From: Bacteroidota bacterium
GTDB lineage: Bacteria; Bacteroidota; Rhodothermia; Balneolales; HLUCCA01
Length of the DNA stretch: 64,000 bases
Reading direction: 5' to 3'
Assembly: GCA_020832235.1 (NCBI GenBank)
Contig: JAFIEZ010000020.1
Span: forward strand, 1 to 64,000
A program made the position numbers and the translations under genes. Below the pieces are notes generated by a model, which made no database searches, was not told where the DNA came from, and saw only the letters and a program-made list of their open reading frames with translations. The first letter of the stretch is position 1. The number at the start of each line of letters is the position of its first letter. Shown in pieces: positions 1-64,000 of the stretch.

Positions 1-141
1 GATCGGATGTGGCTGTTTGCCGCAGGCGGAGGTGTTCGGTATAAACTGGGAAGCGGACAGGCTATTCGTGTAGGATACGCCGCGCAGAACCACAAATACC
101 TCGGCCTCACCAACCGACTCTCATTGTCGGTACAATTTTAA
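1..141 (+). CDS. C-terminal end of an outer-membrane beta-barrel protein (partial)
   Basis: An open frame enters from the left edge and ends with TAA at 139-141. The visible 46 residues alternate hydrophobic and polar residues and finish in LSLSVQF. A terminal aromatic residue after an amphipathic strand is usual for barrels inserted by the BAM complex. Its position just upstream of a secreted glucan-binding protein would fit an outer-membrane component of the same locus or a PorV/PorQ-type protein, but too little is visible to choose. Confidence 0.5.
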   Translation, partial: DRMWLFAAGGGVRYKLGSGQAIRVGYAAQNHKYLGLTNRLSLSVQF

Positions 142-234
142 GCGTGAGTACGTTATCACTATGAGCCCTGTTAATCAATTTAAAACGACGACAAAAACGG
201 GAAACCGTAAAATAAAAAAACAAAGAGGTAAACT

Positions 235-2289
235 ATGAAAAAGATGATACCAATAGATGGTAACACTGCTTTTAGAAATGGTTTGACTGGTTTGCTAACT
301 GTGGTAATTCTTTCTTTAGGATTATTCAGCAGTGTACAAGCCCAGGCAATTTCTAATGATGCAGCTACAATTAATGTGACCTTTACGGTAAATACATCCA
401 CAATCCCTGATACGGTCAGTACTACTGATCTTGTACAGATTCGTGGATCACTTAACGGTGAGGAAACAGACGATATCAACTGGGGATCAACATCAGTACG
501 CTTAGACAATATTGGCGGCGATTACTGGCAGACAACCTTGGTTATGAGTCCGGGCGACCGTCTCGAGCATAAAATATATACGGCTAAACGTGATGCCGCT
601 GGAGAGTGGGATGACCATGCCGGCGGTGGATGGGAAGGTGGTGACAACAAAATGTTTGAAGTTCCTGCTGATGCCGATGCCGATATCATGGTTCCTGTGA
701 TGTACTTCAACAGACAAGCTCCTTTTGAAGTTAAAGAAGATTCAGTTGCATTATTCTTCCGTGTAAACGTAGGGAATCAGGTTGCAACTGGGGCTCTGGA
801 TCCTGCTACTGCAGTAGTTGGTGTTCGAGGCAGTGCATCATTCCTGGATTGGGGTCGAACCGATGTAGTACTCAGCAAAGAAAACATGCCTGACGGAAGT
901 AGAAATGTATTTTTCTCAGGCGCCGTTTATGTAGATCCGGCGATTGCGGGTGAAGCATTTGAGTACAAGTATGTATTTGAGGTCGGCTCGGAAGTTACCT
1001 GGGACGATGGTGATAACCGAAGAGGCAATGTAAGCGCCTCCGACAGTACATTTTACTTTGCGTTCATGCAAAATCGTCGTCCCCCTACGGCTGACCTTAC
1101 TACAGCATCTGTTCAATTTGCTGTGAACGTTGGTGTACTGGAAGAGTTTGGCGTATTTAACCGAGCTGTTGGCGACGAAGTGAAAATTCGTGGTAGTTTC
1201 AATGGTTGGGGCGAAGGCGATATGACCTACAGTGAAGCATTTGATGCATGGACCACTGCAGTTACTTTAACGGAAGAAGTTGGCGCTCGCCTCGCATACA
1301 AATACTACATCAAATGGGATGCGTCACGCAGCGATGAAGATAGCCCGAACTTTATTCCTAATCTGCCCGGTGGATGGGAAGAGCCCGGTGCCTTCGGTGG
1401 TGGAGACCGTATTTATACATTCACTAACGAATCGGTTCAAACAGCGGAGGATTTCGGATCCGGTATTCAATTCTTTAACAGTATTCCACCACAAGGTATC
1501 ATTCGTGAGACCTTTATGGGCGATGATGTTATGGATGTAACGTTCAGAGTTGACATGACAGGCGCTGTGGGACATACCACACCATTCAATCCCGCTACAG
1601 ATACACTCTATCTGATAATCCAAACACCATTATTTGGAATAAGTCAGGGATTGGCAGTTGGTGATGATAGTCCAATATTTGACAACCCTGATCAACTGGA
1701 GCGTGTTATGTTCTCCCGCGTTGGAACGTCCAATGAATTTGAGCTGGTTATGCCCGTGCAGTTACCAACTGAAAACCACATTGGGTTTGTTCTTGCGTAT
1801 GTTACGGCTGATGGAGAGCGTGTATTAAACGGAGAAGGCTTTGCTGCCGGTCGACGTTACTACCGCTACATTCAGCCACTCAACGATGAAGATCCTGATG
1901 ATATCATCTGGCCAGATTCGTTCGAACTGAATCCTATTGTTTGGAAAGCCACCGATCTCGATTTCGAAGCTCCACCAACATACGGACTTACCACTACCAA
2001 CATCCGGGAATCTCTTGAGCAGCCAGCGGCTATCGCACTGCACAATAACTTCCCGAATCCGTTCAACCCAACAACAAACATCAGTTTCACACTGCCGATG
2101 ACAGAAAATGTTCAGTTGAACGTTTATAATGTTCTTGGTCAGCGCGTAGCTACACTTGTTGATGGAATGATGACTGCCGGTACGCATAGCGTTAACTTCA
2201 ACGCAGCTAACCTGGCTTCTGGCGTGTATATTTACCAGCTTCGTGCCGGTAGCTTTACACAAAGCCGTACCATGATGTTGGTGAAATAA
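235..2289 (+). CDS. Secreted multi-domain carbohydrate-binding protein with T9SS type A sorting domain
   Basis: A 684-aa exported protein. Residues 1-37 form a long signal peptide ending VQAQA. The mature part holds about four tandem beta-sandwich units, recognisable by repeated 'VKIRGSFNGW'-like and 'YKYYIKWD'-like segments, which resemble starch-binding CBM20/SusE-F-type modules. The last 80 residues carry FPNPFNPTT, a 'YNVLGQRVATL' strand and the ending MMLVK, the T9SS type A sorting domain that anchors or releases proteins at the cell surface. The start is set by AAAGAGGT about 6 bases upstream of ATG. The LacI regulator and secreted alpha-amylase that follow suggest it binds starch or a related alpha-glucan at the surface. 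The substrate is inferred; no catalytic domain is visible. Confidence 0.75.
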   Translation: MKKMIPIDGNTAFRNGLTGLLTVVILSLGLFSSVQAQAISNDAATINVTFTVNTSTIPDTVSTTDLVQIRGSLNGEETDDINWGSTSVRLDNIGGDYWQTTLVMSPGDRLEHKIYTAKRDAAGEWDDHAGGGWEGGDNKMFEVPADADADIMVPVMYFNRQAPFEVKEDSVALFFRVNVGNQVATGALDPATAVVGVRGSASFLDWGRTDVVLSKENMPDGSRNVFFSGAVYVDPAIAGEAFEYKYVFEVGSEVTWDDGDNRRGNVSASDSTFYFAFMQNRRPPTADLTTASVQFAVNVGVLEEFGVFNRAVGDEVKIRGSFNGWGEGDMTYSEAFDAWTTAVTLTEEVGARLAYKYYIKWDASRSDEDSPNFIPNLPGGWEEPGAFGGGDRIYTFTNESVQTAEDFGSGIQFFNSIPPQGIIRETFMGDDVMDVTFRVDMTGAVGHTTPFNPATDTLYLIIQTPLFGISQGLAVGDDSPIFDNPDQLERVMFSRVGTSNEFELVMPVQLPTENHIGFVLAYVTADGERVLNGEGFAAGRRYYRYIQPLNDEDPDDIIWPDSFELNPIVWKATDLDFEAPPTYGLTTTNIRESLEQPAAIALHNNFPNPFNPTTNISFTLPMTENVQLNVYNVLGQRVATLVDGMMTAGTHSVNFNAANLASGVYIYQLRAGSFTQSRTMMLVK

Positions 2290-2310
2290 TCCCAATATCT
2301 CGTCTTATCA

Positions 2311-2346
2311 GAGGGGGGCAGGTATCCTGCCTGCCTCCCCCTTTAT
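2311..2346 (+). terminator. Possible rho-independent terminator
   Basis: A G-rich run followed by a C-rich run (AGGGGGGCAGG then CCTGCCTCCCCCT) can form an imperfect strong hairpin ending in TTTATAT. It lies 20 bases after the secreted binding protein and before the LacI gene. The stem has a bulge, so the call is moderate. Confidence 0.45.
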
Positions 2347-2367
2347 ATCTACCGTAATTCAGCAACC

Positions 2368-3378
2368 TTGTCAGCTACTATATACGATATTGCACGTGAA
2401 GCCGGCGTAAGCATAGCTACCGTATCCAGAGTGTTCAATAACGCGAATAATGTTTCGCCTAAAACACGCGATAAGGTATTGTCTATTGCCGAGTCTGCAG
2501 GATACCATCCTTATGCCATGGCTCAAGCTCTGGCCCGGAAAAAATCCAAACTCATCACGGTTATTGTCCCGGTGATCTCCAATCACTTCTTTATGGAAGT
2601 ACTTGCAGGTATTCAGGACAAAATCGCTGAGTACGACTACGATTTGAATATCTATAATGTTCGTATTACCGAAGACATCGACAAGCAAATTGAATACCTC
2701 ATCAAAAGAGGTGTAGCCGACGGATACCTGTTAATTTCAATTCACCTCAACGATAACCAGTGGTCGTGCATAAAAAAGCTTCACGACAATATTATACTCA
2801 TCGACGAATATCACCATGATTTTGATTCGGTGAGTGTTGACAGTGTGGAAGGCGCTTACCTTGCAACACAGCATTTAATCGATTTAGGTTACGAGCGTAT
2901 TGCCATGATTACGGCACTCATGGACTCCAAACCGGCCGATGACCGTATTCGAGGATACAGTCGCGCCCTGCAGGATGCAGGTCGTATTGTAGACAGTCGC
3001 TTAATCGTTTCGGGGAAGCATTACAGCCGCGATGGATTTACCGAGCGAAACGGTTACGAAGCCATGTGCCAGATTCTGGACATGCATGATGTACCCGACG
3101 CGTGTTTCTGCAGTTCCGACATTCAGGCCATGGGTGCCATGAAAGCGATGAACGATCGTGGTGTATCTATTCCAATAATGGGATTTGATGACCTGCGTTT
3201 CTCCGAGTTTCTTGGACTCACCAGCATGAAACAACCAATGTATGACATGGGATGGCTGGCTTTAGAAAAGCTTTTCCAAAGAATTGACGACAATGAAATA
3301 GACATCTCACACACCATTTTTTCACCTGAGTTGGTCGTCAGAAGTTCTTCACAGATAACTGAACCAACAAAGATTTAA
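2368..3378 (+). CDS. LacI-family transcriptional regulator
   Basis: A 336-aa regulator with an N-terminal LacI helix-turn-helix (TIYDIAREAGVSIATVSRVF, residues about 4-23) followed by the hinge ('SAGYHP') and a periplasmic-binding-protein-like effector domain. The frame begins at a TTG codon directly before the HTH; no nearby ATG keeps the complete HTH, so TTG is the best start, though no clear Shine-Dalgarno sequence is visible. It sits between a secreted glucan-binding protein and a secreted GH13 amylase on the same strand, so the simplest reading is that it senses a maltodextrin-like sugar and controls these two genes. The effector is inferred from context only. Confidence 0.85.
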   Translation: MSATIYDIAREAGVSIATVSRVFNNANNVSPKTRDKVLSIAESAGYHPYAMAQALARKKSKLITVIVPVISNHFFMEVLAGIQDKIAEYDYDLNIYNVRITEDIDKQIEYLIKRGVADGYLLISIHLNDNQWSCIKKLHDNIILIDEYHHDFDSVSVDSVEGAYLATQHLIDLGYERIAMITALMDSKPADDRIRGYSRALQDAGRIVDSRLIVSGKHYSRDGFTERNGYEAMCQILDMHDVPDACFCSSDIQAMGAMKAMNDRGVSIPIMGFDDLRFSEFLGLTSMKQPMYDMGWLALEKLFQRIDDNEIDISHTIFSPELVVRSSSQITEPTKI

Positions 3379-3432
3379 CGTACATCGATCAGGCTCTACA
3401 CCCGTAACCTATCGTAACTAATTGCTCAGATT

Positions 3433-6324
3433 ATGCAACGCTTTATATTATGTATCCTACTGCTGGTTGGTATTTCCCTGCCGGTAGTGGCTCAAGATTC
3501 GCTCAATGTAACCTTTCGTTATACTCCCAACGATAATGCGCTGAGGTCTTTTGTGCCCGGATCTTTTAACAACTGGGGCAATAATTCCAGTGGACGAATT
3601 GCTGTTTCAGATGGCTCTCTACTCAGTGTTGATGCCGATAACGGATTCTCATATCAGGTCATTCGTCTTCGCGTAGGAGGCGGTTCTGTTACCCGCTCTG
3701 GTGTTAGCGGTTATGCGTATAAGTTTCACGAGCAGTACAATGCTTCAGGAGCTAGCTGGGAATGGTTTACCGACCCCTTAAATCCGCTTACCGTTGGCCA
3801 GAATAATGACTCCTTTCTGGAAGTCACCCACCCGCTGGTGTTTCAGGTATTTCCGCGAAATAACTCCGTTCAGCAAAACGAACCACCCGCTCTAACCGCC
3901 CATATCGGCGCCATCTCCTCCGACCCGATTAACCCCTCAGCGTCTACTATCACCGTAAATGATGGTAATCCCATTCCTTTTGGCGACTATTACGAGGAGG
4001 CGCGTCAACTGCTCCTGATTCCGTCAATGGCTGAGTTAGGTGTAGAGCTGGTAAGCGGTGCAAATACGTTTGTCATTACCGCCGTAACTGATGCAGGAAT
4101 AAGCAAAGAGGTTTCAACAACCTTCAACTACATTGCCGCGCCAGAGTCGCCCGCTGTACCACGACCGGAAGGCATACGAGATGGAATCACGGTGCATACC
4201 GATACCCCTGGAACGGTATCGTTCTCAATGTTCGCCCCCGGGAAGCAGTTTGTCTACCTGATTGGCGATCACAGCAATTGGGAAGTGCGAGATGAGTTCC
4301 TTCTGAACCGCGATGAAATCCGACCTGACAGCGTACATTTTTGGATTACCCTTAACGGGCTGGAAAATGGAGTGCATCGGGCTCAGTATCTGGTTGATGG
4401 TGAAATACGTATTGCCGACCTTTTCAGCGAGCAAGTACTCGATCCTGACCTTGATCGATTTATTTCTCCCTCCGTTTACTCAAACATGCCACAATACCCT
4501 GTCGGGCAAACAACTGGAATGGTATCAGTATTTGAGGTAGGTCGTGCGCCGTTTCAGTGGCAAACCAACGATTTTCAGCGCCCCGCACAGGATGAACTTA
4601 TCATTTATGAGCTGCTTTTGCGTGATTTCGTAGAGGAAAGCACTTTTGACGTGCTCCGCGATACCATCGGGTATCTGGAGCGTCTCGGTGTGAATGCCAT
4701 TGAACTCATGCCCGTATCCAATTTTGACGGTAACCTGAGCTGGGGATATAACCCGAACTTCCACGGAGCACTCGATAAAAGCTATGGTACGCGTGAATCA
4801 TTTAAGCGGTTTGTGGATGAAGCACATTCCCGCGGAATTGCTGTAATTCTGGATGTCGTATACAATCACACCCAAGAGAAGTCTCCACTGGTGTTATTAT
4901 ACGGTACGAACCCGGCCCAGAATCGATTTCTTGGTCCAGGTCACGAGTTTAATGTCTTCCGACATCTAAACCACAACGATCCTTACATCCGCTACTGGCT
5001 CGACCGCATGAATCGGTATTGGATTGAAACCTATCGCATTGACGGGTACCGCTTCGACCTTACCAAAGGCTTTGCCACGAATTTCAACAGCAGCAACTAC
5101 CACGGCTACAACAGTCAACGTATTGGAAATCTCAAGCGAATGGCCGATGCTGTCTGGGAATATGATAAGAGTGCTTATCTCATACTTGAGCATTTCGCAG
5201 CCGACAGTGAGGAACGCGAACTTGCTCACTATCGTACCAACGAGGAAGGCATCAATGGCATGATGTTCTGGCAGGGGATGACTACCGGATTTCAGGAGGT
5301 GGCTATGGGCTGGCACGGTTCCAACTCCAACATATCCAACATCTGGTTCCGAAATCGTAGCTGGAATGTTCCTAATGCCATTGCCTACAAGGAAAGCCAC
5401 GACGAACAGTGGATGATGTTTAAAAACCTGAATTACGGAAATAGCTCCGGCAATTACAACATCAGAGAACTTTCTACAGCCTTGCAACGACAACAAATGG
5501 CGGGTGCGTTATTTTTCATGGTTCCCGGACCACGCATGATGTGGCAGTTTGGGGAGCTGGGCTATGGTGGAGGAGATCGCGAGTGCCTGAAACCCGGAGG
5601 CGATAGTCATGGAGAGTGTCTTCCAACCGATCCGGGCAGAACATCAGAAAAACCCATACGGTGGGACTACTATGACGATCCTGACCGGTATGAACTGTAC
5701 CAGGTGTTGTCGGCACTTATTAACCTACGCCGAGAACATCCTGTGTTTCATGATGTGAATACGCAGGTAACCACCAATCTGGGTGCGAATCCTTTCCGAC
5801 AGATTCGCCTTGTACACGACACAATGAGCGCTGTGATTGCTGCTAATGCAGGTGTAACCAGTACAAGTGCATCTGTACAGTTCCCGTCAACCGGTACCTG
5901 GTACGACTACTTTTCCGGTGAATCGATTGACGTTACGGCTACTACCATGAGTATCCAGATGGCGCCTGGGCAGTTCAATATTTATACAACGGAAAAACTG
6001 CCTACACCCGATATCATCCGTGCAACGTCGGCTTTCAGTAACGACAGTGAACAGCTGCCCAAGCAAGTAGCGCTGCACAGCAATTTCCCAAATCCGTTCA
6101 ATCCGACTACTACAATCCGTTATGATTTACCGGCAACAATGCCCGTAACAGTACGTGTGTACGATGTACTAGGCCGTCAGATTGCCGTACTTGTAAACGG
6201 TGAAATGCCTGCAGGCAGCCATACGGTTTCATTTGAGGCGGGGCGCCTTGGATCTGGTACGTACATAGTACGACTGGAGGCGGGTGATATGACCCAAACT
6301 CGCAAGATGATGCTGGTTAAATAG
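3433..6324 (+). CDS. Secreted GH13 alpha-amylase-family glycoside hydrolase with T9SS sorting domain
   Basis: A 963-aa protein with a signal peptide (residues 1-20, ending VVAQ), N-terminal beta-sandwich domains (about 25-110 and 240-350), a GH13 TIM barrel and a C-terminal T9SS type A domain (FPNPFNPTT). Conserved GH13 regions are visible: DVVYNH at 474-479, DGYRFD with likely nucleophile D542, LILEH with likely acid/base E586, and ESHDE with transition-state stabiliser D657. The catalytic set is therefore complete. It should hydrolyse alpha-1,4 or alpha-1,6 glucans at or outside the cell surface, supplying oligosaccharides sensed by the neighbouring LacI regulator. Whether it is an amylase, pullulanase or debranching enzyme cannot be read from the motifs. 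Confidence 0.88.
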   Translation: MQRFILCILLLVGISLPVVAQDSLNVTFRYTPNDNALRSFVPGSFNNWGNNSSGRIAVSDGSLLSVDADNGFSYQVIRLRVGGGSVTRSGVSGYAYKFHEQYNASGASWEWFTDPLNPLTVGQNNDSFLEVTHPLVFQVFPRNNSVQQNEPPALTAHIGAISSDPINPSASTITVNDGNPIPFGDYYEEARQLLLIPSMAELGVELVSGANTFVITAVTDAGISKEVSTTFNYIAAPESPAVPRPEGIRDGITVHTDTPGTVSFSMFAPGKQFVYLIGDHSNWEVRDEFLLNRDEIRPDSVHFWITLNGLENGVHRAQYLVDGEIRIADLFSEQVLDPDLDRFISPSVYSNMPQYPVGQTTGMVSVFEVGRAPFQWQTNDFQRPAQDELIIYELLLRDFVEESTFDVLRDTIGYLERLGVNAIELMPVSNFDGNLSWGYNPNFHGALDKSYGTRESFKRFVDEAHSRGIAVILDVVYNHTQEKSPLVLLYGTNPAQNRFLGPGHEFNVFRHLNHNDPYIRYWLDRMNRYWIETYRIDGYRFDLTKGFATNFNSSNYHGYNSQRIGNLKRMADAVWEYDKSAYLILEHFAADSEERELAHYRTNEEGINGMMFWQGMTTGFQEVAMGWHGSNSNISNIWFRNRSWNVPNAIAYKESHDEQWMMFKNLNYGNSSGNYNIRELSTALQRQQMAGALFFMVPGPRMMWQFGELGYGGGDRECLKPGGDSHGECLPTDPGRTSEKPIRWDYYDDPDRYELYQVLSALINLRREHPVFHDVNTQVTTNLGANPFRQIRLVHDTMSAVIAANAGVTSTSASVQFPSTGTWYDYFSGESIDVTATTMSIQMAPGQFNIYTTEKLPTPDIIRATSAFSNDSEQLPKQVALHSNFPNPFNPTTTIRYDLPATMPVTVRVYDVLGRQIAVLVNGEMPAGSHTVSFEAGRLGSGTYIVRLEAGDMTQTRKMMLVK

Positions 6325-6383
6325 AATAACATAGTTCCTTAAACATCGTTTGTTATCCGAAAGGTTTTTTCGATGTTTACCCG

Positions 6384-6416
6384 ACCCGTACAGTTGCTGC
6401 TGTACGGGTTTTTTTA
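6384..6416 (+). terminator. Rho-independent terminator after the amylase gene
   Basis: A perfect 10-bp stem (ACCCGTACAG / CTGTACGGGT) with a 6-nt loop is followed by a run of seven T. It closes the glucan-utilisation transcript. Confidence 0.9.
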
Positions 6417-6571
6417 TGGTTGTAATAACAAGAACTTCGTATTTCGGATAACGAATAGCCATTTTGCCACATACATGCCGCTCCAAAAACGCATGCATCC
6501 AATGAAGTCGCCTGCACAACAGCAGCCGTTGTATCCATCCTCCATTCCCCGAATATGTGTATCTTTTAGTC

Positions 6572-7138
6572 ATGAAAATTGATCCAAAATATTTTAACCT
6601 GTTTGCCGTAACCATCGGTGTATCAGGTATCGCTGCTATTTTTTATTTCACCATCAGCTATACTGCAAATCAGAAAATGGGTTTTATCGAAAACCTTGGT
6701 GATGGCAGAAACTTATATGAGCATGCTTTTCCACATCGAAACGGAGTCGATACCCTTCGGGCAAAAGACTTTGCCGGCAAATTTGTGGTCATTGATTTCT
6801 GGGCTACCTGGTCGACACCGTCCATGGGTTCGCACGAAAAACTCTGGGCTGTGGTAAGGCAGTCGACCGATGACGTGGTTGTGCTGGCTGCCGGGGTAAA
6901 AGATAATCCTGAACTCACTGCAGAATACATGCAGGAACACCCCTATAATTTTCAGTTTGTGGAAGGCAGCGACGCATTTCATGAGCTGCTGGCACCTGGC
7001 GTACCTACACAGGTGACGTTCGGACCCGATGGAAGTATTGTGGACGTAAGACTGGGCTTCAGGGGGAATGATAACTACGACGAACTTCGGGAAATACTGC
7101 GTGAATTTCGAAGAAACCGGGCACAAGAAGATCCATGA
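6572..7138 (+). CDS. Membrane-anchored TlpA/ResA-like thioredoxin-fold protein lacking both catalytic cysteines
   Basis: A 188-aa protein with one N-terminal membrane segment (about residues 9-30) and a thioredoxin-like domain. The segment FWATWSTPSM aligns with the FWATWCxPC active site of TlpA/ResA proteins, but S81 and S84 occupy the two cysteine positions and no other CxxC is present. The cis-proline region (GVPTQVTF) is retained. It therefore cannot act as a disulfide reductase and may bind or chaperone a partner instead. I prefer the ATG at 6572 to the GTG at 6557. The stop overlaps the start of pabC by 4 bases (ATGA), so the two are translationally coupled. Confidence 0.75.
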   Translation: MKIDPKYFNLFAVTIGVSGIAAIFYFTISYTANQKMGFIENLGDGRNLYEHAFPHRNGVDTLRAKDFAGKFVVIDFWATWSTPSMGSHEKLWAVVRQSTDDVVVLAAGVKDNPELTAEYMQEHPYNFQFVEGSDAFHELLAPGVPTQVTFGPDGSIVDVRLGFRGNDNYDELREILREFRRNRAQEDP

Positions 7139-7926
7139 GCGCTTTTCCACGTGCAATTGCTTACTACAAAGACGGTGTGAAACTGAGTGATGAAACGTTG
7201 AAGACCCTGATGTCTTTGCGTGAATGGAACGAGGGGTATTTTGAAACCATGCGAATCAAAAACGGCAATCTTCCCTTATGGTCCTACCATCTTGCCAGGC
7301 TCAAAAGAGGAGAACAGCATACAGGTATTGCATTACCCAAGATGGATTTCATCCACGAGTTGTTCAACGCGTTTTCCGCTGGTGATTACCGATGCAGGCT
7401 TACCATTATTCCCGCAGGGAAAGCGGCATCTTCGGCCATAGTGGCGTTGTATCCATTGCCGGAATCAAAAAATGCGTATCGACTAAAATCAGCAGCACGA
7501 CCACATCCTTTTACCGATTCTCACCATACAACCGTAAAGCTATCATACAGAGTGTATTACAACGAAATGTATTCTCAGGCGCTCACAGAAGGAGCGGATG
7601 ATGCCCTATTAATCAGTCCCGAGAATTTCGTAAGTGAAACCTGCATAGCGAACATTATTGTATCCACTAATTGTGGTGATTTGCTCACACCTGCCGCAAC
7701 CGCCATGCCGCTGGAAGGAACAGGGCTGCAATATTTGCGAGATAAAATGGCAGGTGAAACGCTCATAAAACAAGCCATGTTGCAGTACACGGATTTAATC
7801 CACTCAAATGGAATCTGGATAGTCAACGCTTTGAGGGGAATCGTGCCCGTCACGCAGATAGATGACTACGCAATACCCCAAAATGAAACTCAAACAACGT
7901 TTTTAGCATCATTTTTCCCATACTAG
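7135..7926 (+). CDS. pabC: Aminodeoxychorismate lyase-like class IV aminotransferase
   Basis: A 263-aa PLP-dependent fold-type IV protein, close to the usual length for 4-amino-4-deoxychorismate lyase. Recognisable class IV features are the 'GYFETMRI' N-terminal segment, a lysine in VKLSYRVYY suited to binding PLP, and 'SETCIANIIV', the conserved segment after the catalytic domain. It lies 3 bases upstream of pabB, so the pair would turn chorismate into aminodeoxychorismate and then into p-aminobenzoate plus pyruvate for folate synthesis. A branched-chain or D-amino-acid aminotransferase is the alternative, but the pairing with pabB argues for PabC. Confidence 0.8.
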   Translation: MSAFPRAIAYYKDGVKLSDETLKTLMSLREWNEGYFETMRIKNGNLPLWSYHLARLKRGEQHTGIALPKMDFIHELFNAFSAGDYRCRLTIIPAGKAASSAIVALYPLPESKNAYRLKSAARPHPFTDSHHTTVKLSYRVYYNEMYSQALTEGADDALLISPENFVSETCIANIIVSTNCGDLLTPAATAMPLEGTGLQYLRDKMAGETLIKQAMLQYTDLIHSNGIWIVNALRGIVPVTQIDDYAIPQNETQTTFLASFFPY

Positions 7927-7929
7927 ATT

Positions 7930-9306
7930 ATGGCTGAACCAGCAGTTTACGAAACCGCATCCCGCGCAGATTTTTATAAAATGGTCCAAAAGGAAGCCGA
8001 TACAGGAGATGTGATTCTGCTCGACTCCCAGCTTCCCGATCACCCATCTTCAGGTAAATCGTATCTTTTTGCCGGCTTTGACGCTATTTTCAGATGGAAT
8101 CAACATGTTGAAACAAGCGTGGACAATGCAGATGGGAGCAGCAAACCTGAAGAAAAACATGTTAAAAACCCGAATGGCCGCTCGCCCAAAGAAGCCGAAA
8201 AAAACACGCTTAATGCGTCACGTACCGATTCCGGTACTGCCCAGAAAGACCCACATGGTGACCCATGGCTTGAACTGCAACGATTCAGAGAACGCTTCCC
8301 CGGTTACTGCTGCGGCTATCTGGGTTACGATTTAAAGAATGCCCGGGAACAGCTCATATCCGAGAATGCCGACCCTATTGGTCTGCCTGATATGTGGATG
8401 GGCAGACCAACCCGCATTTATATCCTTAACGAAGGCGACGTTTCGAGCGAAGATTTTCTCATTCAAGAAGCACGGCCTTTCAATATGGAGAATCTTGTCG
8501 CCGCTGATAATGCCACTACCTACAAACAAAAGGTTGAGCGTGCACAGAAATACATAACAGAAGGCGATATCTACGAGGTAAACATCTCGCATCAACTTAA
8601 AGCCAATTTTACAGGAGAGCCATTCAGTCTTTTCATACATATGGCTCAACGAGGCCCGGTTCCGTTCGCCTCATACCTGAAATTAGAAGACGTACACGCC
8701 TGCTGCGCTTCGCCCGAGCGATTTTTAACTAAAAAAGGGGAGGCGATCTACTCCGACCCCATCAAAGGTACCCGTCCCAGAGGCAACTCCCCCGAAGAAG
8801 ATGAGGAAATTGTTCGCGAGCTCTCATCCTCCGAAAAAGAAAAGGCTGAAAATCTTATGATTGTAGACCTGGTGCGCAACGATTTCAGCAGAGTGTGTAC
8901 ATCGGGCTCGGTGAAAGTAAGCAATCTTTTTGAAATCCAGCACTTCAGCACGGTACACCAGATGGTATCGCGCGTGGAAGGTACCCTCCAGAAGGATGTC
9001 ACCTCGGAGGAGGTACTGGCAGCCTGTTTTCCTATGGGATCTATGACCGGTGCACCGAAAATACGTAGTATGCAGATAATTGAAGAGTTGGAAGATTATA
9101 AAAGAGGACTTTACAGCGGTGCAATCGGGGTTATAACTCCCGATGGAGATTTTAATTTTAACGTGGTGATTCGTACAGCAATCATTCGCGATGAGAAGCT
9201 CTATTACTCCACCGGTGGAGCCATAACAGCCGATTCCGACCCTTTGGCTGAGTGGGAAGAAACCCTGATAAAGTCCCGTGCCTTGGGCACTGCCCTTCGC
9301 GACTAA
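7930..9306 (+). CDS. pabB: Aminodeoxychorismate synthase component I
   Basis: A 458-aa chorismate-binding enzyme. The C-terminal half has the family signatures: an ADC/anthranilate synthase 'SDPIKGTRPRG' segment, 'AENLMIVDLVRND', and 'GSMTGAPKIRSM'. The PIKGTRPRG form fits PabB better than TrpE. Residues about 55-100 are a hydrophilic, charged, low-complexity insert rich in K, E, N, S and T that looks unlike the family core. The gene starts 3 bases after pabC. No glutamine amidotransferase (PabA/TrpG) is nearby, so the ammonia-donating subunit must be encoded elsewhere. Confidence 0.87.
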   Translation: MAEPAVYETASRADFYKMVQKEADTGDVILLDSQLPDHPSSGKSYLFAGFDAIFRWNQHVETSVDNADGSSKPEEKHVKNPNGRSPKEAEKNTLNASRTDSGTAQKDPHGDPWLELQRFRERFPGYCCGYLGYDLKNAREQLISENADPIGLPDMWMGRPTRIYILNEGDVSSEDFLIQEARPFNMENLVAADNATTYKQKVERAQKYITEGDIYEVNISHQLKANFTGEPFSLFIHMAQRGPVPFASYLKLEDVHACCASPERFLTKKGEAIYSDPIKGTRPRGNSPEEDEEIVRELSSSEKEKAENLMIVDLVRNDFSRVCTSGSVKVSNLFEIQHFSTVHQMVSRVEGTLQKDVTSEEVLAACFPMGSMTGAPKIRSMQIIEELEDYKRGLYSGAIGVITPDGDFNFNVVIRTAIIRDEKLYYSTGGAITADSDPLAEWEETLIKSRALGTALRD

Positions 9307-9473
9307 GAGCCGGCAGCCTCCAGCGTGCTCTTAATTGAATGACCATCTTCAACTGGGGTCTGAATCCAAATAGTGGGCAAATAATTTAAAACCATACTGA
9401 ATGATAAAGTCATTGGTACGGTTTGAATGGATGTAAGAAAGCAACTTCACCATTATTTTAGAAGCAAAACAGT

Positions 9474-10979
9474 ATGAAATTCGATATTGAATCGATTAAA
9501 ACACTCGACGATCTACGCAAGGCGGGATGGCAATCGGTTTCGGTGAAAGAAGAAATGCGCCGTAATCTCATCGCCAAAATGCAGAACGATGAGCCCTTAT
9601 TCAGTGGCATGGTCGGGTACGAGAAAACGGTCATACCACAGATACAGAATGCCATTTTATCGAGGCATGATATCATCTTGCTCGGACTGCGTGGTCAGGG
9701 TAAAACCCGAATGCTGCGCATGCTTGTAGAATTGCTGGATCCGTGGATGCCGGTGGTAGAAGGCTCTGAAATTAATGACGATCCATATCATCCGATATCA
9801 CGTTATGCACGCGATATCGTAGCCAAATACGATGGTAAAACCCGTATCAGCTGGGTTGCATCTAAAGATCGGTACGCCGAAAAGCTGGCGACACCAGATA
9901 CTACCGTAGCCGATCTTGTTGGCGATATCGATCCTATCAAAGCTGCTACTCAAAAATTGGCCTTGTCGGATGAGGAAGTGATTAATTTCGGACTCATTCC
10001 CCGCACGCATCGGGGTATATTTGCTATAAATGAGCTACCCGACTTACAGCCCCGCATTCAAGTAGCCTTGTTGAACATTATGCAGGAGCGTGACATCCAG
10101 ATACGTGGGTTTAATGTTAGAGTTCCTGTGGATGTATGTATGGTGTTTTCTGCAAATCCGGAGGACTATACCAACCGCGGAAACATTATCACACCGCTCA
10201 AAGACCGTATCGACTCGCAAATTATTACGCATTACCCGAAAACAGTCGATATCGGGATTCAGATTACGGGTCAGGAAGCAAGAATAGAAAGAGGTACGTC
10301 CACCAAAGTACACATCCCGCATTATGTTCGTGAAATTATTGAGCAAATTGCCTTCGAAGCTCGTGAATCGGAGTACATCGACCAGAAAAGTGGTGTATCA
10401 ACACGTATGACCATTACGGCGATGGAAAATGCGGTATCTGCGGCCGAGCGCCGTGCATTGCGAAATGTCGAGAGCGAAACGACTATCCGAGTGTGTGATA
10501 TATTTTATACGGTACCGTCTCTTACCGGTAAGTTGGAACTGGTCTATGAAGGGGAGCAAGAGGGCGCCGTTAGTGTTGCACAGCACCTTATCGGAAAAGC
10601 CGTATCCAAGGTGTTCAAAAAATACTTCCCCGATCCGCAGCGTAAGTCCAAACCCAAGGTAAACCCAGAAGATGCCCCTTATAAAACGGTTCTTGACTGG
10701 TTTTCATCCGGCAATGGCATTTCGCTACCCGATGATCTCAAAAATGCAGATTATCGCAAGAGGCTTATGGAAGTAGAAGGGCTCGAGGCACTGGTTCAAA
10801 AGCATGCTCCAACCTCCGATGAGCTGCAACGTCTGGCCATGATGGATCTTGTACTTGAGGGGTTGCATCAGCACAGTATGCTAAGCAAAGAAGATCTTGA
10901 TGAAAATCGCACCTACACCGATCTCGTAGGCAGTATGCTGGGATCACTGGGTGGTTTCGAAGACGAGGATTTTCAGTAA
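9474..10979 (+). CDS. MoxR/magnesium-chelatase-like AAA+ ATPase
   Basis: A 501-aa ATPase with Walker A GLRGQGKT at residues 71-78 and a Walker B region GIFAINELPDL at 181-191, where asparagine replaces the usual first acidic residue before the catalytic glutamate. A sensor-1-like segment (VFSANPEDY) follows, then helical regions matching the ChlI/MoxR lid. Such ATPases usually work with a von Willebrand factor A protein to remodel or metallate a target, but the next gene here is bL31 and no VWA partner is adjacent. The target is unknown. A 167-bp gap separates it from pabB, so it probably has its own promoter. Confidence 0.75.
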   Translation: MKFDIESIKTLDDLRKAGWQSVSVKEEMRRNLIAKMQNDEPLFSGMVGYEKTVIPQIQNAILSRHDIILLGLRGQGKTRMLRMLVELLDPWMPVVEGSEINDDPYHPISRYARDIVAKYDGKTRISWVASKDRYAEKLATPDTTVADLVGDIDPIKAATQKLALSDEEVINFGLIPRTHRGIFAINELPDLQPRIQVALLNIMQERDIQIRGFNVRVPVDVCMVFSANPEDYTNRGNIITPLKDRIDSQIITHYPKTVDIGIQITGQEARIERGTSTKVHIPHYVREIIEQIAFEARESEYIDQKSGVSTRMTITAMENAVSAAERRALRNVESETTIRVCDIFYTVPSLTGKLELVYEGEQEGAVSVAQHLIGKAVSKVFKKYFPDPQRKSKPKVNPEDAPYKTVLDWFSSGNGISLPDDLKNADYRKRLMEVEGLEALVQKHAPTSDELQRLAMMDLVLEGLHQHSMLSKEDLDENRTYTDLVGSMLGSLGGFEDEDFQ

Positions 10980-11056
10980 TAGATAGCTCTTGCAGTGACC
11001 CCTTATTACCCGTATATTTCAAATCTTGATCAAGAATTTAAAGTTTAAGGTACATT

Positions 11057-11269
11057 ATGAAAGAAGGCATACACCCGGAGTACAAAGAAGTTACCGTTCA
11101 AATGAGCGATGGCTCTGAATTTGTAACCCGTACTACTATGAAGACCAAAGATGGTATCTATAAGACGGAGGTTGATTCGAAGAACCACCCGTTTTATATC
11201 GGTAGTGACAAGATGATTAATGCCGCCGGGCGTGTTGATAAATTCAACAAAAAGTACGGCCGCAAGTAA
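11057..11269 (+). CDS. rpmE: 50S ribosomal protein bL31
   Basis: A 70-aa basic protein beginning MKEGIHPEYKEVTV and containing SKNHPFYIG and FNKKYGRK, the bL31 signatures. It has no cysteines, so it is the zinc-free (C-minus) form that works without zinc. It stands alone with its own terminator. Length and sequence match the family; only the local promoter is unclear. Confidence 0.95.
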   Translation: MKEGIHPEYKEVTVQMSDGSEFVTRTTMKTKDGIYKTEVDSKNHPFYIGSDKMINAAGRVDKFNKKYGRK

Positions 11270-11294
11270 GCTTGTTATTTGCAAACACTTTAAA

Positions 11295-11329
11295 GAGGAT
11301 ATCGAAGTTCATTCGGTATCCTTTTTTTA
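11295..11329 (+). terminator. Rho-independent terminator of rpmE
   Basis: The arms AGGATATCGAA (11296-11306) and TTCGGTATCCT (11312-11322) pair with one G-T wobble and run directly into seven T. Confidence 0.88.
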
Positions 11330-11356
11330 TGTCAACTAACGTTTAAACGTATTCAC

Positions 11357-11992
11357 ATGAATATTCAGTTATTTACCGTAAATCCGTTTCAGGAAAACAG
11401 TTACCTCGTATCTGAAAAGGGCAGGGCTTTTGTAGTAGATCCTGGTTTTTTCAATGCCATGGAAATGAATCTGCTGAATCAGGCCGTTAAAAAAGACAAT
11501 CTCCAGCTTGAGGCGATTGTGTTAACCCATGCCCACCTCGACCATGTATTCGGTATCGACCGTGTGAGAAGTCAGTACGGTGAAATTCCAGTTTATTTGC
11601 ATGAAGAGGATGCCTACTTCTGGGAAAACTATATGCTTTCAGCGGCACGTTTCGGCTTTGATGTTAAACCGTTCGACTTCCATCCGGACTGGATATCAGA
11701 AGGGGATTTTGAATGTGCTGGTATCAAATTCAAGGGGCTTTTCACACCCGGACACGCACCCGGTCACCTGGCCTTTTATCATCAGGAATCTGGTCAGCTG
11801 CTATCTGGCGACGCCTTATTCCGCGAATCGGTGGGCCGAACAGACTTGTATAAAGGTGACGCTGACCTACTTGCACAATCAATCCGAACACAGTTATATA
11901 CTCTTCCTGAGGAAACGGTTGTTTTTCCAGGGCACGGTCCTGAAACCACTATTGGTCACGAAAAGCAGCACAATCCATTCGTAAGAGCCTAA
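11357..11992 (+). CDS. Metallo-beta-lactamase-fold hydrolase (glyoxalase II-like)
   Basis: A 211-aa soluble MBL-fold hydrolase. The metal ligands are all visible: THAHLDH (HxHxDH), TPGHAPGH, SGDALF and FPGHGPET. This pattern and length match the YcbL/glyoxalase II-like group that hydrolyses thioesters such as S-lactoylglutathione. It lacks the C-terminal substrate domain of classical GloB, so the exact substrate is uncertain. It is a single-gene unit convergent with the TPR gene. Confidence 0.82.
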   Translation: MNIQLFTVNPFQENSYLVSEKGRAFVVDPGFFNAMEMNLLNQAVKKDNLQLEAIVLTHAHLDHVFGIDRVRSQYGEIPVYLHEEDAYFWENYMLSAARFGFDVKPFDFHPDWISEGDFECAGIKFKGLFTPGHAPGHLAFYHQESGQLLSGDALFRESVGRTDLYKGDADLLAQSIRTQLYTLPEETVVFPGHGPETTIGHEKQHNPFVRA

Positions 11993-11999
11993 TTTCGAT

Positions 12000-12047
12000 A
12001 AAAAAAGAGCCCGAAACTAGGTGTCGATGAAGCACAAGTGAGGGCTT
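12000..12047 (-). terminator. Possible terminator of the lptE-TPR unit
   Basis: Read on the minus strand, AAGCCC at the stop codon pairs with GGGCTC about 30 bases later, followed by seven T. The loop is long and the stem overlaps the stop codon of the TPR gene, so the call is tentative. Confidence 0.4.
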
Positions 12048-12654
12048 AATTCATCAGCTGTTTAATACGCTTGATTTCGTCTTCGTATATCGCCTTGTAT
12101 TTCGGGCGTAAATCCATCAGTCGCTCATAAACTTTTATGGCCTCAGCCAATTTATGCTGCGATTCATAAATACCGGCCAACGTTGGTGTTGCGAGCTGAT
12201 CTGTTACATGGTTATCATCACCGCGTGACTCCGACTCGTTGGCTTTGGTGATGGATATGCGTTTGCTTCCTGCCCGTGAGAGTCTGGAAATGAGCATGTC
12301 CAGGTCAACTGAAAGGGTAGAGGCCGACTGAGACTGTTGCCGTGATGAAACACCCGGTAGCTGAGGTTCTGGCACCCAGGCTTTGAATCCATCAGGATGT
12401 CGTAAAAAATAGTGTAGATTTTCCAGTAAATGACTCCCCGGCGCCAATGCTCTCGCTTTGGATGCAGCCTTTAATGCTTTGGGCATTTCTTCGTTAAATG
12501 CATACAAAATAGCCAGCAAGAAGAATCCTACCGCATCGTTACGTCGTTTAGCCAGATATTGTTCAAGATTGGATATACCTTTAGCAGGCGACTCCTCGAA
12601 TGTTTTCACATAGCTGTTAAGGGATGCGGGAATTTCAAAGGGAATTTCTGCCAT
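12046..12654 (-). CDS. TPR-like protein of unknown function
   Basis: The protein has about 202 residues with helical tetratricopeptide-like repeats at its N-terminus (FFLLAILYAFNEEMPKALKA) and C-terminus (LAGIYESQHKLAEAIKVYER), joined by a serine-rich, charged linker. No signal peptide is present, so it is probably cytoplasmic. A GTG at 12663 would add three residues, but GGAAGG lies too close to it and at a better distance from the ATG at 12654. It immediately follows the lptE-like gene, so the two are probably cotranscribed. It may be a scaffold for that pathway; that link is inference from position. Confidence 0.65.
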   Translation of the reverse strand: MAEIPFEIPASLNSYVKTFEESPAKGISNLEQYLAKRRNDAVGFFLLAILYAFNEEMPKALKAASKARALAPGSHLLENLHYFLRHPDGFKAWVPEPQLPGVSSRQQSQSASTLSVDLDMLISRLSRAGSKRISITKANESESRGDDNHVTDQLATPTLAGIYESQHKLAEAIKVYERLMDLRPKYKAIYEDEIKRIKQLMN

Positions 12655-12656
12655 AT

Positions 12657-13178
12657 TTACCACCTTCCTACGGAATCGTTGAACATGTTTTGTGCTACCT
12701 GCTGCATGGCCTCTGCGGCTGCGCCAAGCTCTCCATCAAGCGGATTCTCTGCCGGGTCGTATTCTGCCTGACCACTAAATGATTTGGCCCACCGCGGTCG
12801 ATCTTCATCGGCGTATTGATATGAAGCCCGAACGGTAATTTGTACACGGTTTAATGAGGCTGTTTGGTCACCGGCTACGCTAAATGGACGATTGGAGTAT
12901 CCTGTTATCGTGCCTTCCATGAGAATGTCGCCCTGATCGGCCGAAGTTACCAGCCGGAGCCGGGTTTGATTTACAAAACGATTCACCAGAGCAGCATTCA
13001 GCTGGTCGCTGAGGTCGCCTAATCCACTGCTTGAATTATCTTGAAAAAAAGGAATATATATTGTGGAAACATTCGCTGGAATCGATACCCCGGTAAAGCT
13101 ATACCTCAAACAGCCCGACTGTACCATAAAAAAGGCGGTTAACACGATAACGATATAAACAGGGCGATTTGATTTCAC
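12657..13178 (-). CDS. lptE: LptE-like outer-membrane lipoprotein
   Basis: A 173-aa lipoprotein with an N-terminal membrane segment and a lipobox ending at C23 (VQSGC). The mature part (YSFTG, 'VSTIYIPFFQD', 'LNAALVNRF', 'ADQGDILMEGTITGYSNRP') is the pattern of Bacteroidota LptE-family proteins, which plug the LptD barrel during lipopolysaccharide delivery to the outer leaflet. LptD is not in this window. The sigma-54 activator gene lies 27 bases upstream on the same strand. Family assignment is good; function rests on homology. Confidence 0.78.
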   Translation of the reverse strand: MKSNRPVYIVIVLTAFFMVQSGCLRYSFTGVSIPANVSTIYIPFFQDNSSSGLGDLSDQLNAALVNRFVNQTRLRLVTSADQGDILMEGTITGYSNRPFSVAGDQTASLNRVQITVRASYQYADEDRPRWAKSFSGQAEYDPAENPLDGELGAAAEAMQQVAQNMFNDSVGRW

Positions 13179-13205
13179 GACGGGTAGGATTATTTGCCAG
13201 CTAAT

Positions 13206-14465
13206 TTACGATAAATTATACTGATCTATCTTACGATAAAGGGTTCTTTCACTCACACCCAGAGCCTCGCTGGCCTTTCGGCGATTACCTTCATAGCGCT
13301 CCAGTGCTTTCAAAATCAGATATCGCTCCGCATCTTCCAGTGAAGGTATTTCAGATCCGCTGAGTGCAATCATGGGTTCCTCTTCTTCCTGAACGTCAAT
13401 ATGCTGAAGCTGTTCAGAGGCTTGTTCCCGCTCATATGAAGCACCATCAGGCATGGCAGAACCCAGTAACCTGGGCGCATCACGTTCGGCCTGATATTGA
13501 TTATACAAGAAACCGCCCAGCATTTTTTTGAGCTCGGCAATTTCACTGCGCATTTCAACAAGAGCTCTGTATACCAATTCACGCTCGCCGGTTGGCAAAT
13601 CATTGGTGCCGGCATGTCGGGTATCATTCGACGGTGAGCCGGAAGTGTACAACATTGGCAGATTATCCGTTGAGCCCATATGCTGACGTCCTTTTAGGTA
13701 TTTCTGCAGGATGTCGGCCGTAATAAACTGTGATTTTTCCAAAACAACCAGCTGCTCGGCTACATTTCTCAATTCTCGGATGTTTCCCGGCCAGCGATAA
13801 GAGGTGAGTAGTTGACGAGCCTCATCCGAAAACCCCTGGAAAACACTGTCGTACTGACGTGAGAAGTCCACTACAAATTTTCTGAATATGGGTATAATAT
13901 CTTCCGGTCGCTCACGCAGTGCGGGGATGCGGATAGTAACCGTATTTAATCGGTAGAACAAATCTTCCCGAAAAGATCCATCCCGCACGTCTTTCCATAG
14001 GTCACGGTTAGTTGCTGTAATAATACGTGCGTTGGATTTACGTAATTTTGAGGAGCCAACTCTGAAAAATTCCCCATTTTCCAGTATGCGCAGCAATTTT
14101 ACCTGCACGTTTTTAGGAGTATCGCCTATTTCATCGAGGAATATGGTTCCACCATCGGCTTTTTCAAAATATCCTTCCCTCGATTCGTGAGCGCCTGTAA
14201 AGGAGCCTTTTTCATGACCGAACAATTCGCTTTCGATGATGCCTTCCGGAATGGCTCCGCAATTTACAATTACAAGATTCTCTGAGGCACGCTTGCTCAT
14301 GGCATGAATGGTGCGCGCAAGAACATCTTTTCCAACACCGCTTTCACCTTGGAGCAGAATAGTGATATCTGTAGGAGCAACCTGTCTGGCCTGATTGATT
14401 ACAGCATACATCACTTCTGATGCCGCGATCAACCCATATTTTTCGCCAATTGCCTGAGCGTTCAA
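13206..14465 (-). CDS. Sigma-54-dependent transcriptional activator without a receiver domain
   Basis: A 419-aa protein that begins directly with the AAA+ domain: Walker A GESGVGKD at 40-47, the sigma-54-contacting loop as GSFTGA (87-92), and 'GGTIFLDEIGD' as Walker B. A Fis-type helix-turn-helix ends the protein (NRRKASEALGVSERTLYRKI). No phosphoreceiver, PAS or GAF domain precedes the ATPase. The start is TTG at 14463-14465, supported by GGAGG five bases upstream. The targets are unknown; a sigma-54-like sequence in front of hsp20 at 36009 is one possibility. It follows miaB by 21 bases. Confidence 0.9.
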   Translation of the reverse strand: MNAQAIGEKYGLIAASEVMYAVINQARQVAPTDITILLQGESGVGKDVLARTIHAMSKRASENLVIVNCGAIPEGIIESELFGHEKGSFTGAHESREGYFEKADGGTIFLDEIGDTPKNVQVKLLRILENGEFFRVGSSKLRKSNARIITATNRDLWKDVRDGSFREDLFYRLNTVTIRIPALRERPEDIIPIFRKFVVDFSRQYDSVFQGFSDEARQLLTSYRWPGNIRELRNVAEQLVVLEKSQFITADILQKYLKGRQHMGSTDNLPMLYTSGSPSNDTRHAGTNDLPTGERELVYRALVEMRSEIAELKKMLGGFLYNQYQAERDAPRLLGSAMPDGASYEREQASEQLQHIDVQEEEEPMIALSGSEIPSLEDAERYLILKALERYEGNRRKASEALGVSERTLYRKIDQYNLS

Positions 14466-14486
14466 ACCAACCTCCAGTGAAAATGA

Positions 14487-15881
14487 CTAAACCTGAACTA
14501 AATCCGGTTCAAATTCCTGTATACTGCTCACCCGGAGCCCCTCTCCAAATAATGTTGCCGATGTGGCGTCGTTAATCACGACCTCAACATAATCGCCGGG
14601 TTTAAAGTCTTTACGATCCAAAATAACCACTTTGTTTGTATCGGTTCTTCCACTGAGCTTATCTGCCGAGCGTTTACTTTCATTTTCAACGAGGACGAGG
14701 TGACGGCGACCAATATCGCTTTGATTGCGTACTAAAGCTCCGGCTCGCTGAATGTCGATGATTTCCTGAAGGCGTCTTTGCTTAACATCCTGTGGTACGT
14801 CATCTTCGAATTTTCGATGCGCAAGCGTCCGCTCACGCTCTGAATAGGCAAACAGATAAGCCATTTCAAACCGAACGGTGTCCATCAGGGAAAGTGTATC
14901 ATGATGTTCTTCTTCAGTTTCGCCGCAGAATCCGGTAATGATATCCGTAGACAGGGTTACACCGGGAATTATTTCACGCATATTTTCCAGAAGCGACAGG
15001 TATTGCTCTCGGCTGTAAGGCCTGCGCATGCGTCTGAGAACCTCATTATTACCCGATTGAGCAGGAATATGAATGTAATTACACAGGTTTTTTTGCTCGT
15101 TTATTGCGTGGAGTAATTCATCGGGGAAATCCTTTGGATGCGAAGTGGAAAATCGAATGCGCATTTCCGGGTTTACCAGACTGGCTTTATACATAAGTTC
15201 CGCGAAACGTACTCCATCGTCGTTAAAGGAGTTCACGTTCTGACCAAGTAAAGTTACTTCTTTATAGCCCTGATCGCTAAGCATGGTTAGTTCATCCAGG
15301 ATGGAGGTTGTTGCCCGACTTCGCTCACGACCTCGGGTAAAGGGAACCACGCAAAACGAACACATATTGTCGCATCCTCGCATAATTGAAACGAAAGCCG
15401 TTACACCATTGCCGCCGCGTCGTACGGGGGTAATGTCGGCGTAGGTTTCTTCCAGCGATAGAATTACATTCACGGCTTTTTGCCCGCTGCTGACCTCTGC
15501 CAGAAGACTGGGTATTTCACGGTAAGCGTCGGGACCTACGACCAGATCAACCAATTTTTCACGTTCCAGAAAACGTTCGCGAACTCTTTCTGCCATGCAA
15601 CCCAGAACACCAACAGTTAGGTCTCGATTTTGCTTCTTGATGGATCTGAAAAACTTCAGGCGATTCCAAATTTTTGCCTCTGCATTTTCCCGGATAGAGC
15701 AAGTGTTAACCAGAATGATGTCTGCACTTTCAGGATTGTCTACAGGCTTATTGCCATTTTCCATCAGGATGGAATTCACAATTTCTGAATCTGCAAAATT
15801 CATTGCACATCCGTACGACTCTATGTAGAAAGTTTTGTTTGACACTGTGCTTACGATTTTACGGCTAGTTTTTTGGGCCAC
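14487..15881 (-). CDS. miaB: tRNA-2-methylthio-N6-dimethylallyladenosine synthase
   Basis: A 464-aa radical SAM methylthiotransferase. The N-terminal UPF0004 domain has its three iron-sulfur ligands (C25, C61 and C95), the radical SAM domain has CDNMCSFC (C170, C174, C177), and a TRAM domain ends the protein. It adds a methylthio group to i6A37 in tRNAs reading UNN codons. The longest frame starts with GTG at 15881 and overlaps pyrE by 31 bases; a GTG at 15845 just after the pyrE stop would remove 12 poorly conserved residues and may be the real start. It is in an operon-like run with pyrE and the sigma-54 activator. Confidence 0.93.
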   Translation of the reverse strand: MAQKTSRKIVSTVSNKTFYIESYGCAMNFADSEIVNSILMENGNKPVDNPESADIILVNTCSIRENAEAKIWNRLKFFRSIKKQNRDLTVGVLGCMAERVRERFLEREKLVDLVVGPDAYREIPSLLAEVSSGQKAVNVILSLEETYADITPVRRGGNGVTAFVSIMRGCDNMCSFCVVPFTRGRERSRATTSILDELTMLSDQGYKEVTLLGQNVNSFNDDGVRFAELMYKASLVNPEMRIRFSTSHPKDFPDELLHAINEQKNLCNYIHIPAQSGNNEVLRRMRRPYSREQYLSLLENMREIIPGVTLSTDIITGFCGETEEEHHDTLSLMDTVRFEMAYLFAYSERERTLAHRKFEDDVPQDVKQRRLQEIIDIQRAGALVRNQSDIGRRHLVLVENESKRSADKLSGRTDTNKVVILDRKDFKPGDYVEVVINDATSATLFGEGLRVSSIQEFEPDLVQV

Positions 15882-16510
15882 GTCTCCGGCGCATTTCGCC
15901 AGTCGGTTAACAACTCAAGGTCCTGTGTTTTCACATATCCTTCTTCAATTGCTACATCAATGAGGGTAGCATAATCGGTTAACGAATGTACCGGTACCCC
16001 CAGATGGGCCATTTTCTTGTCGGCAACCTCAAAGTTATACGTAAAAATGGTGCAGACCGCTTTCACACTGGCTCCAACAAACTGCAAGGTGTCAATGACC
16101 GATCCTACAGATCCACCGGTTGAAATGAGATCCTCAATCACAATGGTAGATTCTCCTTTGCGAACCCCTCCCTCAATTTGATTTCCCATGCCATAGGCTT
16201 TTGCTTTCGCGCGTACGTAAGCCATAGGCAGATTCATCTTCTCTGAAACCCATGCGGCATGAGGAATACCAGCCGTTGCCGTACCGGTAATCACACTGGC
16301 CTCGGGGTAGGTTTTGCCAATGAAATCCGCAAATGTTACCGCCATTTCCTTACGCAGATCAGGATATAAAAGGGTGAGGCGATTGTCACAATAAATGGGT
16401 GAATTCCATCCAGACGACCACACAAACGGCTCATGAGGACGTAAAACAACGGCATTTATGCGCAATAATTCCCGCGCAAGTTTTCTCGAAAAATCGGAGT
16501 TGATAATCAT
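15851..16510 (-). CDS. pyrE: Orotate phosphoribosyltransferase
   Basis: A 219-aa phosphoribosyltransferase. The PRPP-binding motif VIEDLISTGGS and the flexible-loop lysine region (YVRAKAKAYGMGNQIEGG) identify OPRTase. It converts orotate and PRPP to orotidine monophosphate in pyrimidine synthesis. The ATG at 16508-16510 gives the normal length. It is upstream of and overlaps miaB, so they are probably one transcript. No other pyrimidine genes are in view. Confidence 0.93.
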   Translation of the reverse strand: MIINSDFSRKLARELLRINAVVLRPHEPFVWSSGWNSPIYCDNRLTLLYPDLRKEMAVTFADFIGKTYPEASVITGTATAGIPHAAWVSEKMNLPMAYVRAKAKAYGMGNQIEGGVRKGESTIVIEDLISTGGSVGSVIDTLQFVGASVKAVCTIFTYNFEVADKKMAHLGVPVHSLTDYATLIDVAIEEGYVKTQDLELLTDWRNAPETWPKKLAVKS

Positions 16511-16617
16511 AAAAAGTCTTAAGGTGAAAGCATCTGAGCCGGAAACAAAATGGCAATTCTGACTGATTCCCTTTTGCGTTTTAAACGCTAAAAATGGCTA
16601 TGGCACAGATGGTAATG

Positions 16618-17097
16618 CTAAAAAAATGTGTAATAGATAAATATAACGAAAAAAAGCGTTCCTAATGCATAAAGCCCTGCCAAAATGTCATCCAGCATGA
16701 CGCCTGCAGCGCCTGGTAAATTCTGTATGGAATCTATGCCAAGAGGTTTTGTAATGTCAAAAAGACGAAAGAGCAGAAAGGAAAACGTGACCAGTAGTAT
16801 AGGATTGATTTCAGGGTAGAGCGGTATGATAAACAGTGGCAGAACCTGTCCGGCCCATTCATCCATAACAAAGATCGAAGGGTCTTTGCCATGAGTTGTT
16901 TCGAACCAGCCTGCACTCCAAAACCCTGATGCCAGAAACATAGCGAGTAAAATCACCAGCCCTGGCCAACCCAAGAAGTGCAGTGTGATAGATGCCGGGA
17001 TTAACGAAAAAAGGCTGCCCCACGTACCCGGAGCTTTAGGTAGTAATCCCGAGCCGAGACCTGTTCCTGTCCAGTATTTAAGCCTTGCTGATATCAT
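16618..17097 (-). CDS. pgpA: Phosphatidylglycerophosphatase A
   Basis: An integral membrane protein of about 159 residues with several hydrophobic helices. The motif MDEWAGQ and 'MLDDILAGLYA' are the conserved acidic PgpA signatures. It removes the phosphate from phosphatidylglycerophosphate. A TTG at 17106 gives a slightly longer frame, but the ATG at 17097 is preferred. The start overlaps the end of pgsA, which makes the preceding lipid intermediate, so the two consecutive steps of phosphatidylglycerol synthesis are coupled here. Confidence 0.9.
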   Translation of the reverse strand: MISARLKYWTGTGLGSGLLPKAPGTWGSLFSLIPASITLHFLGWPGLVILLAMFLASGFWSAGWFETTHGKDPSIFVMDEWAGQVLPLFIIPLYPEINPILLVTFSFLLFRLFDITKPLGIDSIQNLPGAAGVMLDDILAGLYALGTLFFVIFIYYTFF

Positions 17098-17674
17098 TCC
17101 GCACAAACATGGACTTGTTTACGATCATGTAGTCTATGGCTGTATACACCGTAAAGGCCGCAACAAAATAAAGTCCCCAGGTAAGTACTCCTGAATCGAA
17201 CAGCCATTCAGAGAGTATAACAGGTGGAACCTGTGCCTGAACAAAGAGTCCAGCCAGCAATGCAATAGGCAGATAGATCATTTGTACTGCCGTTTTGAAC
17301 TTGGCTATAAAACTGGTTTGCATGTCGTATGACCGTCTATTGGCTATCATCCGCATTATGGTAACCCAAACATCGCGGAAAACAATCAACACAACAGGCA
17401 AGACTGGAAATACACTGGCGTTGATGTATGGTAGAACTGCAAAAGCTGCAAAAGTCAGTACCTTGTCGGCTAACGGATCCAGAAACTTGCCTAACTTGGA
17501 TCCGGCATTAAATTCCCGGGCTATGTAACCGTCGAAATAGTCGGTTAAGGCTGCAACAGCAAATACTCCAATGGCCAGTGAACGGTACAAAGGTTCATCC
17601 TGTACGTATAGTACCACAAACAGAGGAGTGAGTACGATACGCAAGACACTCAATATATTTGGAACGTTTTTCAT
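17078..17674 (-). CDS. pgsA: CDP-diacylglycerol-glycerol-3-phosphate 3-phosphatidyltransferase
   Basis: A membrane enzyme of about 198 residues in the CDP-alcohol phosphatidyltransferase family. The full signature DG-x2-AR-x8-G-x3-D-x3-D is present (DGYIAREF then KLGKFLDPLAD). The open frame extends to 17797, but that part overlaps the divergent cinA gene and has no family similarity; MKNVPNILSVLRI at 17674 is the typical PgsA start. It makes phosphatidylglycerophosphate, the substrate of the overlapping pgpA. Confidence 0.9.
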   Translation of the reverse strand: MKNVPNILSVLRIVLTPLFVVLYVQDEPLYRSLAIGVFAVAALTDYFDGYIAREFNAGSKLGKFLDPLADKVLTFAAFAVLPYINASVFPVLPVVLIVFRDVWVTIMRMIANRRSYDMQTSFIAKFKTAVQMIYLPIALLAGLFVQAQVPPVILSEWLFDSGVLTWGLYFVAAFTVYTAIDYMIVNKSMFVRNDISKA

Positions 17675-17735
17675 TTCTTTAAAGATAGGATGGATACCGA
17701 TGCACAGCAACCCGTAACTCATTATCTTATCACTC

Positions 17736-19028
17736 ATGAATGCCAGTATAATTTCTATCGGACAAGAACTACTTTTGGGTGACACGGTGAATACCAATGC
17801 AACCTGGATTGGTCAGTTGCTCAGCGAACATGGTATCCGCTGCAGCGAGGTCGTAACCATTGGCGATGATGCCGATATCATTACCCGCTCACTAAACCGA
17901 CTTTTTGCCGATAATGAGCTGATTATCATGACGGGTGGACTGGGGCCTACGCATGACGATATCACAAAAGCTACACTTCTGCGCTATTTCAATGACACAC
18001 TCGTTCGGCACGAGCCCACATTTAACCACGTGAAAGATATTTTCGAGCGGAGGGGAATGCCCTTTTCTGTCTCGAATCACGCACAGGCCGACGTACTCTC
18101 CACCGCTGATGTATTATTCAATAAAGCGGGTACTGCACCGGGAATGTGGTTTAGTCGTGAGAACCGTTTTCTGGCAGTTCTTCCGGGTGTTCCACGTGAG
18201 ATGAAATACCTCATGCAGCACGAAGTGATGCCTCGAGTTAAGAAAATAAACGGGGATGGAGCTGCCTACGTGTCGCATTACCTGCAGCTCACAGGTATAG
18301 GTGAGAGCAACCTCAGCGATATCGTAATTGGCGATACTTCTGTTTTTACAAGTGAACATCTTACCCTGGCATACCTACCTCACACACACGGTATTACCCT
18401 GAGGGTATCGAGTTATGCTGCCGATAAAGTAAAAGCAGAGGACCAGGCACGAGAACTGGTACATCATCTCAAGACATCTGCATCGGAATACATCTATTCC
18501 GAATCGGCTAACGAAGAGCTGCAGCACGCCCTTGTTCGTCTTTTGAACGATGCCGGAAAAACCGTCTCGGTTGCTGAAAGTTGTACCGGAGGACAGCTAT
18601 CTCATCTAATTACCAATGTGCCGGGCAGTAGTGCGGTGTTTAAAGGTGGTGTAGTGGCTTACGATAACCTCGTAAAAATAAATCAGCTTGGTATCCCGGC
18701 CGAACTGATCGATTCTCACGGAGCTGTAAGTGAGCAGGTGGCCCTGCACATGGCTGCGTCGATCGCTGCGCTGACGGGTTCCGATTTTGGACTATCTACC
18801 ACCGGTGTGGCTGGTCCGGGTGGAGGAACCCCGGAGAAACCGGTGGGCACGGTTTGGATTGGCTTCTGGAGTTCAGAGCGCCACTTTGCGTTTAGGGCAC
18901 AGTTATATCCCGACAGGCTCGTTAATAAAGAGCGATCGGCTATTCTGGCCATGGATACATTGCGCCGCCATTTGAGTGGGATTACTTCGTTGCCTTACGC
19001 ACGAAAACTCCTTGATGCTACACAATGA
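17736..19028 (+). CDS. cinA: CinA-family nicotinamide-nucleotide amidohydrolase
   Basis: A 430-aa two-domain protein. The N-terminal molybdopterin-binding-like (COG1058) domain starts MNASIISIGQELLLGDTVNT and contains TGGLGPTHDD. The C-terminal CinA deamidase domain has VAESCTGGQLSH, with the catalytic serine region, and GVAGPGGG. It recycles NMN to nicotinic acid mononucleotide and may also act on ADP-ribose. It is divergent from pgsA, and its TGA overlaps the next gene's ATG by four bases. Confidence 0.93.
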   Translation: MNASIISIGQELLLGDTVNTNATWIGQLLSEHGIRCSEVVTIGDDADIITRSLNRLFADNELIIMTGGLGPTHDDITKATLLRYFNDTLVRHEPTFNHVKDIFERRGMPFSVSNHAQADVLSTADVLFNKAGTAPGMWFSRENRFLAVLPGVPREMKYLMQHEVMPRVKKINGDGAAYVSHYLQLTGIGESNLSDIVIGDTSVFTSEHLTLAYLPHTHGITLRVSSYAADKVKAEDQARELVHHLKTSASEYIYSESANEELQHALVRLLNDAGKTVSVAESCTGGQLSHLITNVPGSSAVFKGGVVAYDNLVKINQLGIPAELIDSHGAVSEQVALHMAASIAALTGSDFGLSTTGVAGPGGGTPEKPVGTVWIGFWSSERHFAFRAQLYPDRLVNKERSAILAMDTLRRHLSGITSLPYARKLLDATQ

Positions 19029-21034
19029 CACTACAGACGGGCACCAGTCTATGGATTTCTGTTTTATACTGCTTTTTTTTCGCAGTACTGGTTCCTTATA
19101 GTGCAGCACAGATACCTGATCTGGAGATTGAATTAGACGGCACCGTTGCTAATGCTGATAGCCTTTCAGCAGACGACACAACCGCAGTTGTTGCAGCATT
19201 TCGAGTGTACCCCATCCGCATGCATCCAGTGCCCGGGAGTGTCCTCATCGAAAATGACAGTACCCTGCGGTGGAATCATTGGCTGGAGTGGAGCGATAAG
19301 CTTTCGCGAAAAGCCGGTGTTATTACGTATCGTCAGGGCGGACTCAACCGTACCGATTACATTCTGATGGATGGTCTTGGGTTAAGTGACCAGCGTCTTT
19401 ATGTAGAGGGTATGCACACCCACAATGCCCTCACGGGTAATGCCATGTATCAGCACATCTCGTTGGAGCGCTTATCAGCTGCTTTTCGCCAGCCAGCCGG
19501 TTTATCGCAACGAACCGATATTGAGTTTCAGCGAATGTATCTACGAAGACCGCGAACCAGAGTACGTTATGAACAAAGTTCATTTGAACTTCGCAGTACC
19601 GAAGTGCAACTGGCCCAGATGGCTACTCATCGACTGGGACTGGAGCTCATGTATCATGGCAAGAACTACAATGGAGAATACCAGCGGGCGCTTACCGAAA
19701 GCAGACAGATGTCGGCCCGGGCCTGGTACCATATTAGTGAACGGTATGTTGCCCAGGCCATGATTCTGTATAATGGCATTCAGCTGCAGGAGTCTGGAGG
19801 GTATACGATCCAAAACCTTGCAACATTTAATTTCAGTCGGTTTTTTGCCAATCCGGTAAATGCTGGTGCCACTTCATCAGTACGGCAATCTCAGGTACAG
19901 ATTGCGCTTATGCGCAGAGAAAGGGCACGCAGTGATTCGCTGCACTCCCGTAAAGCCGACACCCGTTTGTTGATGTATTACGACCGTTATCGCAGAAGTT
20001 ATACCAGTAATACAGATTTATCCTCATTTCGCTATCAGGGAATCCATGCAGCAGGCCAACATGCGCTAAGATACAGCTGGGTCGATACCAGAGCTGAGCT
20101 GCGCGCCAGTTACTATCATCTCATTCCCTCTCAGAATCCGTCGGTCGATATCAACAACTGGTCAACGTTAACGGCCGAATTACGTGGTCACATACAACCT
20201 CCTGTGCCAGGTCGATTTGAAATCACATTCCCATTTATACTCAGATCGGAGCCAAGAAGCGATAATGTGCATGATTGGGAAGTAAGCGGTGGCGTTCTCC
20301 TAATACCCACTGACCTGATTACCTTACATGGTGGACTCTCCGTTGGGCAAAAAGCGCCAAGTATTCAGCAGCGATACTGGTCAGGCCAGCTTAGGGGTAC
20401 TCCTGATTTGCAGGAGTCTGTACAGCGTAGGTTAACAGGGGGGATTACTGTAAAACCATCAGGAGGAAGCCTTCTGATGGATGCAACCGTTTTTACACAC
20501 GCGTATGACCATATGTTTGTGCTTCGCTCAGACTCTACCTTTGGCCGTATCGCAGACATGAGTCAATGGGGAGCACGCCTTTCGGCCGACTGGAGTCATC
20601 CGTCCTGGGAAATGCACATATCTTCCACGGTGCAGCAATATCGTTCAGACAATCCTGCGTTGAGTGCCCAGTTACTTTCCGGCAGCGGACTTCGAATCTG
20701 GAACCGGGCTTCTGTACATTGGAAAGGACGTGTTCTGAGTGACGCCGCCTTCATTAAAACAGGGCTTTATGCAATACTTTCAGGAAACCCATACCGACCT
20801 GCCGCTTACATTCCTTCGGCCGACTACTGGGAAGGTAGCATAGAAGTACCTGAAATCCCCGGGTTCGTTCGTATTGATGCCGATCTATCCGCAAGGGTGC
20901 GCACCATTATGTTTTTACTGAGATGGGAAAATGTAACCCAGGGGCTGTTACAAAACGGATACTACGAGTCGGCCGTATATCCTATGCCGTCCAGAAGGCT
21001 TCGTTTTGGCTTGCGGGTGTATTTCACGAATTAA
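19025..21034 (+). CDS. Putative outer-membrane beta-barrel protein
   Basis: A 669-aa protein with a signal peptide (residues 1-28, ending YSAAQ) and a long region of alternating polar and hydrophobic strands rich in Y, R, S and W, ending in the aromatic, strand-like sequence RRLRFGLRVYFTN. Features such as 'APSIQQRYW' and 'GGITVKPSG' resemble the barrel part of TonB-dependent-receptor-like or putative porin proteins of Bacteroidota, but no plug domain or TonB box is evident. It overlaps the cinA stop by four bases. The substrate is unknown. Confidence 0.6.
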   Translation: MTLQTGTSLWISVLYCFFFAVLVPYSAAQIPDLEIELDGTVANADSLSADDTTAVVAAFRVYPIRMHPVPGSVLIENDSTLRWNHWLEWSDKLSRKAGVITYRQGGLNRTDYILMDGLGLSDQRLYVEGMHTHNALTGNAMYQHISLERLSAAFRQPAGLSQRTDIEFQRMYLRRPRTRVRYEQSSFELRSTEVQLAQMATHRLGLELMYHGKNYNGEYQRALTESRQMSARAWYHISERYVAQAMILYNGIQLQESGGYTIQNLATFNFSRFFANPVNAGATSSVRQSQVQIALMRRERARSDSLHSRKADTRLLMYYDRYRRSYTSNTDLSSFRYQGIHAAGQHALRYSWVDTRAELRASYYHLIPSQNPSVDINNWSTLTAELRGHIQPPVPGRFEITFPFILRSEPRSDNVHDWEVSGGVLLIPTDLITLHGGLSVGQKAPSIQQRYWSGQLRGTPDLQESVQRRLTGGITVKPSGGSLLMDATVFTHAYDHMFVLRSDSTFGRIADMSQWGARLSADWSHPSWEMHISSTVQQYRSDNPALSAQLLSGSGLRIWNRASVHWKGRVLSDAAFIKTGLYAILSGNPYRPAAYIPSADYWEGSIEVPEIPGFVRIDADLSARVRTIMFLLRWENVTQGLLQNGYYESAVYPMPSRRLRFGLRVYFTN

Positions 21035-21071
21035 TTTCAGCAAGACCCTACACTTTCGTAATTTCACGTCT

Positions 21072-21953
21072 ATGAGCATGAACTATGTTTTTAAAGAAGG
21101 ACTCTCAGGTTTCAAGCGAACGCCTCTGGCATCGCTGACGGCCGTTATCGCTTTGATGATATCGCTCATACTGATTGGTGTAATGGCACGATTTTATTAC
21201 TCCGCTTTTGAGATCGGTACTACAATTCGTAACGATATTGATATTGAAGTATTTCTGGAGGATGTGAATGAAGAGCGGCGCCGAATTATTCGCACCGAAA
21301 TCGCCGCCATGCCAATTGTAGATCAGCTTACCTACATCAGCAAAGACAGTGCTGTTGCCGTATTTCAGGAGCTGTTCGGTGCTCAGGGGTCTCCGATTGC
21401 CGATCTGAGTTTTTTGCCGGCCTCATACAGAATTCAGCCTGTGCCGAATACCCCGGCAGATACCCTGGTGTTTTACCTGAGTAAAATAGCTGAAATTCGA
21501 GGTGTTGATGAAATCAGCTTTAATGTGGAGTTGCTAAAATTGATAGATGAACGTCTCCAGACGGTGCTATTTCTAGGTGGTGGAATCGGATTACTCATCT
21601 TATTTACAGCAATGATTCTCGTATTTAATACCATCCGACTGACAATCTACGCCAAACAGTCGATTATCAGAGCCATGAAATTGGTTGGCGCTACTAACGG
21701 ATTTATCCGGCGACCCTTTGTGATGGAGGGCGTACTGCAGGGGCTCATCGCCGGGACGGTGTCTTGTGGTATCATAATGCTGTTTTTTAGCAAAATATTG
21801 CCCTTTTTTGTACCTCAGTTCGGTGTTATACCTTGGCCCTTCGGCAGGTGGTATTACCTTACGGGTGCCATCATGGCGCTGGCGCTGCTGATGGGGCTGC
21901 TGGGTAGCAGATGGGCCGCCAGGAAGTTCATTAAAGACGCTAGTCTGAGTTAG
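21072..21953 (+). CDS. ftsX: FtsX-like cell-division permease
   Basis: A 293-aa membrane protein. One N-terminal transmembrane helix (about 23-45) is followed by the extracytoplasmic domain (DIDIEVFLED, 'YISKDSAVAVFQELFG') and three C-terminal helices with a cytoplasmic loop 'AKQSIIRAMKLVGATNGFIRRPF', which is the FtsX signature. With FtsE, which is not in this window, it links ATP hydrolysis to peptidoglycan hydrolase activation at the septum. The frame opens at 21006, but the ATG at 21072 gives the normal N-terminus. Confidence 0.9.
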   Translation: MSMNYVFKEGLSGFKRTPLASLTAVIALMISLILIGVMARFYYSAFEIGTTIRNDIDIEVFLEDVNEERRRIIRTEIAAMPIVDQLTYISKDSAVAVFQELFGAQGSPIADLSFLPASYRIQPVPNTPADTLVFYLSKIAEIRGVDEISFNVELLKLIDERLQTVLFLGGGIGLLILFTAMILVFNTIRLTIYAKQSIIRAMKLVGATNGFIRRPFVMEGVLQGLIAGTVSCGIIMLFFSKILPFFVPQFGVIPWPFGRWYYLTGAIMALALLMGLLGSRWAARKFIKDASLS

Positions 21954-22007
21954 CGTAAAACAATGTTTTACCTGAATTGAACAGTTGTTTTTCGTGTTTT
22001 ATGTATA

Positions 22008-22029
22008 TTGTTATGATAATCATGTACAA
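22008..22029. promoter_or_regulatory. Candidate Fur-family operator upstream of the Fur-like gene
   Basis: A perfect 11-bp palindrome ATGATAATCAT at 22013-22023, flanked by TTGT on the left and ACAA on the right, lies about 20 bases before the ATG of the Fur-family gene. The core resembles half-sites of Fur/PerR boxes. Autoregulation is inferred from position. Confidence 0.45.
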
Positions 22030-22043
22030 CTAAATTAATATAT

Positions 22044-22544
22044 ATGGCCACACCCGCCAGTGCAGAAACCATTCTTGAGGTCAAAGAAATTTTTCGTACT
22101 TACTTGAAAGATAAAGGTCATCGGCAAACGCCGGAGCGCTTTATGGTTCTGGAGGAAATTTATAAAGCTGACGGTCACTTTGATGCAGACGACATGTATT
22201 TCAAAATGAAAGATACCGGCTACCGGGTATCTCGTGCTACCGTTTACAACACACTGGATTTATTGGTAGAATGTGGCCTTGTTCAAAGGCATCAGTTCGG
22301 GAAGAACCAGTCTCACTATGAAAGAGCGTATTCATATCGTCAGCACGACCACATGATATGTAATACCTGTGGCGCCGTAATTGAGTTTTGCGACCCTCGC
22401 ATTCAGGAAATTAAAAACCTGATGGAGCGAATTCATGATTTTAACATAGATGGGCATAATCTTCAGTTTTATGGCAGTTGTGCCAACCCGGAAAGCTGTA
22501 CCCGTCAGCCAGATATCGTAAAGAAAGAGCATACGGAGTCTTAG
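22044..22544 (+). CDS. Fur/PerR-family metal-responsive repressor
   Basis: A 166-aa regulator with a winged helix (RQTPERFMVLEEIYK, 'RVSRATVYNTLDLLVECGLV') and the dimerisation domain containing HDHMICNTCGAVIEFCD. The structural zinc site is visible as CNTC plus a second CxxxxxC pair near the C-terminus (CANPESC). It would repress iron-uptake or peroxide-stress genes. The metal cannot be decided from sequence alone. The AT-rich upstream region carries a palindromic operator candidate. Confidence 0.88.
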   Translation: MATPASAETILEVKEIFRTYLKDKGHRQTPERFMVLEEIYKADGHFDADDMYFKMKDTGYRVSRATVYNTLDLLVECGLVQRHQFGKNQSHYERAYSYRQHDHMICNTCGAVIEFCDPRIQEIKNLMERIHDFNIDGHNLQFYGSCANPESCTRQPDIVKKEHTES

Positions 22545-22579
22545 TGCTACCGTTTAACAAAAACTAAATCGATAAAAAA

Positions 22580-24463
22580 ATGTCTTTAGCCGTACAGTTC
22601 GACACCATTGCGGAGATGTTCAATAATCTCGCGCAAAAATACAAAGGTAAAAATAAAACGGTTCTGGCTTACAAGCCCGGTCCAAATGATCCCTACAAGG
22701 AGGTAACATGGGATGCGTACTACGATGACACGATGAGTTTGGCAGCATATTATGTAGAGTTTGGAGTAAAACCAGGCGATCGCATCGCTATTTTAAGTGA
22801 AAATAGGTATGAGTGGGCCGTCATGGATATGGCTTTGCAGATTGTTGGTGCAGTGAACGTATCACTCTACGCAACCTTACCTCCAAACCAGTGTAGCTAC
22901 ATAATTAATGATTCTGGCGCAAAGCTTTTCTTCGTATCCACTGGCATCCAGCTAAAAAAAGCAGTTGAAATTTTTGACGAATGTAAAGACCTGACCGAAG
23001 TTGTAGCTTTTGATACCCCGCAAAATGAGCGGCTGCTTGACCACAGCTTTGTGAGAAAGTTTGAAAGTGTGCTTGCTGAGGGCGCTAAACTCGTAGACAA
23101 ACACCTCCCTGAAATCAAGAAGCGAACAAAAGCGCTTAAACCAGCCGATCTCTGTACACTTATATATACCTCTGGTACAACAGGTCAGCCCAAAGGCGTA
23201 ATGCTTACCCATGATAATATCTGCAGCAATATTAAAGCCGCACATATGGTACTTGAAATTGATGACAGCGACAGAACACTCTCGTTTCTGCCATTATGCC
23301 ACTCATTTGAGCGAACGGGTGGATATTACGCTATCCTTAGCGGTGGTGGTGAAATATTTTATGCCGAAAGCATTGATACAGTCAGCAAAAACCTGCTGGA
23401 AGCTCGTCCTACTATCGTGGTCTCTGTACCTCGCTTGTTCGAGAAAATTCTTAATCTTGTTAAAAAAAGTGTTGATGAAGCAGGTGGTACTAAAAAAGCC
23501 ATTTTCAACTGGGCAACATCGGTTGGCGACAAATATGCAAAAGGGCAGAGAGGATTGGTTTCCATTCAGCACAAAATTGCTGATAAACTTGTCTTTTCAA
23601 AACTTCGTGAGCGCTTCGGTGGCAGGGTTAATCTTTTCGTATCAGGTGGAGCCGCACTACCAGCCGAAGTAGGGCTGTTCTTCGCCGCCGCCGGAATGAG
23701 AATTACCGAAGGATATGGTCTGACAGAAACCTCACCTGTGATGACGGTTTCACCATGGGGCAAAGAACGATATGGTACTGTAGGGCATGTAGTTCCCGGC
23801 GTTACGGTTGCCATCCAGCGCGTTGAAGACAACGCTATAATCGCCGAGCTTTCAGGCAATGATTATCCAAGTACGCTGACTTCCGAAGAGGGAGAGATTC
23901 TTTGCAAAGGACCGAATGTAATGCAAGGTTACTGGGGCAAGAAAAAAGAAACAGCTGAAGTAATCGACAAAGACGGCTGGTTTCATACGGGAGATATTGG
24001 CAAGTTCGACAAGGGCTACCTTATGATTACCGACCGTCTCAAGCATATGCTGGTAAATGCCGGTGGTAAAAATATCTATCCCGGACCGATTGAAGATATG
24101 CTTAAGAGTTCCATTTGGGTAGATCAGGTAGTTGTTGCTGGTGAGCATCAGAATTATATGGGTGCATTAATTGTACCCGATCTGGAGGTGGCAAAATCAT
24201 TTTGCCGACAGAATAATATTAAGTACAAAGATGATGCTGACCTCATCAACGTTAAAGAAGTTGTAGATGCAGTAGAAAAAGACATCAAACAGTTCAACAA
24301 AAAACTAGCATCGCACGAGAAAATTCGAAAATTCCGCTTGATCAGTGAGCCGTTTTCAATTGAAGGAGGGGAACTCACACCAACCCTTAAAATCAAGCGA
24401 AGAGTAGTTTATGACAAATATCAGGCGTTGCTTGATGATATCTTCGCAGACGATGTGAAGTAA
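22580..24463 (+). CDS. fadD: Long-chain fatty acid-CoA ligase (AMP-forming)
   Basis: A 627-aa adenylate-forming enzyme. The AMP-binding P-loop YTSGTTGQPKGVMLTH, the 'GYGLTETSP' motif, the hinge 'YLMITDRLKHMLVNAGGKNIYPGPIE' (quoted here as its two ends, YLMITDR and NIYPGP), and the C-terminal catalytic lysine in PTLKIKRR are all present. It activates fatty acids to acyl-CoA at the membrane. Length and motifs match FACS of Bacteroidota. It begins 35 bases after the Fur-family gene, so the two may be cotranscribed, and it ends at a strong terminator. Confidence 0.88.
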   Translation: MSLAVQFDTIAEMFNNLAQKYKGKNKTVLAYKPGPNDPYKEVTWDAYYDDTMSLAAYYVEFGVKPGDRIAILSENRYEWAVMDMALQIVGAVNVSLYATLPPNQCSYIINDSGAKLFFVSTGIQLKKAVEIFDECKDLTEVVAFDTPQNERLLDHSFVRKFESVLAEGAKLVDKHLPEIKKRTKALKPADLCTLIYTSGTTGQPKGVMLTHDNICSNIKAAHMVLEIDDSDRTLSFLPLCHSFERTGGYYAILSGGGEIFYAESIDTVSKNLLEARPTIVVSVPRLFEKILNLVKKSVDEAGGTKKAIFNWATSVGDKYAKGQRGLVSIQHKIADKLVFSKLRERFGGRVNLFVSGGAALPAEVGLFFAAAGMRITEGYGLTETSPVMTVSPWGKERYGTVGHVVPGVTVAIQRVEDNAIIAELSGNDYPSTLTSEEGEILCKGPNVMQGYWGKKKETAEVIDKDGWFHTGDIGKFDKGYLMITDRLKHMLVNAGGKNIYPGPIEDMLKSSIWVDQVVVAGEHQNYMGALIVPDLEVAKSFCRQNNIKYKDDADLINVKEVVDAVEKDIKQFNKKLASHEKIRKFRLISEPFSIEGGELTPTLKIKRRVVYDKYQALLDDIFADDVK

Positions 24464-24475
24464 ACGGAAGTGCAG

Positions 24476-24510
24476 AAGGCCGGTTATGTTATGGTAACCG
24501 GCCTTTTTTT
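24476..24510 (+). terminator. Rho-independent terminator of fadD
   Basis: The arms AGGCCGGTTA and TAACCGGCCT form a perfect 10-bp stem followed by seven T. It abuts the convergent cupin gene and may serve as a barrier between the two transcripts. Confidence 0.92.
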
Positions 24511-24970
24511 ATAAGCGGATTTTTTTTCGGGCCGCCGTATCGCTGCCAACGTATTTATCGATAGTAGCTTCATCGGGTATAGCGGGCTTATCACGATATC
24601 TGTCGACAATACAGATGAACCCCAGATATTCTCCTTTGTCTGCCTGAAATTGATGTACCGTTTCGGGAGAAATAAATACGACATCATGTAAACCAATATC
24701 CGTAATACGGTCATTGAGAATAACAGTGCCCTTGCCTCTGATGATGACTACGGAGTGAGGGTGACGATGAAACTCCAGACTAGAGTATCCGCCAGGCTTA
24801 ATTTCAAAATAGCGGGTCTGCATATTCAGCTCATAATCTCGGTCATCTTCACCAAGTAGTGAAAACCGGCTGATATCCTTGAAATTAGTGGTGTCGGTTT
24901 TGTAGTCTTTCTTTTCTACATCCTCCCAGTTATAGTCCACACATGATATAACCCGTGAATTATTCTTCAT
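24509..24970 (-). CDS. Cupin-domain protein paired with a RuBisCO-like protein
   Basis: A 153-aa single-domain cupin. Motif 1 is GGYSSLEFHRHPHSVVIIRG with metal-ligand candidates E66, H68, H70 and H72; motif 2 contains SPETVHQF (H106). The start at 24970 (MKNNSRVIS) overlaps the end of the RuBisCO-like gene by 11 bases; a longer frame reaching 25051 lies mostly inside that gene and is unlikely. In Rhodospirillum rubrum a cupin next to the RuBisCO-like protein cleaves methylthio-xylulose-5-phosphate, releasing methanethiol and giving deoxyxylulose-5-phosphate. The same pairing here makes that role likely, but it is inferred from context. Confidence 0.75.
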   Translation of the reverse strand: MKNNSRVISCVDYNWEDVEKKDYKTDTTNFKDISRFSLLGEDDRDYELNMQTRYFEIKPGGYSSLEFHRHPHSVVIIRGKGTVILNDRITDIGLHDVVFISPETVHQFQADKGEYLGFICIVDRYRDKPAIPDEATIDKYVGSDTAARKKIRL

Positions 24971-26078
24971 AGCTGGCTTGTTCAAGCAGGGTTCTGATTT
25001 CACTTGCCGCAGTTCGTATTCCTTTTGGATGCTGATACAGACTTCCTCCAATCAAAAATACGGTGTCTCTGCCGTATTTTTCTATCCAATAAGGTATGCT
25101 GTTTCGCTGCATCCCACCACCGGGTACTGGAAATGTGGATTTATAGGGTAATTTTGAATTGCGGGCTCGCTCCACGATGTTGAGACATTCTTTCAGTGAA
25201 AAGCTGAATCTGCCTGCATGATTAGGAAATATACTCATATCAGCGCCCATCGCCCTCCACAGCGCACCGTATAAAAACCCTTTATCCAATCCATGACGTT
25301 TATCCATCACATATACACCAGAAAAAGCCGGGTGTACCATCACAGGCAGTGCGCCTTCTTGTCTGCTCAAGGCGCTTATGGCGTCGGGACTGCAGAGCTG
25401 TGGGCAAATCATAACTGCCCCTGCACCTTCATCTCGTGCCATTTCAAAACGTTTGATTAGTTCATCACCGTGAGCTGTAATATGAGGGATGTAACTGGTG
25501 GTTGCTCCTGTCTGCTCATTTGCTTTACGTATAGCTTCGGTTATACGCTTTAACCGGTCTTCGAAGGGCGCGTAGGTTTGGTTGGCAATGCCATGGTCAT
25601 CTTTTATCAGATCTATACCGCCCAGAGCGAATTCGCTGGCCATGTGAGCCAGTTCTTCAGGATTCGATCCGAGTGGTTTTAGCGCTGTACAGCTCAGTGC
25701 CCTGTCGGTAATACCAAGTCGCTTTCTTACGCCCTCTATGCCAAAATTTGGACCTGGGAGCAGGTCTTCGGGTAAGTTCGTCCACTCAAGGTCGTGAACC
25801 TGTATGCCAGGCATTAAGGATATATTGCCAAACAAGACGTTTAGCAGCTGTGTAATTTCATTCCCTACATTCCCAACAGGGTATGCTATTCTGGCGAAGT
25901 ATGTAGCATCTTCATTTCGTTCGAGACGCTGCAGGGTGCCAACAATTTCACGCTCAATTTTATGACTTAAAACAGAACGAGGCAACTCAACGCTCTGTTC
26001 CCGACAAATACTCTCAATTTTTGAATTGATGTCTTCGTCGAGGAAGAGGCTAATTTTATAGGTAATGGTAAAATGCAT
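24960..26078 (-). CDS. RuBisCO-like protein (form IV), probable methylthioribulose-1-phosphate isomerase
   Basis: A 372-aa protein of the RuBisCO large-subunit superfamily. K134 (TALKPLG) matches the RuBisCO catalytic lysine 175. GGIDLIKDDHG has K159 at the carbamylated-lysine position and D161 as a metal ligand, but H162 replaces the glutamate ligand. H249 is retained (MVHPAFSG). Loop 6 reads NHAGRF and lacks the lysine needed for carboxylation. It is therefore a form IV protein, not a CO2-fixing enzyme. It starts 7 bases after purA and overlaps the cupin gene. The RuBisCO-like/cupin pair points to the methylthioadenosine-isoprenoid shunt; a 2,3-diketo enolase role is the alternative. Confidence 0.85.
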   Translation of the reverse strand: MHFTITYKISLFLDEDINSKIESICREQSVELPRSVLSHKIEREIVGTLQRLERNEDATYFARIAYPVGNVGNEITQLLNVLFGNISLMPGIQVHDLEWTNLPEDLLPGPNFGIEGVRKRLGITDRALSCTALKPLGSNPEELAHMASEFALGGIDLIKDDHGIANQTYAPFEDRLKRITEAIRKANEQTGATTSYIPHITAHGDELIKRFEMARDEGAGAVMICPQLCSPDAISALSRQEGALPVMVHPAFSGVYVMDKRHGLDKGFLYGALWRAMGADMSIFPNHAGRFSFSLKECLNIVERARNSKLPYKSTFPVPGGGMQRNSIPYWIEKYGRDTVFLIGGSLYQHPKGIRTAASEIRTLLEQASYEE

Positions 26079-26085
26079 GGTGCTT

Positions 26086-27384
<1,299 letters not shown>

Positions 27385-27431
27385 TTAGTAACTAAAAATC
27401 AGGTTCATTGCGCCTGTATGTAAACATAGAA

Positions 27432-27465
27432 AATCCGGTCGCCCTTTCGAGCGACCGGATTTCTA
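27432..27465 (-). terminator. Rho-independent terminator of the STAS gene
   Basis: AAATCCGGTCGC and GCGACCGGATTT form a 12-bp stem with an 8-nt loop. On the minus strand it is followed by T residues and lies just after the STAS gene. Confidence 0.8.
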
Positions 27466-27489
27466 AACTACCAAAAAAACCGGATAGAT

Positions 27490-27834
27490 TTACTTGCTTT
27501 CAAACGATGCAATTGCCTCATCAAGACTTCTGAAATGCTCGAAAACGGTAATGAGTTTGGTAATGATAAGCAGGCTCTCAATCTTATCTGCGGCATTTGC
27601 AATCCGCAGATCTCCACCAGCGTTCCGCATGGTAGTGAGACCACCAATCAGCATGCCCAATCCGGAAGAGTTCATGAATTTAACTTTGGCAAGGTCAACA
27701 ATGATGTTTTTCTTACCAGCGTCAATTAATTCGTGAAGCTTTGTATTTAATTCAATGGCATCAGGACCGCCCATGACATTACCCTTGAATTGAATAATCA
27801 CGCAGTTGTATCGTTCGTCTGTCTTAAAGCTCAT
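27490..27834 (-). CDS. STAS-domain anti-sigma-factor antagonist
   Basis: A 114-aa single STAS domain like SpoIIAA/RsbV. The motif FMNSSGLGMLIGG contains the serine that an anti-sigma kinase phosphorylates. A Shine-Dalgarno-like GGAGA precedes the ATG. No partner kinase or phosphatase is adjacent; its neighbours are purA and secF. It probably acts in a partner-switching pathway whose other members are elsewhere. It has its own terminator. Confidence 0.85.
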   Translation of the reverse strand: MSFKTDERYNCVIIQFKGNVMGGPDAIELNTKLHELIDAGKKNIIVDLAKVKFMNSSGLGMLIGGLTTMRNAGGDLRIANAADKIESLLIITKLITVFEHFRSLDEAIASFESK

Positions 27835-27862
27835 AGTATTCTCCGGTTCAATTTAAAAATCG

Positions 27863-28780
27863 TTATTTCTTTACAGCAACACCCTTGCTCTTCAGGTCAA
27901 CTAAGAGCGGGCAGGCCACATACAGCGTACTGTACGTACCAAGGATGATACCAATCATAAGGGCAAATGCAAAACCCTTCAACACTTCACCTCCGAAAAT
28001 AAACAGCACCACTACAACAAACAAGGTTGTTAATGAAGTAATAACGGTTCGGCTTAGCGTATTGTTTATACTTTTGTTAACCATTTCCTCATATCCCATG
28101 GTTTTGTAGATGAGGCTATTCTCCCGAATTCGGTCGAAAACTACAACCGTATCGTTAAGAGAATACCCCACAATGGTCAGGAATGCTGCAATAATGGTCT
28201 GATCGATATCTAATGAGAAAGGCATAATTTCATTCAGGAGGGTGAACATGCCCAAAATGATAATTACGTCATGGGTAATGGCTCCCACCGTACCGACCGA
28301 GTAACCAAAGTTGCGGAAACGAATCAGAATGTACAAGAAGATGACTACCAGTGAGAAAATCACCGCCATCATAGCGCCTCGTTTCAGGTCTTCCGCAAAA
28401 CGAGGGCCAACTACATCCGATTTTATTATAACGGAGGGGTTGTCGGCAAAGGCTTCATTCAAGGCGCCTAATACGGTGCGCTGAAGTGCACTGATTTCCA
28501 TTTCCACATCGGTGCGGATTAGTAAATCACGACTCAGTCCGAACTGCTTAACCTCAGGCTGGGAGCCCAACGTAGTGGTAAGTAGCGACCGTACGTCTGC
28601 AACAGAGGCATCGCGTTCGAATTCTACAACAAATTCGGTACCTCCGTTGAAATCAATACCATAGGATAATCCTTTGAAAAGAATAGTTCCTATCGATAGT
28701 ACCAAAAGAACCGTCGAGATGACATAGCCCACCTTCCGGTTTTTGATAAACTCAAAATTTGGATCTTCAAATAGTCTCAT
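27863..28780 (-). CDS. secF: Protein translocase subunit SecF
   Basis: A 305-aa membrane protein with the SecF N-terminal signature (LSYGIDFNGGTEFVVEF), a periplasmic domain, and five further transmembrane helices including 'IVGYSLNDTVVVFDRIREN'. With SecD it uses the proton gradient to pull preproteins through SecYEG. It begins 27 bases after secD, an operon. Confidence 0.95.
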   Translation of the reverse strand: MRLFEDPNFEFIKNRKVGYVISTVLLVLSIGTILFKGLSYGIDFNGGTEFVVEFERDASVADVRSLLTTTLGSQPEVKQFGLSRDLLIRTDVEMEISALQRTVLGALNEAFADNPSVIIKSDVVGPRFAEDLKRGAMMAVIFSLVVIFLYILIRFRNFGYSVGTVGAITHDVIIILGMFTLLNEIMPFSLDIDQTIIAAFLTIVGYSLNDTVVVFDRIRENSLIYKTMGYEEMVNKSINNTLSRTVITSLTTLFVVVVLFIFGGEVLKGFAFALMIGIILGTYSTLYVACPLLVDLKSKGVAVKK

Positions 28781-28807
28781 AATGTTTAAAAAAAGTGATG
28801 ATGGTTA

Positions 28808-30616
28808 TCAGCCGAAATTTACTTTGCGCGATTTGTCGCGGGTCATGTAATCGATAATTACACGGGTAATAATCAGTGCGCTGAACAGCGACGATACAAT
28901 ACCTGCCATCAGCGTTACAGCAAAACCTTTAATTGGGCCTACACCAAAGCTGTATAGAATAATGGCAACCAGGAAGGTTGTTACGTTGGCATCCATAATG
29001 GCACTCATAGCGTTCGAGTAACCACCGTCAATGGATGCCAATAGACTTTTACCTGCCCGTTGTTCCTCACGAATACGATCAAATATGAGTACATTCGCAT
29101 CTACCGCCATACCAATGGTAAGTACAATACCAGCCATACCCGGGAGGGTGAGGGTAGCACCAAATGCAGCCAAAATTCCGAGGATGAAGAAAATACTGGT
29201 AACCAAAGCAATATCAGCTACAAAGCCTCCGGCCCGATAGTACAACACCATAAATACCCCTACAATCAGAAGACCGATTATGATGGCTCGTAAACTGGCG
29301 TCAATAGAGGCCTGACCAAGTGTAGGACCCACCGTACGCTCTTCTACAATATCAAGCGGAGCAGGCAGAGCACCCGATAGCAGGATGTTCACAAGATCTT
29401 CTGCTTCACGTACACCGCCCAGACCTGTAATTGAAGAGCGTCCGTCGTTAATTCGGGTAATCACATTGGGGTAGGTGTAAACAAGTCCATCCAGAACGAT
29501 GGCTACTGGACGACCAATATTCGCACCGGTAATACGTGCCCATGTTCGGGCCCCTTCACTGTTCATGGTCATAGAAACTTGCGGCTCGTTGGTCATCGGG
29601 TCGAACGCCGGTCTGGCCTCGGTAATGACCTCTCCGGTTAGCTCCACATTACGACGTACACCAATAAGCGAGAAAAACTCGGTGCGGTCTTCTGCAACGA
29701 ATTCCGCCCGATGGGTCCACATGAGTTCAACATCACGCGGCAACAAGCGGGTAATTTCCTCACGATCGAGCAGCATGTTAACCATAGCGGTATCTGTAGA
29801 GGCTGCGCTGCCAAATACGATGCCACGACCTTGTGGGATAAATACATCCAACAGCTGATTCTCCTGCGATTCTACACCTTCTTCAGTTTCAACATTCACA
29901 GTGTAGAAATCGATGATACGTTCCAGAGATGTGAGCAGTTCCTGAGGTTCAGCTGTAAGCCTAAATTCCAGTCGGGCTGTACCACGAAGCAGGTTACGAA
30001 CCCGTTCTTCATCATCAACTCCCGGAAGCTCAACAACGATTCGGTTGGCACCCTGCCGAACAATAGACGGCTCTGTTACCCCAAACCGGTCAATACGATT
30101 ACGAACAATCTGAATGGCACGGTCTACAGCAGCATTTCGTTGATTTTTGAGGAATTGAACAACCTCGGCATTGCTGGACCTGCGAGTAATATTATCAGCG
30201 TCTGAACGGAAGTATCGGCTGAGTCGCGCTTCCGGATCAGTTCGCTCAAATTCGCGTAAAAACTCATCGATTACATCGGTATTGTTTTCGTTTGAAATCT
30301 GTGTTGCTGTGCGCAGTACAGCCTCAAATTCATCGTCTGCAAATTCACGTGCCAGCTCGCGCATCAGCTGCGGTGTAGCAAGTTCCAGTGTTACGTGCAT
30401 ACCACCCTGCAGATCGAGGCCAAGCGTTAGAATACGCTCGCGCAAGTCCTGAATTCGGGCATTGTTATCGGCAACATAGGTTACACGGGTTTGGTCATCT
30501 AAACTATCGATGTGACGCATTTCCAGCCAGTACCGTACGCTGAACGACAGGTAATAGGCACACAGAAGTACGAACGCAGCGATAAAGGCGATCTTTGTTC
30601 CGTTTTTATTGTTCAT
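28808..30616 (-). CDS. secD: Protein translocase subunit SecD
   Basis: A 602-aa membrane protein. The N-terminal helix is followed by LGLDLQGGMHVTLEL, the large periplasmic P1 domain with 'RNRIDRFGVTEPSI', and six transmembrane helices with 'TIGMAVDANVLIFDRIREE'. It is somewhat long for SecD because of extra periplasmic sequence around residues 120-330, as is common in Bacteroidota. It functions with SecF, encoded directly downstream. Confidence 0.95.
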   Translation of the reverse strand: MNNKNGTKIAFIAAFVLLCAYYLSFSVRYWLEMRHIDSLDDQTRVTYVADNNARIQDLRERILTLGLDLQGGMHVTLELATPQLMRELAREFADDEFEAVLRTATQISNENNTDVIDEFLREFERTDPEARLSRYFRSDADNITRRSSNAEVVQFLKNQRNAAVDRAIQIVRNRIDRFGVTEPSIVRQGANRIVVELPGVDDEERVRNLLRGTARLEFRLTAEPQELLTSLERIIDFYTVNVETEEGVESQENQLLDVFIPQGRGIVFGSAASTDTAMVNMLLDREEITRLLPRDVELMWTHRAEFVAEDRTEFFSLIGVRRNVELTGEVITEARPAFDPMTNEPQVSMTMNSEGARTWARITGANIGRPVAIVLDGLVYTYPNVITRINDGRSSITGLGGVREAEDLVNILLSGALPAPLDIVEERTVGPTLGQASIDASLRAIIIGLLIVGVFMVLYYRAGGFVADIALVTSIFFILGILAAFGATLTLPGMAGIVLTIGMAVDANVLIFDRIREEQRAGKSLLASIDGGYSNAMSAIMDANVTTFLVAIILYSFGVGPIKGFAVTLMAGIVSSLFSALIITRVIIDYMTRDKSRKVNFG

Positions 30617-30753
30617 AACTTTTGATTATGGATTGTTTATTTATTGGATTTCTTACGAAAAATCATGGTTGTATGCAGCTAGGTACAGATACATACAGGG
30701 CACGTACAAAGATTGGCAAGGTACGTGATTTACATTGGAAGAGGGGAGCGAAA

Positions 30754-31299
30754 CTAGGGCGCGTTAATGGCTATTCCATCCAGCAGAGGCTTGAGGAAGC
30801 GGTCAATGAGCTCAGAAGGTGCAGGTAAAGCTTCTTTAATTACGGCTGAGGCCGTAGCAGCAACAGATCTGACAGCGGCTTGAATGTAGCGCGTCGGACT
30901 TTCGTGCGTATTTGTTTTTCCGTTTCGGTTTCTTTCTACCTGAGCACTGCTATTCATGCCGGATGAGGGCTGCTGTGCTGTCCATTGGAGCATCAACACC
31001 CTGGCCAGGTCATCCTGTTCACCATCTTCGTGTGGAAGGGTAAATAGATCAGGATTATCAAGCATGATTCCAGATGCCAAAGCAATTACATCCTGATCAC
31101 TTACAGATTTCCGATCTATACCAGAGAGCTTTTCAAAGGCCTGATCGGTCTGGTAGTCAGCCGCAAATCCCATCAGCCACCGGGTTAATTCATCCGGTTT
31201 ATCATCAGAATTATACAATACCGCCTGCTGCACGGTTATTCCCGCGAGTAAGGCAAGTAGTACAATCCAAATAACTGAATATGACCTGAGTTTCTGCAT
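30754..31299 (-). CDS. Hypothetical membrane-anchored protein
   Basis: I do not recognise this 181-aa protein. It has one N-terminal hydrophobic helix (about residues 8-28), a helical acidic middle region and a polar linker near residues 110-135, then a helical tail. The N-terminus could be an uncleaved signal anchor. It sits between uvrA and secD on the same strand without overlap to either. Confidence 0.6.
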   Translation of the reverse strand: MQKLRSYSVIWIVLLALLAGITVQQAVLYNSDDKPDELTRWLMGFAADYQTDQAFEKLSGIDRKSVSDQDVIALASGIMLDNPDLFTLPHEDGEQDDLARVLMLQWTAQQPSSGMNSSAQVERNRNGKTNTHESPTRYIQAAVRSVAATASAVIKEALPAPSELIDRFLKPLLDGIAINAP

Positions 31300-31341
31300 C
31301 TTTTAAATATATGCAGGTGACGGAGTAAATGAAAGATGCAA

Positions 31342-34227
31342 TTAAGAAATCCCAGATTGTTTAACTCCGACCGAACGGTGCAGCTCTTCAGCCAGAAAAC
31401 GACCCGTTTCAGAGTTTGGAAGGGTTGCAACGTGCTCGGGTGTTCCCTGTGCTATGATCTGCCCACCGGCAGCGCCTCCCTCCGGACCTACATCAACCAC
31501 CCAGTCGGCGGCTTTTATCAGATCCATATTGTGTTCAATCACCACAACGGTATTGCCTTTGTCAACCAGCTTCTGAATCACATCCACCAGCATGCTTACA
31601 TCTTGAAAATGAAGCCCTGTTGTGGGTTCATCCATAATATAGATGGTGTCACCGGTACCAATTTTGGAGAGCTCGCGCGCCAGTTTAATGCGCTGGGCCT
31701 CCCCGCCGCTCAACGTGGTGCTCGACTGACCAATCGTGAGGTAACCCAGTCCTACCGATTCAAGGGTCTCCAGCACGCGGCGTATACGGGGTACTTTTTC
31801 AAAGAAGGTTACCGCTTCGCTCACCGGCATATTGAGCACTTCGGCAATGTTCTTGCCGTGATAAAAAATCTCAAGGGTTTCCCGGTTGTAGCGTTTCCCG
31901 TTGCACGACTCGCAATTCACGTACACATCAGGCAGGAAGTTCATTTCGATTTTACGCATACCGTCGCCTTTACAGGTTTCACAGCGACCTCCCTTAACAT
32001 TGAAACTGAATCGTCCCTGGTCATAGCCTCGTATTTTCGCTTCCGGCATTTCGGAAAACAATGCCCGAATGTAGTCGAAAACCTTTGTGTAAGTACCTGG
32101 ATTCGAGCGTGGCGTTCGACCAATGGGACTCTGGTCGATGGAGATGACTTTGTCGAGATGTTCCAACCCTACTACTTCGTCGTACGGTAAAGGAACGTCC
32201 TTCGATTTATAAAAGTGACTGCTCAGAATGGGGGTCAGGGTATGATTAATAAGCGAGCTTTTTCCACTTCCACTCACTCCGGTGACGCAAACGAACGTGC
32301 CGAGAGGTATATTCAAATCTACATTTTTTAAATTATGCCCTCTTGCGCCCAGAACCTGCAACGATTTGCCACTTCCGCTGCGACGTTGCTCCGGAACCGG
32401 AATGGTCAGTTCATAATTCAGATACCGGGTGGTCGTCGCCTTAGGATCCAACGCATCGGGTTTCCCGGATGAGACGATATGCCCACCGTTTACCCCAGCG
32501 CCGGGACCCATATCTACCACAAAATCAGCGGCTTCGATGGTTTCTCGATCATGCTCAACTACAATGACGCTATTTCCGAGGTCGCGCAGCGTCTGCAGAG
32601 ACTTAATTAGCTTCACATTGTCGCGTTGATGCAAACCAATGCTGGGTTCATCCAAAATATACAGTACCCCTACCAATTGCGTCCCGATCTGGGTTGCCAG
32701 GCGAATGCGCTGTGCTTCACCACCACTCAGGGTCTGTGCCTCACGATCCAGACTCAGGTAGCTTAAGCCCACATTAATTAGAAAATCGAGCCGATCACGA
32801 ATTTCTTTGAGAACCTGTCCGCCAATTTTTCGTTGCCTTTCCGTGAGTTCAAGTCCAAGCAAAATGGTACGAAGTTCCAGAATATCTTTTTGTACTAAAT
32901 CTGCAATACTGTACGATGAAATCCGGTAGGAGAGGGCTTCCTTATTCAGCCGACCACCCTTGCACACACTACACTCGGTTTTTCCCATGAACGACTTTGC
33001 CTTATCGCGCTGGGCCGGCGACTTAGAGTCTTCATATTGGTTTCGGATGGTGGTTAGAAGCCCTTCAAATGTCTGTTTGTAGGTAACGGTACTGCTCTGA
33101 AGATCGTAATTGATGTTGTATTTAACATCCCCGCTGCCCTTGAGCAGAATACTCATCAATTCTTCAGGAAAATTGTTAACCGGTGTGTCAAAGTCGAGAT
33201 CATAGGCTTCCAGAATCGCTTCAATCTGCTTAAAAATGAATATTCCACGAGGTTTTCCAAGAAAGCGAATGGCTCCTTCATTTATGGTTTGACGATGATT
33301 CGGGAAGAGCAGGTTAGGGTCTGCATCGTAGGAATACCCCAGACCTCCGCACGATTTACACGCGCCAAAAGGGGAGTTGAAAGAAAACAGGTTTGGTGCA
33401 GGGTCATCGTACGCGATTCCGGATACAGGATCAAACAATTTCTGAGAAAACAACACATCATGTCCGTCCCCACCGGCCGAGGGCAGAGCCCCGTCGTAGT
33501 CGTTCAATCCGTCCGGGATGTGCATGATCACGGTACCGTCTGCCATTTCGAGCGCCGTGTATACACTTTTCTGGATGCGGGCTCTGGAGTTTTCGGTGAC
33601 CACAAATCGATCTACTACGACCTCAATATTGTGTGTTTTGTAGCGATCAACCTGAAGCCCTTTTTCGAGTTCAAGATACTCGCCATTTACCCTTACGCGA
33701 ATGAAGCCTTGTTTGAGCGTCTGTTCAAATAGCTCCCGGTAGTGTCCCTTTCGTCCGCGTACGACTGGAGCCAGACAGTATGCACGGGTACCCTCCGGAA
33801 GGCGCATAATGGCCTCGATGACTTGCTCGGCGGTTTGTTTCTGCATCATTCGACCGCTCGCGTACGAATAGGGAATACCCACCCGGGCATATAATAATCT
33901 TAGAAAATCGTAAATCTCCGTGACGGTTCCCACGGTTGAGCGCGGGTTGCGGTTGGTCGTTTTCTGGTCGATGGAGATGACCGGCGACAACCCGTCGATG
34001 AAATCAATATCGGGCCGCTCCATCATGCCCAGGAACTGCCGAGCGTATGCCGAAAGCGACTCCATAAATCGACGTTGCCCTTCTGCATAGATCGTATCGA
34101 ATGCCAGTGATGATTTACCTGAACCCGATAGGCCTGTAATTACCACAAGCTGATCGCGGGGAATATCAATATTGATGTTTCGAAGGTTATGCTCTCGGGC
34201 ACCACGGACAATGATATTGGAATACAT
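31342..34227 (-). CDS. uvrA: UvrABC system protein A
   Basis: A 961-aa nucleotide-excision-repair ATPase. It has two ABC modules with Walker [10 protein letters not shown] (N-terminal) and GVSGSGKSS (C-terminal), signature motifs LSGGEAQRI in both halves, and zinc-binding cysteine sets such as CKSCGG, CSVCKGG and CETCKGDG with CESCNGKRY. With UvrB it finds helix-distorting DNA damage. Full length and all motifs are intact. It is divergent from the DAHP synthase gene. Confidence 0.97.
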
Positions 34228-34529
34228 GCAGTTTTCTGAACACTCGGGATTTATGAATACTTTGTTGAAACGGCTAACCTGTAAATATAATTCATTTCAC
34301 AGAGTAATTTGGTGGAAGCTTTCTATGCGCAACGCTGAAAACGCCGTTCTTCACACAGATATGAAACGTGCATGTGCGTGTAGCTGAAAACGGATGCGTC
34401 GCTACGATACGTATTTAACATCCCGGTTGCTTACTGTTTCTGGTAAATGAAATCTCGGGTTGAATCTGATCGTAAATATGGCGTTATTTTTAAGTTTACC
34501 CATAAAGACATCAAACAGCACAATATCTC
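34228..34529. other. Intergenic region between divergent uvrA and DAHP synthase
   Basis: This 302-bp stretch contains no convincing coding frame. It must hold the promoters of both divergent genes. I see no clear LexA-type box, riboswitch or terminator in it. Confidence 0.5.
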
Positions 34530-35909
34530 ATGATCGCTACAGACGAAAAGAACGACATCTGGACACCCGATTCCTGGAACACAAAACAAATCTGGCAGAT
34601 GCCGGAATACGATTCTCCTGAGGAGTTAAAAGCACGGTTTGATGAGCTCAAAAATTATCCGCCTCTTGTGACTTCCTGGGAAATAGAAAAACTGCGCAAG
34701 AAAATTGCGGATGCAGCGAATGGCAATGGTTTTGTTATGCAGGGAGGAGATTGTGCTGAGTCGTTTGACACCTGTAACTCCGACAATATTGTAAAGTTGC
34801 TGAAAGTGTTACTTCAGATGAGTTTTATTCTCATTCATGAGATGAATACTCCGGTTACCCGTATTGGTCGAATTGCCGGGCAATATGCCAAACCGCGGTC
34901 CAGTGATTATGAAAAAGTTGGTGACGATCTAATTCCCTCTTACCGTGGTGACCTGTTCAATAGTTTTGAGCCAACCCTTGATGCTCGTCGCGCCGATCCA
35001 GCCCGCCTCGTAGAAGCGTATCAGAAGTCGGCCATGACGCTTAATTTCATTCGCTCATTGACCGATGGCGGAGGTTTTGCCAATATGCATCATCCTGAAT
35101 ATTGGGAGCTGGATTTCATGAAGAAGAACCAGTACTACGCCGAATACAAACAGATGGTAGAGTCAATTCACCATGCCATCCGGTTTGTGGAAACAATCTC
35201 ACCTAATAAGGTGCACACGCTAAAAAATGTAGATTTTTATGCATCGCACGAGGCTTTGAACCTATATTACGATTCAGCTCAGACACGCCGGGTGCCTCAC
35301 CAGTCAGGCTACTATAACCTGAGCACACACATGCCATGGATTGGAAATCGTACAAGACAGCTGGATGGAGCCCACGTTGAATATATGCGCGGTATTCGAA
35401 ATCCTATTGGTATAAAGGTAGGCCCTCCTTACGAAGTTGATGAAATATTGAAGTTAATTGAGTTGCTCAATCCTCATCAGGAAGAAGGGCGCATTACCCT
35501 TATTACAAGGTTTGGCATGAATAAAGTTACAGAGCATCTCCCTAATTTAATCAGAGCCGTAAACCGGGCTGGATTCCATGTGCTCTGGAGCTGTGATCCG
35601 ATGCATGGAAACACGTATGCCACAGAGACTGGGGTAAAAACCAGAGCTTTCAATGATATCTTAGGTGATATCAAGCAAACATTCGAGGTACATCGAAGTG
35701 AAAATACCATACTTGGCGGGGTACACCTGGAGCTTACCGGTGGAAATGTAACTGAGTGTGTAGGTGGTGCAAATGGTCTGAACGAAGCTGGCCTGGGGGA
35801 AAACTACCTCAGTTACTGCGATCCGCGCCTGAATTATGAGCAAGCGCTTGAGATGGCCTTCTTAATTGCCCGTGAGTGGAAAATTTCAAGATCCAAAGAT
35901 ATCATCTGA
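34530..35909 (+). CDS. Class II (plant-type) DAHP synthase
   Basis: A 459-aa type II 3-deoxy-7-phosphoheptulonate synthase. Recognisable blocks are WTPDSWNTK, 'VMQGGDCAESF', 'KVGPPYEVDEILKLIELLNP', 'RFGMNKV' and 'CDPMHGNTY', with the metal-binding cysteine and histidine residues of the family. It condenses phosphoenolpyruvate and erythrose-4-phosphate, the first step of the shikimate pathway. Together with pabB/pabC in this window it feeds chorismate to folate and aromatic amino acids. It appears to be transcribed alone. Confidence 0.93.
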   Translation: MIATDEKNDIWTPDSWNTKQIWQMPEYDSPEELKARFDELKNYPPLVTSWEIEKLRKKIADAANGNGFVMQGGDCAESFDTCNSDNIVKLLKVLLQMSFILIHEMNTPVTRIGRIAGQYAKPRSSDYEKVGDDLIPSYRGDLFNSFEPTLDARRADPARLVEAYQKSAMTLNFIRSLTDGGGFANMHHPEYWELDFMKKNQYYAEYKQMVESIHHAIRFVETISPNKVHTLKNVDFYASHEALNLYYDSAQTRRVPHQSGYYNLSTHMPWIGNRTRQLDGAHVEYMRGIRNPIGIKVGPPYEVDEILKLIELLNPHQEEGRITLITRFGMNKVTEHLPNLIRAVNRAGFHVLWSCDPMHGNTYATETGVKTRAFNDILGDIKQTFEVHRSENTILGGVHLELTGGNVTECVGGANGLNEAGLGENYLSYCDPRLNYEQALEMAFLIAREWKISRSKDII

Positions 35910-35920
35910 GCCGAATTTAT

Positions 35921-35951
35921 GTCATCGTGACGCATGTGCGTGACATTTTTT
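35921..35951 (+). terminator. Possible terminator after DAHP synthase
   Basis: The sequence GTGACGCATGTGCGTGAC folds into a short imperfect hairpin followed by ATTTTTTA. The stem is short, so the call is tentative. Confidence 0.4.
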
Positions 35952-36008
35952 AAGTGACTGTCTGCCAAGTCTGCATGGGCAGGAAGTAGATATGGCATAA
36001 ATTTCGAA

Positions 36009-36026
36009 TTGGCATGGGCTTTGTCA
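36009..36026 (+). promoter_or_regulatory. Sigma-54-like promoter candidate for hsp20
   Basis: TTGGCATGGGCTTTGTC has the -24 GG and the 12-base spacing of a sigma-54 promoter, but the -12 element is GT rather than GC. It lies about 55 bases before the hsp20 ATG. It is a weak match. Confidence 0.3.
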
Positions 36027-36080
36027 TAGTAATGGGTGAAACCAATAACAACCAACTTCAATACTTTTGGAGGAAAAACT

Positions 36081-36527
36081 ATGACGCTCATTCGATATAA
36101 TCCGCTTCGAGACATTGAAAGAACCATAACTCCCCGAACTTTTTCACAGTTGATGGATTCTTTTTTTGACGAAGCTTTACAAAATCGTCGTGGCACTGAG
36201 GGAACTTTTACCCCGGCTATGGACATTATAGAGACAGAAAATAAATACGAAGTTAAATTGTCTTTGCCCGGCATAACTAAAGATAACATCAAGTTAGATT
36301 TGGAGCACAGAAATTTAACCATCAGTGGCGAAAGAAAAATGTCTGAGCACAGCGACGGAACACGTTATCATTTGGTAGAAACCATTTATGGCAGTTTCAG
36401 CCGAACGATTTCTTTACCAGAAAATGTTAACAGAGACAGTATAGAAGCCACTTTTGAAAATGGAATATTAACAGTAACGATCGAAAAAGACGAGAAAGCT
36501 GTTACAAGAAACATACAGATCAGATAA
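36081..36527 (+). CDS. Hsp20-family small heat-shock protein
   Basis: A 148-aa alpha-crystallin-domain chaperone. The N-terminal arm (RYNPLRDIERTI, 'LMDSFFDEAL') is followed by the crystallin domain ('PAMDIIETENKYEVKLSLPG', 'FSRTISLPENVNRD', 'FENGILTVTIEK'). A TGGAGG Shine-Dalgarno sequence eight bases upstream fixes the ATG at 36081 rather than the longer frame. It prevents aggregation of unfolded proteins, complementing ClpB encoded further on. It has its own terminator. Confidence 0.93.
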   Translation: MTLIRYNPLRDIERTITPRTFSQLMDSFFDEALQNRRGTEGTFTPAMDIIETENKYEVKLSLPGITKDNIKLDLEHRNLTISGERKMSEHSDGTRYHLVETIYGSFSRTISLPENVNRDSIEATFENGILTVTIEKDEKAVTRNIQIR

Positions 36528-36563
36528 TCGACTCATCGTTTATCTGAAGATTAATAGGTGCAA

Positions 36564-36599
36564 CGAAAGGCGTGATGATATCACGCCTTTCGTCTTTTA
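36564..36599 (+). terminator. Rho-independent terminator of hsp20
   Basis: A perfect 13-bp stem (CGAAAGGCGTGAT / ATCACGCCTTTCG) with a three-base loop is followed by TCTTTTAT. Confidence 0.9.
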
Positions 36600-36690
36600 T
36601 AGAACTGCTATTTTTAAGGCCTATAAGTTTGTAATCTAAGCTGATATTGATGTAATCCCATTCAGCTGAATGGGTTACGTTGAAGTAAGA

Positions 36691-37314
36691 TTACTCAGAA
36701 GCCTGCTCAAATACCCAAAGCATTTCCCGTGCTATTTGCAGCGATCGTTCGTGATACACTTTTCTTCTTTCCGGGGTACCGTCAGAGACTTTGAGATCTA
36801 CATAGGGAAGCGAAACGCGTTCTTTAGCTCCTGGAACGAAAGGGCAGCCCTCATCTGCTTCGGTACACACCATCACGGCACAGAAATCTTTATCTGGATT
36901 CGGTGAGGTGTCAATTTTTTTTGAAAAACCTAAAATAGCAGGAATATGGCCTCCGAGTAAGATTTCGTAGACGGGGTTGGTCTCATCATCTTGTTTTAGT
37001 TTCACTTCAAAGGAAGACTCCAGAAGTGCATCGAGAGTATTTGGGTGTAATGCCGTTGCTTCTGTTCCGCCTGAAAAAACGTGAACATCCTCTACATCAT
37101 AGTATGCAGCTGCGGCTGCAGCCCAGTATTGAGCCAGATGGCTTCTTCTTGAGTTGTGCGTACACACAAATGTGAGATTCCGGTGTAACGGATTATTTTT
37201 AATGTATTCGGAAATATTTTGCAAGAGTTGCTTACGGGACTCATCCGGTGCTGCGATGTTGTCAAGCACATACCCGATTGTTCCGGCTAAAGCGGGATAT
37301 AAATTTGTTTTCAT
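36691..37314 (-). CDS. arsC: Thioredoxin-type arsenate reductase / low-molecular-weight phosphatase-like
   Basis: A 207-aa protein with the phosphatase-like P-loop CTHNSRRSH (C51), which matches the CxxNSxRS motif of thioredoxin-coupled ArsC. Two further cysteines in MVCTEADEGCPF (C150, C157) match the relay cysteines that form the internal disulfide. The catalytic set is thus complete and supports arsenate reduction rather than simple tyrosine phosphatase activity. It carries an N-terminal extension of about 45 residues compared with short ArsC proteins. The arsR-like gene lies 124 bases upstream on the same strand. No arsenite pump is in this window. Confidence 0.8.
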   Translation of the reverse strand: MKTNLYPALAGTIGYVLDNIAAPDESRKQLLQNISEYIKNNPLHRNLTFVCTHNSRRSHLAQYWAAAAAAYYDVEDVHVFSGGTEATALHPNTLDALLESSFEVKLKQDDETNPVYEILLGGHIPAILGFSKKIDTSPNPDKDFCAVMVCTEADEGCPFVPGAKERVSLPYVDLKVSDGTPERRKVYHERSLQIAREMLWVFEQASE

Positions 37315-37438
37315 AATCCTAATATAGGTAAAGTTAAAGCAATCTTATCTTGATGAGCATTAACGTAATATTTAATTAACAGTAATAAACTAAAAAAAGA
37401 TTGTCTTACAACAGGAATTACTGAGACATCAGTAATTA

Positions 37439-37837
37439 TCAGCCAATTTCACAGCATTTTTGAATTACAGATTCAACAGTGTGATTGTCTGCATTCTTCA
37501 ATGCGGCAACAGATCTGTTATCCAGCCCCTCCAAAAAGCGTTCTATATCCGTAAGGAAGATTTCATTACCTGCGAACATTTGCTGCAAAGCAAATCTGAA
37601 ATCTTCATTTTCGGTAATGGCAGGGCCGAGGCTGTAATACATCCAAGTTCCTTCTCTTCTCGCATGTACAATATTTCGGGCTTTGAGATAGCTCAAATGT
37701 CTGGATACACGCGTTTGTGGCATTTTTAGAATATTGACCAAATCTACCACACACAGAGATGGAGACAGGACTAACACATTCACGATTCGCAAACGGTTTT
37801 CGTCGGACAATGATTCGAAGATATGGACAAGATTCAT
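37439..37837 (-). CDS. ArsR-family winged-helix repressor
   Basis: A 132-aa winged-helix regulator (LSDENRLRIVNVLVLSP, 'MPQTRVSRHLSYLKARNIV'). The metal-sensing helix reads LCVVDL with one cysteine instead of the ELCVCDL pair, and the protein ends IQKCCEIG, so a C-terminal cysteine pair could complete an arsenite site. It precedes the arsC gene on the same strand and probably represses both. Confidence 0.85.
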   Translation of the reverse strand: MNLVHIFESLSDENRLRIVNVLVLSPSLCVVDLVNILKMPQTRVSRHLSYLKARNIVHARREGTWMYYSLGPAITENEDFRFALQQMFAGNEIFLTDIERFLEGLDNRSVAALKNADNHTVESVIQKCCEIG

Positions 37838-37994
37838 ATAAGTGTGGCTTGTTAATTGGTGTGACGGATATGCGGATAAACAAATATATTAATTTAGGTT
37901 GATGACAAAAAAATAAAAATTAAACTAACTGCAGTACAATAAAATCGCCTCTCATCTTGTTATGGTGTTGATTTAAAATTAATTATTTAAGCCT

Positions 37995-38031
37995 GCTTGG
38001 TCAGGTGTTTTCTGTGTTAATCTGACCAAGC
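37995..38031. promoter_or_regulatory. Perfect inverted repeat upstream of htrA
   Basis: GCTTGGTCAG (37995-38004) and CTGACCAAGC (38022-38031) form a perfect 10-bp inverted repeat with 17 bases between. It ends 26 bases before the htrA ATG. It could be an operator or a 5'-UTR hairpin; no T-run follows, so it is not a terminator. Confidence 0.55.
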
Positions 38032-38057
38032 AATTCAAACTCAAAACCATTAGCTAA

Positions 38058-39560
38058 ATGTTTATGAAAAATCCGGTTCAGGCATATAGTGCAGTTACAT
38101 TCTTATTAATACTGGTACTGGCACTCCGCTTTTGGGACTTGCCCAATTTCACGGATACTGAGCAAAATCAATCGCTTGCCCAGTTAACATTTCTTGACCC
38201 ACCAGCAGATCGTACCAAGCCTGCAGATCGACCAATTACTTCACTCAGGGATATTAGTAATGCCATGGTTGACGTAGCAGAGGTTGCAAATCCAACAGTA
38301 GTTACGGTTTTCACCGAGCGAACGATACGACAACGGCGTTTTGATCCATTTTCCGACTTTTTTGGCTTCCGCCAACCAGGCATGCAACCACGAGAGCAGG
38401 AGTTCAGGCAGGCTGGACAGGGCTCGGGTGTAATTGTTTCACCCGATGGATATATAGTAACCAATGCTCATGTAATTCAGAATGCCGATACCGTTAATGT
38501 GCGCATGATGAATAATCGGGTTTTTCCTGCCCGGTTAGTTGGTTCCGATCCCAACACAGATATTGCTGTACTAAAAATAGAAGGTGAGAATCTTCCGGCA
38601 ATCCCGCTTGGCGACTCAGATGCCCTGCGTGTGGGTGAGTGGATTATGGCCATTGGAAGCCCATTGGCTGAGAATCTCGCGCATACGGTTACCAGCGGTA
38701 TTGTTAGCGCAAAGGGTAGGTCTGGCGTAGGGCTGCTCAATTTTGAAGATTTCATTCAAACTGATGCTGCAATAAATCCAGGCAACTCTGGTGGAGCACT
38801 CATCAATCTGGACGGGGAACTGGTAGGAATAAATACGGCCATTGCTTCACGGTCGGGTGGTTTTCAGGGTATTGGTTTTGCCATACCTATTAATCTGGTT
38901 CGTAACATCATGAGATCCATAATAGAGACGGGATCTGTAACGCGTGGTTTCGTTGGTATTATGATGCAGGATATTGACGACTCTATCGCTCGTGCATTTG
39001 ATTTGGCCACGCCCGAAGGCGTTTTAATAGCAGAAGTTGTAGAGGATAGTCCTGCACAGCGTGCTGGCTTGCAGGAGGGTGATGTAATTCTGGAAGCCGA
39101 TAACCGTCGGGTTACCAATCGTAATTTGATGGCCGCATACGTTGCTTCCAAGTTGCCGGGTGATGAAATCAGACTCCGAATTAACAGAAACGGTAATGAG
39201 CAGGTTGTCACCGTTATAGTTGGAGAAATGACCGAAGAGCGCCGATTAGCACAATCTGGCTCCAGAGGACTCTGGGATCGTACCGGTTTTGCGGTAGATG
39301 AAATTACCGACGAAAGACGAAGACAAATGAACCTTCAGCAAAATATACGTGGTGTTATTGTAACCGAAATTGATGAAAATAGCAGGGCATATCGAAGAAA
39401 CCTCCGTCAAAATGATATCATAGTAGGTGTGAACCGACAAGCAGTACGAAGTGTTGAGGAGTTTAACACACGGGCAGGAGCCGTAGAGGCCGGCCAGGTT
39501 GTTCTTCTGCAAGTTCTTCGTGGAAGAAATACGGTTTTCGTTGCCTTTGAAATAAACTAA
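38058..39560 (+). CDS. htrA: HtrA/DegP-family periplasmic serine protease
   Basis: A 500-aa protein with an N-terminal membrane anchor or signal (residues 9-26), a trypsin-like domain with H138 (VTNAHV), D168 (NTDIAVLKI) and S244 (PGNSGGAL), and two PDZ domains (about 290-385 and 405-495). It degrades or refolds misfolded envelope proteins. Length and layout match DegP/DegQ with two PDZ domains. A perfect inverted repeat lies just upstream and a strong terminator follows. Confidence 0.95.
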   Translation: MFMKNPVQAYSAVTFLLILVLALRFWDLPNFTDTEQNQSLAQLTFLDPPADRTKPADRPITSLRDISNAMVDVAEVANPTVVTVFTERTIRQRRFDPFSDFFGFRQPGMQPREQEFRQAGQGSGVIVSPDGYIVTNAHVIQNADTVNVRMMNNRVFPARLVGSDPNTDIAVLKIEGENLPAIPLGDSDALRVGEWIMAIGSPLAENLAHTVTSGIVSAKGRSGVGLLNFEDFIQTDAAINPGNSGGALINLDGELVGINTAIASRSGGFQGIGFAIPINLVRNIMRSIIETGSVTRGFVGIMMQDIDDSIARAFDLATPEGVLIAEVVEDSPAQRAGLQEGDVILEADNRRVTNRNLMAAYVASKLPGDEIRLRINRNGNEQVVTVIVGEMTEERRLAQSGSRGLWDRTGFAVDEITDERRRQMNLQQNIRGVIVTEIDENSRAYRRNLRQNDIIVGVNRQAVRSVEEFNTRAGAVEAGQVVLLQVLRGRNTVFVAFEIN

Positions 39561-39579
39561 ACCTAAGTACCTAGACTAT

Positions 39580-39614
39580 TGCTCGCTTTGCTTCTGCAGA
39601 GCGAGCTTTTTTTG
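39580..39614 (+). terminator. Rho-independent terminator of htrA
   Basis: GCTCGCT and AGCGAGC form a 7-bp stem followed by eight T residues from 39606. Confidence 0.88.
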
Positions 39615-39737
39615 TTTATTGAACTCGTTACGCGTTTACTGTGAATTTTGTGTATACGGTGTAAGATTTCTGCAGCTACAGACTCATTATAGCACTAAGA
39701 AATAGTTTCGGGCAACCGAAATCTGTTTGAAATCTTA

Positions 39738-42068
39738 ATGCTAAAACGTGAGGTTATGATTCTACGCTACATAACGATGCTACTTATTTGCAGCGGCTTT
39801 ACACTGCAGGCACGTGCGTCATTTAATCTAGACCGTACTCTAGCTTTTGGTCAGATACTATCGGAATCAGATGTGCCGGGGCTGCCCATTGTTGGATTAC
39901 CCGTAGTAAAAGAGGTTTCTACGAGTACAGCATCTGTTGAAGGTGAGCTACTGTTTAGCGGCAACCAGGAAATAATCCGTGCTGGTTTTGTCATAGGCAA
40001 TCCTGATGAAAACCAATTGCAGCCAGATACGCCTGGCACCCTATTTATTCCATTTGAAGTCGATGCTATCAGCACAGCAATGCTGGTAACAGGTTTGAAT
40101 GAAGGTACCCGCTATGGGTTACGTATGCTGGCAGAGAACGCTTCTGGTACTGTAACTAGCGATATGGTCGTTTTTTCTACCAAACTTGGGTTTGACGGAA
40201 CAATGTATAAGTCACACTTCAACGAACCCACAGGATTTATTTCAGGACCTGAGTGGGTGTTGAGTGACGATAATCCTGTTGCATCGTTTGGCATCGGCAC
40301 AACCGGGGGGTTAAGGCACAGTGAAGATGTTATAGGCTACCAACTTACCTCATCACTCAATAAATTTTCAGCCGAACTCACACTGGTCAATACAACAGGA
40401 ACTCACTTAGAACAGATTATCATTGGATACACCGGTCTGGTTGAACGAACCACCACAGATCGTAGCCCGGAATGGGAGGTCTTCGTTAACGGAAAAAATA
40501 TTAAACAGCTGTCTTATACAACTTCCAAAGGTATTGACCGACCCGGTATTCAAACCATTGTAGACGATCTTAATATTGGCGATGGAGACGAGCTACGAAT
40601 TAAATGGTCAACTGAGGTTGTACAGGGTAGTGGAATTCATCGGCAAATCGGACTAACTGATGTACATGTAGGCTTGCCCGCTGTTGTGAATCTTCAAGTT
40701 ACCGGAGACGCAGGGTGGAGAATGTATTCCGCACCGTTCTGGTACCCATCCGTATCATTAATTAATGATATTAGCCCGATTCAAGGCTTCCCTGGCCAGG
40801 GTGTACCTGTTAATGTATACACGGGTTACGATGGCGAAAACTGGGCACCTATAGTGTTGAACGATTCTTTACCCAGCCAGCCTTGGCTCAGACCCGGAAG
40901 CGGATTTCTTGTCTATGTATTTAATAACGCGCTAGCAGGATCAACACCGGTGGGAACGGGGCGTACAATACCGGTAGTGGGGATACCACATCAGGAAGAT
41001 GTTTCCATTCCTGTACATGCTAACGGAAATAGATGGAACCTGCTTGGAAATCCGTATCAGGAAGCATTCGATATAAGAGCGTTGCAATTTGATGCAGGAG
41101 GGACTGCCGTTGTACAAGTATGGAAAGACGCTCCAGATAATCCTGATGCTCAGTCGCCTGCATCTGGTAGCTGGGTACTCAGTAACAGTTCTGTTTTTAA
41201 CAATCTGATTCCGGCAGGACAAGGTTTTATGTGGCAAAATAATCCTGATAACCCCTCAACGGAGATTACTTTTCCCTTAGCCGGTAAGGCGGGCTTTACC
41301 AGCACAAGATTAAAACCCTATCCTACTCCCCGTATAGAATTTTTGTTAGCGGCAGAACACATTGATGGTTCAAAAGCCATTGATCGATCATTACAGCTCA
41401 TTGCGGTTCCAGATGAGAATGATGTCGGGAAACATACTATCGGGAAGCTCGCATCTCTTACTGCAGAGCCTCAGGTTATGTTCGTAATAGAAAATATGGG
41501 TGCGCATAAAAATTATCTTGCACAAAAAGCTATACCAGCCAATTTCAAGGGTGTAATCGAGGTTCCTCTATGTTTTGAAGGGGTTGATAACAACTGGGAA
41601 AATGTCACGTTGAGTTGGCCTTATTGGTTGGATATACCTTCACAATGGTCGATAGAACTTAGAAATGTTGAGCAGGATATCACAATGGATCTGAGGAAAG
41701 TAAATGGTGTAAATCTTTCTGATTATCCATCATTAGTTGAGAGCTGGTATCTCGTGGTTCGAAATATTCATACAACGAACGAACGTAGTGATACAAGTAC
41801 TCCCTATCGGTTTAGTTTAAGTGAAGCTTTTCCAAATCCATTTAATCCATCAACTAGTTTTGAACTCATGCTGCCTGACTACAGGCACATTAGAATGGAA
41901 GTGTTTGATTTGCTTGGCCGAAGCGTGCAAGTACTTACAAATGAGTACAGACCTGCCGGTAGCCATATCATTAGTTGGGATGCTCAGCAATTCAACAGTG
42001 GAACATATATTGTACGTGTAAGAGCGGGCGATATGACAGCTGTACGCAAAGTTACATTAATCAAATAA
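39738..42068 (+). CDS. Large secreted protein of unknown function with T9SS type A sorting domain
   Basis: A 776-aa exported protein. A hydrophobic signal sequence (LLICSGFTLQARA) is followed by a fibronectin-like region (VEGELLFSGNQEIIRAGFVIG), a discoidin- or lamin-like beta region (about 150-310), and a middle section with WNLLGNPY, a motif common in Bacteroidota surface proteins. The C-terminus has FPNPFNPST and the rest of the type A sorting domain. No catalytic motif is recognised. ATG at 39738 or 39756 is equally possible. It is probably a surface or extracellular protein; its ligand is unknown. Confidence 0.75.
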   Translation: MLKREVMILRYITMLLICSGFTLQARASFNLDRTLAFGQILSESDVPGLPIVGLPVVKEVSTSTASVEGELLFSGNQEIIRAGFVIGNPDENQLQPDTPGTLFIPFEVDAISTAMLVTGLNEGTRYGLRMLAENASGTVTSDMVVFSTKLGFDGTMYKSHFNEPTGFISGPEWVLSDDNPVASFGIGTTGGLRHSEDVIGYQLTSSLNKFSAELTLVNTTGTHLEQIIIGYTGLVERTTTDRSPEWEVFVNGKNIKQLSYTTSKGIDRPGIQTIVDDLNIGDGDELRIKWSTEVVQGSGIHRQIGLTDVHVGLPAVVNLQVTGDAGWRMYSAPFWYPSVSLINDISPIQGFPGQGVPVNVYTGYDGENWAPIVLNDSLPSQPWLRPGSGFLVYVFNNALAGSTPVGTGRTIPVVGIPHQEDVSIPVHANGNRWNLLGNPYQEAFDIRALQFDAGGTAVVQVWKDAPDNPDAQSPASGSWVLSNSSVFNNLIPAGQGFMWQNNPDNPSTEITFPLAGKAGFTSTRLKPYPTPRIEFLLAAEHIDGSKAIDRSLQLIAVPDENDVGKHTIGKLASLTAEPQVMFVIENMGAHKNYLAQKAIPANFKGVIEVPLCFEGVDNNWENVTLSWPYWLDIPSQWSIELRNVEQDITMDLRKVNGVNLSDYPSLVESWYLVVRNIHTTNERSDTSTPYRFSLSEAFPNPFNPSTSFELMLPDYRHIRMEVFDLLGRSVQVLTNEYRPAGSHIISWDAQQFNSGTYIVRVRAGDMTAVRKVTLIK

Positions 42069-42154
42069 TTCAACAGGGAAAAAACTCAGATATAAAGTCC
42101 AGTAAATAAATTATATCGCGTATATTCGGCTAATAATGCTCGAATATACGCGAA

Positions 42155-42847
42155 TTGAATGCTGATGTGATTAATATAATTTATGAGGACAACCACATTC
42201 TGGTTGTGGAAAAACCAGTAAATATTCCTGTCCAAGCCGACAGCTCCGGAGACATGGACCTCCAATCGTTACTAAAATCTTATATCGCTGCCAAATATAG
42301 TAAACCAGGGGACGTATATCTTGGCATTGTGCACCGACTTGACCGTCCTGTTGGAGGGGTAATGGTATTTGCCAGGACATCAAAAGCTGCATCCCGCCTA
42401 ACGGACGCATTTCGTCGTAGGGAGGTTCTGAAAATGTACGTGGCAGTAGTCCACAAGCCTATTAAAAACGTTCCCTTAACGGGTACGCTGGTCCATTGGC
42501 TGCAAAAGAATGTGAAGACTAATATGGTTACGGCTTTCGATACAGCAGTTACTGGAGCCAAAAAAGCTATTTTGAACTATACTTTTTTATCATCACATCC
42601 TATTCAAAATCTAAGTCTGCTTCACATAGAATTGGATACGGGGCGATCCCACCAAATAAGAGTTCAGTGTGCCTCGACAGGATTCCCACTTTGGGGGGAT
42701 CAAAGATACAATGTAAACCTATCAAAGAAAGGTCAGCAGATTGCCCTATTTGCAAAAAAACTGGAATTCATTCATCCTGTTAAAAAACAGAAAATGACCT
42801 TTGAATTACCCATGCCCGACCGTGATCCGTGGCATCTGTTTCCTTGA
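42155..42847 (+). CDS. RluA-family pseudouridine synthase
   Basis: A 230-aa enzyme with the RluA catalytic motif VHRLDRPVGGVMVFA, where the aspartate is the nucleophile, and the C-terminal 'ELDTGRSHQIRVQCAS' motif. It isomerises uridine in rRNA or tRNA. There is no S4 domain, so it resembles the short RluA/TruC-type group. The start is a TTG at 42155, because the first in-frame ATG would delete the conserved YEDNHILVVEKP segment. The exact RNA site cannot be told from sequence. Confidence 0.87.
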   Translation: MNADVINIIYEDNHILVVEKPVNIPVQADSSGDMDLQSLLKSYIAAKYSKPGDVYLGIVHRLDRPVGGVMVFARTSKAASRLTDAFRRREVLKMYVAVVHKPIKNVPLTGTLVHWLQKNVKTNMVTAFDTAVTGAKKAILNYTFLSSHPIQNLSLLHIELDTGRSHQIRVQCASTGFPLWGDQRYNVNLSKKGQQIALFAKKLEFIHPVKKQKMTFELPMPDRDPWHLFP

Positions 42848-42872
42848 ACAACCTATTACCACAAACCGCCTT

Positions 42873-44693
42873 TCAGTTTTGCCGGGTTGCCAGTGAACGG
42901 TCAACCATATCTACCCGTTCTAAGAATGCTCCTGGATTCATAAAACCGGTGATTCGTGCAGGACCAACTTCCTGTCCGGACACATCAATAAAGACGATTG
43001 TTGGCACGCCAATAATATTAAACTGTCGGCGTAGTTCTTCTGACTCTTCACTATCAAAATTAGTGAGATCAACTTTAAGTCTTACAAAGTCATCTAGTTC
43101 GCGTATTACATCAGGGTCTACAAATGTAACACGTTCCAATTCAAGACACGGTATACACCAATCAGCATAGAAATCCATCACGATAGGGCGTCCTTCATTA
43201 AGTGCCGTTTCAAACTTCTCAGCAGAATACATCTGCCACACAACACCCTCTTTTTGCAGATTGATAACCATCATTACACCGGCTACCAGACCTGCGATTC
43301 CAACTGTATACTTTGTGAGACGGAAGCCAAGTTTATCTTTGCCGGAGCGCTCAAGAAAGCCCAGATAAAGACCTCCCACCAGCAAAGTTATGGCAATTAC
43401 CCATGGTGTAAATTTCGGGAAAAACGCCAATCCGAGGTAAAATCCACCCACACCAATGAGTACAATTCCAAAGACTTTCTTTACCCAAACCATCCAAACC
43501 CCTGATTTCGGGAGTTTTTGCAGTAAACCAGAGAATGTTCCGAGTATCAGATAAGGAAATCCCAAACCCATTGAGAGTATAAAAAATGACCAGAATCCAA
43601 AGACAGGGTCACCTTTTGAGCCTACAAATGCGAGCAATGCAATGATCGGTGGGCCTATACATGGTGCTGCAAAAACACCTACAACCAGACCGGATATATA
43701 CACGCCTATAAAGCCAGAAGCATTCTGCCCGCCTAATTTGCTGGTAAGCCAATAAGGCATTTGGATTTCATAAAGGCCAAACATGCTTAATGCCAGTGCG
43801 AGCAACAAGATCCCGATACCAGCCAAAACAAATGGGCTTTGAAGGATACCACCAAAGAGTCCGCCACTCAATGCTGCCATAACACCCAACACGCTGTACA
43901 TAGTGGCAATACCCAGCACATAAGTGAGTGCTTTGAAGAATACTCTGGTAATGTTGGTATCGGTCTGCCCTCCAAATATAGACACTGTTACCGATATCAT
44001 AGGGTAAACACATGGTGTCAGATTTAGAGCTAAACCGATAAAAAAGATGACAACAAACGTCCATAGCAGACCGCTATCATCAATTAACGAGGCTATTTGA
44101 TTAACTTCACCGGCCTGGTCAAAAGTGACAAAATCACCCGACCCCGGCACATATCCTTCAAAAAGATTCTCACGTGCCTGTGTCACCTCTTCTTCGTCAA
44201 AAGTCACGGCAAATGCCAGGCTTACCGGTATATTAGATGGTGCCAGGCAGGTCATGTCATCACAAGCTTGTACCCGCAGTGAACCAGCTACGTCTGTTAG
44301 TCCCGCTGGTGCATCTTCAGCTATTTCAAAGGTCAGGAAAATAGGAGCCAGCCCTTCATACACGTGCAACGGAAGTCCGGAAGCAAACGAAAATTCATAC
44401 TCTTTGTACTCCGGATACTGTATGTCGGTAAGTGTGAGATAATCAGGCAGATCCAGTGATAACACCGTGCCAATCAACCACTCCAGTGTAGGTCTATTCG
44501 AGTTGATATGCCAGGTATCAGCTATATCCATTTTAACTACGGCCTGCACCGTGGTACCGGCTTTCGCAACTTCTCTCTCTGCCTGAGTAGTTACACCTAC
44601 TTTCGATGCACTCGTGACAGGCTGGGCCATTAGCTGGGTTCCAAAGAAAGAAAACAGCAGTAATAAAGAATAGACGTTAAGTTTTTTCAACAT
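42873..44693 (-). CDS. dsbD: Thiol:disulfide interchange protein DsbD
   Basis: A 606-aa protein with a signal peptide (ending LMAQP), an N-terminal DsbD-alpha domain with 'ACDDMTCLAPS', eight transmembrane helices including the conserved LTPCVYPM and CIGPPIIALLA cysteine helices, and a C-terminal thioredoxin domain with active site WCIPC (C513, C516). All three redox cysteine pairs are present. It carries electrons from cytoplasmic thioredoxin to periplasmic partners. A thioredoxin lipoprotein gene lies just upstream. Confidence 0.92.
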   Translation of the reverse strand: MLKKLNVYSLLLLFSFFGTQLMAQPVTSASKVGVTTQAEREVAKAGTTVQAVVKMDIADTWHINSNRPTLEWLIGTVLSLDLPDYLTLTDIQYPEYKEYEFSFASGLPLHVYEGLAPIFLTFEIAEDAPAGLTDVAGSLRVQACDDMTCLAPSNIPVSLAFAVTFDEEEVTQARENLFEGYVPGSGDFVTFDQAGEVNQIASLIDDSGLLWTFVVIFFIGLALNLTPCVYPMISVTVSIFGGQTDTNITRVFFKALTYVLGIATMYSVLGVMAALSGGLFGGILQSPFVLAGIGILLLALALSMFGLYEIQMPYWLTSKLGGQNASGFIGVYISGLVVGVFAAPCIGPPIIALLAFVGSKGDPVFGFWSFFILSMGLGFPYLILGTFSGLLQKLPKSGVWMVWVKKVFGIVLIGVGGFYLGLAFFPKFTPWVIAITLLVGGLYLGFLERSGKDKLGFRLTKYTVGIAGLVAGVMMVINLQKEGVVWQMYSAEKFETALNEGRPIVMDFYADWCIPCLELERVTFVDPDVIRELDDFVRLKVDLTNFDSEESEELRRQFNIIGVPTIVFIDVSGQEVGPARITGFMNPGAFLERVDMVDRSLATRQN

Positions 44694-44748
44694 AAATAAG
44701 TGTGAATATCAATTCATAAACCTGTTGACCAGATTTAAAAAGGAAAAA

Positions 44749-45342
44749 TTAATTGCGACCTCGCACGAATGCTTCAAATGATTGTGTTTTATATGCATCG
44801 GAACCAACAAACCCCAGCAAACTGCTAAACATCTGCGCATCCATAAAACCCGGTTGAATACCAATTGGTTCGCCGTTTGTATCAATAAAAATGGTAGTAG
44901 GAAAAGAACTCACGCCTAATTGCGTTGCTAAGTCCATCATGCTCATCGATTCCCCATTGAAAACAATAATGCGGTCACTCTCTGCGTCTAATCGGACTGT
45001 GTAAAAATACTTCTCTACCTCTTGTCTTACGGCATTATTCGGATATGTTTCAGCCGCCATTTTTCTACAATATCCGCACCAAACCGTGTAAACATCCATT
45101 AATATCTTTTTCCCGTTTTCAGCAGCCAGACGCTGCGCTTCATCCATATTATAAAGGGTTGGTCCAGCCCAGGATGACTCATCACCAACGGTTACTTTGT
45201 CCAGGCCCAGGAGCTGTGCCTCTCGGGCGTTCAACTGTTCTACAGCTCTGGATTGAACGGGGGGTGTGTTACTGCGCTCGGAATTTTGATTTCCACACGC
45301 TAAAAAAACAAACAGGAGTATAAAGGTCAAAGTGGCTTTCAT
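44749..45342 (-). CDS. Thioredoxin-fold lipoprotein
   Basis: A 197-aa protein with a lipobox ending at C16 (VFLAC) and a thioredoxin domain with active site WCGYC (C89, C92) and cis-proline region SFPTTIF. It is probably tethered in the periplasm as a disulfide reductase that receives electrons from DsbD, whose gene follows 55 bases later. The family is DUF255/thioredoxin_7-like. The gene is divergent from clpB. Confidence 0.88.
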   Translation of the reverse strand: MKATLTFILLFVFLACGNQNSERSNTPPVQSRAVEQLNAREAQLLGLDKVTVGDESSWAGPTLYNMDEAQRLAAENGKKILMDVYTVWCGYCRKMAAETYPNNAVRQEVEKYFYTVRLDAESDRIIVFNGESMSMMDLATQLGVSSFPTTIFIDTNGEPIGIQPGFMDAQMFSSLLGFVGSDAYKTQSFEAFVRGRN

Positions 45343-45574
45343 ACGAGGTAAAACTGTACATTCAAGATTAATGCGACAAAATTACGATTTTCCCAGATTC
45401 TTTCATCTAAGGGTTAACTTGTTATTACAACTACAGCATCATTTATCACGTTGTTAAGACTGTCATCGTAGCATTATCCATTGCCAAAATGGTTAGGTTC
45501 TCACAAACATATCTGTCATAATGTCTGAACTGTATGCGTGGTACGGTTTATGCTACCTAGACAGCAAAATAAAC

Positions 45575-45592
45575 TACCAAAGATATTTGGTA
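45575..45592. promoter_or_regulatory. Palindrome upstream of clpB
   Basis: TACCAAA and TTTGGTA flank GATA as a perfect 7-bp inverted repeat, 32 bases before the clpB ATG and in the same divergent region as the thioredoxin lipoprotein promoter. It could be a repressor site. Confidence 0.4.
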
Positions 45593-45624
45593 TCGAACTG
45601 TATATAATCAAATTCTGAGGCATT

Positions 45625-48258
45625 ATGAATCTGAACAAATTTACCGTAAAAGCACAGGAGGCCGTTCAGCAGGCTTTGGAACTTGCTGCCTCACGTAGCC
45701 ATCAGGCACTTGAACCTGTGCACGTTTTGTATACCATGACCGGAGATCCGGGTAGTGTAACTGAAACTATTCTTAAAAAGTCGGAGGTACGCATTGAAAA
45801 AGTACGTTCCGATCTGGATGAGGTTATCCGAAAACTTCCGGTAGTACAGGGTGCTGCAGTTAGCGGACAGTACCTTTCCAACGCTATGAAAACCATTATT
45901 GATACCGCTATAAAAACAGCATCGGATATGGGCGATGAGTACGTCAGCTCCGAGCATCTGTTGATGGCGATTTTCGAAACTCCCGGAGAATCCTCCCGAA
46001 TTTTGAAAGATAACGGACTAACAGCGGAAGGCATTAAGCGAATTGTAAAAGGAATAAGAGGCGACCAGAAAGTAGATGACCCTAATGCAGAGGGCCGGTA
46101 CCAGTCGTTAAAGCGTTATGCACGTGACCTGAATGAACTTGCTGAGAAAAATAAACTGGACCCCGTGATTGGCCGTGATCAGGAAATCCGCAGGGTTATG
46201 CAGATCCTCTCGCGTCGCTCCAAAAACAACCCTGTATTAATAGGTGAACCCGGGGTCGGGAAAACGGCGATTGCCGAAGGTCTGGCTCTGCGCATTGTAA
46301 AAGGCGACGTACCTGAAGGCCTAAAAACCAAACGTATAGTTGCACTGGACATGGGGGCACTTGTGGCTGGAGCTAAATATAGGGGGGAATTCGAAGACCG
46401 GCTGAAGGCCGTGATTAAGGAAGTCACTGACTCAGACGGTGAGCTTATTCTTTTCATCGATGAAATTCACACACTTGTTGGCGCAGGTGCTGCTGAAGGA
46501 GCCATGGATGCCGCCAACATCCTGAAACCGGCCCTGGCAAGAGGTGACCTGCATGCTATTGGAGCAACCACACTTACAGAATACCGTAAATTCATCGAAA
46601 AAGACAAGGCTCTGGAGCGTAGGCTGCAAACGGTGTTTGTGGGAGAACCCACTATGGAAGACACGGTGTCTATTCTCAGAGGCCTCAAAGAACGCTATGA
46701 ACTGCATCACGGAGTACGAATCGCTGATGAAGCTATTATCGCTGCAGCTGAGCTTTCACACAGGTACATAAGCGAACGTTTTTTACCCGATAAAGCCATT
46801 GACCTCATCGATGAAGCTGCTTCACGTCTGCGTATACAAATTGATTCCATGCCCGAAGAACTAGATCAGATTGACCGCCACATACGGCAGCTTGAAATTG
46901 AACGTGAAGCTCTGAAACGAGAAAAAGACACGGGTAAAATTGATCAGATTAACAAAGAACTGGCCGATTTACAGGAAAAACATACGTCCTTATCAACGCG
47001 ATGGAATCGTGAAAAAGAGCTCATTCAGGATATTCAAGGGATGAAGCAAGCCATTGAAACAGCTCGTAATGAAGCCGATAAGGCAGAACGTCAGGGTAAT
47101 TACGAGAAAGTAGCTGAGCTGCGTTACGGCACGATCAATAAACTGGAAACAGACCTTGCTGAAACCAAGAGAAAACTTTCTGATATGCAAGGTGACGATG
47201 CCTTGTTAAAAGAGGAGGTGTTTGCCGAGGAAATTGCCGATATCGTTTCACGCTGGACCGGTATTCCTGTGAAAAAAATGCTTCAGGGTGAGCGTCAGAA
47301 ATTACTACAGCTCGAAGAAGAGCTGCACAAACGAGTCGTAGGACAAGATCGTGCTATTGAGGCTGTTGCTAACGCTGTGAGGAGATCTCGTGCAGGTTTA
47401 CAGGATGAAGACCGACCCATTGGTTCATTCATATTTATGGGGTCAACCGGAGTGGGGAAAACGGAGTTAGCCCGAACGCTGGCCAGTTTCCTGTTCAATG
47501 ATGAACAGGCTATGGTTAGAATTGACATGAGTGAGTATATGGAACGCCACAGTGTAAGCAGGCTGGTAGGTGCGCCTCCCGGATATATAGGATATGAAGA
47601 AGGTGGTCAACTTACCGAAGCAGTTCGTCGCAGACCGTATTCTGTAGTACTACTCGATGAAATCGAAAAGGCTCATCCGGATGTTTTTAATGTACTGCTT
47701 CAAGTGCTTGATGATGGAAGATTAACCGACAATAAGGGGGTAACGGTTAATTTTAAAAACACAATTATTATTATGACCTCCAATATTGGCTCTCACCTCA
47801 TTCAGCAAAAAATTGAAGAAACCGGAGGTAAACTTAACGAAACGGCTTACGACCAGCTGCAGACCGAATTATACAATCAGCTCAAACAGGCAATTCGACC
47901 TGAGTTTCTAAACCGGATTGACGATGTAATCGTATTTCATCCGCTCGGTAAGGAGCATCTCCGGTATGTAGTAGACATACAGTTGGAACGTGTTTATGCC
48001 ATGTTGGCTAAACAAAGTATTACATTACAGGTTCCACAGATTGTAAAAGATTGGCTGGCCGAGCGTGGTTATGATCCAAGTTTTGGTGCACGCCCGCTAA
48101 AAAGACTGATACAAACGAAGCTAGTTAATCGTCTTGCTAGTCTTTTAATCGCAAGGACTAACGAAGGACCAGCCGAGTTTGAGGCGAGTATTGCCAAGGG
48201 GGGAGACACATTAGAATTTGTAGAAGTGTACAACGATGTATCTTCCTGGGCCGACTAG
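45625..48258 (+). CDS. clpB: ATP-dependent chaperone ClpB
   Basis: An 877-aa disaggregase with a Clp N-terminal domain (1-145), first AAA+ module with Walker A GEPGVGKT, the coiled-coil middle domain (about 400-525), second AAA+ module with Walker A GSTGVGKT and the conserved '[20 protein letters not shown]', and a C-terminal D2-small domain. No IGL/IGF loop for ClpP is present, which is as expected for ClpB. It works with DnaK to rescue aggregates. Confidence 0.97.
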
Positions 48259-48350
48259 AGTCTGATTTTATTAAACGAAATATTACAGCAAAAGTGGGTT
48301 TTTGATAGTAATTTTGTCTTAAATCCACTTAAAAATATTTCAAAATAATC

Positions 48351-49043
48351 ATGTCAAATAAAAAGCAACGAAAAGTACAGGCAGAAAAAAAATCGAGCGC
48401 AGTTGTTTGGGCAGGTCTCTTTACGGTATTACTGGTTGTTGCCGGAAGTATCTGGTACCTGACAAGTAATTCTTCTGATACTAACTCCGCACCAACGGGC
48501 ACCCTCTCCGCCAATATGGAAGTCCCTGGTGAGTGGGGAATGGGTAATCCAGATGCCAAATTGCGAATTGTAGAATTTGGTGATTATCAATGTGGTGCCT
48601 GTGCATTCTTTCACCCAATTATAAAAGAGGTGATGGAAGAGTATTACGATGAAGTTTACTTTGTATGGCATCACTTTCCACTTGTTAACTCGCATCAGTT
48701 TGCCGTAATGGCCGCATCTGCTGCCGAAGCTGCAGGGCGTCAGGGTAAATTCTGGGAAATGCATGATCTCATCATGAGTAACCAGCAGCTCTGGGCTCGA
48801 GGCATGGCTAGTTCTGCTTTCCTAAGTTACGCTCGCCAACTTGGCTTAGACGACGAGCAGTTCCTGCGTGACGTACGTGATGAAGAAATTTTAGAGAGAA
48901 TCGAGCGACAGTATAATTTGGGTATATCTCTTAATATCCGTGCAGTTCCGTCCTTTTTTATTAATGGTGAGCTGGTTCCAAATCCGCCGAATGCTACGGC
49001 GTTTAAAGCCCTTATTGAGACAAAGTTAGCCGAACTGGAGTAA
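48351..49043 (+). CDS. Membrane-anchored DsbA-like disulfide oxidoreductase
   Basis: A 230-aa protein with one N-terminal membrane helix (about 19-37) and a DsbA-type thioredoxin domain with helical insert. The active site is CGAC (C81, C84) and the cis-proline segment is AVPSFFINGE. It introduces or isomerises disulfides in exported proteins. The VKOR gene follows three bases downstream, so it is very probably reoxidised by that protein. Both are encoded together as an oxidative folding pair. Confidence 0.9.
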   Translation: MSNKKQRKVQAEKKSSAVVWAGLFTVLLVVAGSIWYLTSNSSDTNSAPTGTLSANMEVPGEWGMGNPDAKLRIVEFGDYQCGACAFFHPIIKEVMEEYYDEVYFVWHHFPLVNSHQFAVMAASAAEAAGRQGKFWEMHDLIMSNQQLWARGMASSAFLSYARQLGLDDEQFLRDVRDEEILERIERQYNLGISLNIRAVPSFFINGELVPNPPNATAFKALIETKLAELE

Positions 49044-49046
49044 ATC

Positions 49047-49478
49047 ATGTCGAAGCTATGGCTCCCGTTGGTCTCCGTATTCGCACTACTGGGTTTTGCT
49101 GATGCCTTTTACTTATCGCTCATGCATTTTCAGGACAGCGATGTGGGGTGTTCGGTAATTACTGGCTGTGATGCTGTATTATCCAGTGAATACGCGTATT
49201 TGTTTGGTATCCCATTAGCGTATCTGGGTGTATTGTATTACCTAAGCGTACTTTTCGGAGCTGCACTATATTATCAAACAGATTCTCGTCTGATTCTGAA
49301 GCTAATAGGCATAATTGTTGGAGGTGGGTTTCTGTTCACCCTATGGCTTATATATTTACAGGCTTTTGTAATCAATGCTTTTTGTCAATTCTGTCTAATA
49401 TCAGCCGTTTTGACCACCTTGATGGGAGCTATGCTGGCATTGGGACTGTTCAAATACAGTGTAGAGGAATTTTCTTAA
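49047..49478 (+). CDS. Vitamin K epoxide reductase-family quinone-linked oxidase
   Basis: A 143-aa protein with four transmembrane helices. It has the two VKOR cysteine pairs, C35 and C41 (CSVITGC) and the active-site pair C113 and C116 (CQFC), with the conserved serine in VLSSEYA. It transfers electrons from DsbA-like proteins to quinone, replacing DsbB. It starts three bases after the DsbA-like gene. Confidence 0.9.
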   Translation: MSKLWLPLVSVFALLGFADAFYLSLMHFQDSDVGCSVITGCDAVLSSEYAYLFGIPLAYLGVLYYLSVLFGAALYYQTDSRLILKLIGIIVGGGFLFTLWLIYLQAFVINAFCQFCLISAVLTTLMGAMLALGLFKYSVEEFS

Positions 49479-49537
49479 TTGCGAGTTACTCCTTATACAC
49501 GTTGAAAATAAACAGTTATAAACGCTGTATACATAAA

Positions 49538-49570
49538 AAAAGCCGACACTTGAATCGAGTCGGCTTTTTT
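49538..49570. terminator. Bidirectional terminator between VKOR and barrel genes
   Basis: AGCCGAC and GTCGGCT form a stem, preceded by six A and followed by six T, so it can end transcripts from both the VKOR gene and the convergent outer-membrane gene. Confidence 0.85.
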
Positions 49571-49621
49571 AACACCTAGCCTATTGGTGTTATCTGCGTA
49601 CCACCAAAAATAGTTTACGGT

Positions 49622-50173
49622 CTAGAACGACAAGGTTACCCCTATATGAAACCGTGCGGCACCATCACCTATTTCTTTTTGTGCTGCACTTACGTCGTCA
49701 TAAGAAGCAACACGAAACTCAATGTACGGTTTAATAAATGGAATCGGGGTTATTGCAATGCCCGCTAATCCATAATAATAATGCGTGCTATTCGTGAAGT
49801 TTTGCGTACTGTCGTACTCCCAGTTTTCCATACCAATTCCAAGACCGACGTATGGGCGAAACAGGCCGAGACCTACGCCACCAATCAGGGCTGCACCGAA
49901 GTCGTACGATTGAACGGTACCGGTAAACGCGGTAGCGTCCGGGAGTCCGGCCAGGCTCAACTCTGCACTTTCACTAAAAAAGCTACCGTGTAACCTTGCT
50001 CTGATATCAACAACTGGAACGGCTCCAAAAATATTTCGCTCAAGCTGCAGGCCAAATCCGTTAGTAGGAGCGTCATTACGCCTTTCGTAGGAAACACCTA
50101 AACTGGTCTGTGCAAAAGCGTCTGTTATCCCCAGGAGGATAACCATCGATAAAATTCCCAATATTTTTTTCAT
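49622..50173 (-). CDS. Small outer-membrane beta-barrel protein
   Basis: A 183-aa protein with a signal peptide (1-21, ending DAFAQ) and eight or so amphipathic strands, ending in phenylalanine (HIGVTLSF). It resembles OmpW/OmpX-like porin-type barrels of Bacteroidota. The ligand is unknown. The gene stands alone. Confidence 0.75.
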   Translation of the reverse strand: MKKILGILSMVILLGITDAFAQTSLGVSYERRNDAPTNGFGLQLERNIFGAVPVVDIRARLHGSFFSESAELSLAGLPDATAFTGTVQSYDFGAALIGGVGLGLFRPYVGLGIGMENWEYDSTQNFTNSTHYYYGLAGIAITPIPFIKPYIEFRVASYDDVSAAQKEIGDGAARFHIGVTLSF

Positions 50174-50232
50174 ATACGTAGGTTTAATTGATTAATTGAA
50201 TAAAGGTCTGTATGGGTTCAATATAAAGGAAT

Positions 50233-51066
50233 TCAAAGGAAATCTTTCTCTTGAATTGCTTCCTGTACCAGAAGTGCCGTCTTTCGTCCGTTACCCCACA
50301 TATAGTTACCGAAAGTGTTTTTTAGTGGTACAATTCGATGGCAAGGAATGATTAGCGCAACTGGGTTTTTGCCCACGGCTGTACCCACAGCTCGTGCAGC
50401 TCCTGATTTACCCATATAACGTGCAAGTTCGGAATAGGATCGCAGTTGTGCCCGGGGAATCTGTGCCAGGGCCCGATAAACATCTAATTGAAATGAAGTA
50501 CAGTTAAGGTGTAAAGTAATCGGGTATTGCTCGTTTCCGGCAAATCTTTCAATTACAGAGCTAATTTCATCGGTATAGCCTGGTTCACAAATAGCCGTGG
50601 GATAGTAGTGCTGTATCTTTTTGACTAACAACGCGTCTAATTCTTTATTGCACAAATGATCCGTTTTTTCATCGACAAAAAGTACGGTTGCGATTCCATG
50701 TTCATCTGCAGCAATTAGCACACTTCCTAACTTTGTTTCAATTGTATGATATACCAGATTGCGTGGCAAAGCAGAACTACGTATTACCGGAATAGCTTTA
50801 TCATACTTTGGCGCAGATTCGCTGAATGGGCTGGATGTGTTCCTCAATGACAGCCTGGCACGTAAAAAGACCAGGTGCTGAATGTACTCTTTAACCGTAA
50901 CGCCTAAACACGCTACAAATATACGTTGAAATATTTGCGGATGTATACCGGTAACCTCTGCTAAAATATCTGCATTTGGATGTGTAGGAAATGTGGAGGC
51001 TATATATTCCAGTGATGGGAGAATATGTGCAAATTTGTATTTGTTTACCATTGCTAAACGATGCAT
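50233..51066 (-). CDS. Ada-like protein: AraC-type HTH fused to O6-alkylguanine-DNA alkyltransferase
   Basis: A 277-aa two-part protein. Residues about 15-85 look like an AraC-family DNA-binding region (LAEVTGIHPQIFQRIF), and the remainder is an alkyltransferase domain with the active-site motif IIPCHRIV and helix-turn-helix 'ARAVGTAVGKNP'. The N-terminal zinc domain of E. coli Ada, which accepts methyl groups from phosphotriesters, is absent, so methyl-dependent activation as in E. coli is not expected. It repairs O6-methylguanine by suicide transfer. Whether it still regulates transcription is open. Confidence 0.85.
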   Translation of the reverse strand: MHRLAMVNKYKFAHILPSLEYIASTFPTHPNADILAEVTGIHPQIFQRIFVACLGVTVKEYIQHLVFLRARLSLRNTSSPFSESAPKYDKAIPVIRSSALPRNLVYHTIETKLGSVLIAADEHGIATVLFVDEKTDHLCNKELDALLVKKIQHYYPTAICEPGYTDEISSVIERFAGNEQYPITLHLNCTSFQLDVYRALAQIPRAQLRSYSELARYMGKSGAARAVGTAVGKNPVALIIPCHRIVPLKNTFGNYMWGNGRKTALLVQEAIQEKDFL

Positions 51067-51214
51067 AAAGCACTTGACTAAATTTATCTGCCCAAAAAAT
51101 GTGATAGAATTATGATTGTTGTCTTAAATAATAATTGAATTTATTTGTATATATATTTAAGTTTAATTTAGTGTTCAAAATAATGTTTACTGACAAAGCC
51201 ATAATCTTCTGTAT

Positions 51215-51472
51215 ATGAAAATAAAATTTGTTTCCCGTAACGATGTTAAAGTTACAAAAAAATCAACGTCGAAATTTCGACCATTGATAGAAGCCCTTGG
51301 TCAGCTTGTTCCTGGAGGAGAAGCTGTGGAGGTGGTTTACACCAACGAAAAAGAGCTTAACTCAATGCGAAATATAGTTTACACCTACAATCGTGAAAAC
51401 AATGCTAAAATAAAGAGTGGGAAGGATGCCGTTAACGGTAAAATTTATTTCTTTAAAGACAAAAAGAAATAG
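51215..51472 (+). CDS. Small basic protein of unknown function
   Basis: An 85-aa, lysine-rich protein. It is not recognised. It has a beta-alpha-beta look (MKIKFVSR, 'FRPLIEALGQL', 'EAVEVVY') and a basic C-terminus. A good terminator follows directly. The upstream AT-rich region is a plausible promoter. It may bind nucleic acid, but nothing specific supports that. Confidence 0.65.
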   Translation: MKIKFVSRNDVKVTKKSTSKFRPLIEALGQLVPGGEAVEVVYTNEKELNSMRNIVYTYNRENNAKIKSGKDAVNGKIYFFKDKKK

Positions 51473-51497
51473 ACGTTAACTATTTTAAACTTTATTT

Positions 51498-51532
51498 AGG
51501 TCTCACTTGTTTTCAGGTGAGACCTTTTTTTT
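51498..51532 (+). terminator. Rho-independent terminator after the small basic gene
   Basis: AGGTCTCAC and GTGAGACCT form a 9-bp stem followed by eight or nine T. Confidence 0.92.
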
Positions 51533-51665
51533 GCTATTCTGTTGTTAAATATCCGTATTAGGGTATTTAACATGAACCTATTTTATATCATAATCGTTGT
51601 GCTTCATTAGTTTACAGGTTACATCACGATATCATTTACATCAAATATTAACACAATTATTAAAC

Positions 51666-52832
51666 TTGGACAGAAGAAAAATACTCCAAAGAGCCACTGA
51701 ATTCATTCAAAAGTATTACCGTGAGACGAATTCATACGCTGAAGAAGAACTGATAGAACGTTTAGCCGCCGTTGAGGCCCAGATAATTAAACTCGGAACC
51801 TACGTACACACTAAAGAAGAGCTGGAATTTGGTGCCAAAGTAGCATGGAGAAACAGTAACAGGTGCATTGGTCGACTGTTCTGGGATTCGTTAACCGTAT
51901 TTGATAATCGGCATCTAACAGATCCCCTTGACATTATGAGAGCTACGGTAGCGTATGTGAAGTGGGCAGAAAATGACGGCAAAATTCGTCCAGCAATTTG
52001 TGTTTTTGCCCCGCTTAATCCCTCGAATGGTGAAAGTATACGTTTCTGGAACAGCAAACTGGTACGTTATGCCGGATATAAAGACCATGATAAAGACAAC
52101 GTAACTGGTGATCCGGATGAAGTTGAATTTACGCATGCATGTCAGCGTTTGGGCTGGAAAGGGGCAGGAGGGAAATATGACGTGCTTCCGGTTGTAATTG
52201 ACTCACCGGGATATGAAACACAATGGTTCAACTGGTGTGATTGGCACAAGCCACTTGAGGTACCCATCATCCATCCCGAGTACAAGTGGTTCGAAGAACT
52301 TGAGTTGAAATGGTATGGTTTGCCGATCATATCTGATATGACGCTCGAAATCGGTGGAATTGAATACACCGCAGCCCCATTTAACGGATGGTTTATGGGG
52401 ACCGAAATCGGTACCCGGAATCTGGCGGACGAACACCGATACAATATGTTGCCTGAAATTGCAGAACGTTTGAACCTCAATAAGCGCAACCGCTCTGCTT
52501 TATGGCGTGACCGGGCTCTGACCGAGTTAAACACAGCCGTTTTGTACTCATTCAAGGCGCGAGGTGTTACTATGGTAGACCATCATAGTGCAGCTACACA
52601 GTTCGAACGATTTGAGCGCAGGGAAAAGGAAGCAGGCAGAACGGTATGTGCCGACTGGGCGTGGTTAGTACCGCCAACGGCAGGATCAACAACAAACCTG
52701 TTTCATAAGCAGTGGTCAAATGACGTTCAAAGCCCCAACTACTACTATGCAGATAAGCCATACGAAGACCATTCCGGAAATGATAAACACGACTCAGCTG
52801 TCTGCCCATTTCACATACAAGCCCGTAAGTAA
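51666..52832 (+). CDS. nos: Bacterial nitric oxide synthase, oxygenase domain only
   Basis: A 388-aa heme enzyme. The NOS signature WRNSNRCIGR gives the axial heme ligand C67, preceded by YVHTKEELEFGAKVA. The arginine- and pterin-site segments 'LELKWYGLPIISDM', 'AAPFNGWFMGTEIG', and 'VDHHSAATQFERFE' match the bacterial family, and the glutamate that binds L-arginine lies in GTEIGTRN. It converts arginine to citrulline and NO, using an external reductase because no flavin domain is attached. The frame opens at TTG 51597, but the sequence before 51666 has no family similarity, so the TTG at 51666 is preferred. It is next to a tRNA gene and the integrated element. Confidence 0.94.
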   Translation: MDRRKILQRATEFIQKYYRETNSYAEEELIERLAAVEAQIIKLGTYVHTKEELEFGAKVAWRNSNRCIGRLFWDSLTVFDNRHLTDPLDIMRATVAYVKWAENDGKIRPAICVFAPLNPSNGESIRFWNSKLVRYAGYKDHDKDNVTGDPDEVEFTHACQRLGWKGAGGKYDVLPVVIDSPGYETQWFNWCDWHKPLEVPIIHPEYKWFEELELKWYGLPIISDMTLEIGGIEYTAAPFNGWFMGTEIGTRNLADEHRYNMLPEIAERLNLNKRNRSALWRDRALTELNTAVLYSFKARGVTMVDHHSAATQFERFERREKEAGRTVCADWAWLVPPTAGSTTNLFHKQWSNDVQSPNYYYADKPYEDHSGNDKHDSAVCPFHIQARK

Positions 52833-52942
52833 AAAAGGTGCACATCCGTGTTATTCACGATGGATGTAAAAGGCAACTGGATGAGAAATTGGTTGTGAGG
52901 AAGTTAAATATTTGCGTATTTTTGAGATCTGTTTAAATCAGT

Positions 52943-53028
52943 GCCGCAGTGGTGGAATGGTAGACACGATGGACTTAAAATCCATTGACCCTCAAACGGT
53001 CGTGCCGGTTCGAGTCCGGCCTGCGGTA
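52943..53028 (+). tRNA. tRNA-Leu (UAA)
   Basis: The sequence begins GCCGCAG and closes with CTGCGGTA, giving a 7-bp acceptor stem with one G-T pair. The D arm, a long variable arm typical of leucine tRNA, and the T loop GTTCGAGTC are present. The anticodon loop reads CTTAAAA with anticodon TAA. Its 3' half is duplicated at 60804, so it is the attachment site of the element. Confidence 0.93.
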
Positions 53029-53031
53029 CAC
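52969..53031 (+). repeat. attL: 63-bp direct repeat within tRNA-Leu
   Basis: All 63 bases from the anticodon-stem region of tRNA-Leu to three bases past its end are identical to 60804-60866. The repeat keeps the tRNA intact at this end. Confidence 0.95.
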
Positions 53032-53034
53032 GTT

Positions 53035-53088
53035 AAGCCCTTGTAATTCATAGTCTTATTGAATTGCCGGGGCTTTTCTTTTTTTTGC
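53035..53088 (+). terminator. Terminator after tRNA-Leu, carried by the element
   Basis: AAGCCC and GGGCTT bracket partially paired AATTCA/TGAATT sequence and are followed by a long T-rich run. It restores a terminator for the tRNA after integration; the original terminator is at 60870. Confidence 0.75.
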
Positions 53089-53100
53089 TAAATGTGCATC

Positions 53101-53142
53101 TGGTACACGAAAATTCAGCGCTGGTACATGATTGGTACATGA
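53101..53142 (+). repeat. Left TGGTACAYGA boxes
   Basis: TGGTACACGA at 53101 and TGGTACATGA at 53122 and 53133. The last two are 11 bases apart, about one helical turn. The same boxes occur near the right end. They are candidate integrase arm-binding sites. Confidence 0.6.
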
Positions 53143-53235
53143 ATCGGGGGTATAAGGGGGTCTTTTTTTTAGTATGCGACTTATACGCTTTTTTTGATAG
53201 GTAGCCCGTTCCCGTATATATATAGATGACACCCC

Positions 53236-53393
53236 TACTTAATTTACTTAATTACTTAGAAAGGCGATTCCGCTTCATACGGGGCGATTATTGCCAAAAA
53301 TAGGGGGTACTTACGCTACTTAGTTACTACTTAATAAGGGTAGATTCCATAAAAAAAGCCCCTAGTCGGTCAAAACTAAGGGCTTACTACTTA
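53236..53393 (+). repeat. Left TACTTA repeat array
   Basis: Seven TACTTA copies start at 53236, 53245, 53253, 53308, 53317, 53328 and 53388. The first three (53236-53258) form a 23-bp block that is repeated in inverse orientation at 60587-60609 with one mismatch. Confidence 0.7.
53351..53385 (-). terminator. Terminator after terL
   Basis: On the minus strand AAGCCCTTAG pairs with CTAGGGGCTT and is followed by a run of T. It ends the leftward transcript of the island about 25 bases past the terL stop. Confidence 0.85.
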
Positions 53394-53408
53394 GCGCAGT
53401 AATCTAAC

Positions 53409-54791
53409 CTAAAGCGCAATTAAACGGGGTTTTATAGTTGGGTAATCGGGTTTTATTAGACCGTATCGCACCGCGTCCGCTGAATGGTCTGGCTGTCGGG
53501 TGTCTAGGTCTTCAGCGTTTCGGGGGTCACGTCCCAGATACGGTACAGTAGCCCAGAAGTATTCACAATTTCGGGCGATATATAGCCCCGGTCGGTCTGG
53601 CTTCCCCGCGTCTTCTAGCATCCGTCGCATACGTTCCCAGCCAGATTTTCGGTCTGATTTATGTGCGCGCCTAAAGGTTACACCCGCCCGCGAAAATTCA
53701 TTAGCTATTGATCCAGACGCAGACCCATGATTAGAAAATATTGCATCATCTGCCACGCCCGCGGGCTTAATGTCCCACTTGTAAGCCATTTCTTTTATTA
53801 GTTCGGCTAAGTGCGGGACGGTATAGCCCAGCCCTTCATTTAGTGCCACGGGGTCGGATGTTACAAGTTCATCTATTATCAGTATGGAATCTTTCGGGAA
53901 GTATTGCTCACCGATTGAAGCGCCCGGACTTTCTAGCATGATGTAGGTAGCTGAAGGGGCGGAAGACCCGTAATCATGCGTAAGCCAATGATTCCACTTT
54001 GAAGTTTTGGAAGACCAGCCGTCTTTTTTGTCGGGTATAGCGCTTATTGGGTCTATGGCGTTTCGGTTTTCGTCGATTACAGTAGCGAAGTAAGCGCCCC
54101 TTGCGACCGCCCAATCACCTTCAAGCCATGCCCTTAATAGTTCTTTGTCGGTCGGACATGATGCTTCCAGCTGTTTGATGTACTGCGCTTGGTCTATAAA
54201 CGGGTTGTCCCTATATGTTGAAGGGGCGTACACCCATTGTCTGCCAGACTGTTCATCTTTGAAGGGCGTCCACGGCTTCGACTTAAAGACGTAGCGTTTA
54301 GCTAACCAATGATGACCAGCCCCGCCCGGATTCGCCCCGATTACCATGCGTATAGGGATTGATTTATCACCCCGTAAGTTTGAACGTAGTCGGTCGATTA
54401 GTTCGGGGGTCGGATATTGCCCGGCTTCGTCTATAATAAGAAGGGTGAAGCTTCGTCCCTGGTACTTATCATAGTCCCGCGCGGACTCTAATTGTCCTAG
54501 TTCAATGTACCCGCCATTAGGTAAACGCCAGACGTGTTCTGTGCCATTATATCGAGCTTTTTTACCAAATAACTGCCCGAAAATATCCATTGTGATGTTT
54601 TCAAAGTCTGCCAGACCCTTATAAGTCTTCCTTATATATAGTACCCGCGCTTTATTGCCATGTTCGGTACAATGTCTAAGGGCTAGGGCTAACATGGTAA
54701 ATGATTTTGAACCACCACGACCACCGCCCAGAAAGACGTCGAATTCTTCCGGGACGATACAGACGCGGTTTTGAAAATTACTTAGTTTCAT
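53409..54791 (-). CDS. Phage terminase large subunit
   Basis: A 460-aa complete TerL. The packaging ATPase has Walker A GGGRGGSKS (22-30) and Walker B LLIIDE (117-122). The RNase H-like nuclease domain has candidate metal ligands D273 (THDYGSS), D348/D349 (VADDAIF) and D435/D439 (DHSADAV). It would cut concatemeric DNA and pump it into a procapsid. It overlaps the TerS gene by 14 bases and is the last gene of the island. With no capsid or portal genes here, it must dock on a portal supplied by another phage. Confidence 0.93.
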   Translation of the reverse strand: MKLSNFQNRVCIVPEEFDVFLGGGRGGSKSFTMLALALRHCTEHGNKARVLYIRKTYKGLADFENITMDIFGQLFGKKARYNGTEHVWRLPNGGYIELGQLESARDYDKYQGRSFTLLIIDEAGQYPTPELIDRLRSNLRGDKSIPIRMVIGANPGGAGHHWLAKRYVFKSKPWTPFKDEQSGRQWVYAPSTYRDNPFIDQAQYIKQLEASCPTDKELLRAWLEGDWAVARGAYFATVIDENRNAIDPISAIPDKKDGWSSKTSKWNHWLTHDYGSSAPSATYIMLESPGASIGEQYFPKDSILIIDELVTSDPVALNEGLGYTVPHLAELIKEMAYKWDIKPAGVADDAIFSNHGSASGSIANEFSRAGVTFRRAHKSDRKSGWERMRRMLEDAGKPDRPGLYIARNCEYFWATVPYLGRDPRNAEDLDTRQPDHSADAVRYGLIKPDYPTIKPRLIAL

Positions 54792-55176
54792 CTTCTTGCT
54801 GATTTATTTGCATGGTTTTAATGTATTCTTCTGGCTTCATAGACCCCGGAAGGGTAATCTGTACGGCTATGGCGTTCGTGTTTTGGACTTCTGCGCCTTC
54901 TTTATATCCGTGTCGGGTCTTCAGTAGGAACATTGAAGCGGTTGAATCGCCTTTCATCGCTTTTTCATATAGCACCCCGAAAAGCTTATCATGTTCAATC
55001 ATGCGCGCTTGTTCCAATACTTCGCGGGTCGTTTCGTCTTCGCGCTTAATTCGTACCCATGTATCATACCCTAGCCCTAAAGCTTTGGCGATATCCGTTT
55101 CGTTTACGCCCCGCTGCGCTAGGTCGCGTATAATCTGATGCCCGCGCTTTGATATAGTCTTTTTTCTGCGTCCCAT
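54778..55176 (-). CDS. Probable terminase small subunit
   Basis: A 132-aa protein with a basic N-terminus (MGRRKKTISKR), a helix-turn-helix (GVNETDIAKALGLGYDTWVRIK), a helical oligomerisation region and an acidic C-terminus. Its size, HTH and overlap with terL fit TerS, which recognises the packaging site. The assignment rests mainly on position and the HTH. It would set which DNA is packaged, and a private version could redirect packaging to the island. Confidence 0.8.
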   Translation of the reverse strand: MGRRKKTISKRGHQIIRDLAQRGVNETDIAKALGLGYDTWVRIKREDETTREVLEQARMIEHDKLFGVLYEKAMKGDSTASMFLLKTRHGYKEGAEVQNTNAIAVQITLPGSMKPEEYIKTMQINQQEDETK

Positions 55177-55195
55177 GTTCTTAATGTTTAGGGCT

Positions 55196-55220
55196 GGGGC
55201 TTCCCGATTAAGAAAGCCCC
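55196..55220 (-). promoter_or_regulatory. Hairpin between the 140-aa gene and terS
   Basis: GGGGCTT and AAGCCCC form a perfect 7-bp stem with an 11-nt loop in the 58-bp gap before terS. No T-run follows on the minus strand, so it may be an attenuator or a processing site rather than a terminator. Confidence 0.55.
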
Positions 55221-55234
55221 TTCACCCGTGAATA

Positions 55235-55657
55235 TTAGCGGTCTATTTTGATGTTGTCGTTTAGCTTACTAAGCGTAACTAGTGAAGCATCTTCCAGACC
55301 GTTTAACCCTAGCGCTGTCATGTAAGCGCTGTGACCAAATACTTCGCTGAAGCGTTCGCGCGCTTGTGGGGTAGTGAATTCATCCGCTGAAACTTCGATT
55401 TCAAGTTCAACGTCTTGCGACCGCGGGGCTACCTTGCTCATGTCTGCTAAGATATTTTCGCGGTTCTTTTCGTAGGCTTCTGGGGACATTTTCCCGATTT
55501 CTTCCGGGGTGTAGCCCGCAAATTTACCCGTACCACCGTAAGCAAGTGCGAAGCGGTTAAGGGTGTCTTGGTACTTCATTACCCCCAGAATGTCCACGAA
55601 GTTTTGAACGTTCTTGGGTTCTTCTAGAAATGATCGTTTGATTTTTACTTTAGGCAT
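55235..55657 (-). CDS. Unknown island protein, 140 aa
   Basis: Not recognised. The protein is soluble and mostly helical at the N-terminus (VQNFVDILGVMKYQDTLNRF) with an acidic stretch (DVELEIEVSADEF) in the middle. It has no signal or membrane segment. It starts 8 bases after the 85-aa gene and precedes terS. It may act in packaging or in interference with the helper phage; that is context-based guesswork. Confidence 0.7.
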   Translation of the reverse strand: MPKVKIKRSFLEEPKNVQNFVDILGVMKYQDTLNRFALAYGGTGKFAGYTPEEIGKMSPEAYEKNRENILADMSKVAPRSQDVELEIEVSADEFTTPQARERFSEVFGHSAYMTALGLNGLEDASLVTLSKLNDNIKIDR

Positions 55658-55665
55658 GGTCTTTA

Positions 55666-55923
55666 TTATTTGATGTAAGGGTTTATTCGTACTTGTGTTG
55701 CGATTCGGGTATCAATGAAGCCATTGATTGTTGCTGAAGCTTCCAGACGTCCGGTTTCATGGTTTTGCCCGAACCTTCTATCTGATTTAAGCCTTTTGGT
55801 CGCGTCGATAATGGTATCGACTGCCAGCTGTTGCACTTCTGAAATGACTTGCCCCAGATGCTTAGTCTGCGCTTCAAGTTCAGAATTCCGTCTTAGTAGT
55901 TCGTCGATTTCTTGCTGTGTCAT
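55666..55923 (-). CDS. Small coiled-coil island protein, 85 aa
   Basis: Not recognised. The first 45 residues (IDELLRRNSELEAQTKHLGQ, then VISEVQQL) have heptad spacing typical of a short coiled coil. The tail is polar. Its ATG overlaps the stop of the 61-aa gene by 4 bases, so translation is coupled. It could be a scaffold- or adaptor-like protein. Confidence 0.65.
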   Translation of the reverse strand: MTQQEIDELLRRNSELEAQTKHLGQVISEVQQLAVDTIIDATKRLKSDRRFGQNHETGRLEASATINGFIDTRIATQVRINPYIK

Positions 55924-56105
55924 GGTCTGCGTTCTTTGGGTTCTGGGTTGCCTAGCATTTTTCTAAGGTTGTATAAGTAGGTTGCAATGTGGGAAAGCGT
56001 TTCTGTATCGGTATGGGGGTTCGTAATAAACTGATGTATATCGTCTATCATGTACCCGTATTCGCGCTGAAACTCTTCGCTTTTTATGTTGATTGGTTGC
56101 TTCAT
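55920..56105 (-). CDS. Small island protein, 61 aa
   Basis: Not recognised. A short, soluble, helical protein (REYGYMIDDIHQFI, 'TETLSHIATYLYNLRKML'). It lies 11 bases after the primase-like gene and overlaps the 85-aa gene by 4 bases, which supports it as a real gene. Confidence 0.6.
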   Translation of the reverse strand: MKQPINIKSEEFQREYGYMIDDIHQFITNPHTDTETLSHIATYLYNLRKMLGNPEPKERRP

Positions 56106-56116
56106 GGTTGTATGAT

Positions 56117-56977
56117 TTATTGTTTGTGGGTTAAGTTGTCCGCGCCCGCCCCGTAATTGTTGCGATAGCGCTTATAAGCGTCTGAAATACAGTTGCTTTG
56201 AATTTCATCCAGACTGATTATTTCTTTATTGATGAAGGATTCCGCTTCATTCTGGGGTACGCCCTTAAAGTTTAGGAAGTCACATAAGCGAAAAATTGAA
56301 TAGTGCATATCCTTCGCGCGGGTGAAGGTGAATCCACGGTCGTAAACGAAGTTCATGCCCCGCGTAAAGACGTCGTTTGAATTGCTGATGTACTGTCTGT
56401 GACTGATTGGCGTACGTTCTTTGATTGGTTCGCCCTTCATCTTTGTATAGGTCTTCGCGCTTTCTTTGATAACCGCGTTCGGGTCGTAACTGTAAAAGCG
56501 TTTATCGTTAGCGTTCTGCCCCTTACTTGGGTCTAGGACTATGCCAATTCTTTTAAAATCAAGCTGTAACGCCCGATAATGCGCGCCTTGAACACTAGGG
56601 TCACTTATCTTTATAAGCGCCCAGACGCCCCGCCCAGACAGCGACAGCGCACTAAATGCCACGTGTTGTATATTGGCTAGCTGGTCGCGTAAATGTTCCC
56701 AATCGTTTATACTTGGGTTGTGGTCATCGTCGATGTCAATAGATACCCAGCCCGAAAAGGAAACAATGTTTTCTAGTCGATGTCCCCCGACGCATTGACC
56801 GCCCACGATTACAGAAGGCATAGTCTTTTTAAGCGCTTTATTTTGGTTCTTTCGGTATTGAATTACACGGTCTGTGTAAGTGCATCCGTTCTTTACGAAG
56901 TCCAGCCATTGCATAAGCTGTATATCTTGGGGCGGACTTTGAAAACTTGTGAGCATTGATACAGTATTATTGAACAT
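56117..56977 (-). CDS. BT4734/VirE N-domain primase-like protein
   Basis: A 286-aa protein. Residues about 55-175 match the archaeo-eukaryotic-primase-like BT4734/VirE N-terminal domain: SGWVSIDIDDD supplies the acidic pair (D81, D83) and SLSGRGVWALIKI gives the SxSGRG signature. A C-terminal helical part (about 205-280) follows. It may prime replication of the excised island. It overlaps the DUF3987 gene by 11 bases; the two families are often encoded together in phages and islands. Confidence 0.78.
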   Translation of the reverse strand: MFNNTVSMLTSFQSPPQDIQLMQWLDFVKNGCTYTDRVIQYRKNQNKALKKTMPSVIVGGQCVGGHRLENIVSFSGWVSIDIDDDHNPSINDWEHLRDQLANIQHVAFSALSLSGRGVWALIKISDPSVQGAHYRALQLDFKRIGIVLDPSKGQNANDKRFYSYDPNAVIKESAKTYTKMKGEPIKERTPISHRQYISNSNDVFTRGMNFVYDRGFTFTRAKDMHYSIFRLCDFLNFKGVPQNEAESFINKEIISLDEIQSNCISDAYKRYRNNYGAGADNLTHKQ

Positions 56978-58367
56978 CGCCAGACCCCGCTTCAGTTAGT
57001 TTGTATTCAAATCGCGGACGTCCGCCCGTTTCTACCTTAATAGCTTCGACGTGTCCGGCTTCGATTTCATTATCTAGTGCGCGGTCTAGTTGTTCTTTGT
57101 CGAAGTTTGTAAGATTCATTAAATCAGTTCGCGACATAATACCCGCGTTCTTTCCTAGCACTTCCAGAAGTCGCATCCTATCAGAATAAAAGCGGTTGAA
57201 TATGTAGTTTCTGGTCAGCATATAGACCTGGTGTTTGAAGCACCAATCACATAAGGCAATTGCCCCGCGCATATTCTTAGCGCTTATTTCTTGGTCTGGG
57301 TCTGTTAGCACTTGGAAGACCAGCGCAAACTTTAAACCGTAAGCATTAAGACGGGACGAATAGCCCCCGATGTCGCTTATGTTGTCTTCCATGTCCCGCG
57401 AACGGTTGAAAAGTTCATGCGACCAATCAGTAAATAGTTTGGAAGCTTCAGCACTTAGTTTCATGTCCTTTTTTGACAGTTCGGCTATGCTTAACAAGTG
57501 ATTAGACACATCATTAAATATTACCATGTCGGGGCTGGGTAGTTCTGTCATCGCCTTAAACTTCGTTTCCCCTTCGTATGTAATAGGAAGTATTCGCTGA
57601 AGGAATCCATTGCCACGGTCTGTACTAGACAGCGCGCTTCTAAGTGCGGGTACAGTTGTCGCACCTACCATACACCAGACCGGATTTTTAAGGGTAATGT
57701 CCCCGCCCATACGGGTAACGCGTCGCATATTGTCTTCAGCGTCATAAAGCGACAGTATAAAGTCACCCATACCCGTGTAAGTCTTCCCTAATTGCTTTAT
57801 AAGGGCTGTAAATTCAGTCACGAATGACACTAAAGACAGATTTTCTTGCAATGTCTGCCAGAACGTAAGGTCTGAAAATCCGTCCGGGGCGTATAGCCAG
57901 CGTTTAATTGGTTTAGGTTTATCAAATTCGCGCTTTGCTTCGTCCGCTTCCTTCTTTTCGGCTTCCCAGCGCTTAAGGGCTTCAGCGTATTCATGTTGCC
58001 ACTTTTCAATTATGGCTTTAAAGAAGCTTTTAGCGATTCCCATCTGGGTAGTCTTTCGCATCATGGAAGACTGCGCGCATATAATTGTCCATATTACCGG
58101 GTAGATAGTTATTCCGCCCAGCTTTATAAGCCTTTTATTGCCGATAAGCGCACCAATAAGGGCTATAAATGCCAGCGGGAAGAATGTTCGGGGGGAATCG
58201 GTCATTTCAGAAGCGTATCGCGTCGCTTTCTGTATCGTTTCTGGTAGCATTTCCAGAAGTTCGTCGCTTAATTCTAGGTCTTTAGGGGTAATCTTATACG
58301 CAGAAGCACTTTCCTCTTCTGTAAATGCGTCAAAATCTGCGTCTGGCGGAATTATAATCTTGTCCAT
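56967..58367 (-). CDS. DUF3987 helicase-like protein
   Basis: A 466-aa protein. The ATPase core has a P-loop variant AQSSMMRKTT (98-107), in which the GK of a normal Walker A is RK. This SSxxRKT form is known in DUF3987 proteins. A winged-helix-like C-terminus (LTNFDKEQLDRALDNEIEAG, then RPRFEYKLT) follows. With the primase-like protein it would form the replication module of the island. Confidence 0.78.
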   Translation of the reverse strand: MDKIIIPPDADFDAFTEEESASAYKITPKDLELSDELLEMLPETIQKATRYASEMTDSPRTFFPLAFIALIGALIGNKRLIKLGGITIYPVIWTIICAQSSMMRKTTQMGIAKSFFKAIIEKWQHEYAEALKRWEAEKKEADEAKREFDKPKPIKRWLYAPDGFSDLTFWQTLQENLSLVSFVTEFTALIKQLGKTYTGMGDFILSLYDAEDNMRRVTRMGGDITLKNPVWCMVGATTVPALRSALSSTDRGNGFLQRILPITYEGETKFKAMTELPSPDMVIFNDVSNHLLSIAELSKKDMKLSAEASKLFTDWSHELFNRSRDMEDNISDIGGYSSRLNAYGLKFALVFQVLTDPDQEISAKNMRGAIALCDWCFKHQVYMLTRNYIFNRFYSDRMRLLEVLGKNAGIMSRTDLMNLTNFDKEQLDRALDNEIEAGHVEAIKVETGGRPRFEYKLTEAGSGDVQ

Positions 58368-58408
58368 TACTGCGCGCCTTCTTAAATTAGATAAGTGTTT
58401 ACTGATAA

Positions 58409-58437
58409 GGGGCTAATCTTACTTTTAGGGTTAGCCC
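58409..58437 (-). promoter_or_regulatory. Hairpin between alpA and the DUF3987 gene
   Basis: GGGGCTAA and TTAGCCC pair over 7 bp with a 14-nt loop in the 75-bp gap. It has the same GGGCT/AGCCC character as the other island hairpins. Confidence 0.45.
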
Positions 58438-58442
58438 TTCTT

Positions 58443-58628
58443 TTATTGTTCAATTTTCCGACTGTTTAGAAAAGCCATTATGTCGGAACGAAGCCACCCG
58501 ACAGCACTTCCATTTTTAGAAAGCTTAATCTTTGGGGGTAGTTCTGGGGTCATGCGATAGACCGTCGAAATGCTAACAGATAGCATCTTCGCAAGTTCAG
58601 CGGGGCGGATAAATTCACTTGTATTCAT
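58443..58628 (-). CDS. AlpA-like excisionase/activator
   Basis: A 61-aa MerR/AlpA-type helix-turn-helix protein (RPAELAKMLSVSISTVYRM) followed by a beta-wing and SDIMAFLNSRK. AlpA-like proteins in phage satellites act as excisionases or activate the integrase/replication operon. Its start is directly next to a perfect inverted repeat at 58631-58668, which suggests tight control of this gene. Confidence 0.88.
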   Translation of the reverse strand: MNTSEFIRPAELAKMLSVSISTVYRMTPELPPKIKLSKNGSAVGWLRSDIMAFLNSRKIEQ

Positions 58629-58630
58629 AT

Positions 58631-58668
58631 TCTTTCAGTAGTTCGTTTGCGTTGTCGTTACTGAAAGA
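58631..58668. promoter_or_regulatory. Perfect inverted repeat in front of alpA
   Basis: TCTTTCAGTA (58631-58640) and TACTGAAAGA (58659-58668) form a perfect 10-bp inverted repeat with an 18-nt spacer, covering the leader and RBS region of alpA. It may be an operator or a translation-blocking hairpin. Confidence 0.65.
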
Positions 58669-58745
58669 AAATTACCCCGATATAGGGGGTGTAAATTCCG
58701 AAACTATAAGAAAAGCGGGTCAGTTTTAAGAAATAAGGGGGCTTT

Positions 58746-59243
58746 TTAGTACCCCTTCTTTTTTAGCTTAGTTAGTTCTGAATCTAACTTATCAGTCCAT
58801 CTGTAAAATGTATCTTTAGCGGGTTGCTGATATTTAGGATAGACTATCTTTTCATACGCTTCATTTTTATTCATGCCAGAAAGAAAGTAATCTTTAAGCA
58901 CCTTAGACATTAAGTCACGGTATCTGTCTTGGCACTTAATACTAGTAACTGCAATTTCAAACAGTTCTGGGGTGCTTTTACACATAAGTCTGCGTTCGTG
59001 AATTTCTGAAGCTTCCATTATATCTTCATTAGATGCTAGCGCTTCATCGTCTGGGAGCATAACGTCCCCCGCTTCATCTAGTTTTCTAAGCATGAAAGCG
59101 GTCTGCACATTTTCTTCACTTGGTATCACCTTTTCAAGTCCAGATAATACTTTCTTCATACCGGGCATAGAATAGCCTAGTTCTTTTTTAAATGCTTTGG
59201 CGTCGAATACCACCGCGCCCCGTCGTTTATTCTTTTCTTCCAT
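58746..59243 (-). CDS. Unknown island protein, 165 aa
   Basis: Not recognised. A charged protein with a basic N-terminus (EEKNKRRGAVVFDAKAFKK), an acidic central part and a C-terminal segment (FLSGMNKNEAYEKIVYPKYQ, then DTFYRWTDKL) that could be a helix-turn-helix. Its start is one base past the integrase stop, so it is co-translated with the integrase. It could be a regulator or a directionality factor; this is inferred only from its place. Confidence 0.65.
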   Translation of the reverse strand: MEEKNKRRGAVVFDAKAFKKELGYSMPGMKKVLSGLEKVIPSEENVQTAFMLRKLDEAGDVMLPDDEALASNEDIMEASEIHERRLMCKSTPELFEIAVTSIKCQDRYRDLMSKVLKDYFLSGMNKNEAYEKIVYPKYQQPAKDTFYRWTDKLDSELTKLKKKGY

Positions 59244-59244
59244 A

Positions 59245-60477
59245 TTAGCCCACCTTAACAGATTTTAGGTTAGTAATGATCGTGGTTAAACGTCCGCCCC
59301 AGATGTCCAGCGCTTCACGTTTACGCGGTAGATAGTTAATCTTAGCGTATCGCTTGGTAATCATATACTCGCCCGCTAGTCCCTTATGATTTAGCACTTC
59401 GCCAATAACGACCAAATCAATACCCAGCTCAGTCATATTACCCCCAACAATGTGCCGTAAATCGTGAACATGAAATTCATCCGACCCCAGCGCTTTACGT
59501 ATCCGCTTTGCCCCCGTACGGAAGTCGGGTATCGGTCTTTCTTGGTCATTCAAAGAAGGGAAGACCAGCGCGCTATCGGGAAACATTTCTTTCATGCGGT
59601 TCAATATACCGACAGCCATTTCAGACAGCGGGACTTCATGCGGGGTACTGTTTTTCGTTTCGCCCGCGGGAATCCGCCAGACCCTAGCGCTTAAATCTAT
59701 ATTCGCCCATTTCATGCGGGAAGTTTCCCCTTCGCGTTGCCCGGTAACCAGAAGCATTTTAAGACAGTATTCTAATGTCGGATAGTTGTCTTCCATCGAC
59801 TTCCATATAAGCCTAATCTGGTCTTCAGAATAAACGACGTCGCGTTCACGTTCGACAGCCAGCTTCTTCATGCCCTTTATAGGGTTGTCCGTTATTACAC
59901 GGTCTTCCACCGCTTCATTAAAAAGCTTCGACAGAACAGAATGTATGCGGTTTGCGTTAGTCGGCCTTAACATCACTTCTTCTTTTAGAAATTCGCGTAT
60001 ATGATTATTGGTAATATCCTTCATAGGTAACGACGCCAGCGAACGGGTGTCCAGAATCCTATTTAGTCGGGACGTGTAATCTTTCTGGGTCGAAGGCTTC
60101 AGACGTCTGGCTATGTAATCACGCTTAAATCTTACTGCGTACTGCCCTAATGTGATAGGGGCTTCCGTCTTCCGCTTCTGCCGTTCGCGGGCGGGGTCGT
60201 GTCCATCTGAAGACATTTCCGACAGTTCGCGGGCTTTACTGCGCGCATCGCTTAAACTTAGTTCCGGGTAATGTCCGATAGTCACGCGTTTAGTATTGCC
60301 GTTCCGATAGTATCTAAACATGAATAGCTTACTAGTCGGATTCACGCGAAGTATAAGACCGTTCGCACCTTCGCGCTTAAGGGTATTACCTTCGATTAAA
60401 TGCTGGTCGTAGTATTCAACGCGTTTATCGTGAATTACATTCTTAATGAATCGGTCTGTTAAATGAAGTTTTGGCAT
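59245..60477 (-). CDS. int: Tyrosine integrase with P4-type arm-binding domain
   Basis: A 410-aa recombinase. The N-terminal DUF4102 arm-binding domain (DRFIKNVI, 'LILRVNPTSKLFMFRYY', 'IGHYPELSLSDARSKA') is followed by a core-binding SAM-like domain and the catalytic domain. Active-site residues are R248 (GQREGE), K274 (ETKNS), H338 and R341 (HDLRH), H364 (LNHK) and the nucleophile Y377 (KRYAKI). It would integrate the island in tRNA-Leu. It is next to attR with its promoter facing the arm repeats. Confidence 0.95.
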   Translation of the reverse strand: MPKLHLTDRFIKNVIHDKRVEYYDQHLIEGNTLKREGANGLILRVNPTSKLFMFRYYRNGNTKRVTIGHYPELSLSDARSKARELSEMSSDGHDPARERQKRKTEAPITLGQYAVRFKRDYIARRLKPSTQKDYTSRLNRILDTRSLASLPMKDITNNHIREFLKEEVMLRPTNANRIHSVLSKLFNEAVEDRVITDNPIKGMKKLAVERERDVVYSEDQIRLIWKSMEDNYPTLEYCLKMLLVTGQREGETSRMKWANIDLSARVWRIPAGETKNSTPHEVPLSEMAVGILNRMKEMFPDSALVFPSLNDQERPIPDFRTGAKRIRKALGSDEFHVHDLRHIVGGNMTELGIDLVVIGEVLNHKGLAGEYMITKRYAKINYLPRKREALDIWGGRLTTIITNLKSVKVG

Positions 60478-60511
60478 GGTAGAACCTTTTTAGGACTTTT
60501 TAGCCACTTTC

Positions 60512-60609
60512 TAAGTAAGTAAAAGGGTACTGTCTATTGCGTTTAAATAGGGGTGTACCCCCTTGTATGTTATAGAAATGACTTATTAAGTAATTAAGTA
60601 AACTAAGTA
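60512..60609 (-). repeat. Right TAAGTA repeat array, mirror of the left array
   Basis: TAAGTA copies at 60512, 60516, 60587, 60595 and 60604. The last three form 60587-60609, whose reverse complement matches 53236-53258 at 22 of 23 bases, with spacing 8 and 9 here versus 9 and 8 on the left. Confidence 0.75.
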
Positions 60610-60636
60610 GATATATATAGATATAGGGTGTTCTGT

Positions 60637-60688
60637 TGGTACACGATTGGTACATGATTTTGATGTCTGGTACACGATTGGTACACGA
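60637..60688 (+). repeat. Right TGGTACAYGA boxes in 11-bp-spaced pairs
   Basis: Boxes start at 60637 and 60648, and at 60668 and 60679. Each pair is 11 bases apart. The last is followed by ATTCAGCGC, which also follows the first left box within a few bases. Confidence 0.65.
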
Positions 60689-60704
60689 ATTCAGCGCAAA
60701 CTAG

Positions 60705-60791
60705 TGATAAGCGCTGATAAGTAAAGATAAGCATTAAGCGCTTAATTTCAATAACTTATGACAATAATTGAACGATAATGATAAGCGCTGA
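60705..60791. repeat. TGATAAGCGCTGA boxes and 14-bp palindrome
   Basis: TGATAAGCGCTGA occurs at 60705-60717 and 60779-60791, 74 bases apart. Between them ATTAAGCGCTTAAT at 60733-60746 is a perfect palindrome. All share AAGCGCT and lie next to attR, so they may bind an excisionase or repressor. Confidence 0.55.
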
Positions 60792-60803
60792 AAAGGCTAT
60801 ACA

Positions 60804-60866
60804 ATGGACTTAAAATCCATTGACCCTCAAACGGTCGTGCCGGTTCGAGTCCGGCCTGCGGTACAC
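60804..60866 (+). repeat. attR: displaced 3' part of tRNA-Leu
   Basis: Identical over 63 bases to 52969-53031. It lacks the acceptor 5' strand and D arm, so it is not a tRNA gene. It marks the right end of the element. Confidence 0.95.
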
Positions 60867-60869
60867 AGC

Positions 60870-60919
60870 AAGCCCATGTAGTTCAGCGTTTTGATGAATT
60901 ACATGGGCTTTTGTTTTTT
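60870..60919 (+). terminator. Original tRNA-Leu terminator
   Basis: AAGCCCATGTAGTTCA and TGAATTACATGGGCTT form a 16-bp stem with a G-T pair, followed by a T-rich run. It probably ended the tRNA transcript before the element inserted. Confidence 0.85.
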
Positions 60920-61040
60920 CAGGCATTCGTAGTTAGCGTCTGCCCGTACGCTCTACCAGTACATGATGGGTACACGAAAGCTAGCCACCAAGATACATGT
61001 AGTACATATTGTCTTGGCAGTATCGAACCCATCTAACCGG

Positions 61041-61370
61041 TTACTTCAAAAAACTTAGAACACTGTGTGGGCCAATATTTGCCTGAGCCATACTGGCAGT
61101 GTCACTTTGTGCAAATATTTGGGACTTTAAATTGGCAGCCAGCTCTCGTGCATCATCACTGTTCGTAATGGATTCACTACGTTCAGATCTGCCCAGTCCC
61201 TGCGAGCCGGCACTGATGTCAACAGAATACCCTTCACGTTCATTTACCAGGCGAACACCTGATAATACTTCTTTTGAGGTACCTTTTTCTTCTTCCTTAC
61301 GTTGAGTCGACTGAGACTCCAAAGCTTTGATTCCAGCCGGTGTACGTCCGATATTGTTGATGTCAGACAT
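61041..61370 (-). CDS. Small protein with a flagellin-like C-terminus
   Basis: A 109-aa protein. The last 40 residues (DDARELAANLKSQIFAQSDT, then MAQANIGPHSVLSFLK) match the C-terminal D0 helix pattern of flagellins (AQAN..P..VL.LL). The first 60 residues are charged and do not match the flagellin N-terminal helix. GGAGG lies about 7 bases upstream of the ATG. It is a real gene by its codon frame and RBS, but whether it is a minor filament protein, a cap or secretion decoy, or a chaperone client is unknown. Confidence 0.65.
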   Translation of the reverse strand: MSDINNIGRTPAGIKALESQSTQRKEEEKGTSKEVLSGVRLVNEREGYSVDISAGSQGLGRSERSESITNSDDARELAANLKSQIFAQSDTASMAQANIGPHSVLSFLK

Positions 61371-61494
61371 GATAAATTTCCTCCTGAGTGCTTACTGAGC
61401 ACTGTTTATTTAATTTGAACACAACTACCCGTAATCATTATCGACAAAAACGCAATCTTCTTAACTTAAATTTCAAAAAAAATGAGGGGGTATG

Positions 61495-63774
61495 TTAAAG
61501 CTCTGAAACAGAAGGGAGCCTTACCTCAAATGTTGTCCCGCTACCGACTTCGCTTTCAACATGAATATCTCCTCCCATGGCTGTTAGCTGGTTTTTTACA
61601 ATGTAAAGTCCCAATCCACGTGACTCCGGATGATTATGAAATACCTGACCTAGTTGAAACAGTCTGTTGTGGTGGAGTTTCAGATTAATTCCAAGTCCAT
61701 TATCTGAAACCAAACACGTGACGTAATTACCATCTTTCTTAGCAGAAATATGAATGAAGGGTCGTTTATCTGTACATCGATAGCGAATTGCATTCGATAT
61801 CAAGTTCTGAAATACACTTTGTAAGTAGGCCTTGTTAAAAATAACCTCAAATTCAGCGTCTATAGATAGCCTTATATCTATATTATATTCATCAATTAAT
61901 GCCTTATTAATTTGAATTGTATCAGCGACGTAATCTCTTAAATTGCATTTTTGCCGTTCAATATTGACATCTCGTTTGATATTCAAATTTTTATTGAGGT
62001 TTTCCAGCGTATTGAGTAACCCATCAGAAACAGTTCCAAGCAGGTCTACCAGATCTAAATAAGCATTCTGCGTCTTGGCATCTCTGAATTCCTGAACAAT
62101 AGCTGCAATATTGGCTGCATGAGAACGGATATTGTGAGACAGTATGTAATTGAATTCCTGGAGTTGATCGTTCTGCTGGGTTACAATACCTATTACTTCA
62201 CTGAGCTCTTTTTCACGATGTTTTAGAAGACTGATATCCTCTTTTACAGCTACAAAGTTTGAAATAATCCCGTTTTCACTAAAAATGGGAGCAATCATAG
62301 CATATTCCCAGTAGTACTCGCCATTTTTGCGAACATTTTTAAACTCTCCTGACCAGGTTTTTCCACTTTTGATGGTAGCCCACAGTTGTCGGTAATCTTC
62401 TTTTGAAAACATTCCCGATTGGAGAAACCTTGGATTCTTTCCCATCACTTCGTCTATTGAATAGCCTGTCACCTCAGTGAATTTCGGGTTTGCATACTCA
62501 ATATTTCCCTCACTATCTGTAATTACAATAGTTACAGGACTATTTTCAACAGCTTTTTTGTGTTTAGTCAGTTCATGATTAATGTGTAATTGCTTGGTAA
62601 TATCAAAGTTTGTACCCCTACGGCCTAAAAAACGACCATTTTCATCAAATACAGACTTGCACACATGTTTAATCCATCGTTCAGACCCATCTTTGTGAAT
62701 AATTCGGAATTCTATAGGTTTGTAACTTTCCAATGCTGAATCCTGGCTGGAATGTTCTTCGTGCCTTTTCCAAATGAATTTGTCTTCCGGATGAATGATA
62801 GACTCCATTATAGATGGATTTGTGAGAAACTCCTCTGATGTATACCCACAAATTTTTTCACAATAAGGAGATACATATTCGTAGGTACGGTCAGGAAGCA
62901 ACCAGTATTCCCATTCCGGTGAGTATTGTACCGCTATTTTATACTTCCAGTCACTCTCCTTGAGGCGTTCTTCATGATATTTAGTCTCCGTAATGTTTAT
63001 ATGTGTTCCTATAACTTTCCAGAGGTATTCACCATGATCACTGAAGAGCTTCTCACCACGGCCCCATATCCATATCCAGCTTCCGTCTTTATGTTTCAGG
63101 CGGAAGTAATTTTCATATACACTTTCATCTGTTTCTTGATTGAAATAATTTCGAAATTTTTCAGAAGATTGGACTCTATCTTCGGGGTGCATCATTTCAA
63201 TCCAATTCTGCAGTTTCTCTCCATAAGTTTCACGATAGCTTTTTGCGTCATACCCTAACATCGACAAATACTCATCACTGAACCACAAGCGATCTTGTTG
63301 TACATCGTATTCCCAGGCGCCCGTATTAGAAATATCAATATAGGCTTTGTAGCGAGACAGCGTCTCGGCGTGCTTTTGTTCCAGTTCTTTTCGATGTGTT
63401 ATATCAATTGCGGTACCGTGCCAATACCACATGTTATCATCCTCGCGCCTGGGTACAGACCTGAACCAGTACCATTTTATTCCTCTTGACGTGACTAGAC
63501 GCATTTCATGGGAAAACTCTTTTCGATTATTCAGGGCATCTGAATTTAACTTAAAAAACGTCTGTCTGTCATCGGTGTGAATGAGATTAAAAAACTGCTC
63601 AATATTCTCGTACAAGTCGTTTTCCTGCATTTCTGCAATTTGGGCAAACATTTTGTTTACATAACGTATTTGCAAATTCTGGTCTAGTATATAAACACCA
63701 AAAGGAAGCTCGTCTGTGGCTTCCGAAATTTCATTCAGTATACGTGAGGTCTTCGTTATTTTTTGTTTAGACAT
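61495..63774 (-). CDS. Multi-PAS sensor histidine kinase
   Basis: A 759-aa cytoplasmic kinase without transmembrane segments. About four PAS/PAC units fill residues 10-525. A HisKA-like helix carries the likely phospho-acceptor H547 in YILSHNIRSHAAN, and the ATPase domain has N-box LISNAIRY, G1 DNGLGI and G2 RGLGLYIV. Similar PAS kinases respond to redox, light or oxygen signals. No response regulator is adjacent, so it is an orphan in this window. A flagellin-like gene follows on the same strand. Confidence 0.88.
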   Translation of the reverse strand: MSKQKITKTSRILNEISEATDELPFGVYILDQNLQIRYVNKMFAQIAEMQENDLYENIEQFFNLIHTDDRQTFFKLNSDALNNRKEFSHEMRLVTSRGIKWYWFRSVPRREDDNMWYWHGTAIDITHRKELEQKHAETLSRYKAYIDISNTGAWEYDVQQDRLWFSDEYLSMLGYDAKSYRETYGEKLQNWIEMMHPEDRVQSSEKFRNYFNQETDESVYENYFRLKHKDGSWIWIWGRGEKLFSDHGEYLWKVIGTHINITETKYHEERLKESDWKYKIAVQYSPEWEYWLLPDRTYEYVSPYCEKICGYTSEEFLTNPSIMESIIHPEDKFIWKRHEEHSSQDSALESYKPIEFRIIHKDGSERWIKHVCKSVFDENGRFLGRRGTNFDITKQLHINHELTKHKKAVENSPVTIVITDSEGNIEYANPKFTEVTGYSIDEVMGKNPRFLQSGMFSKEDYRQLWATIKSGKTWSGEFKNVRKNGEYYWEYAMIAPIFSENGIISNFVAVKEDISLLKHREKELSEVIGIVTQQNDQLQEFNYILSHNIRSHAANIAAIVQEFRDAKTQNAYLDLVDLLGTVSDGLLNTLENLNKNLNIKRDVNIERQKCNLRDYVADTIQINKALIDEYNIDIRLSIDAEFEVIFNKAYLQSVFQNLISNAIRYRCTDKRPFIHISAKKDGNYVTCLVSDNGLGINLKLHHNRLFQLGQVFHNHPESRGLGLYIVKNQLTAMGGDIHVESEVGSGTTFEVRLPSVSEL

Positions 63775-63894
63775 TGGTCTAATGGTTAATATTTATTGAA
63801 GTACGAGTAACGCTCACTAACTTTTAATAAGCACGAATTTTCCCGGATCAAATCAAAAAGCTGGAGATTGAGTTGAAGTTAGTAACTTCGGTTC

Positions 63895-64000
63895 ATGGAA
63901 ACACACTTAATTAAGTACTTTTTGCCTGAAGAGCTCTTTGACCACTTTGATGTGGAAAAAGTGGCTGAATATCCGATACCGGGTACTAAACGTTTTGAAC
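63895..64000 (+). CDS. Start of a possible transposase (partial)
   Basis: An open frame starts with ATG at 63895 and runs off the right edge. The 35 visible residues (HLIKYFLPEELFDHFDVEKV and following) resemble the N-terminal region of ISAon1/ISL3-like transposases, which begin with a 'LLP.ELF.YFD' pattern. No inverted terminal repeat can be confirmed from this side. It is too short for certainty. Confidence 0.4.
   Translation, partial: METHLIKYFLPEELFDHFDVEKVAEYPIPGTKRFE

Follow-up and report, generated by a model that had tools for sequence, protein, structure and literature searches.

The PICIs and SaPIs are satellites that redirect phage packaging; some encode a TerS, and the TerL that is used is that of the helper. 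P4-like satellites carry capsid-size and activation genes of the Sid/Psu/Delta type. The marine VEIMEs and tycheposons are heterogeneous, and some of them carry packaging genes; an overlap with the family described below is possible. Under the published definition, cf-PICIs encode a capsid, a maturation protease, a portal, connectors and an HNH nuclease (PMC10690885). The Streptomyces satellites MulchRoom and MiniFlayer encode TerS, TerL and head genes including a portal, a capsid and a scaffold, and have no known integrase (PMC10690885). SaPIbov5 encodes Ccm, a capsid-protein homologue (PMC8569155). For PICMI, homologues of terS, sid and ppi were not found, and these elements seemingly rely on helper packaging (PMC10803314).

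The locus analyzed here is an island in a 64,000-nucleotide stretch of DNA (the window) from the Balneolales. It is probably an integrated phage satellite in which a private TerS-TerL pair would replace the whole terminase, with the procapsid, portal and tail borrowed from a helper. The island resembles cf-PICIs in being integrated, in carrying replication genes and its own TerS and TerL, and in that a helper would be needed at least for tails. However, it has no capsid, maturation protease, portal, connector or HNH nuclease and falls outside the cf-PICIs as defined there (PMC10690885). Its capsid-bearing relatives differ from cf-PICIs as well, having a capsid and a scaffold but no portal or connector; for them, the Ccm of SaPIbov5 is a precedent for a capsid-protein homologue in a satellite (PMC8569155). 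With PICIs and SaPIs the island shares int, AlpA and primase/replication genes, and in these it is PICI-like, but PICIs rely on the TerL of the helper and the island has a complete one. Like PICMI it is small, has genes for integration and replication and lacks capsid genes; PICMI, however, belongs to the Vibrionaceae and has no terminase gene, whereas the island has a terminase and its host belongs to the same order as a Balneolaceae MAG. VEIMEs and tycheposons are also small integrative elements, and are packaged in virions. MulchRoom and MiniFlayer likewise have their own TerS and TerL, but theirs are accompanied by portal, capsid and scaffold in elements with no known integrase, whereas the island has an integrase and none of those head genes (PMC10690885).

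The island and its insertion site

The island spans positions 52969-60866 (about 7.8 kb) and is bounded by perfectly identical 63-bp direct repeats at 52969-53031 and 60804-60866 (plus strand; direct-repeat comparison), with a period of 7,835 bp; the first-pass annotation had described these repeats, and direct comparison bears it out. Of the two, the left one forms the 3' part of an intact tRNA-Leu(TAA), the attachment gene (52943-53029, plus strand; ARAGORN and Rfam tRNA), and the right one consists of a displaced tRNA 3' fragment. Beyond both copies, weaker similarity runs on into the downstream terminators. Within the window, the motif TGGTACAYGA has seven copies against 0.25 expected, and every copy lies just inside an island end, three at the left (53101-53142) and four at the right (60637-60688), both on the plus strand. 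The integrase has an arm-binding domain (Pfam search), and the motif copies are very probably its arm sites. The sequence TARTGATAAGCGCTGAWAAG, present twice close to the right repeat (60702-60795, plus strand), may mark excisionase sites. As expected of a satellite, this is an integrated element with an integrase between att repeats.

Ten intact open genes, all on the minus strand, fill the island. The first is a tyrosine integrase of 410 aa (59245-60477; Phage_integrase, 2.8e-23; phrog_1, 1e-64), followed by orf165 (58746-59243, 165 aa) and an AlpA-like excisionase/regulator (58443-58628; Phage_AlpA, 22.4 bits against a cut-off of 21; phrog_66, 1.4e-9). A DUF3987 replication protein (56967-58367; 6.7e-32) and a primase-like protein with a BT4734-like N-terminal domain (56117-56977; BT4734-like_N/primase, 5.4e-11) form the replication genes. 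After orf61 (55920-56105, 61 aa), orf85 (55666-55923, 85 aa) and orf140 (55235-55657, 140 aa) comes a TerS-like gene (54778-55176, 132 aa; phrog_309, 3.8e-8; family HMM, 5e-52), which overlaps the start of TerL (53409-54791, 460 aa; phrog_2, 1.4e-30). In TerL, the Walker A and B motifs and the acidic residues of the nuclease are conserved. These open reading frames and their Pfam and PHROGs matches agree with the initial description of an intact integrase, AlpA-like, primase-like, DUF3987, TerS-like and complete TerL genes on one strand.

The same annotation had reported no capsid, portal, tail or lysis gene, and the searches concur: in Pfam and PHROGs the ten proteins have no convincing match to capsid, portal, connector, tail or lysis families, and so the genes for a complete virion are absent, as in a satellite. 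Sid/Psu/Delta-type families likewise have no match in the island in these two databases, where orf61, orf85, orf140 and orf165 are assigned to no family; a capsid-modifying role for these four small proteins may be considered. Just after TerL is a terminator-like hairpin with a 12-bp stem and a T-tail (53356-53385, minus strand; consensus match only). Given this hairpin and the overlap of TerS with TerL, the operon looks built to end with TerL and not broken off there.

In a congener (G002), the same tRNA-Leu is flanked on one side by a remnant of a nitric oxide synthase (NOS) gene and on the other by homologues of the genes to the right of the island in the window (orf126 and a PAS kinase), with no island; one host kinase gene sits between these flanks. 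Also free of the island is a second genome (G001), in which the tRNA and some of the flank are present. Of the original interpretation, the satellite-like anatomy is supported, as are a complete terminase unaccompanied by structural genes, related elements at other tRNA sites and an empty syntenic site in a congener. The gene flanking the island in the window encodes a nitric oxide synthase oxygenase (51597-52832; PF02898, 1e-152), and a shorter NOS-like frame takes its position in the congener.

Relatives of the terminase

Relatives were found by TerL profile search of genome contigs, phage records and plasmid records. Within the Balneolales there are three loci with closely related TerLs: the window, G058 (72-74% identical) and G022 (68-69%). 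No other locus in 394 genomes of the phylum has an E value below 1e-60. About 40 further loci, in Pseudomonadota, Acidobacteriota and Desulfobacterota, have TerLs that are 52-66% identical; named carrier strains include Terriglobus roseus DSM 18391, Rhodoferax antarcticus, Desulfobulbus rhabdoformis and Halomonas halocynthiae. Below 52% there is a gap, and the next matches in genome contigs are at 29% and lower. The family thus spans at least four phyla (Balneolota, Pseudomonadota, Acidobacteriota and Desulfobacterota, at 52-74% identity). The closest TerL among 50,697 phage records is only 34% identical, and the closest among plasmid records 32%. Since the TerLs of known isolated phages reach at most 34%, we know of no cultured helper whose motor matches.

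These elements share a plan. By profile searches over six frames, 36 TerL-family loci have an integrase, and in nearly all of them TerS immediately precedes TerL. The integrase lies at one att, followed by the replication genes and then TerS-TerL, with TerL usually the last gene before the other att. In 17 loci the element lies between direct repeats that fall at a tRNA end, and TerL is usually no more than about 1 kb away from the right one; several are only 14-18 bp long, yet they coincide with the tRNA 3' end. A capsid protein (phrog_247), usually accompanied by a scaffold-like protein (phrog_206), is present in 18 of the 36 integrase-bearing loci (partial in one), and the other 18, including the window, have no capsid gene of that family. 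The first-pass annotation had regarded a stand-alone TerS-TerL pair in this host lineage as unlike the classical satellite families. It is not special to the host lineage, however: the family occurs in four phyla, and half of its members have a capsid protein.

No portal or connector family was detected in the 73 other ORFs of the capsid-type islands. Lambda-I-like tail proteins occur in two of these islands, and lambda-I-like tail assembly proteins are encoded at L005:6049-6627, L015:3503-4147 and L016:4534-5340, in the absence of most other tail genes. No portal or capsid Pfam family was found in 96 ORFs of mainly capsid-less loci, a set that includes some frames of three loci that carry a capsid gene (L028, L057 and L042). 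Among the first 25 of the 102 PHROGs families listed for the mainly capsid-less loci are at least two neck/tail-completion proteins, one head-morphogenesis protein and one tail assembly protein. In Sphingomonadales islands, a second, half-length TerL-like protein (about 250-264 aa) is encoded downstream of the full TerL (L037:11719-12510, L056:12274-13068 and about 3.2 kb in L034); it is possibly an interference or regulatory protein.

Six capsid-less members have in common a protein of about 230 aa, F8, encoded near TerS-TerL at the position where others have the capsid gene. It is modelled confidently as all-helical (pLDDT 91). With no match in BFVD or the PDB at E below 0.001, it is not assigned as a Sid-like scaffold. 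In the window, the position of the relatives' capsid or F8 gene is taken by orf140, whose predicted structure was poor (pLDDT 65) and matched no fold. The shared position of orf140 and the structurally unmatched F8 leaves room for an integrative element that needs no helper and uses its terminase only to resolve concatemers, or whose simple particle is formed by orf140 or F8. This is very improbable: terminases need a portal and a procapsid, and we know of none that works without them, and orf140 has only 140 aa and a single, doubtful match among 129 genomes of the order. Neither DUF3987 nor orf140 has relatives in viral contigs.

Relatives of the primase-like gene occur in 12 other genomes of the order, and in three of these (G070, G083 and G016) the gene neighbours a DUF3987 homologue (E 2e-124 or lower) with no TerL. 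Because the pair occurs without TerL in the Balneolales, the element in the window appears to join a regional replication module to a terminase module. Its DUF3987 protein is related to those of the Halomonas and Pseudomonas islands. Three Balneolales loci (L175, L181 and L183) have the DUF3987 and primase-like module without a terminase, and the first two also have an integrase.

Capsid-less clades and selection on TerL

In the TerL tree, the window is sister to the two other Balneolales loci (support 100/99). One of these, G022, is an independent 9.2-kb island in a tRNA-Leu(CAA) gene with a different integrase. It contains a tail-terminator gene, a small kinase-like gene and an F8-family protein (L007:12137-14828); with capsid and portal absent, it looks like a satellite with isolated tail parts.

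Not every member of the terminase clade is an island. Two IMG/VR contigs, L059 and L060, have TerLs inside the clade, and the final tree treats them as phage. In L060, an environmental phage, TerL is followed by a phrog_145 portal, a head-morphogenesis protein, a scaffold, a phrog_283 capsid, an adaptor, a closure protein and tail proteins (184-9795); its capsid family differs from the phrog_247 family of the islands. The clade is therefore common to at least one phage lineage and the terminase is not exclusive to satellites. The satellites may have their source or their partner in phages of this type. An apparent Balneolales prophage with a phrog_145 portal (L159, in G072:C16), from the same genus group as G022, has a TerL only distantly related to that of the island.

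These phages bear on whether the island is a decayed prophage that has lost its capsid, portal, tail and lysis genes and retained the integrase, replication and terminase genes by chance. Homologues continuing into portal, capsid and tail genes were named at the outset as the observation that would speak for such decay. The L059/L060 lineage does continue in this way, with a full head module after the clade TerL, and the apparent prophage in the order, with its portal and distant TerL, lends the idea some further support. Integrated relatives, however, stop at or soon after TerL and have no portal genes; continuation is confined to the free phage contigs. Across four phyla, different tRNA genes hold elements with this truncated plan, all ten genes of the island are unbroken, and TerL is followed by the terminator-like hairpin and then att.

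The capsid-less state also appears durable. Among islands, the capsid state changes at least three times on the TerL tree, and every member of the Balneolota/Desulfobacterota group and of the Sphingomonadales group is capsid-less. As about three changes suffice, the state is stable within clades, and as whole groups are capsid-less, absence of the capsid is a lasting condition and not a single recent deletion. Pairwise dN/dS for TerL is 0.04-0.09 between the closer pairs of relatives, a sign of strong purifying selection on the gene there. In the comparison of the window with its sisters, saturation of the synonymous sites leaves only the nonsynonymous difference to report, at about 0.21-0.24. 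Stable capsid-less clades and purifying selection on TerL in the relatives argue against a decaying prophage, and we regard that origin as unlikely.

The conserved TerL residues are also relevant to the idea that the island is mainly an anti-phage element, whose TerS and TerL occupy the portals or DNA of phages and so block the helper. Satellites often restrict their helpers, several island genes have no assigned function, and the kinase-like gene of the sister island in G022 weakly resembles defence kinases. However, all 40 full-length TerLs retain the Walker A and B motifs and the nuclease aspartates (with single deviations at two Walker A glycines), although a decoy could do without them, and primase domains aside, no protein of the window matches a known defence family. 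Interference as the main role is thus a decidedly doubtful explanation.

Proposed packaging with a private terminase

The first-pass annotation had a helper hijacked by substitution of the whole terminase; this is still an inference, as are excision, replication, docking on a foreign portal, transfer in virions and the identity of the helper. The integrase and AlpA would excise the island from tRNA-Leu, and the DUF3987/primase-like pair would replicate it, probably into concatemers. On infection by a tailed phage, the island TerS would recognise island DNA and the island TerL would dock on the helper portal, so that helper procapsids fill with island DNA and then receive helper tails. The helper is perhaps a phage with a phrog_145-type portal. 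No portal gene was detected in the host genome by PF04860 or phrog_145, and no helper prophage was found in that way. A TerL is normally matched to the portal of its own phage. The missing portal remains odd: none of the scanned islands supplies this gene, including the islands that have a capsid protein of their own.

On balance, we lean towards a distinct family of satellites in at least four phyla, undescribed as judged against the cf-PICIs, PICIs and SaPIs, PICMI and the Streptomyces satellites. Its hallmark would be a full terminase of its own, joined in some members by a capsid protein and scaffold, and the portal and tail would come from the helper. To our knowledge, no satellites have been described before in phyla including Balneolota, Acidobacteriota and Desulfobacterota, and there the TerL clade, together with a capsid gene without a portal, provides markers by which satellites can be searched for. 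If the proposed mechanism is correct, helpers would be hijacked by replacement of the motor, as opposed to TerS redirection or a change in capsid size. Satellites could then swap the entire packaging motor of a helper without supplying the portal on which it docks, and the specificity of terminase-portal pairing would become a testable question.
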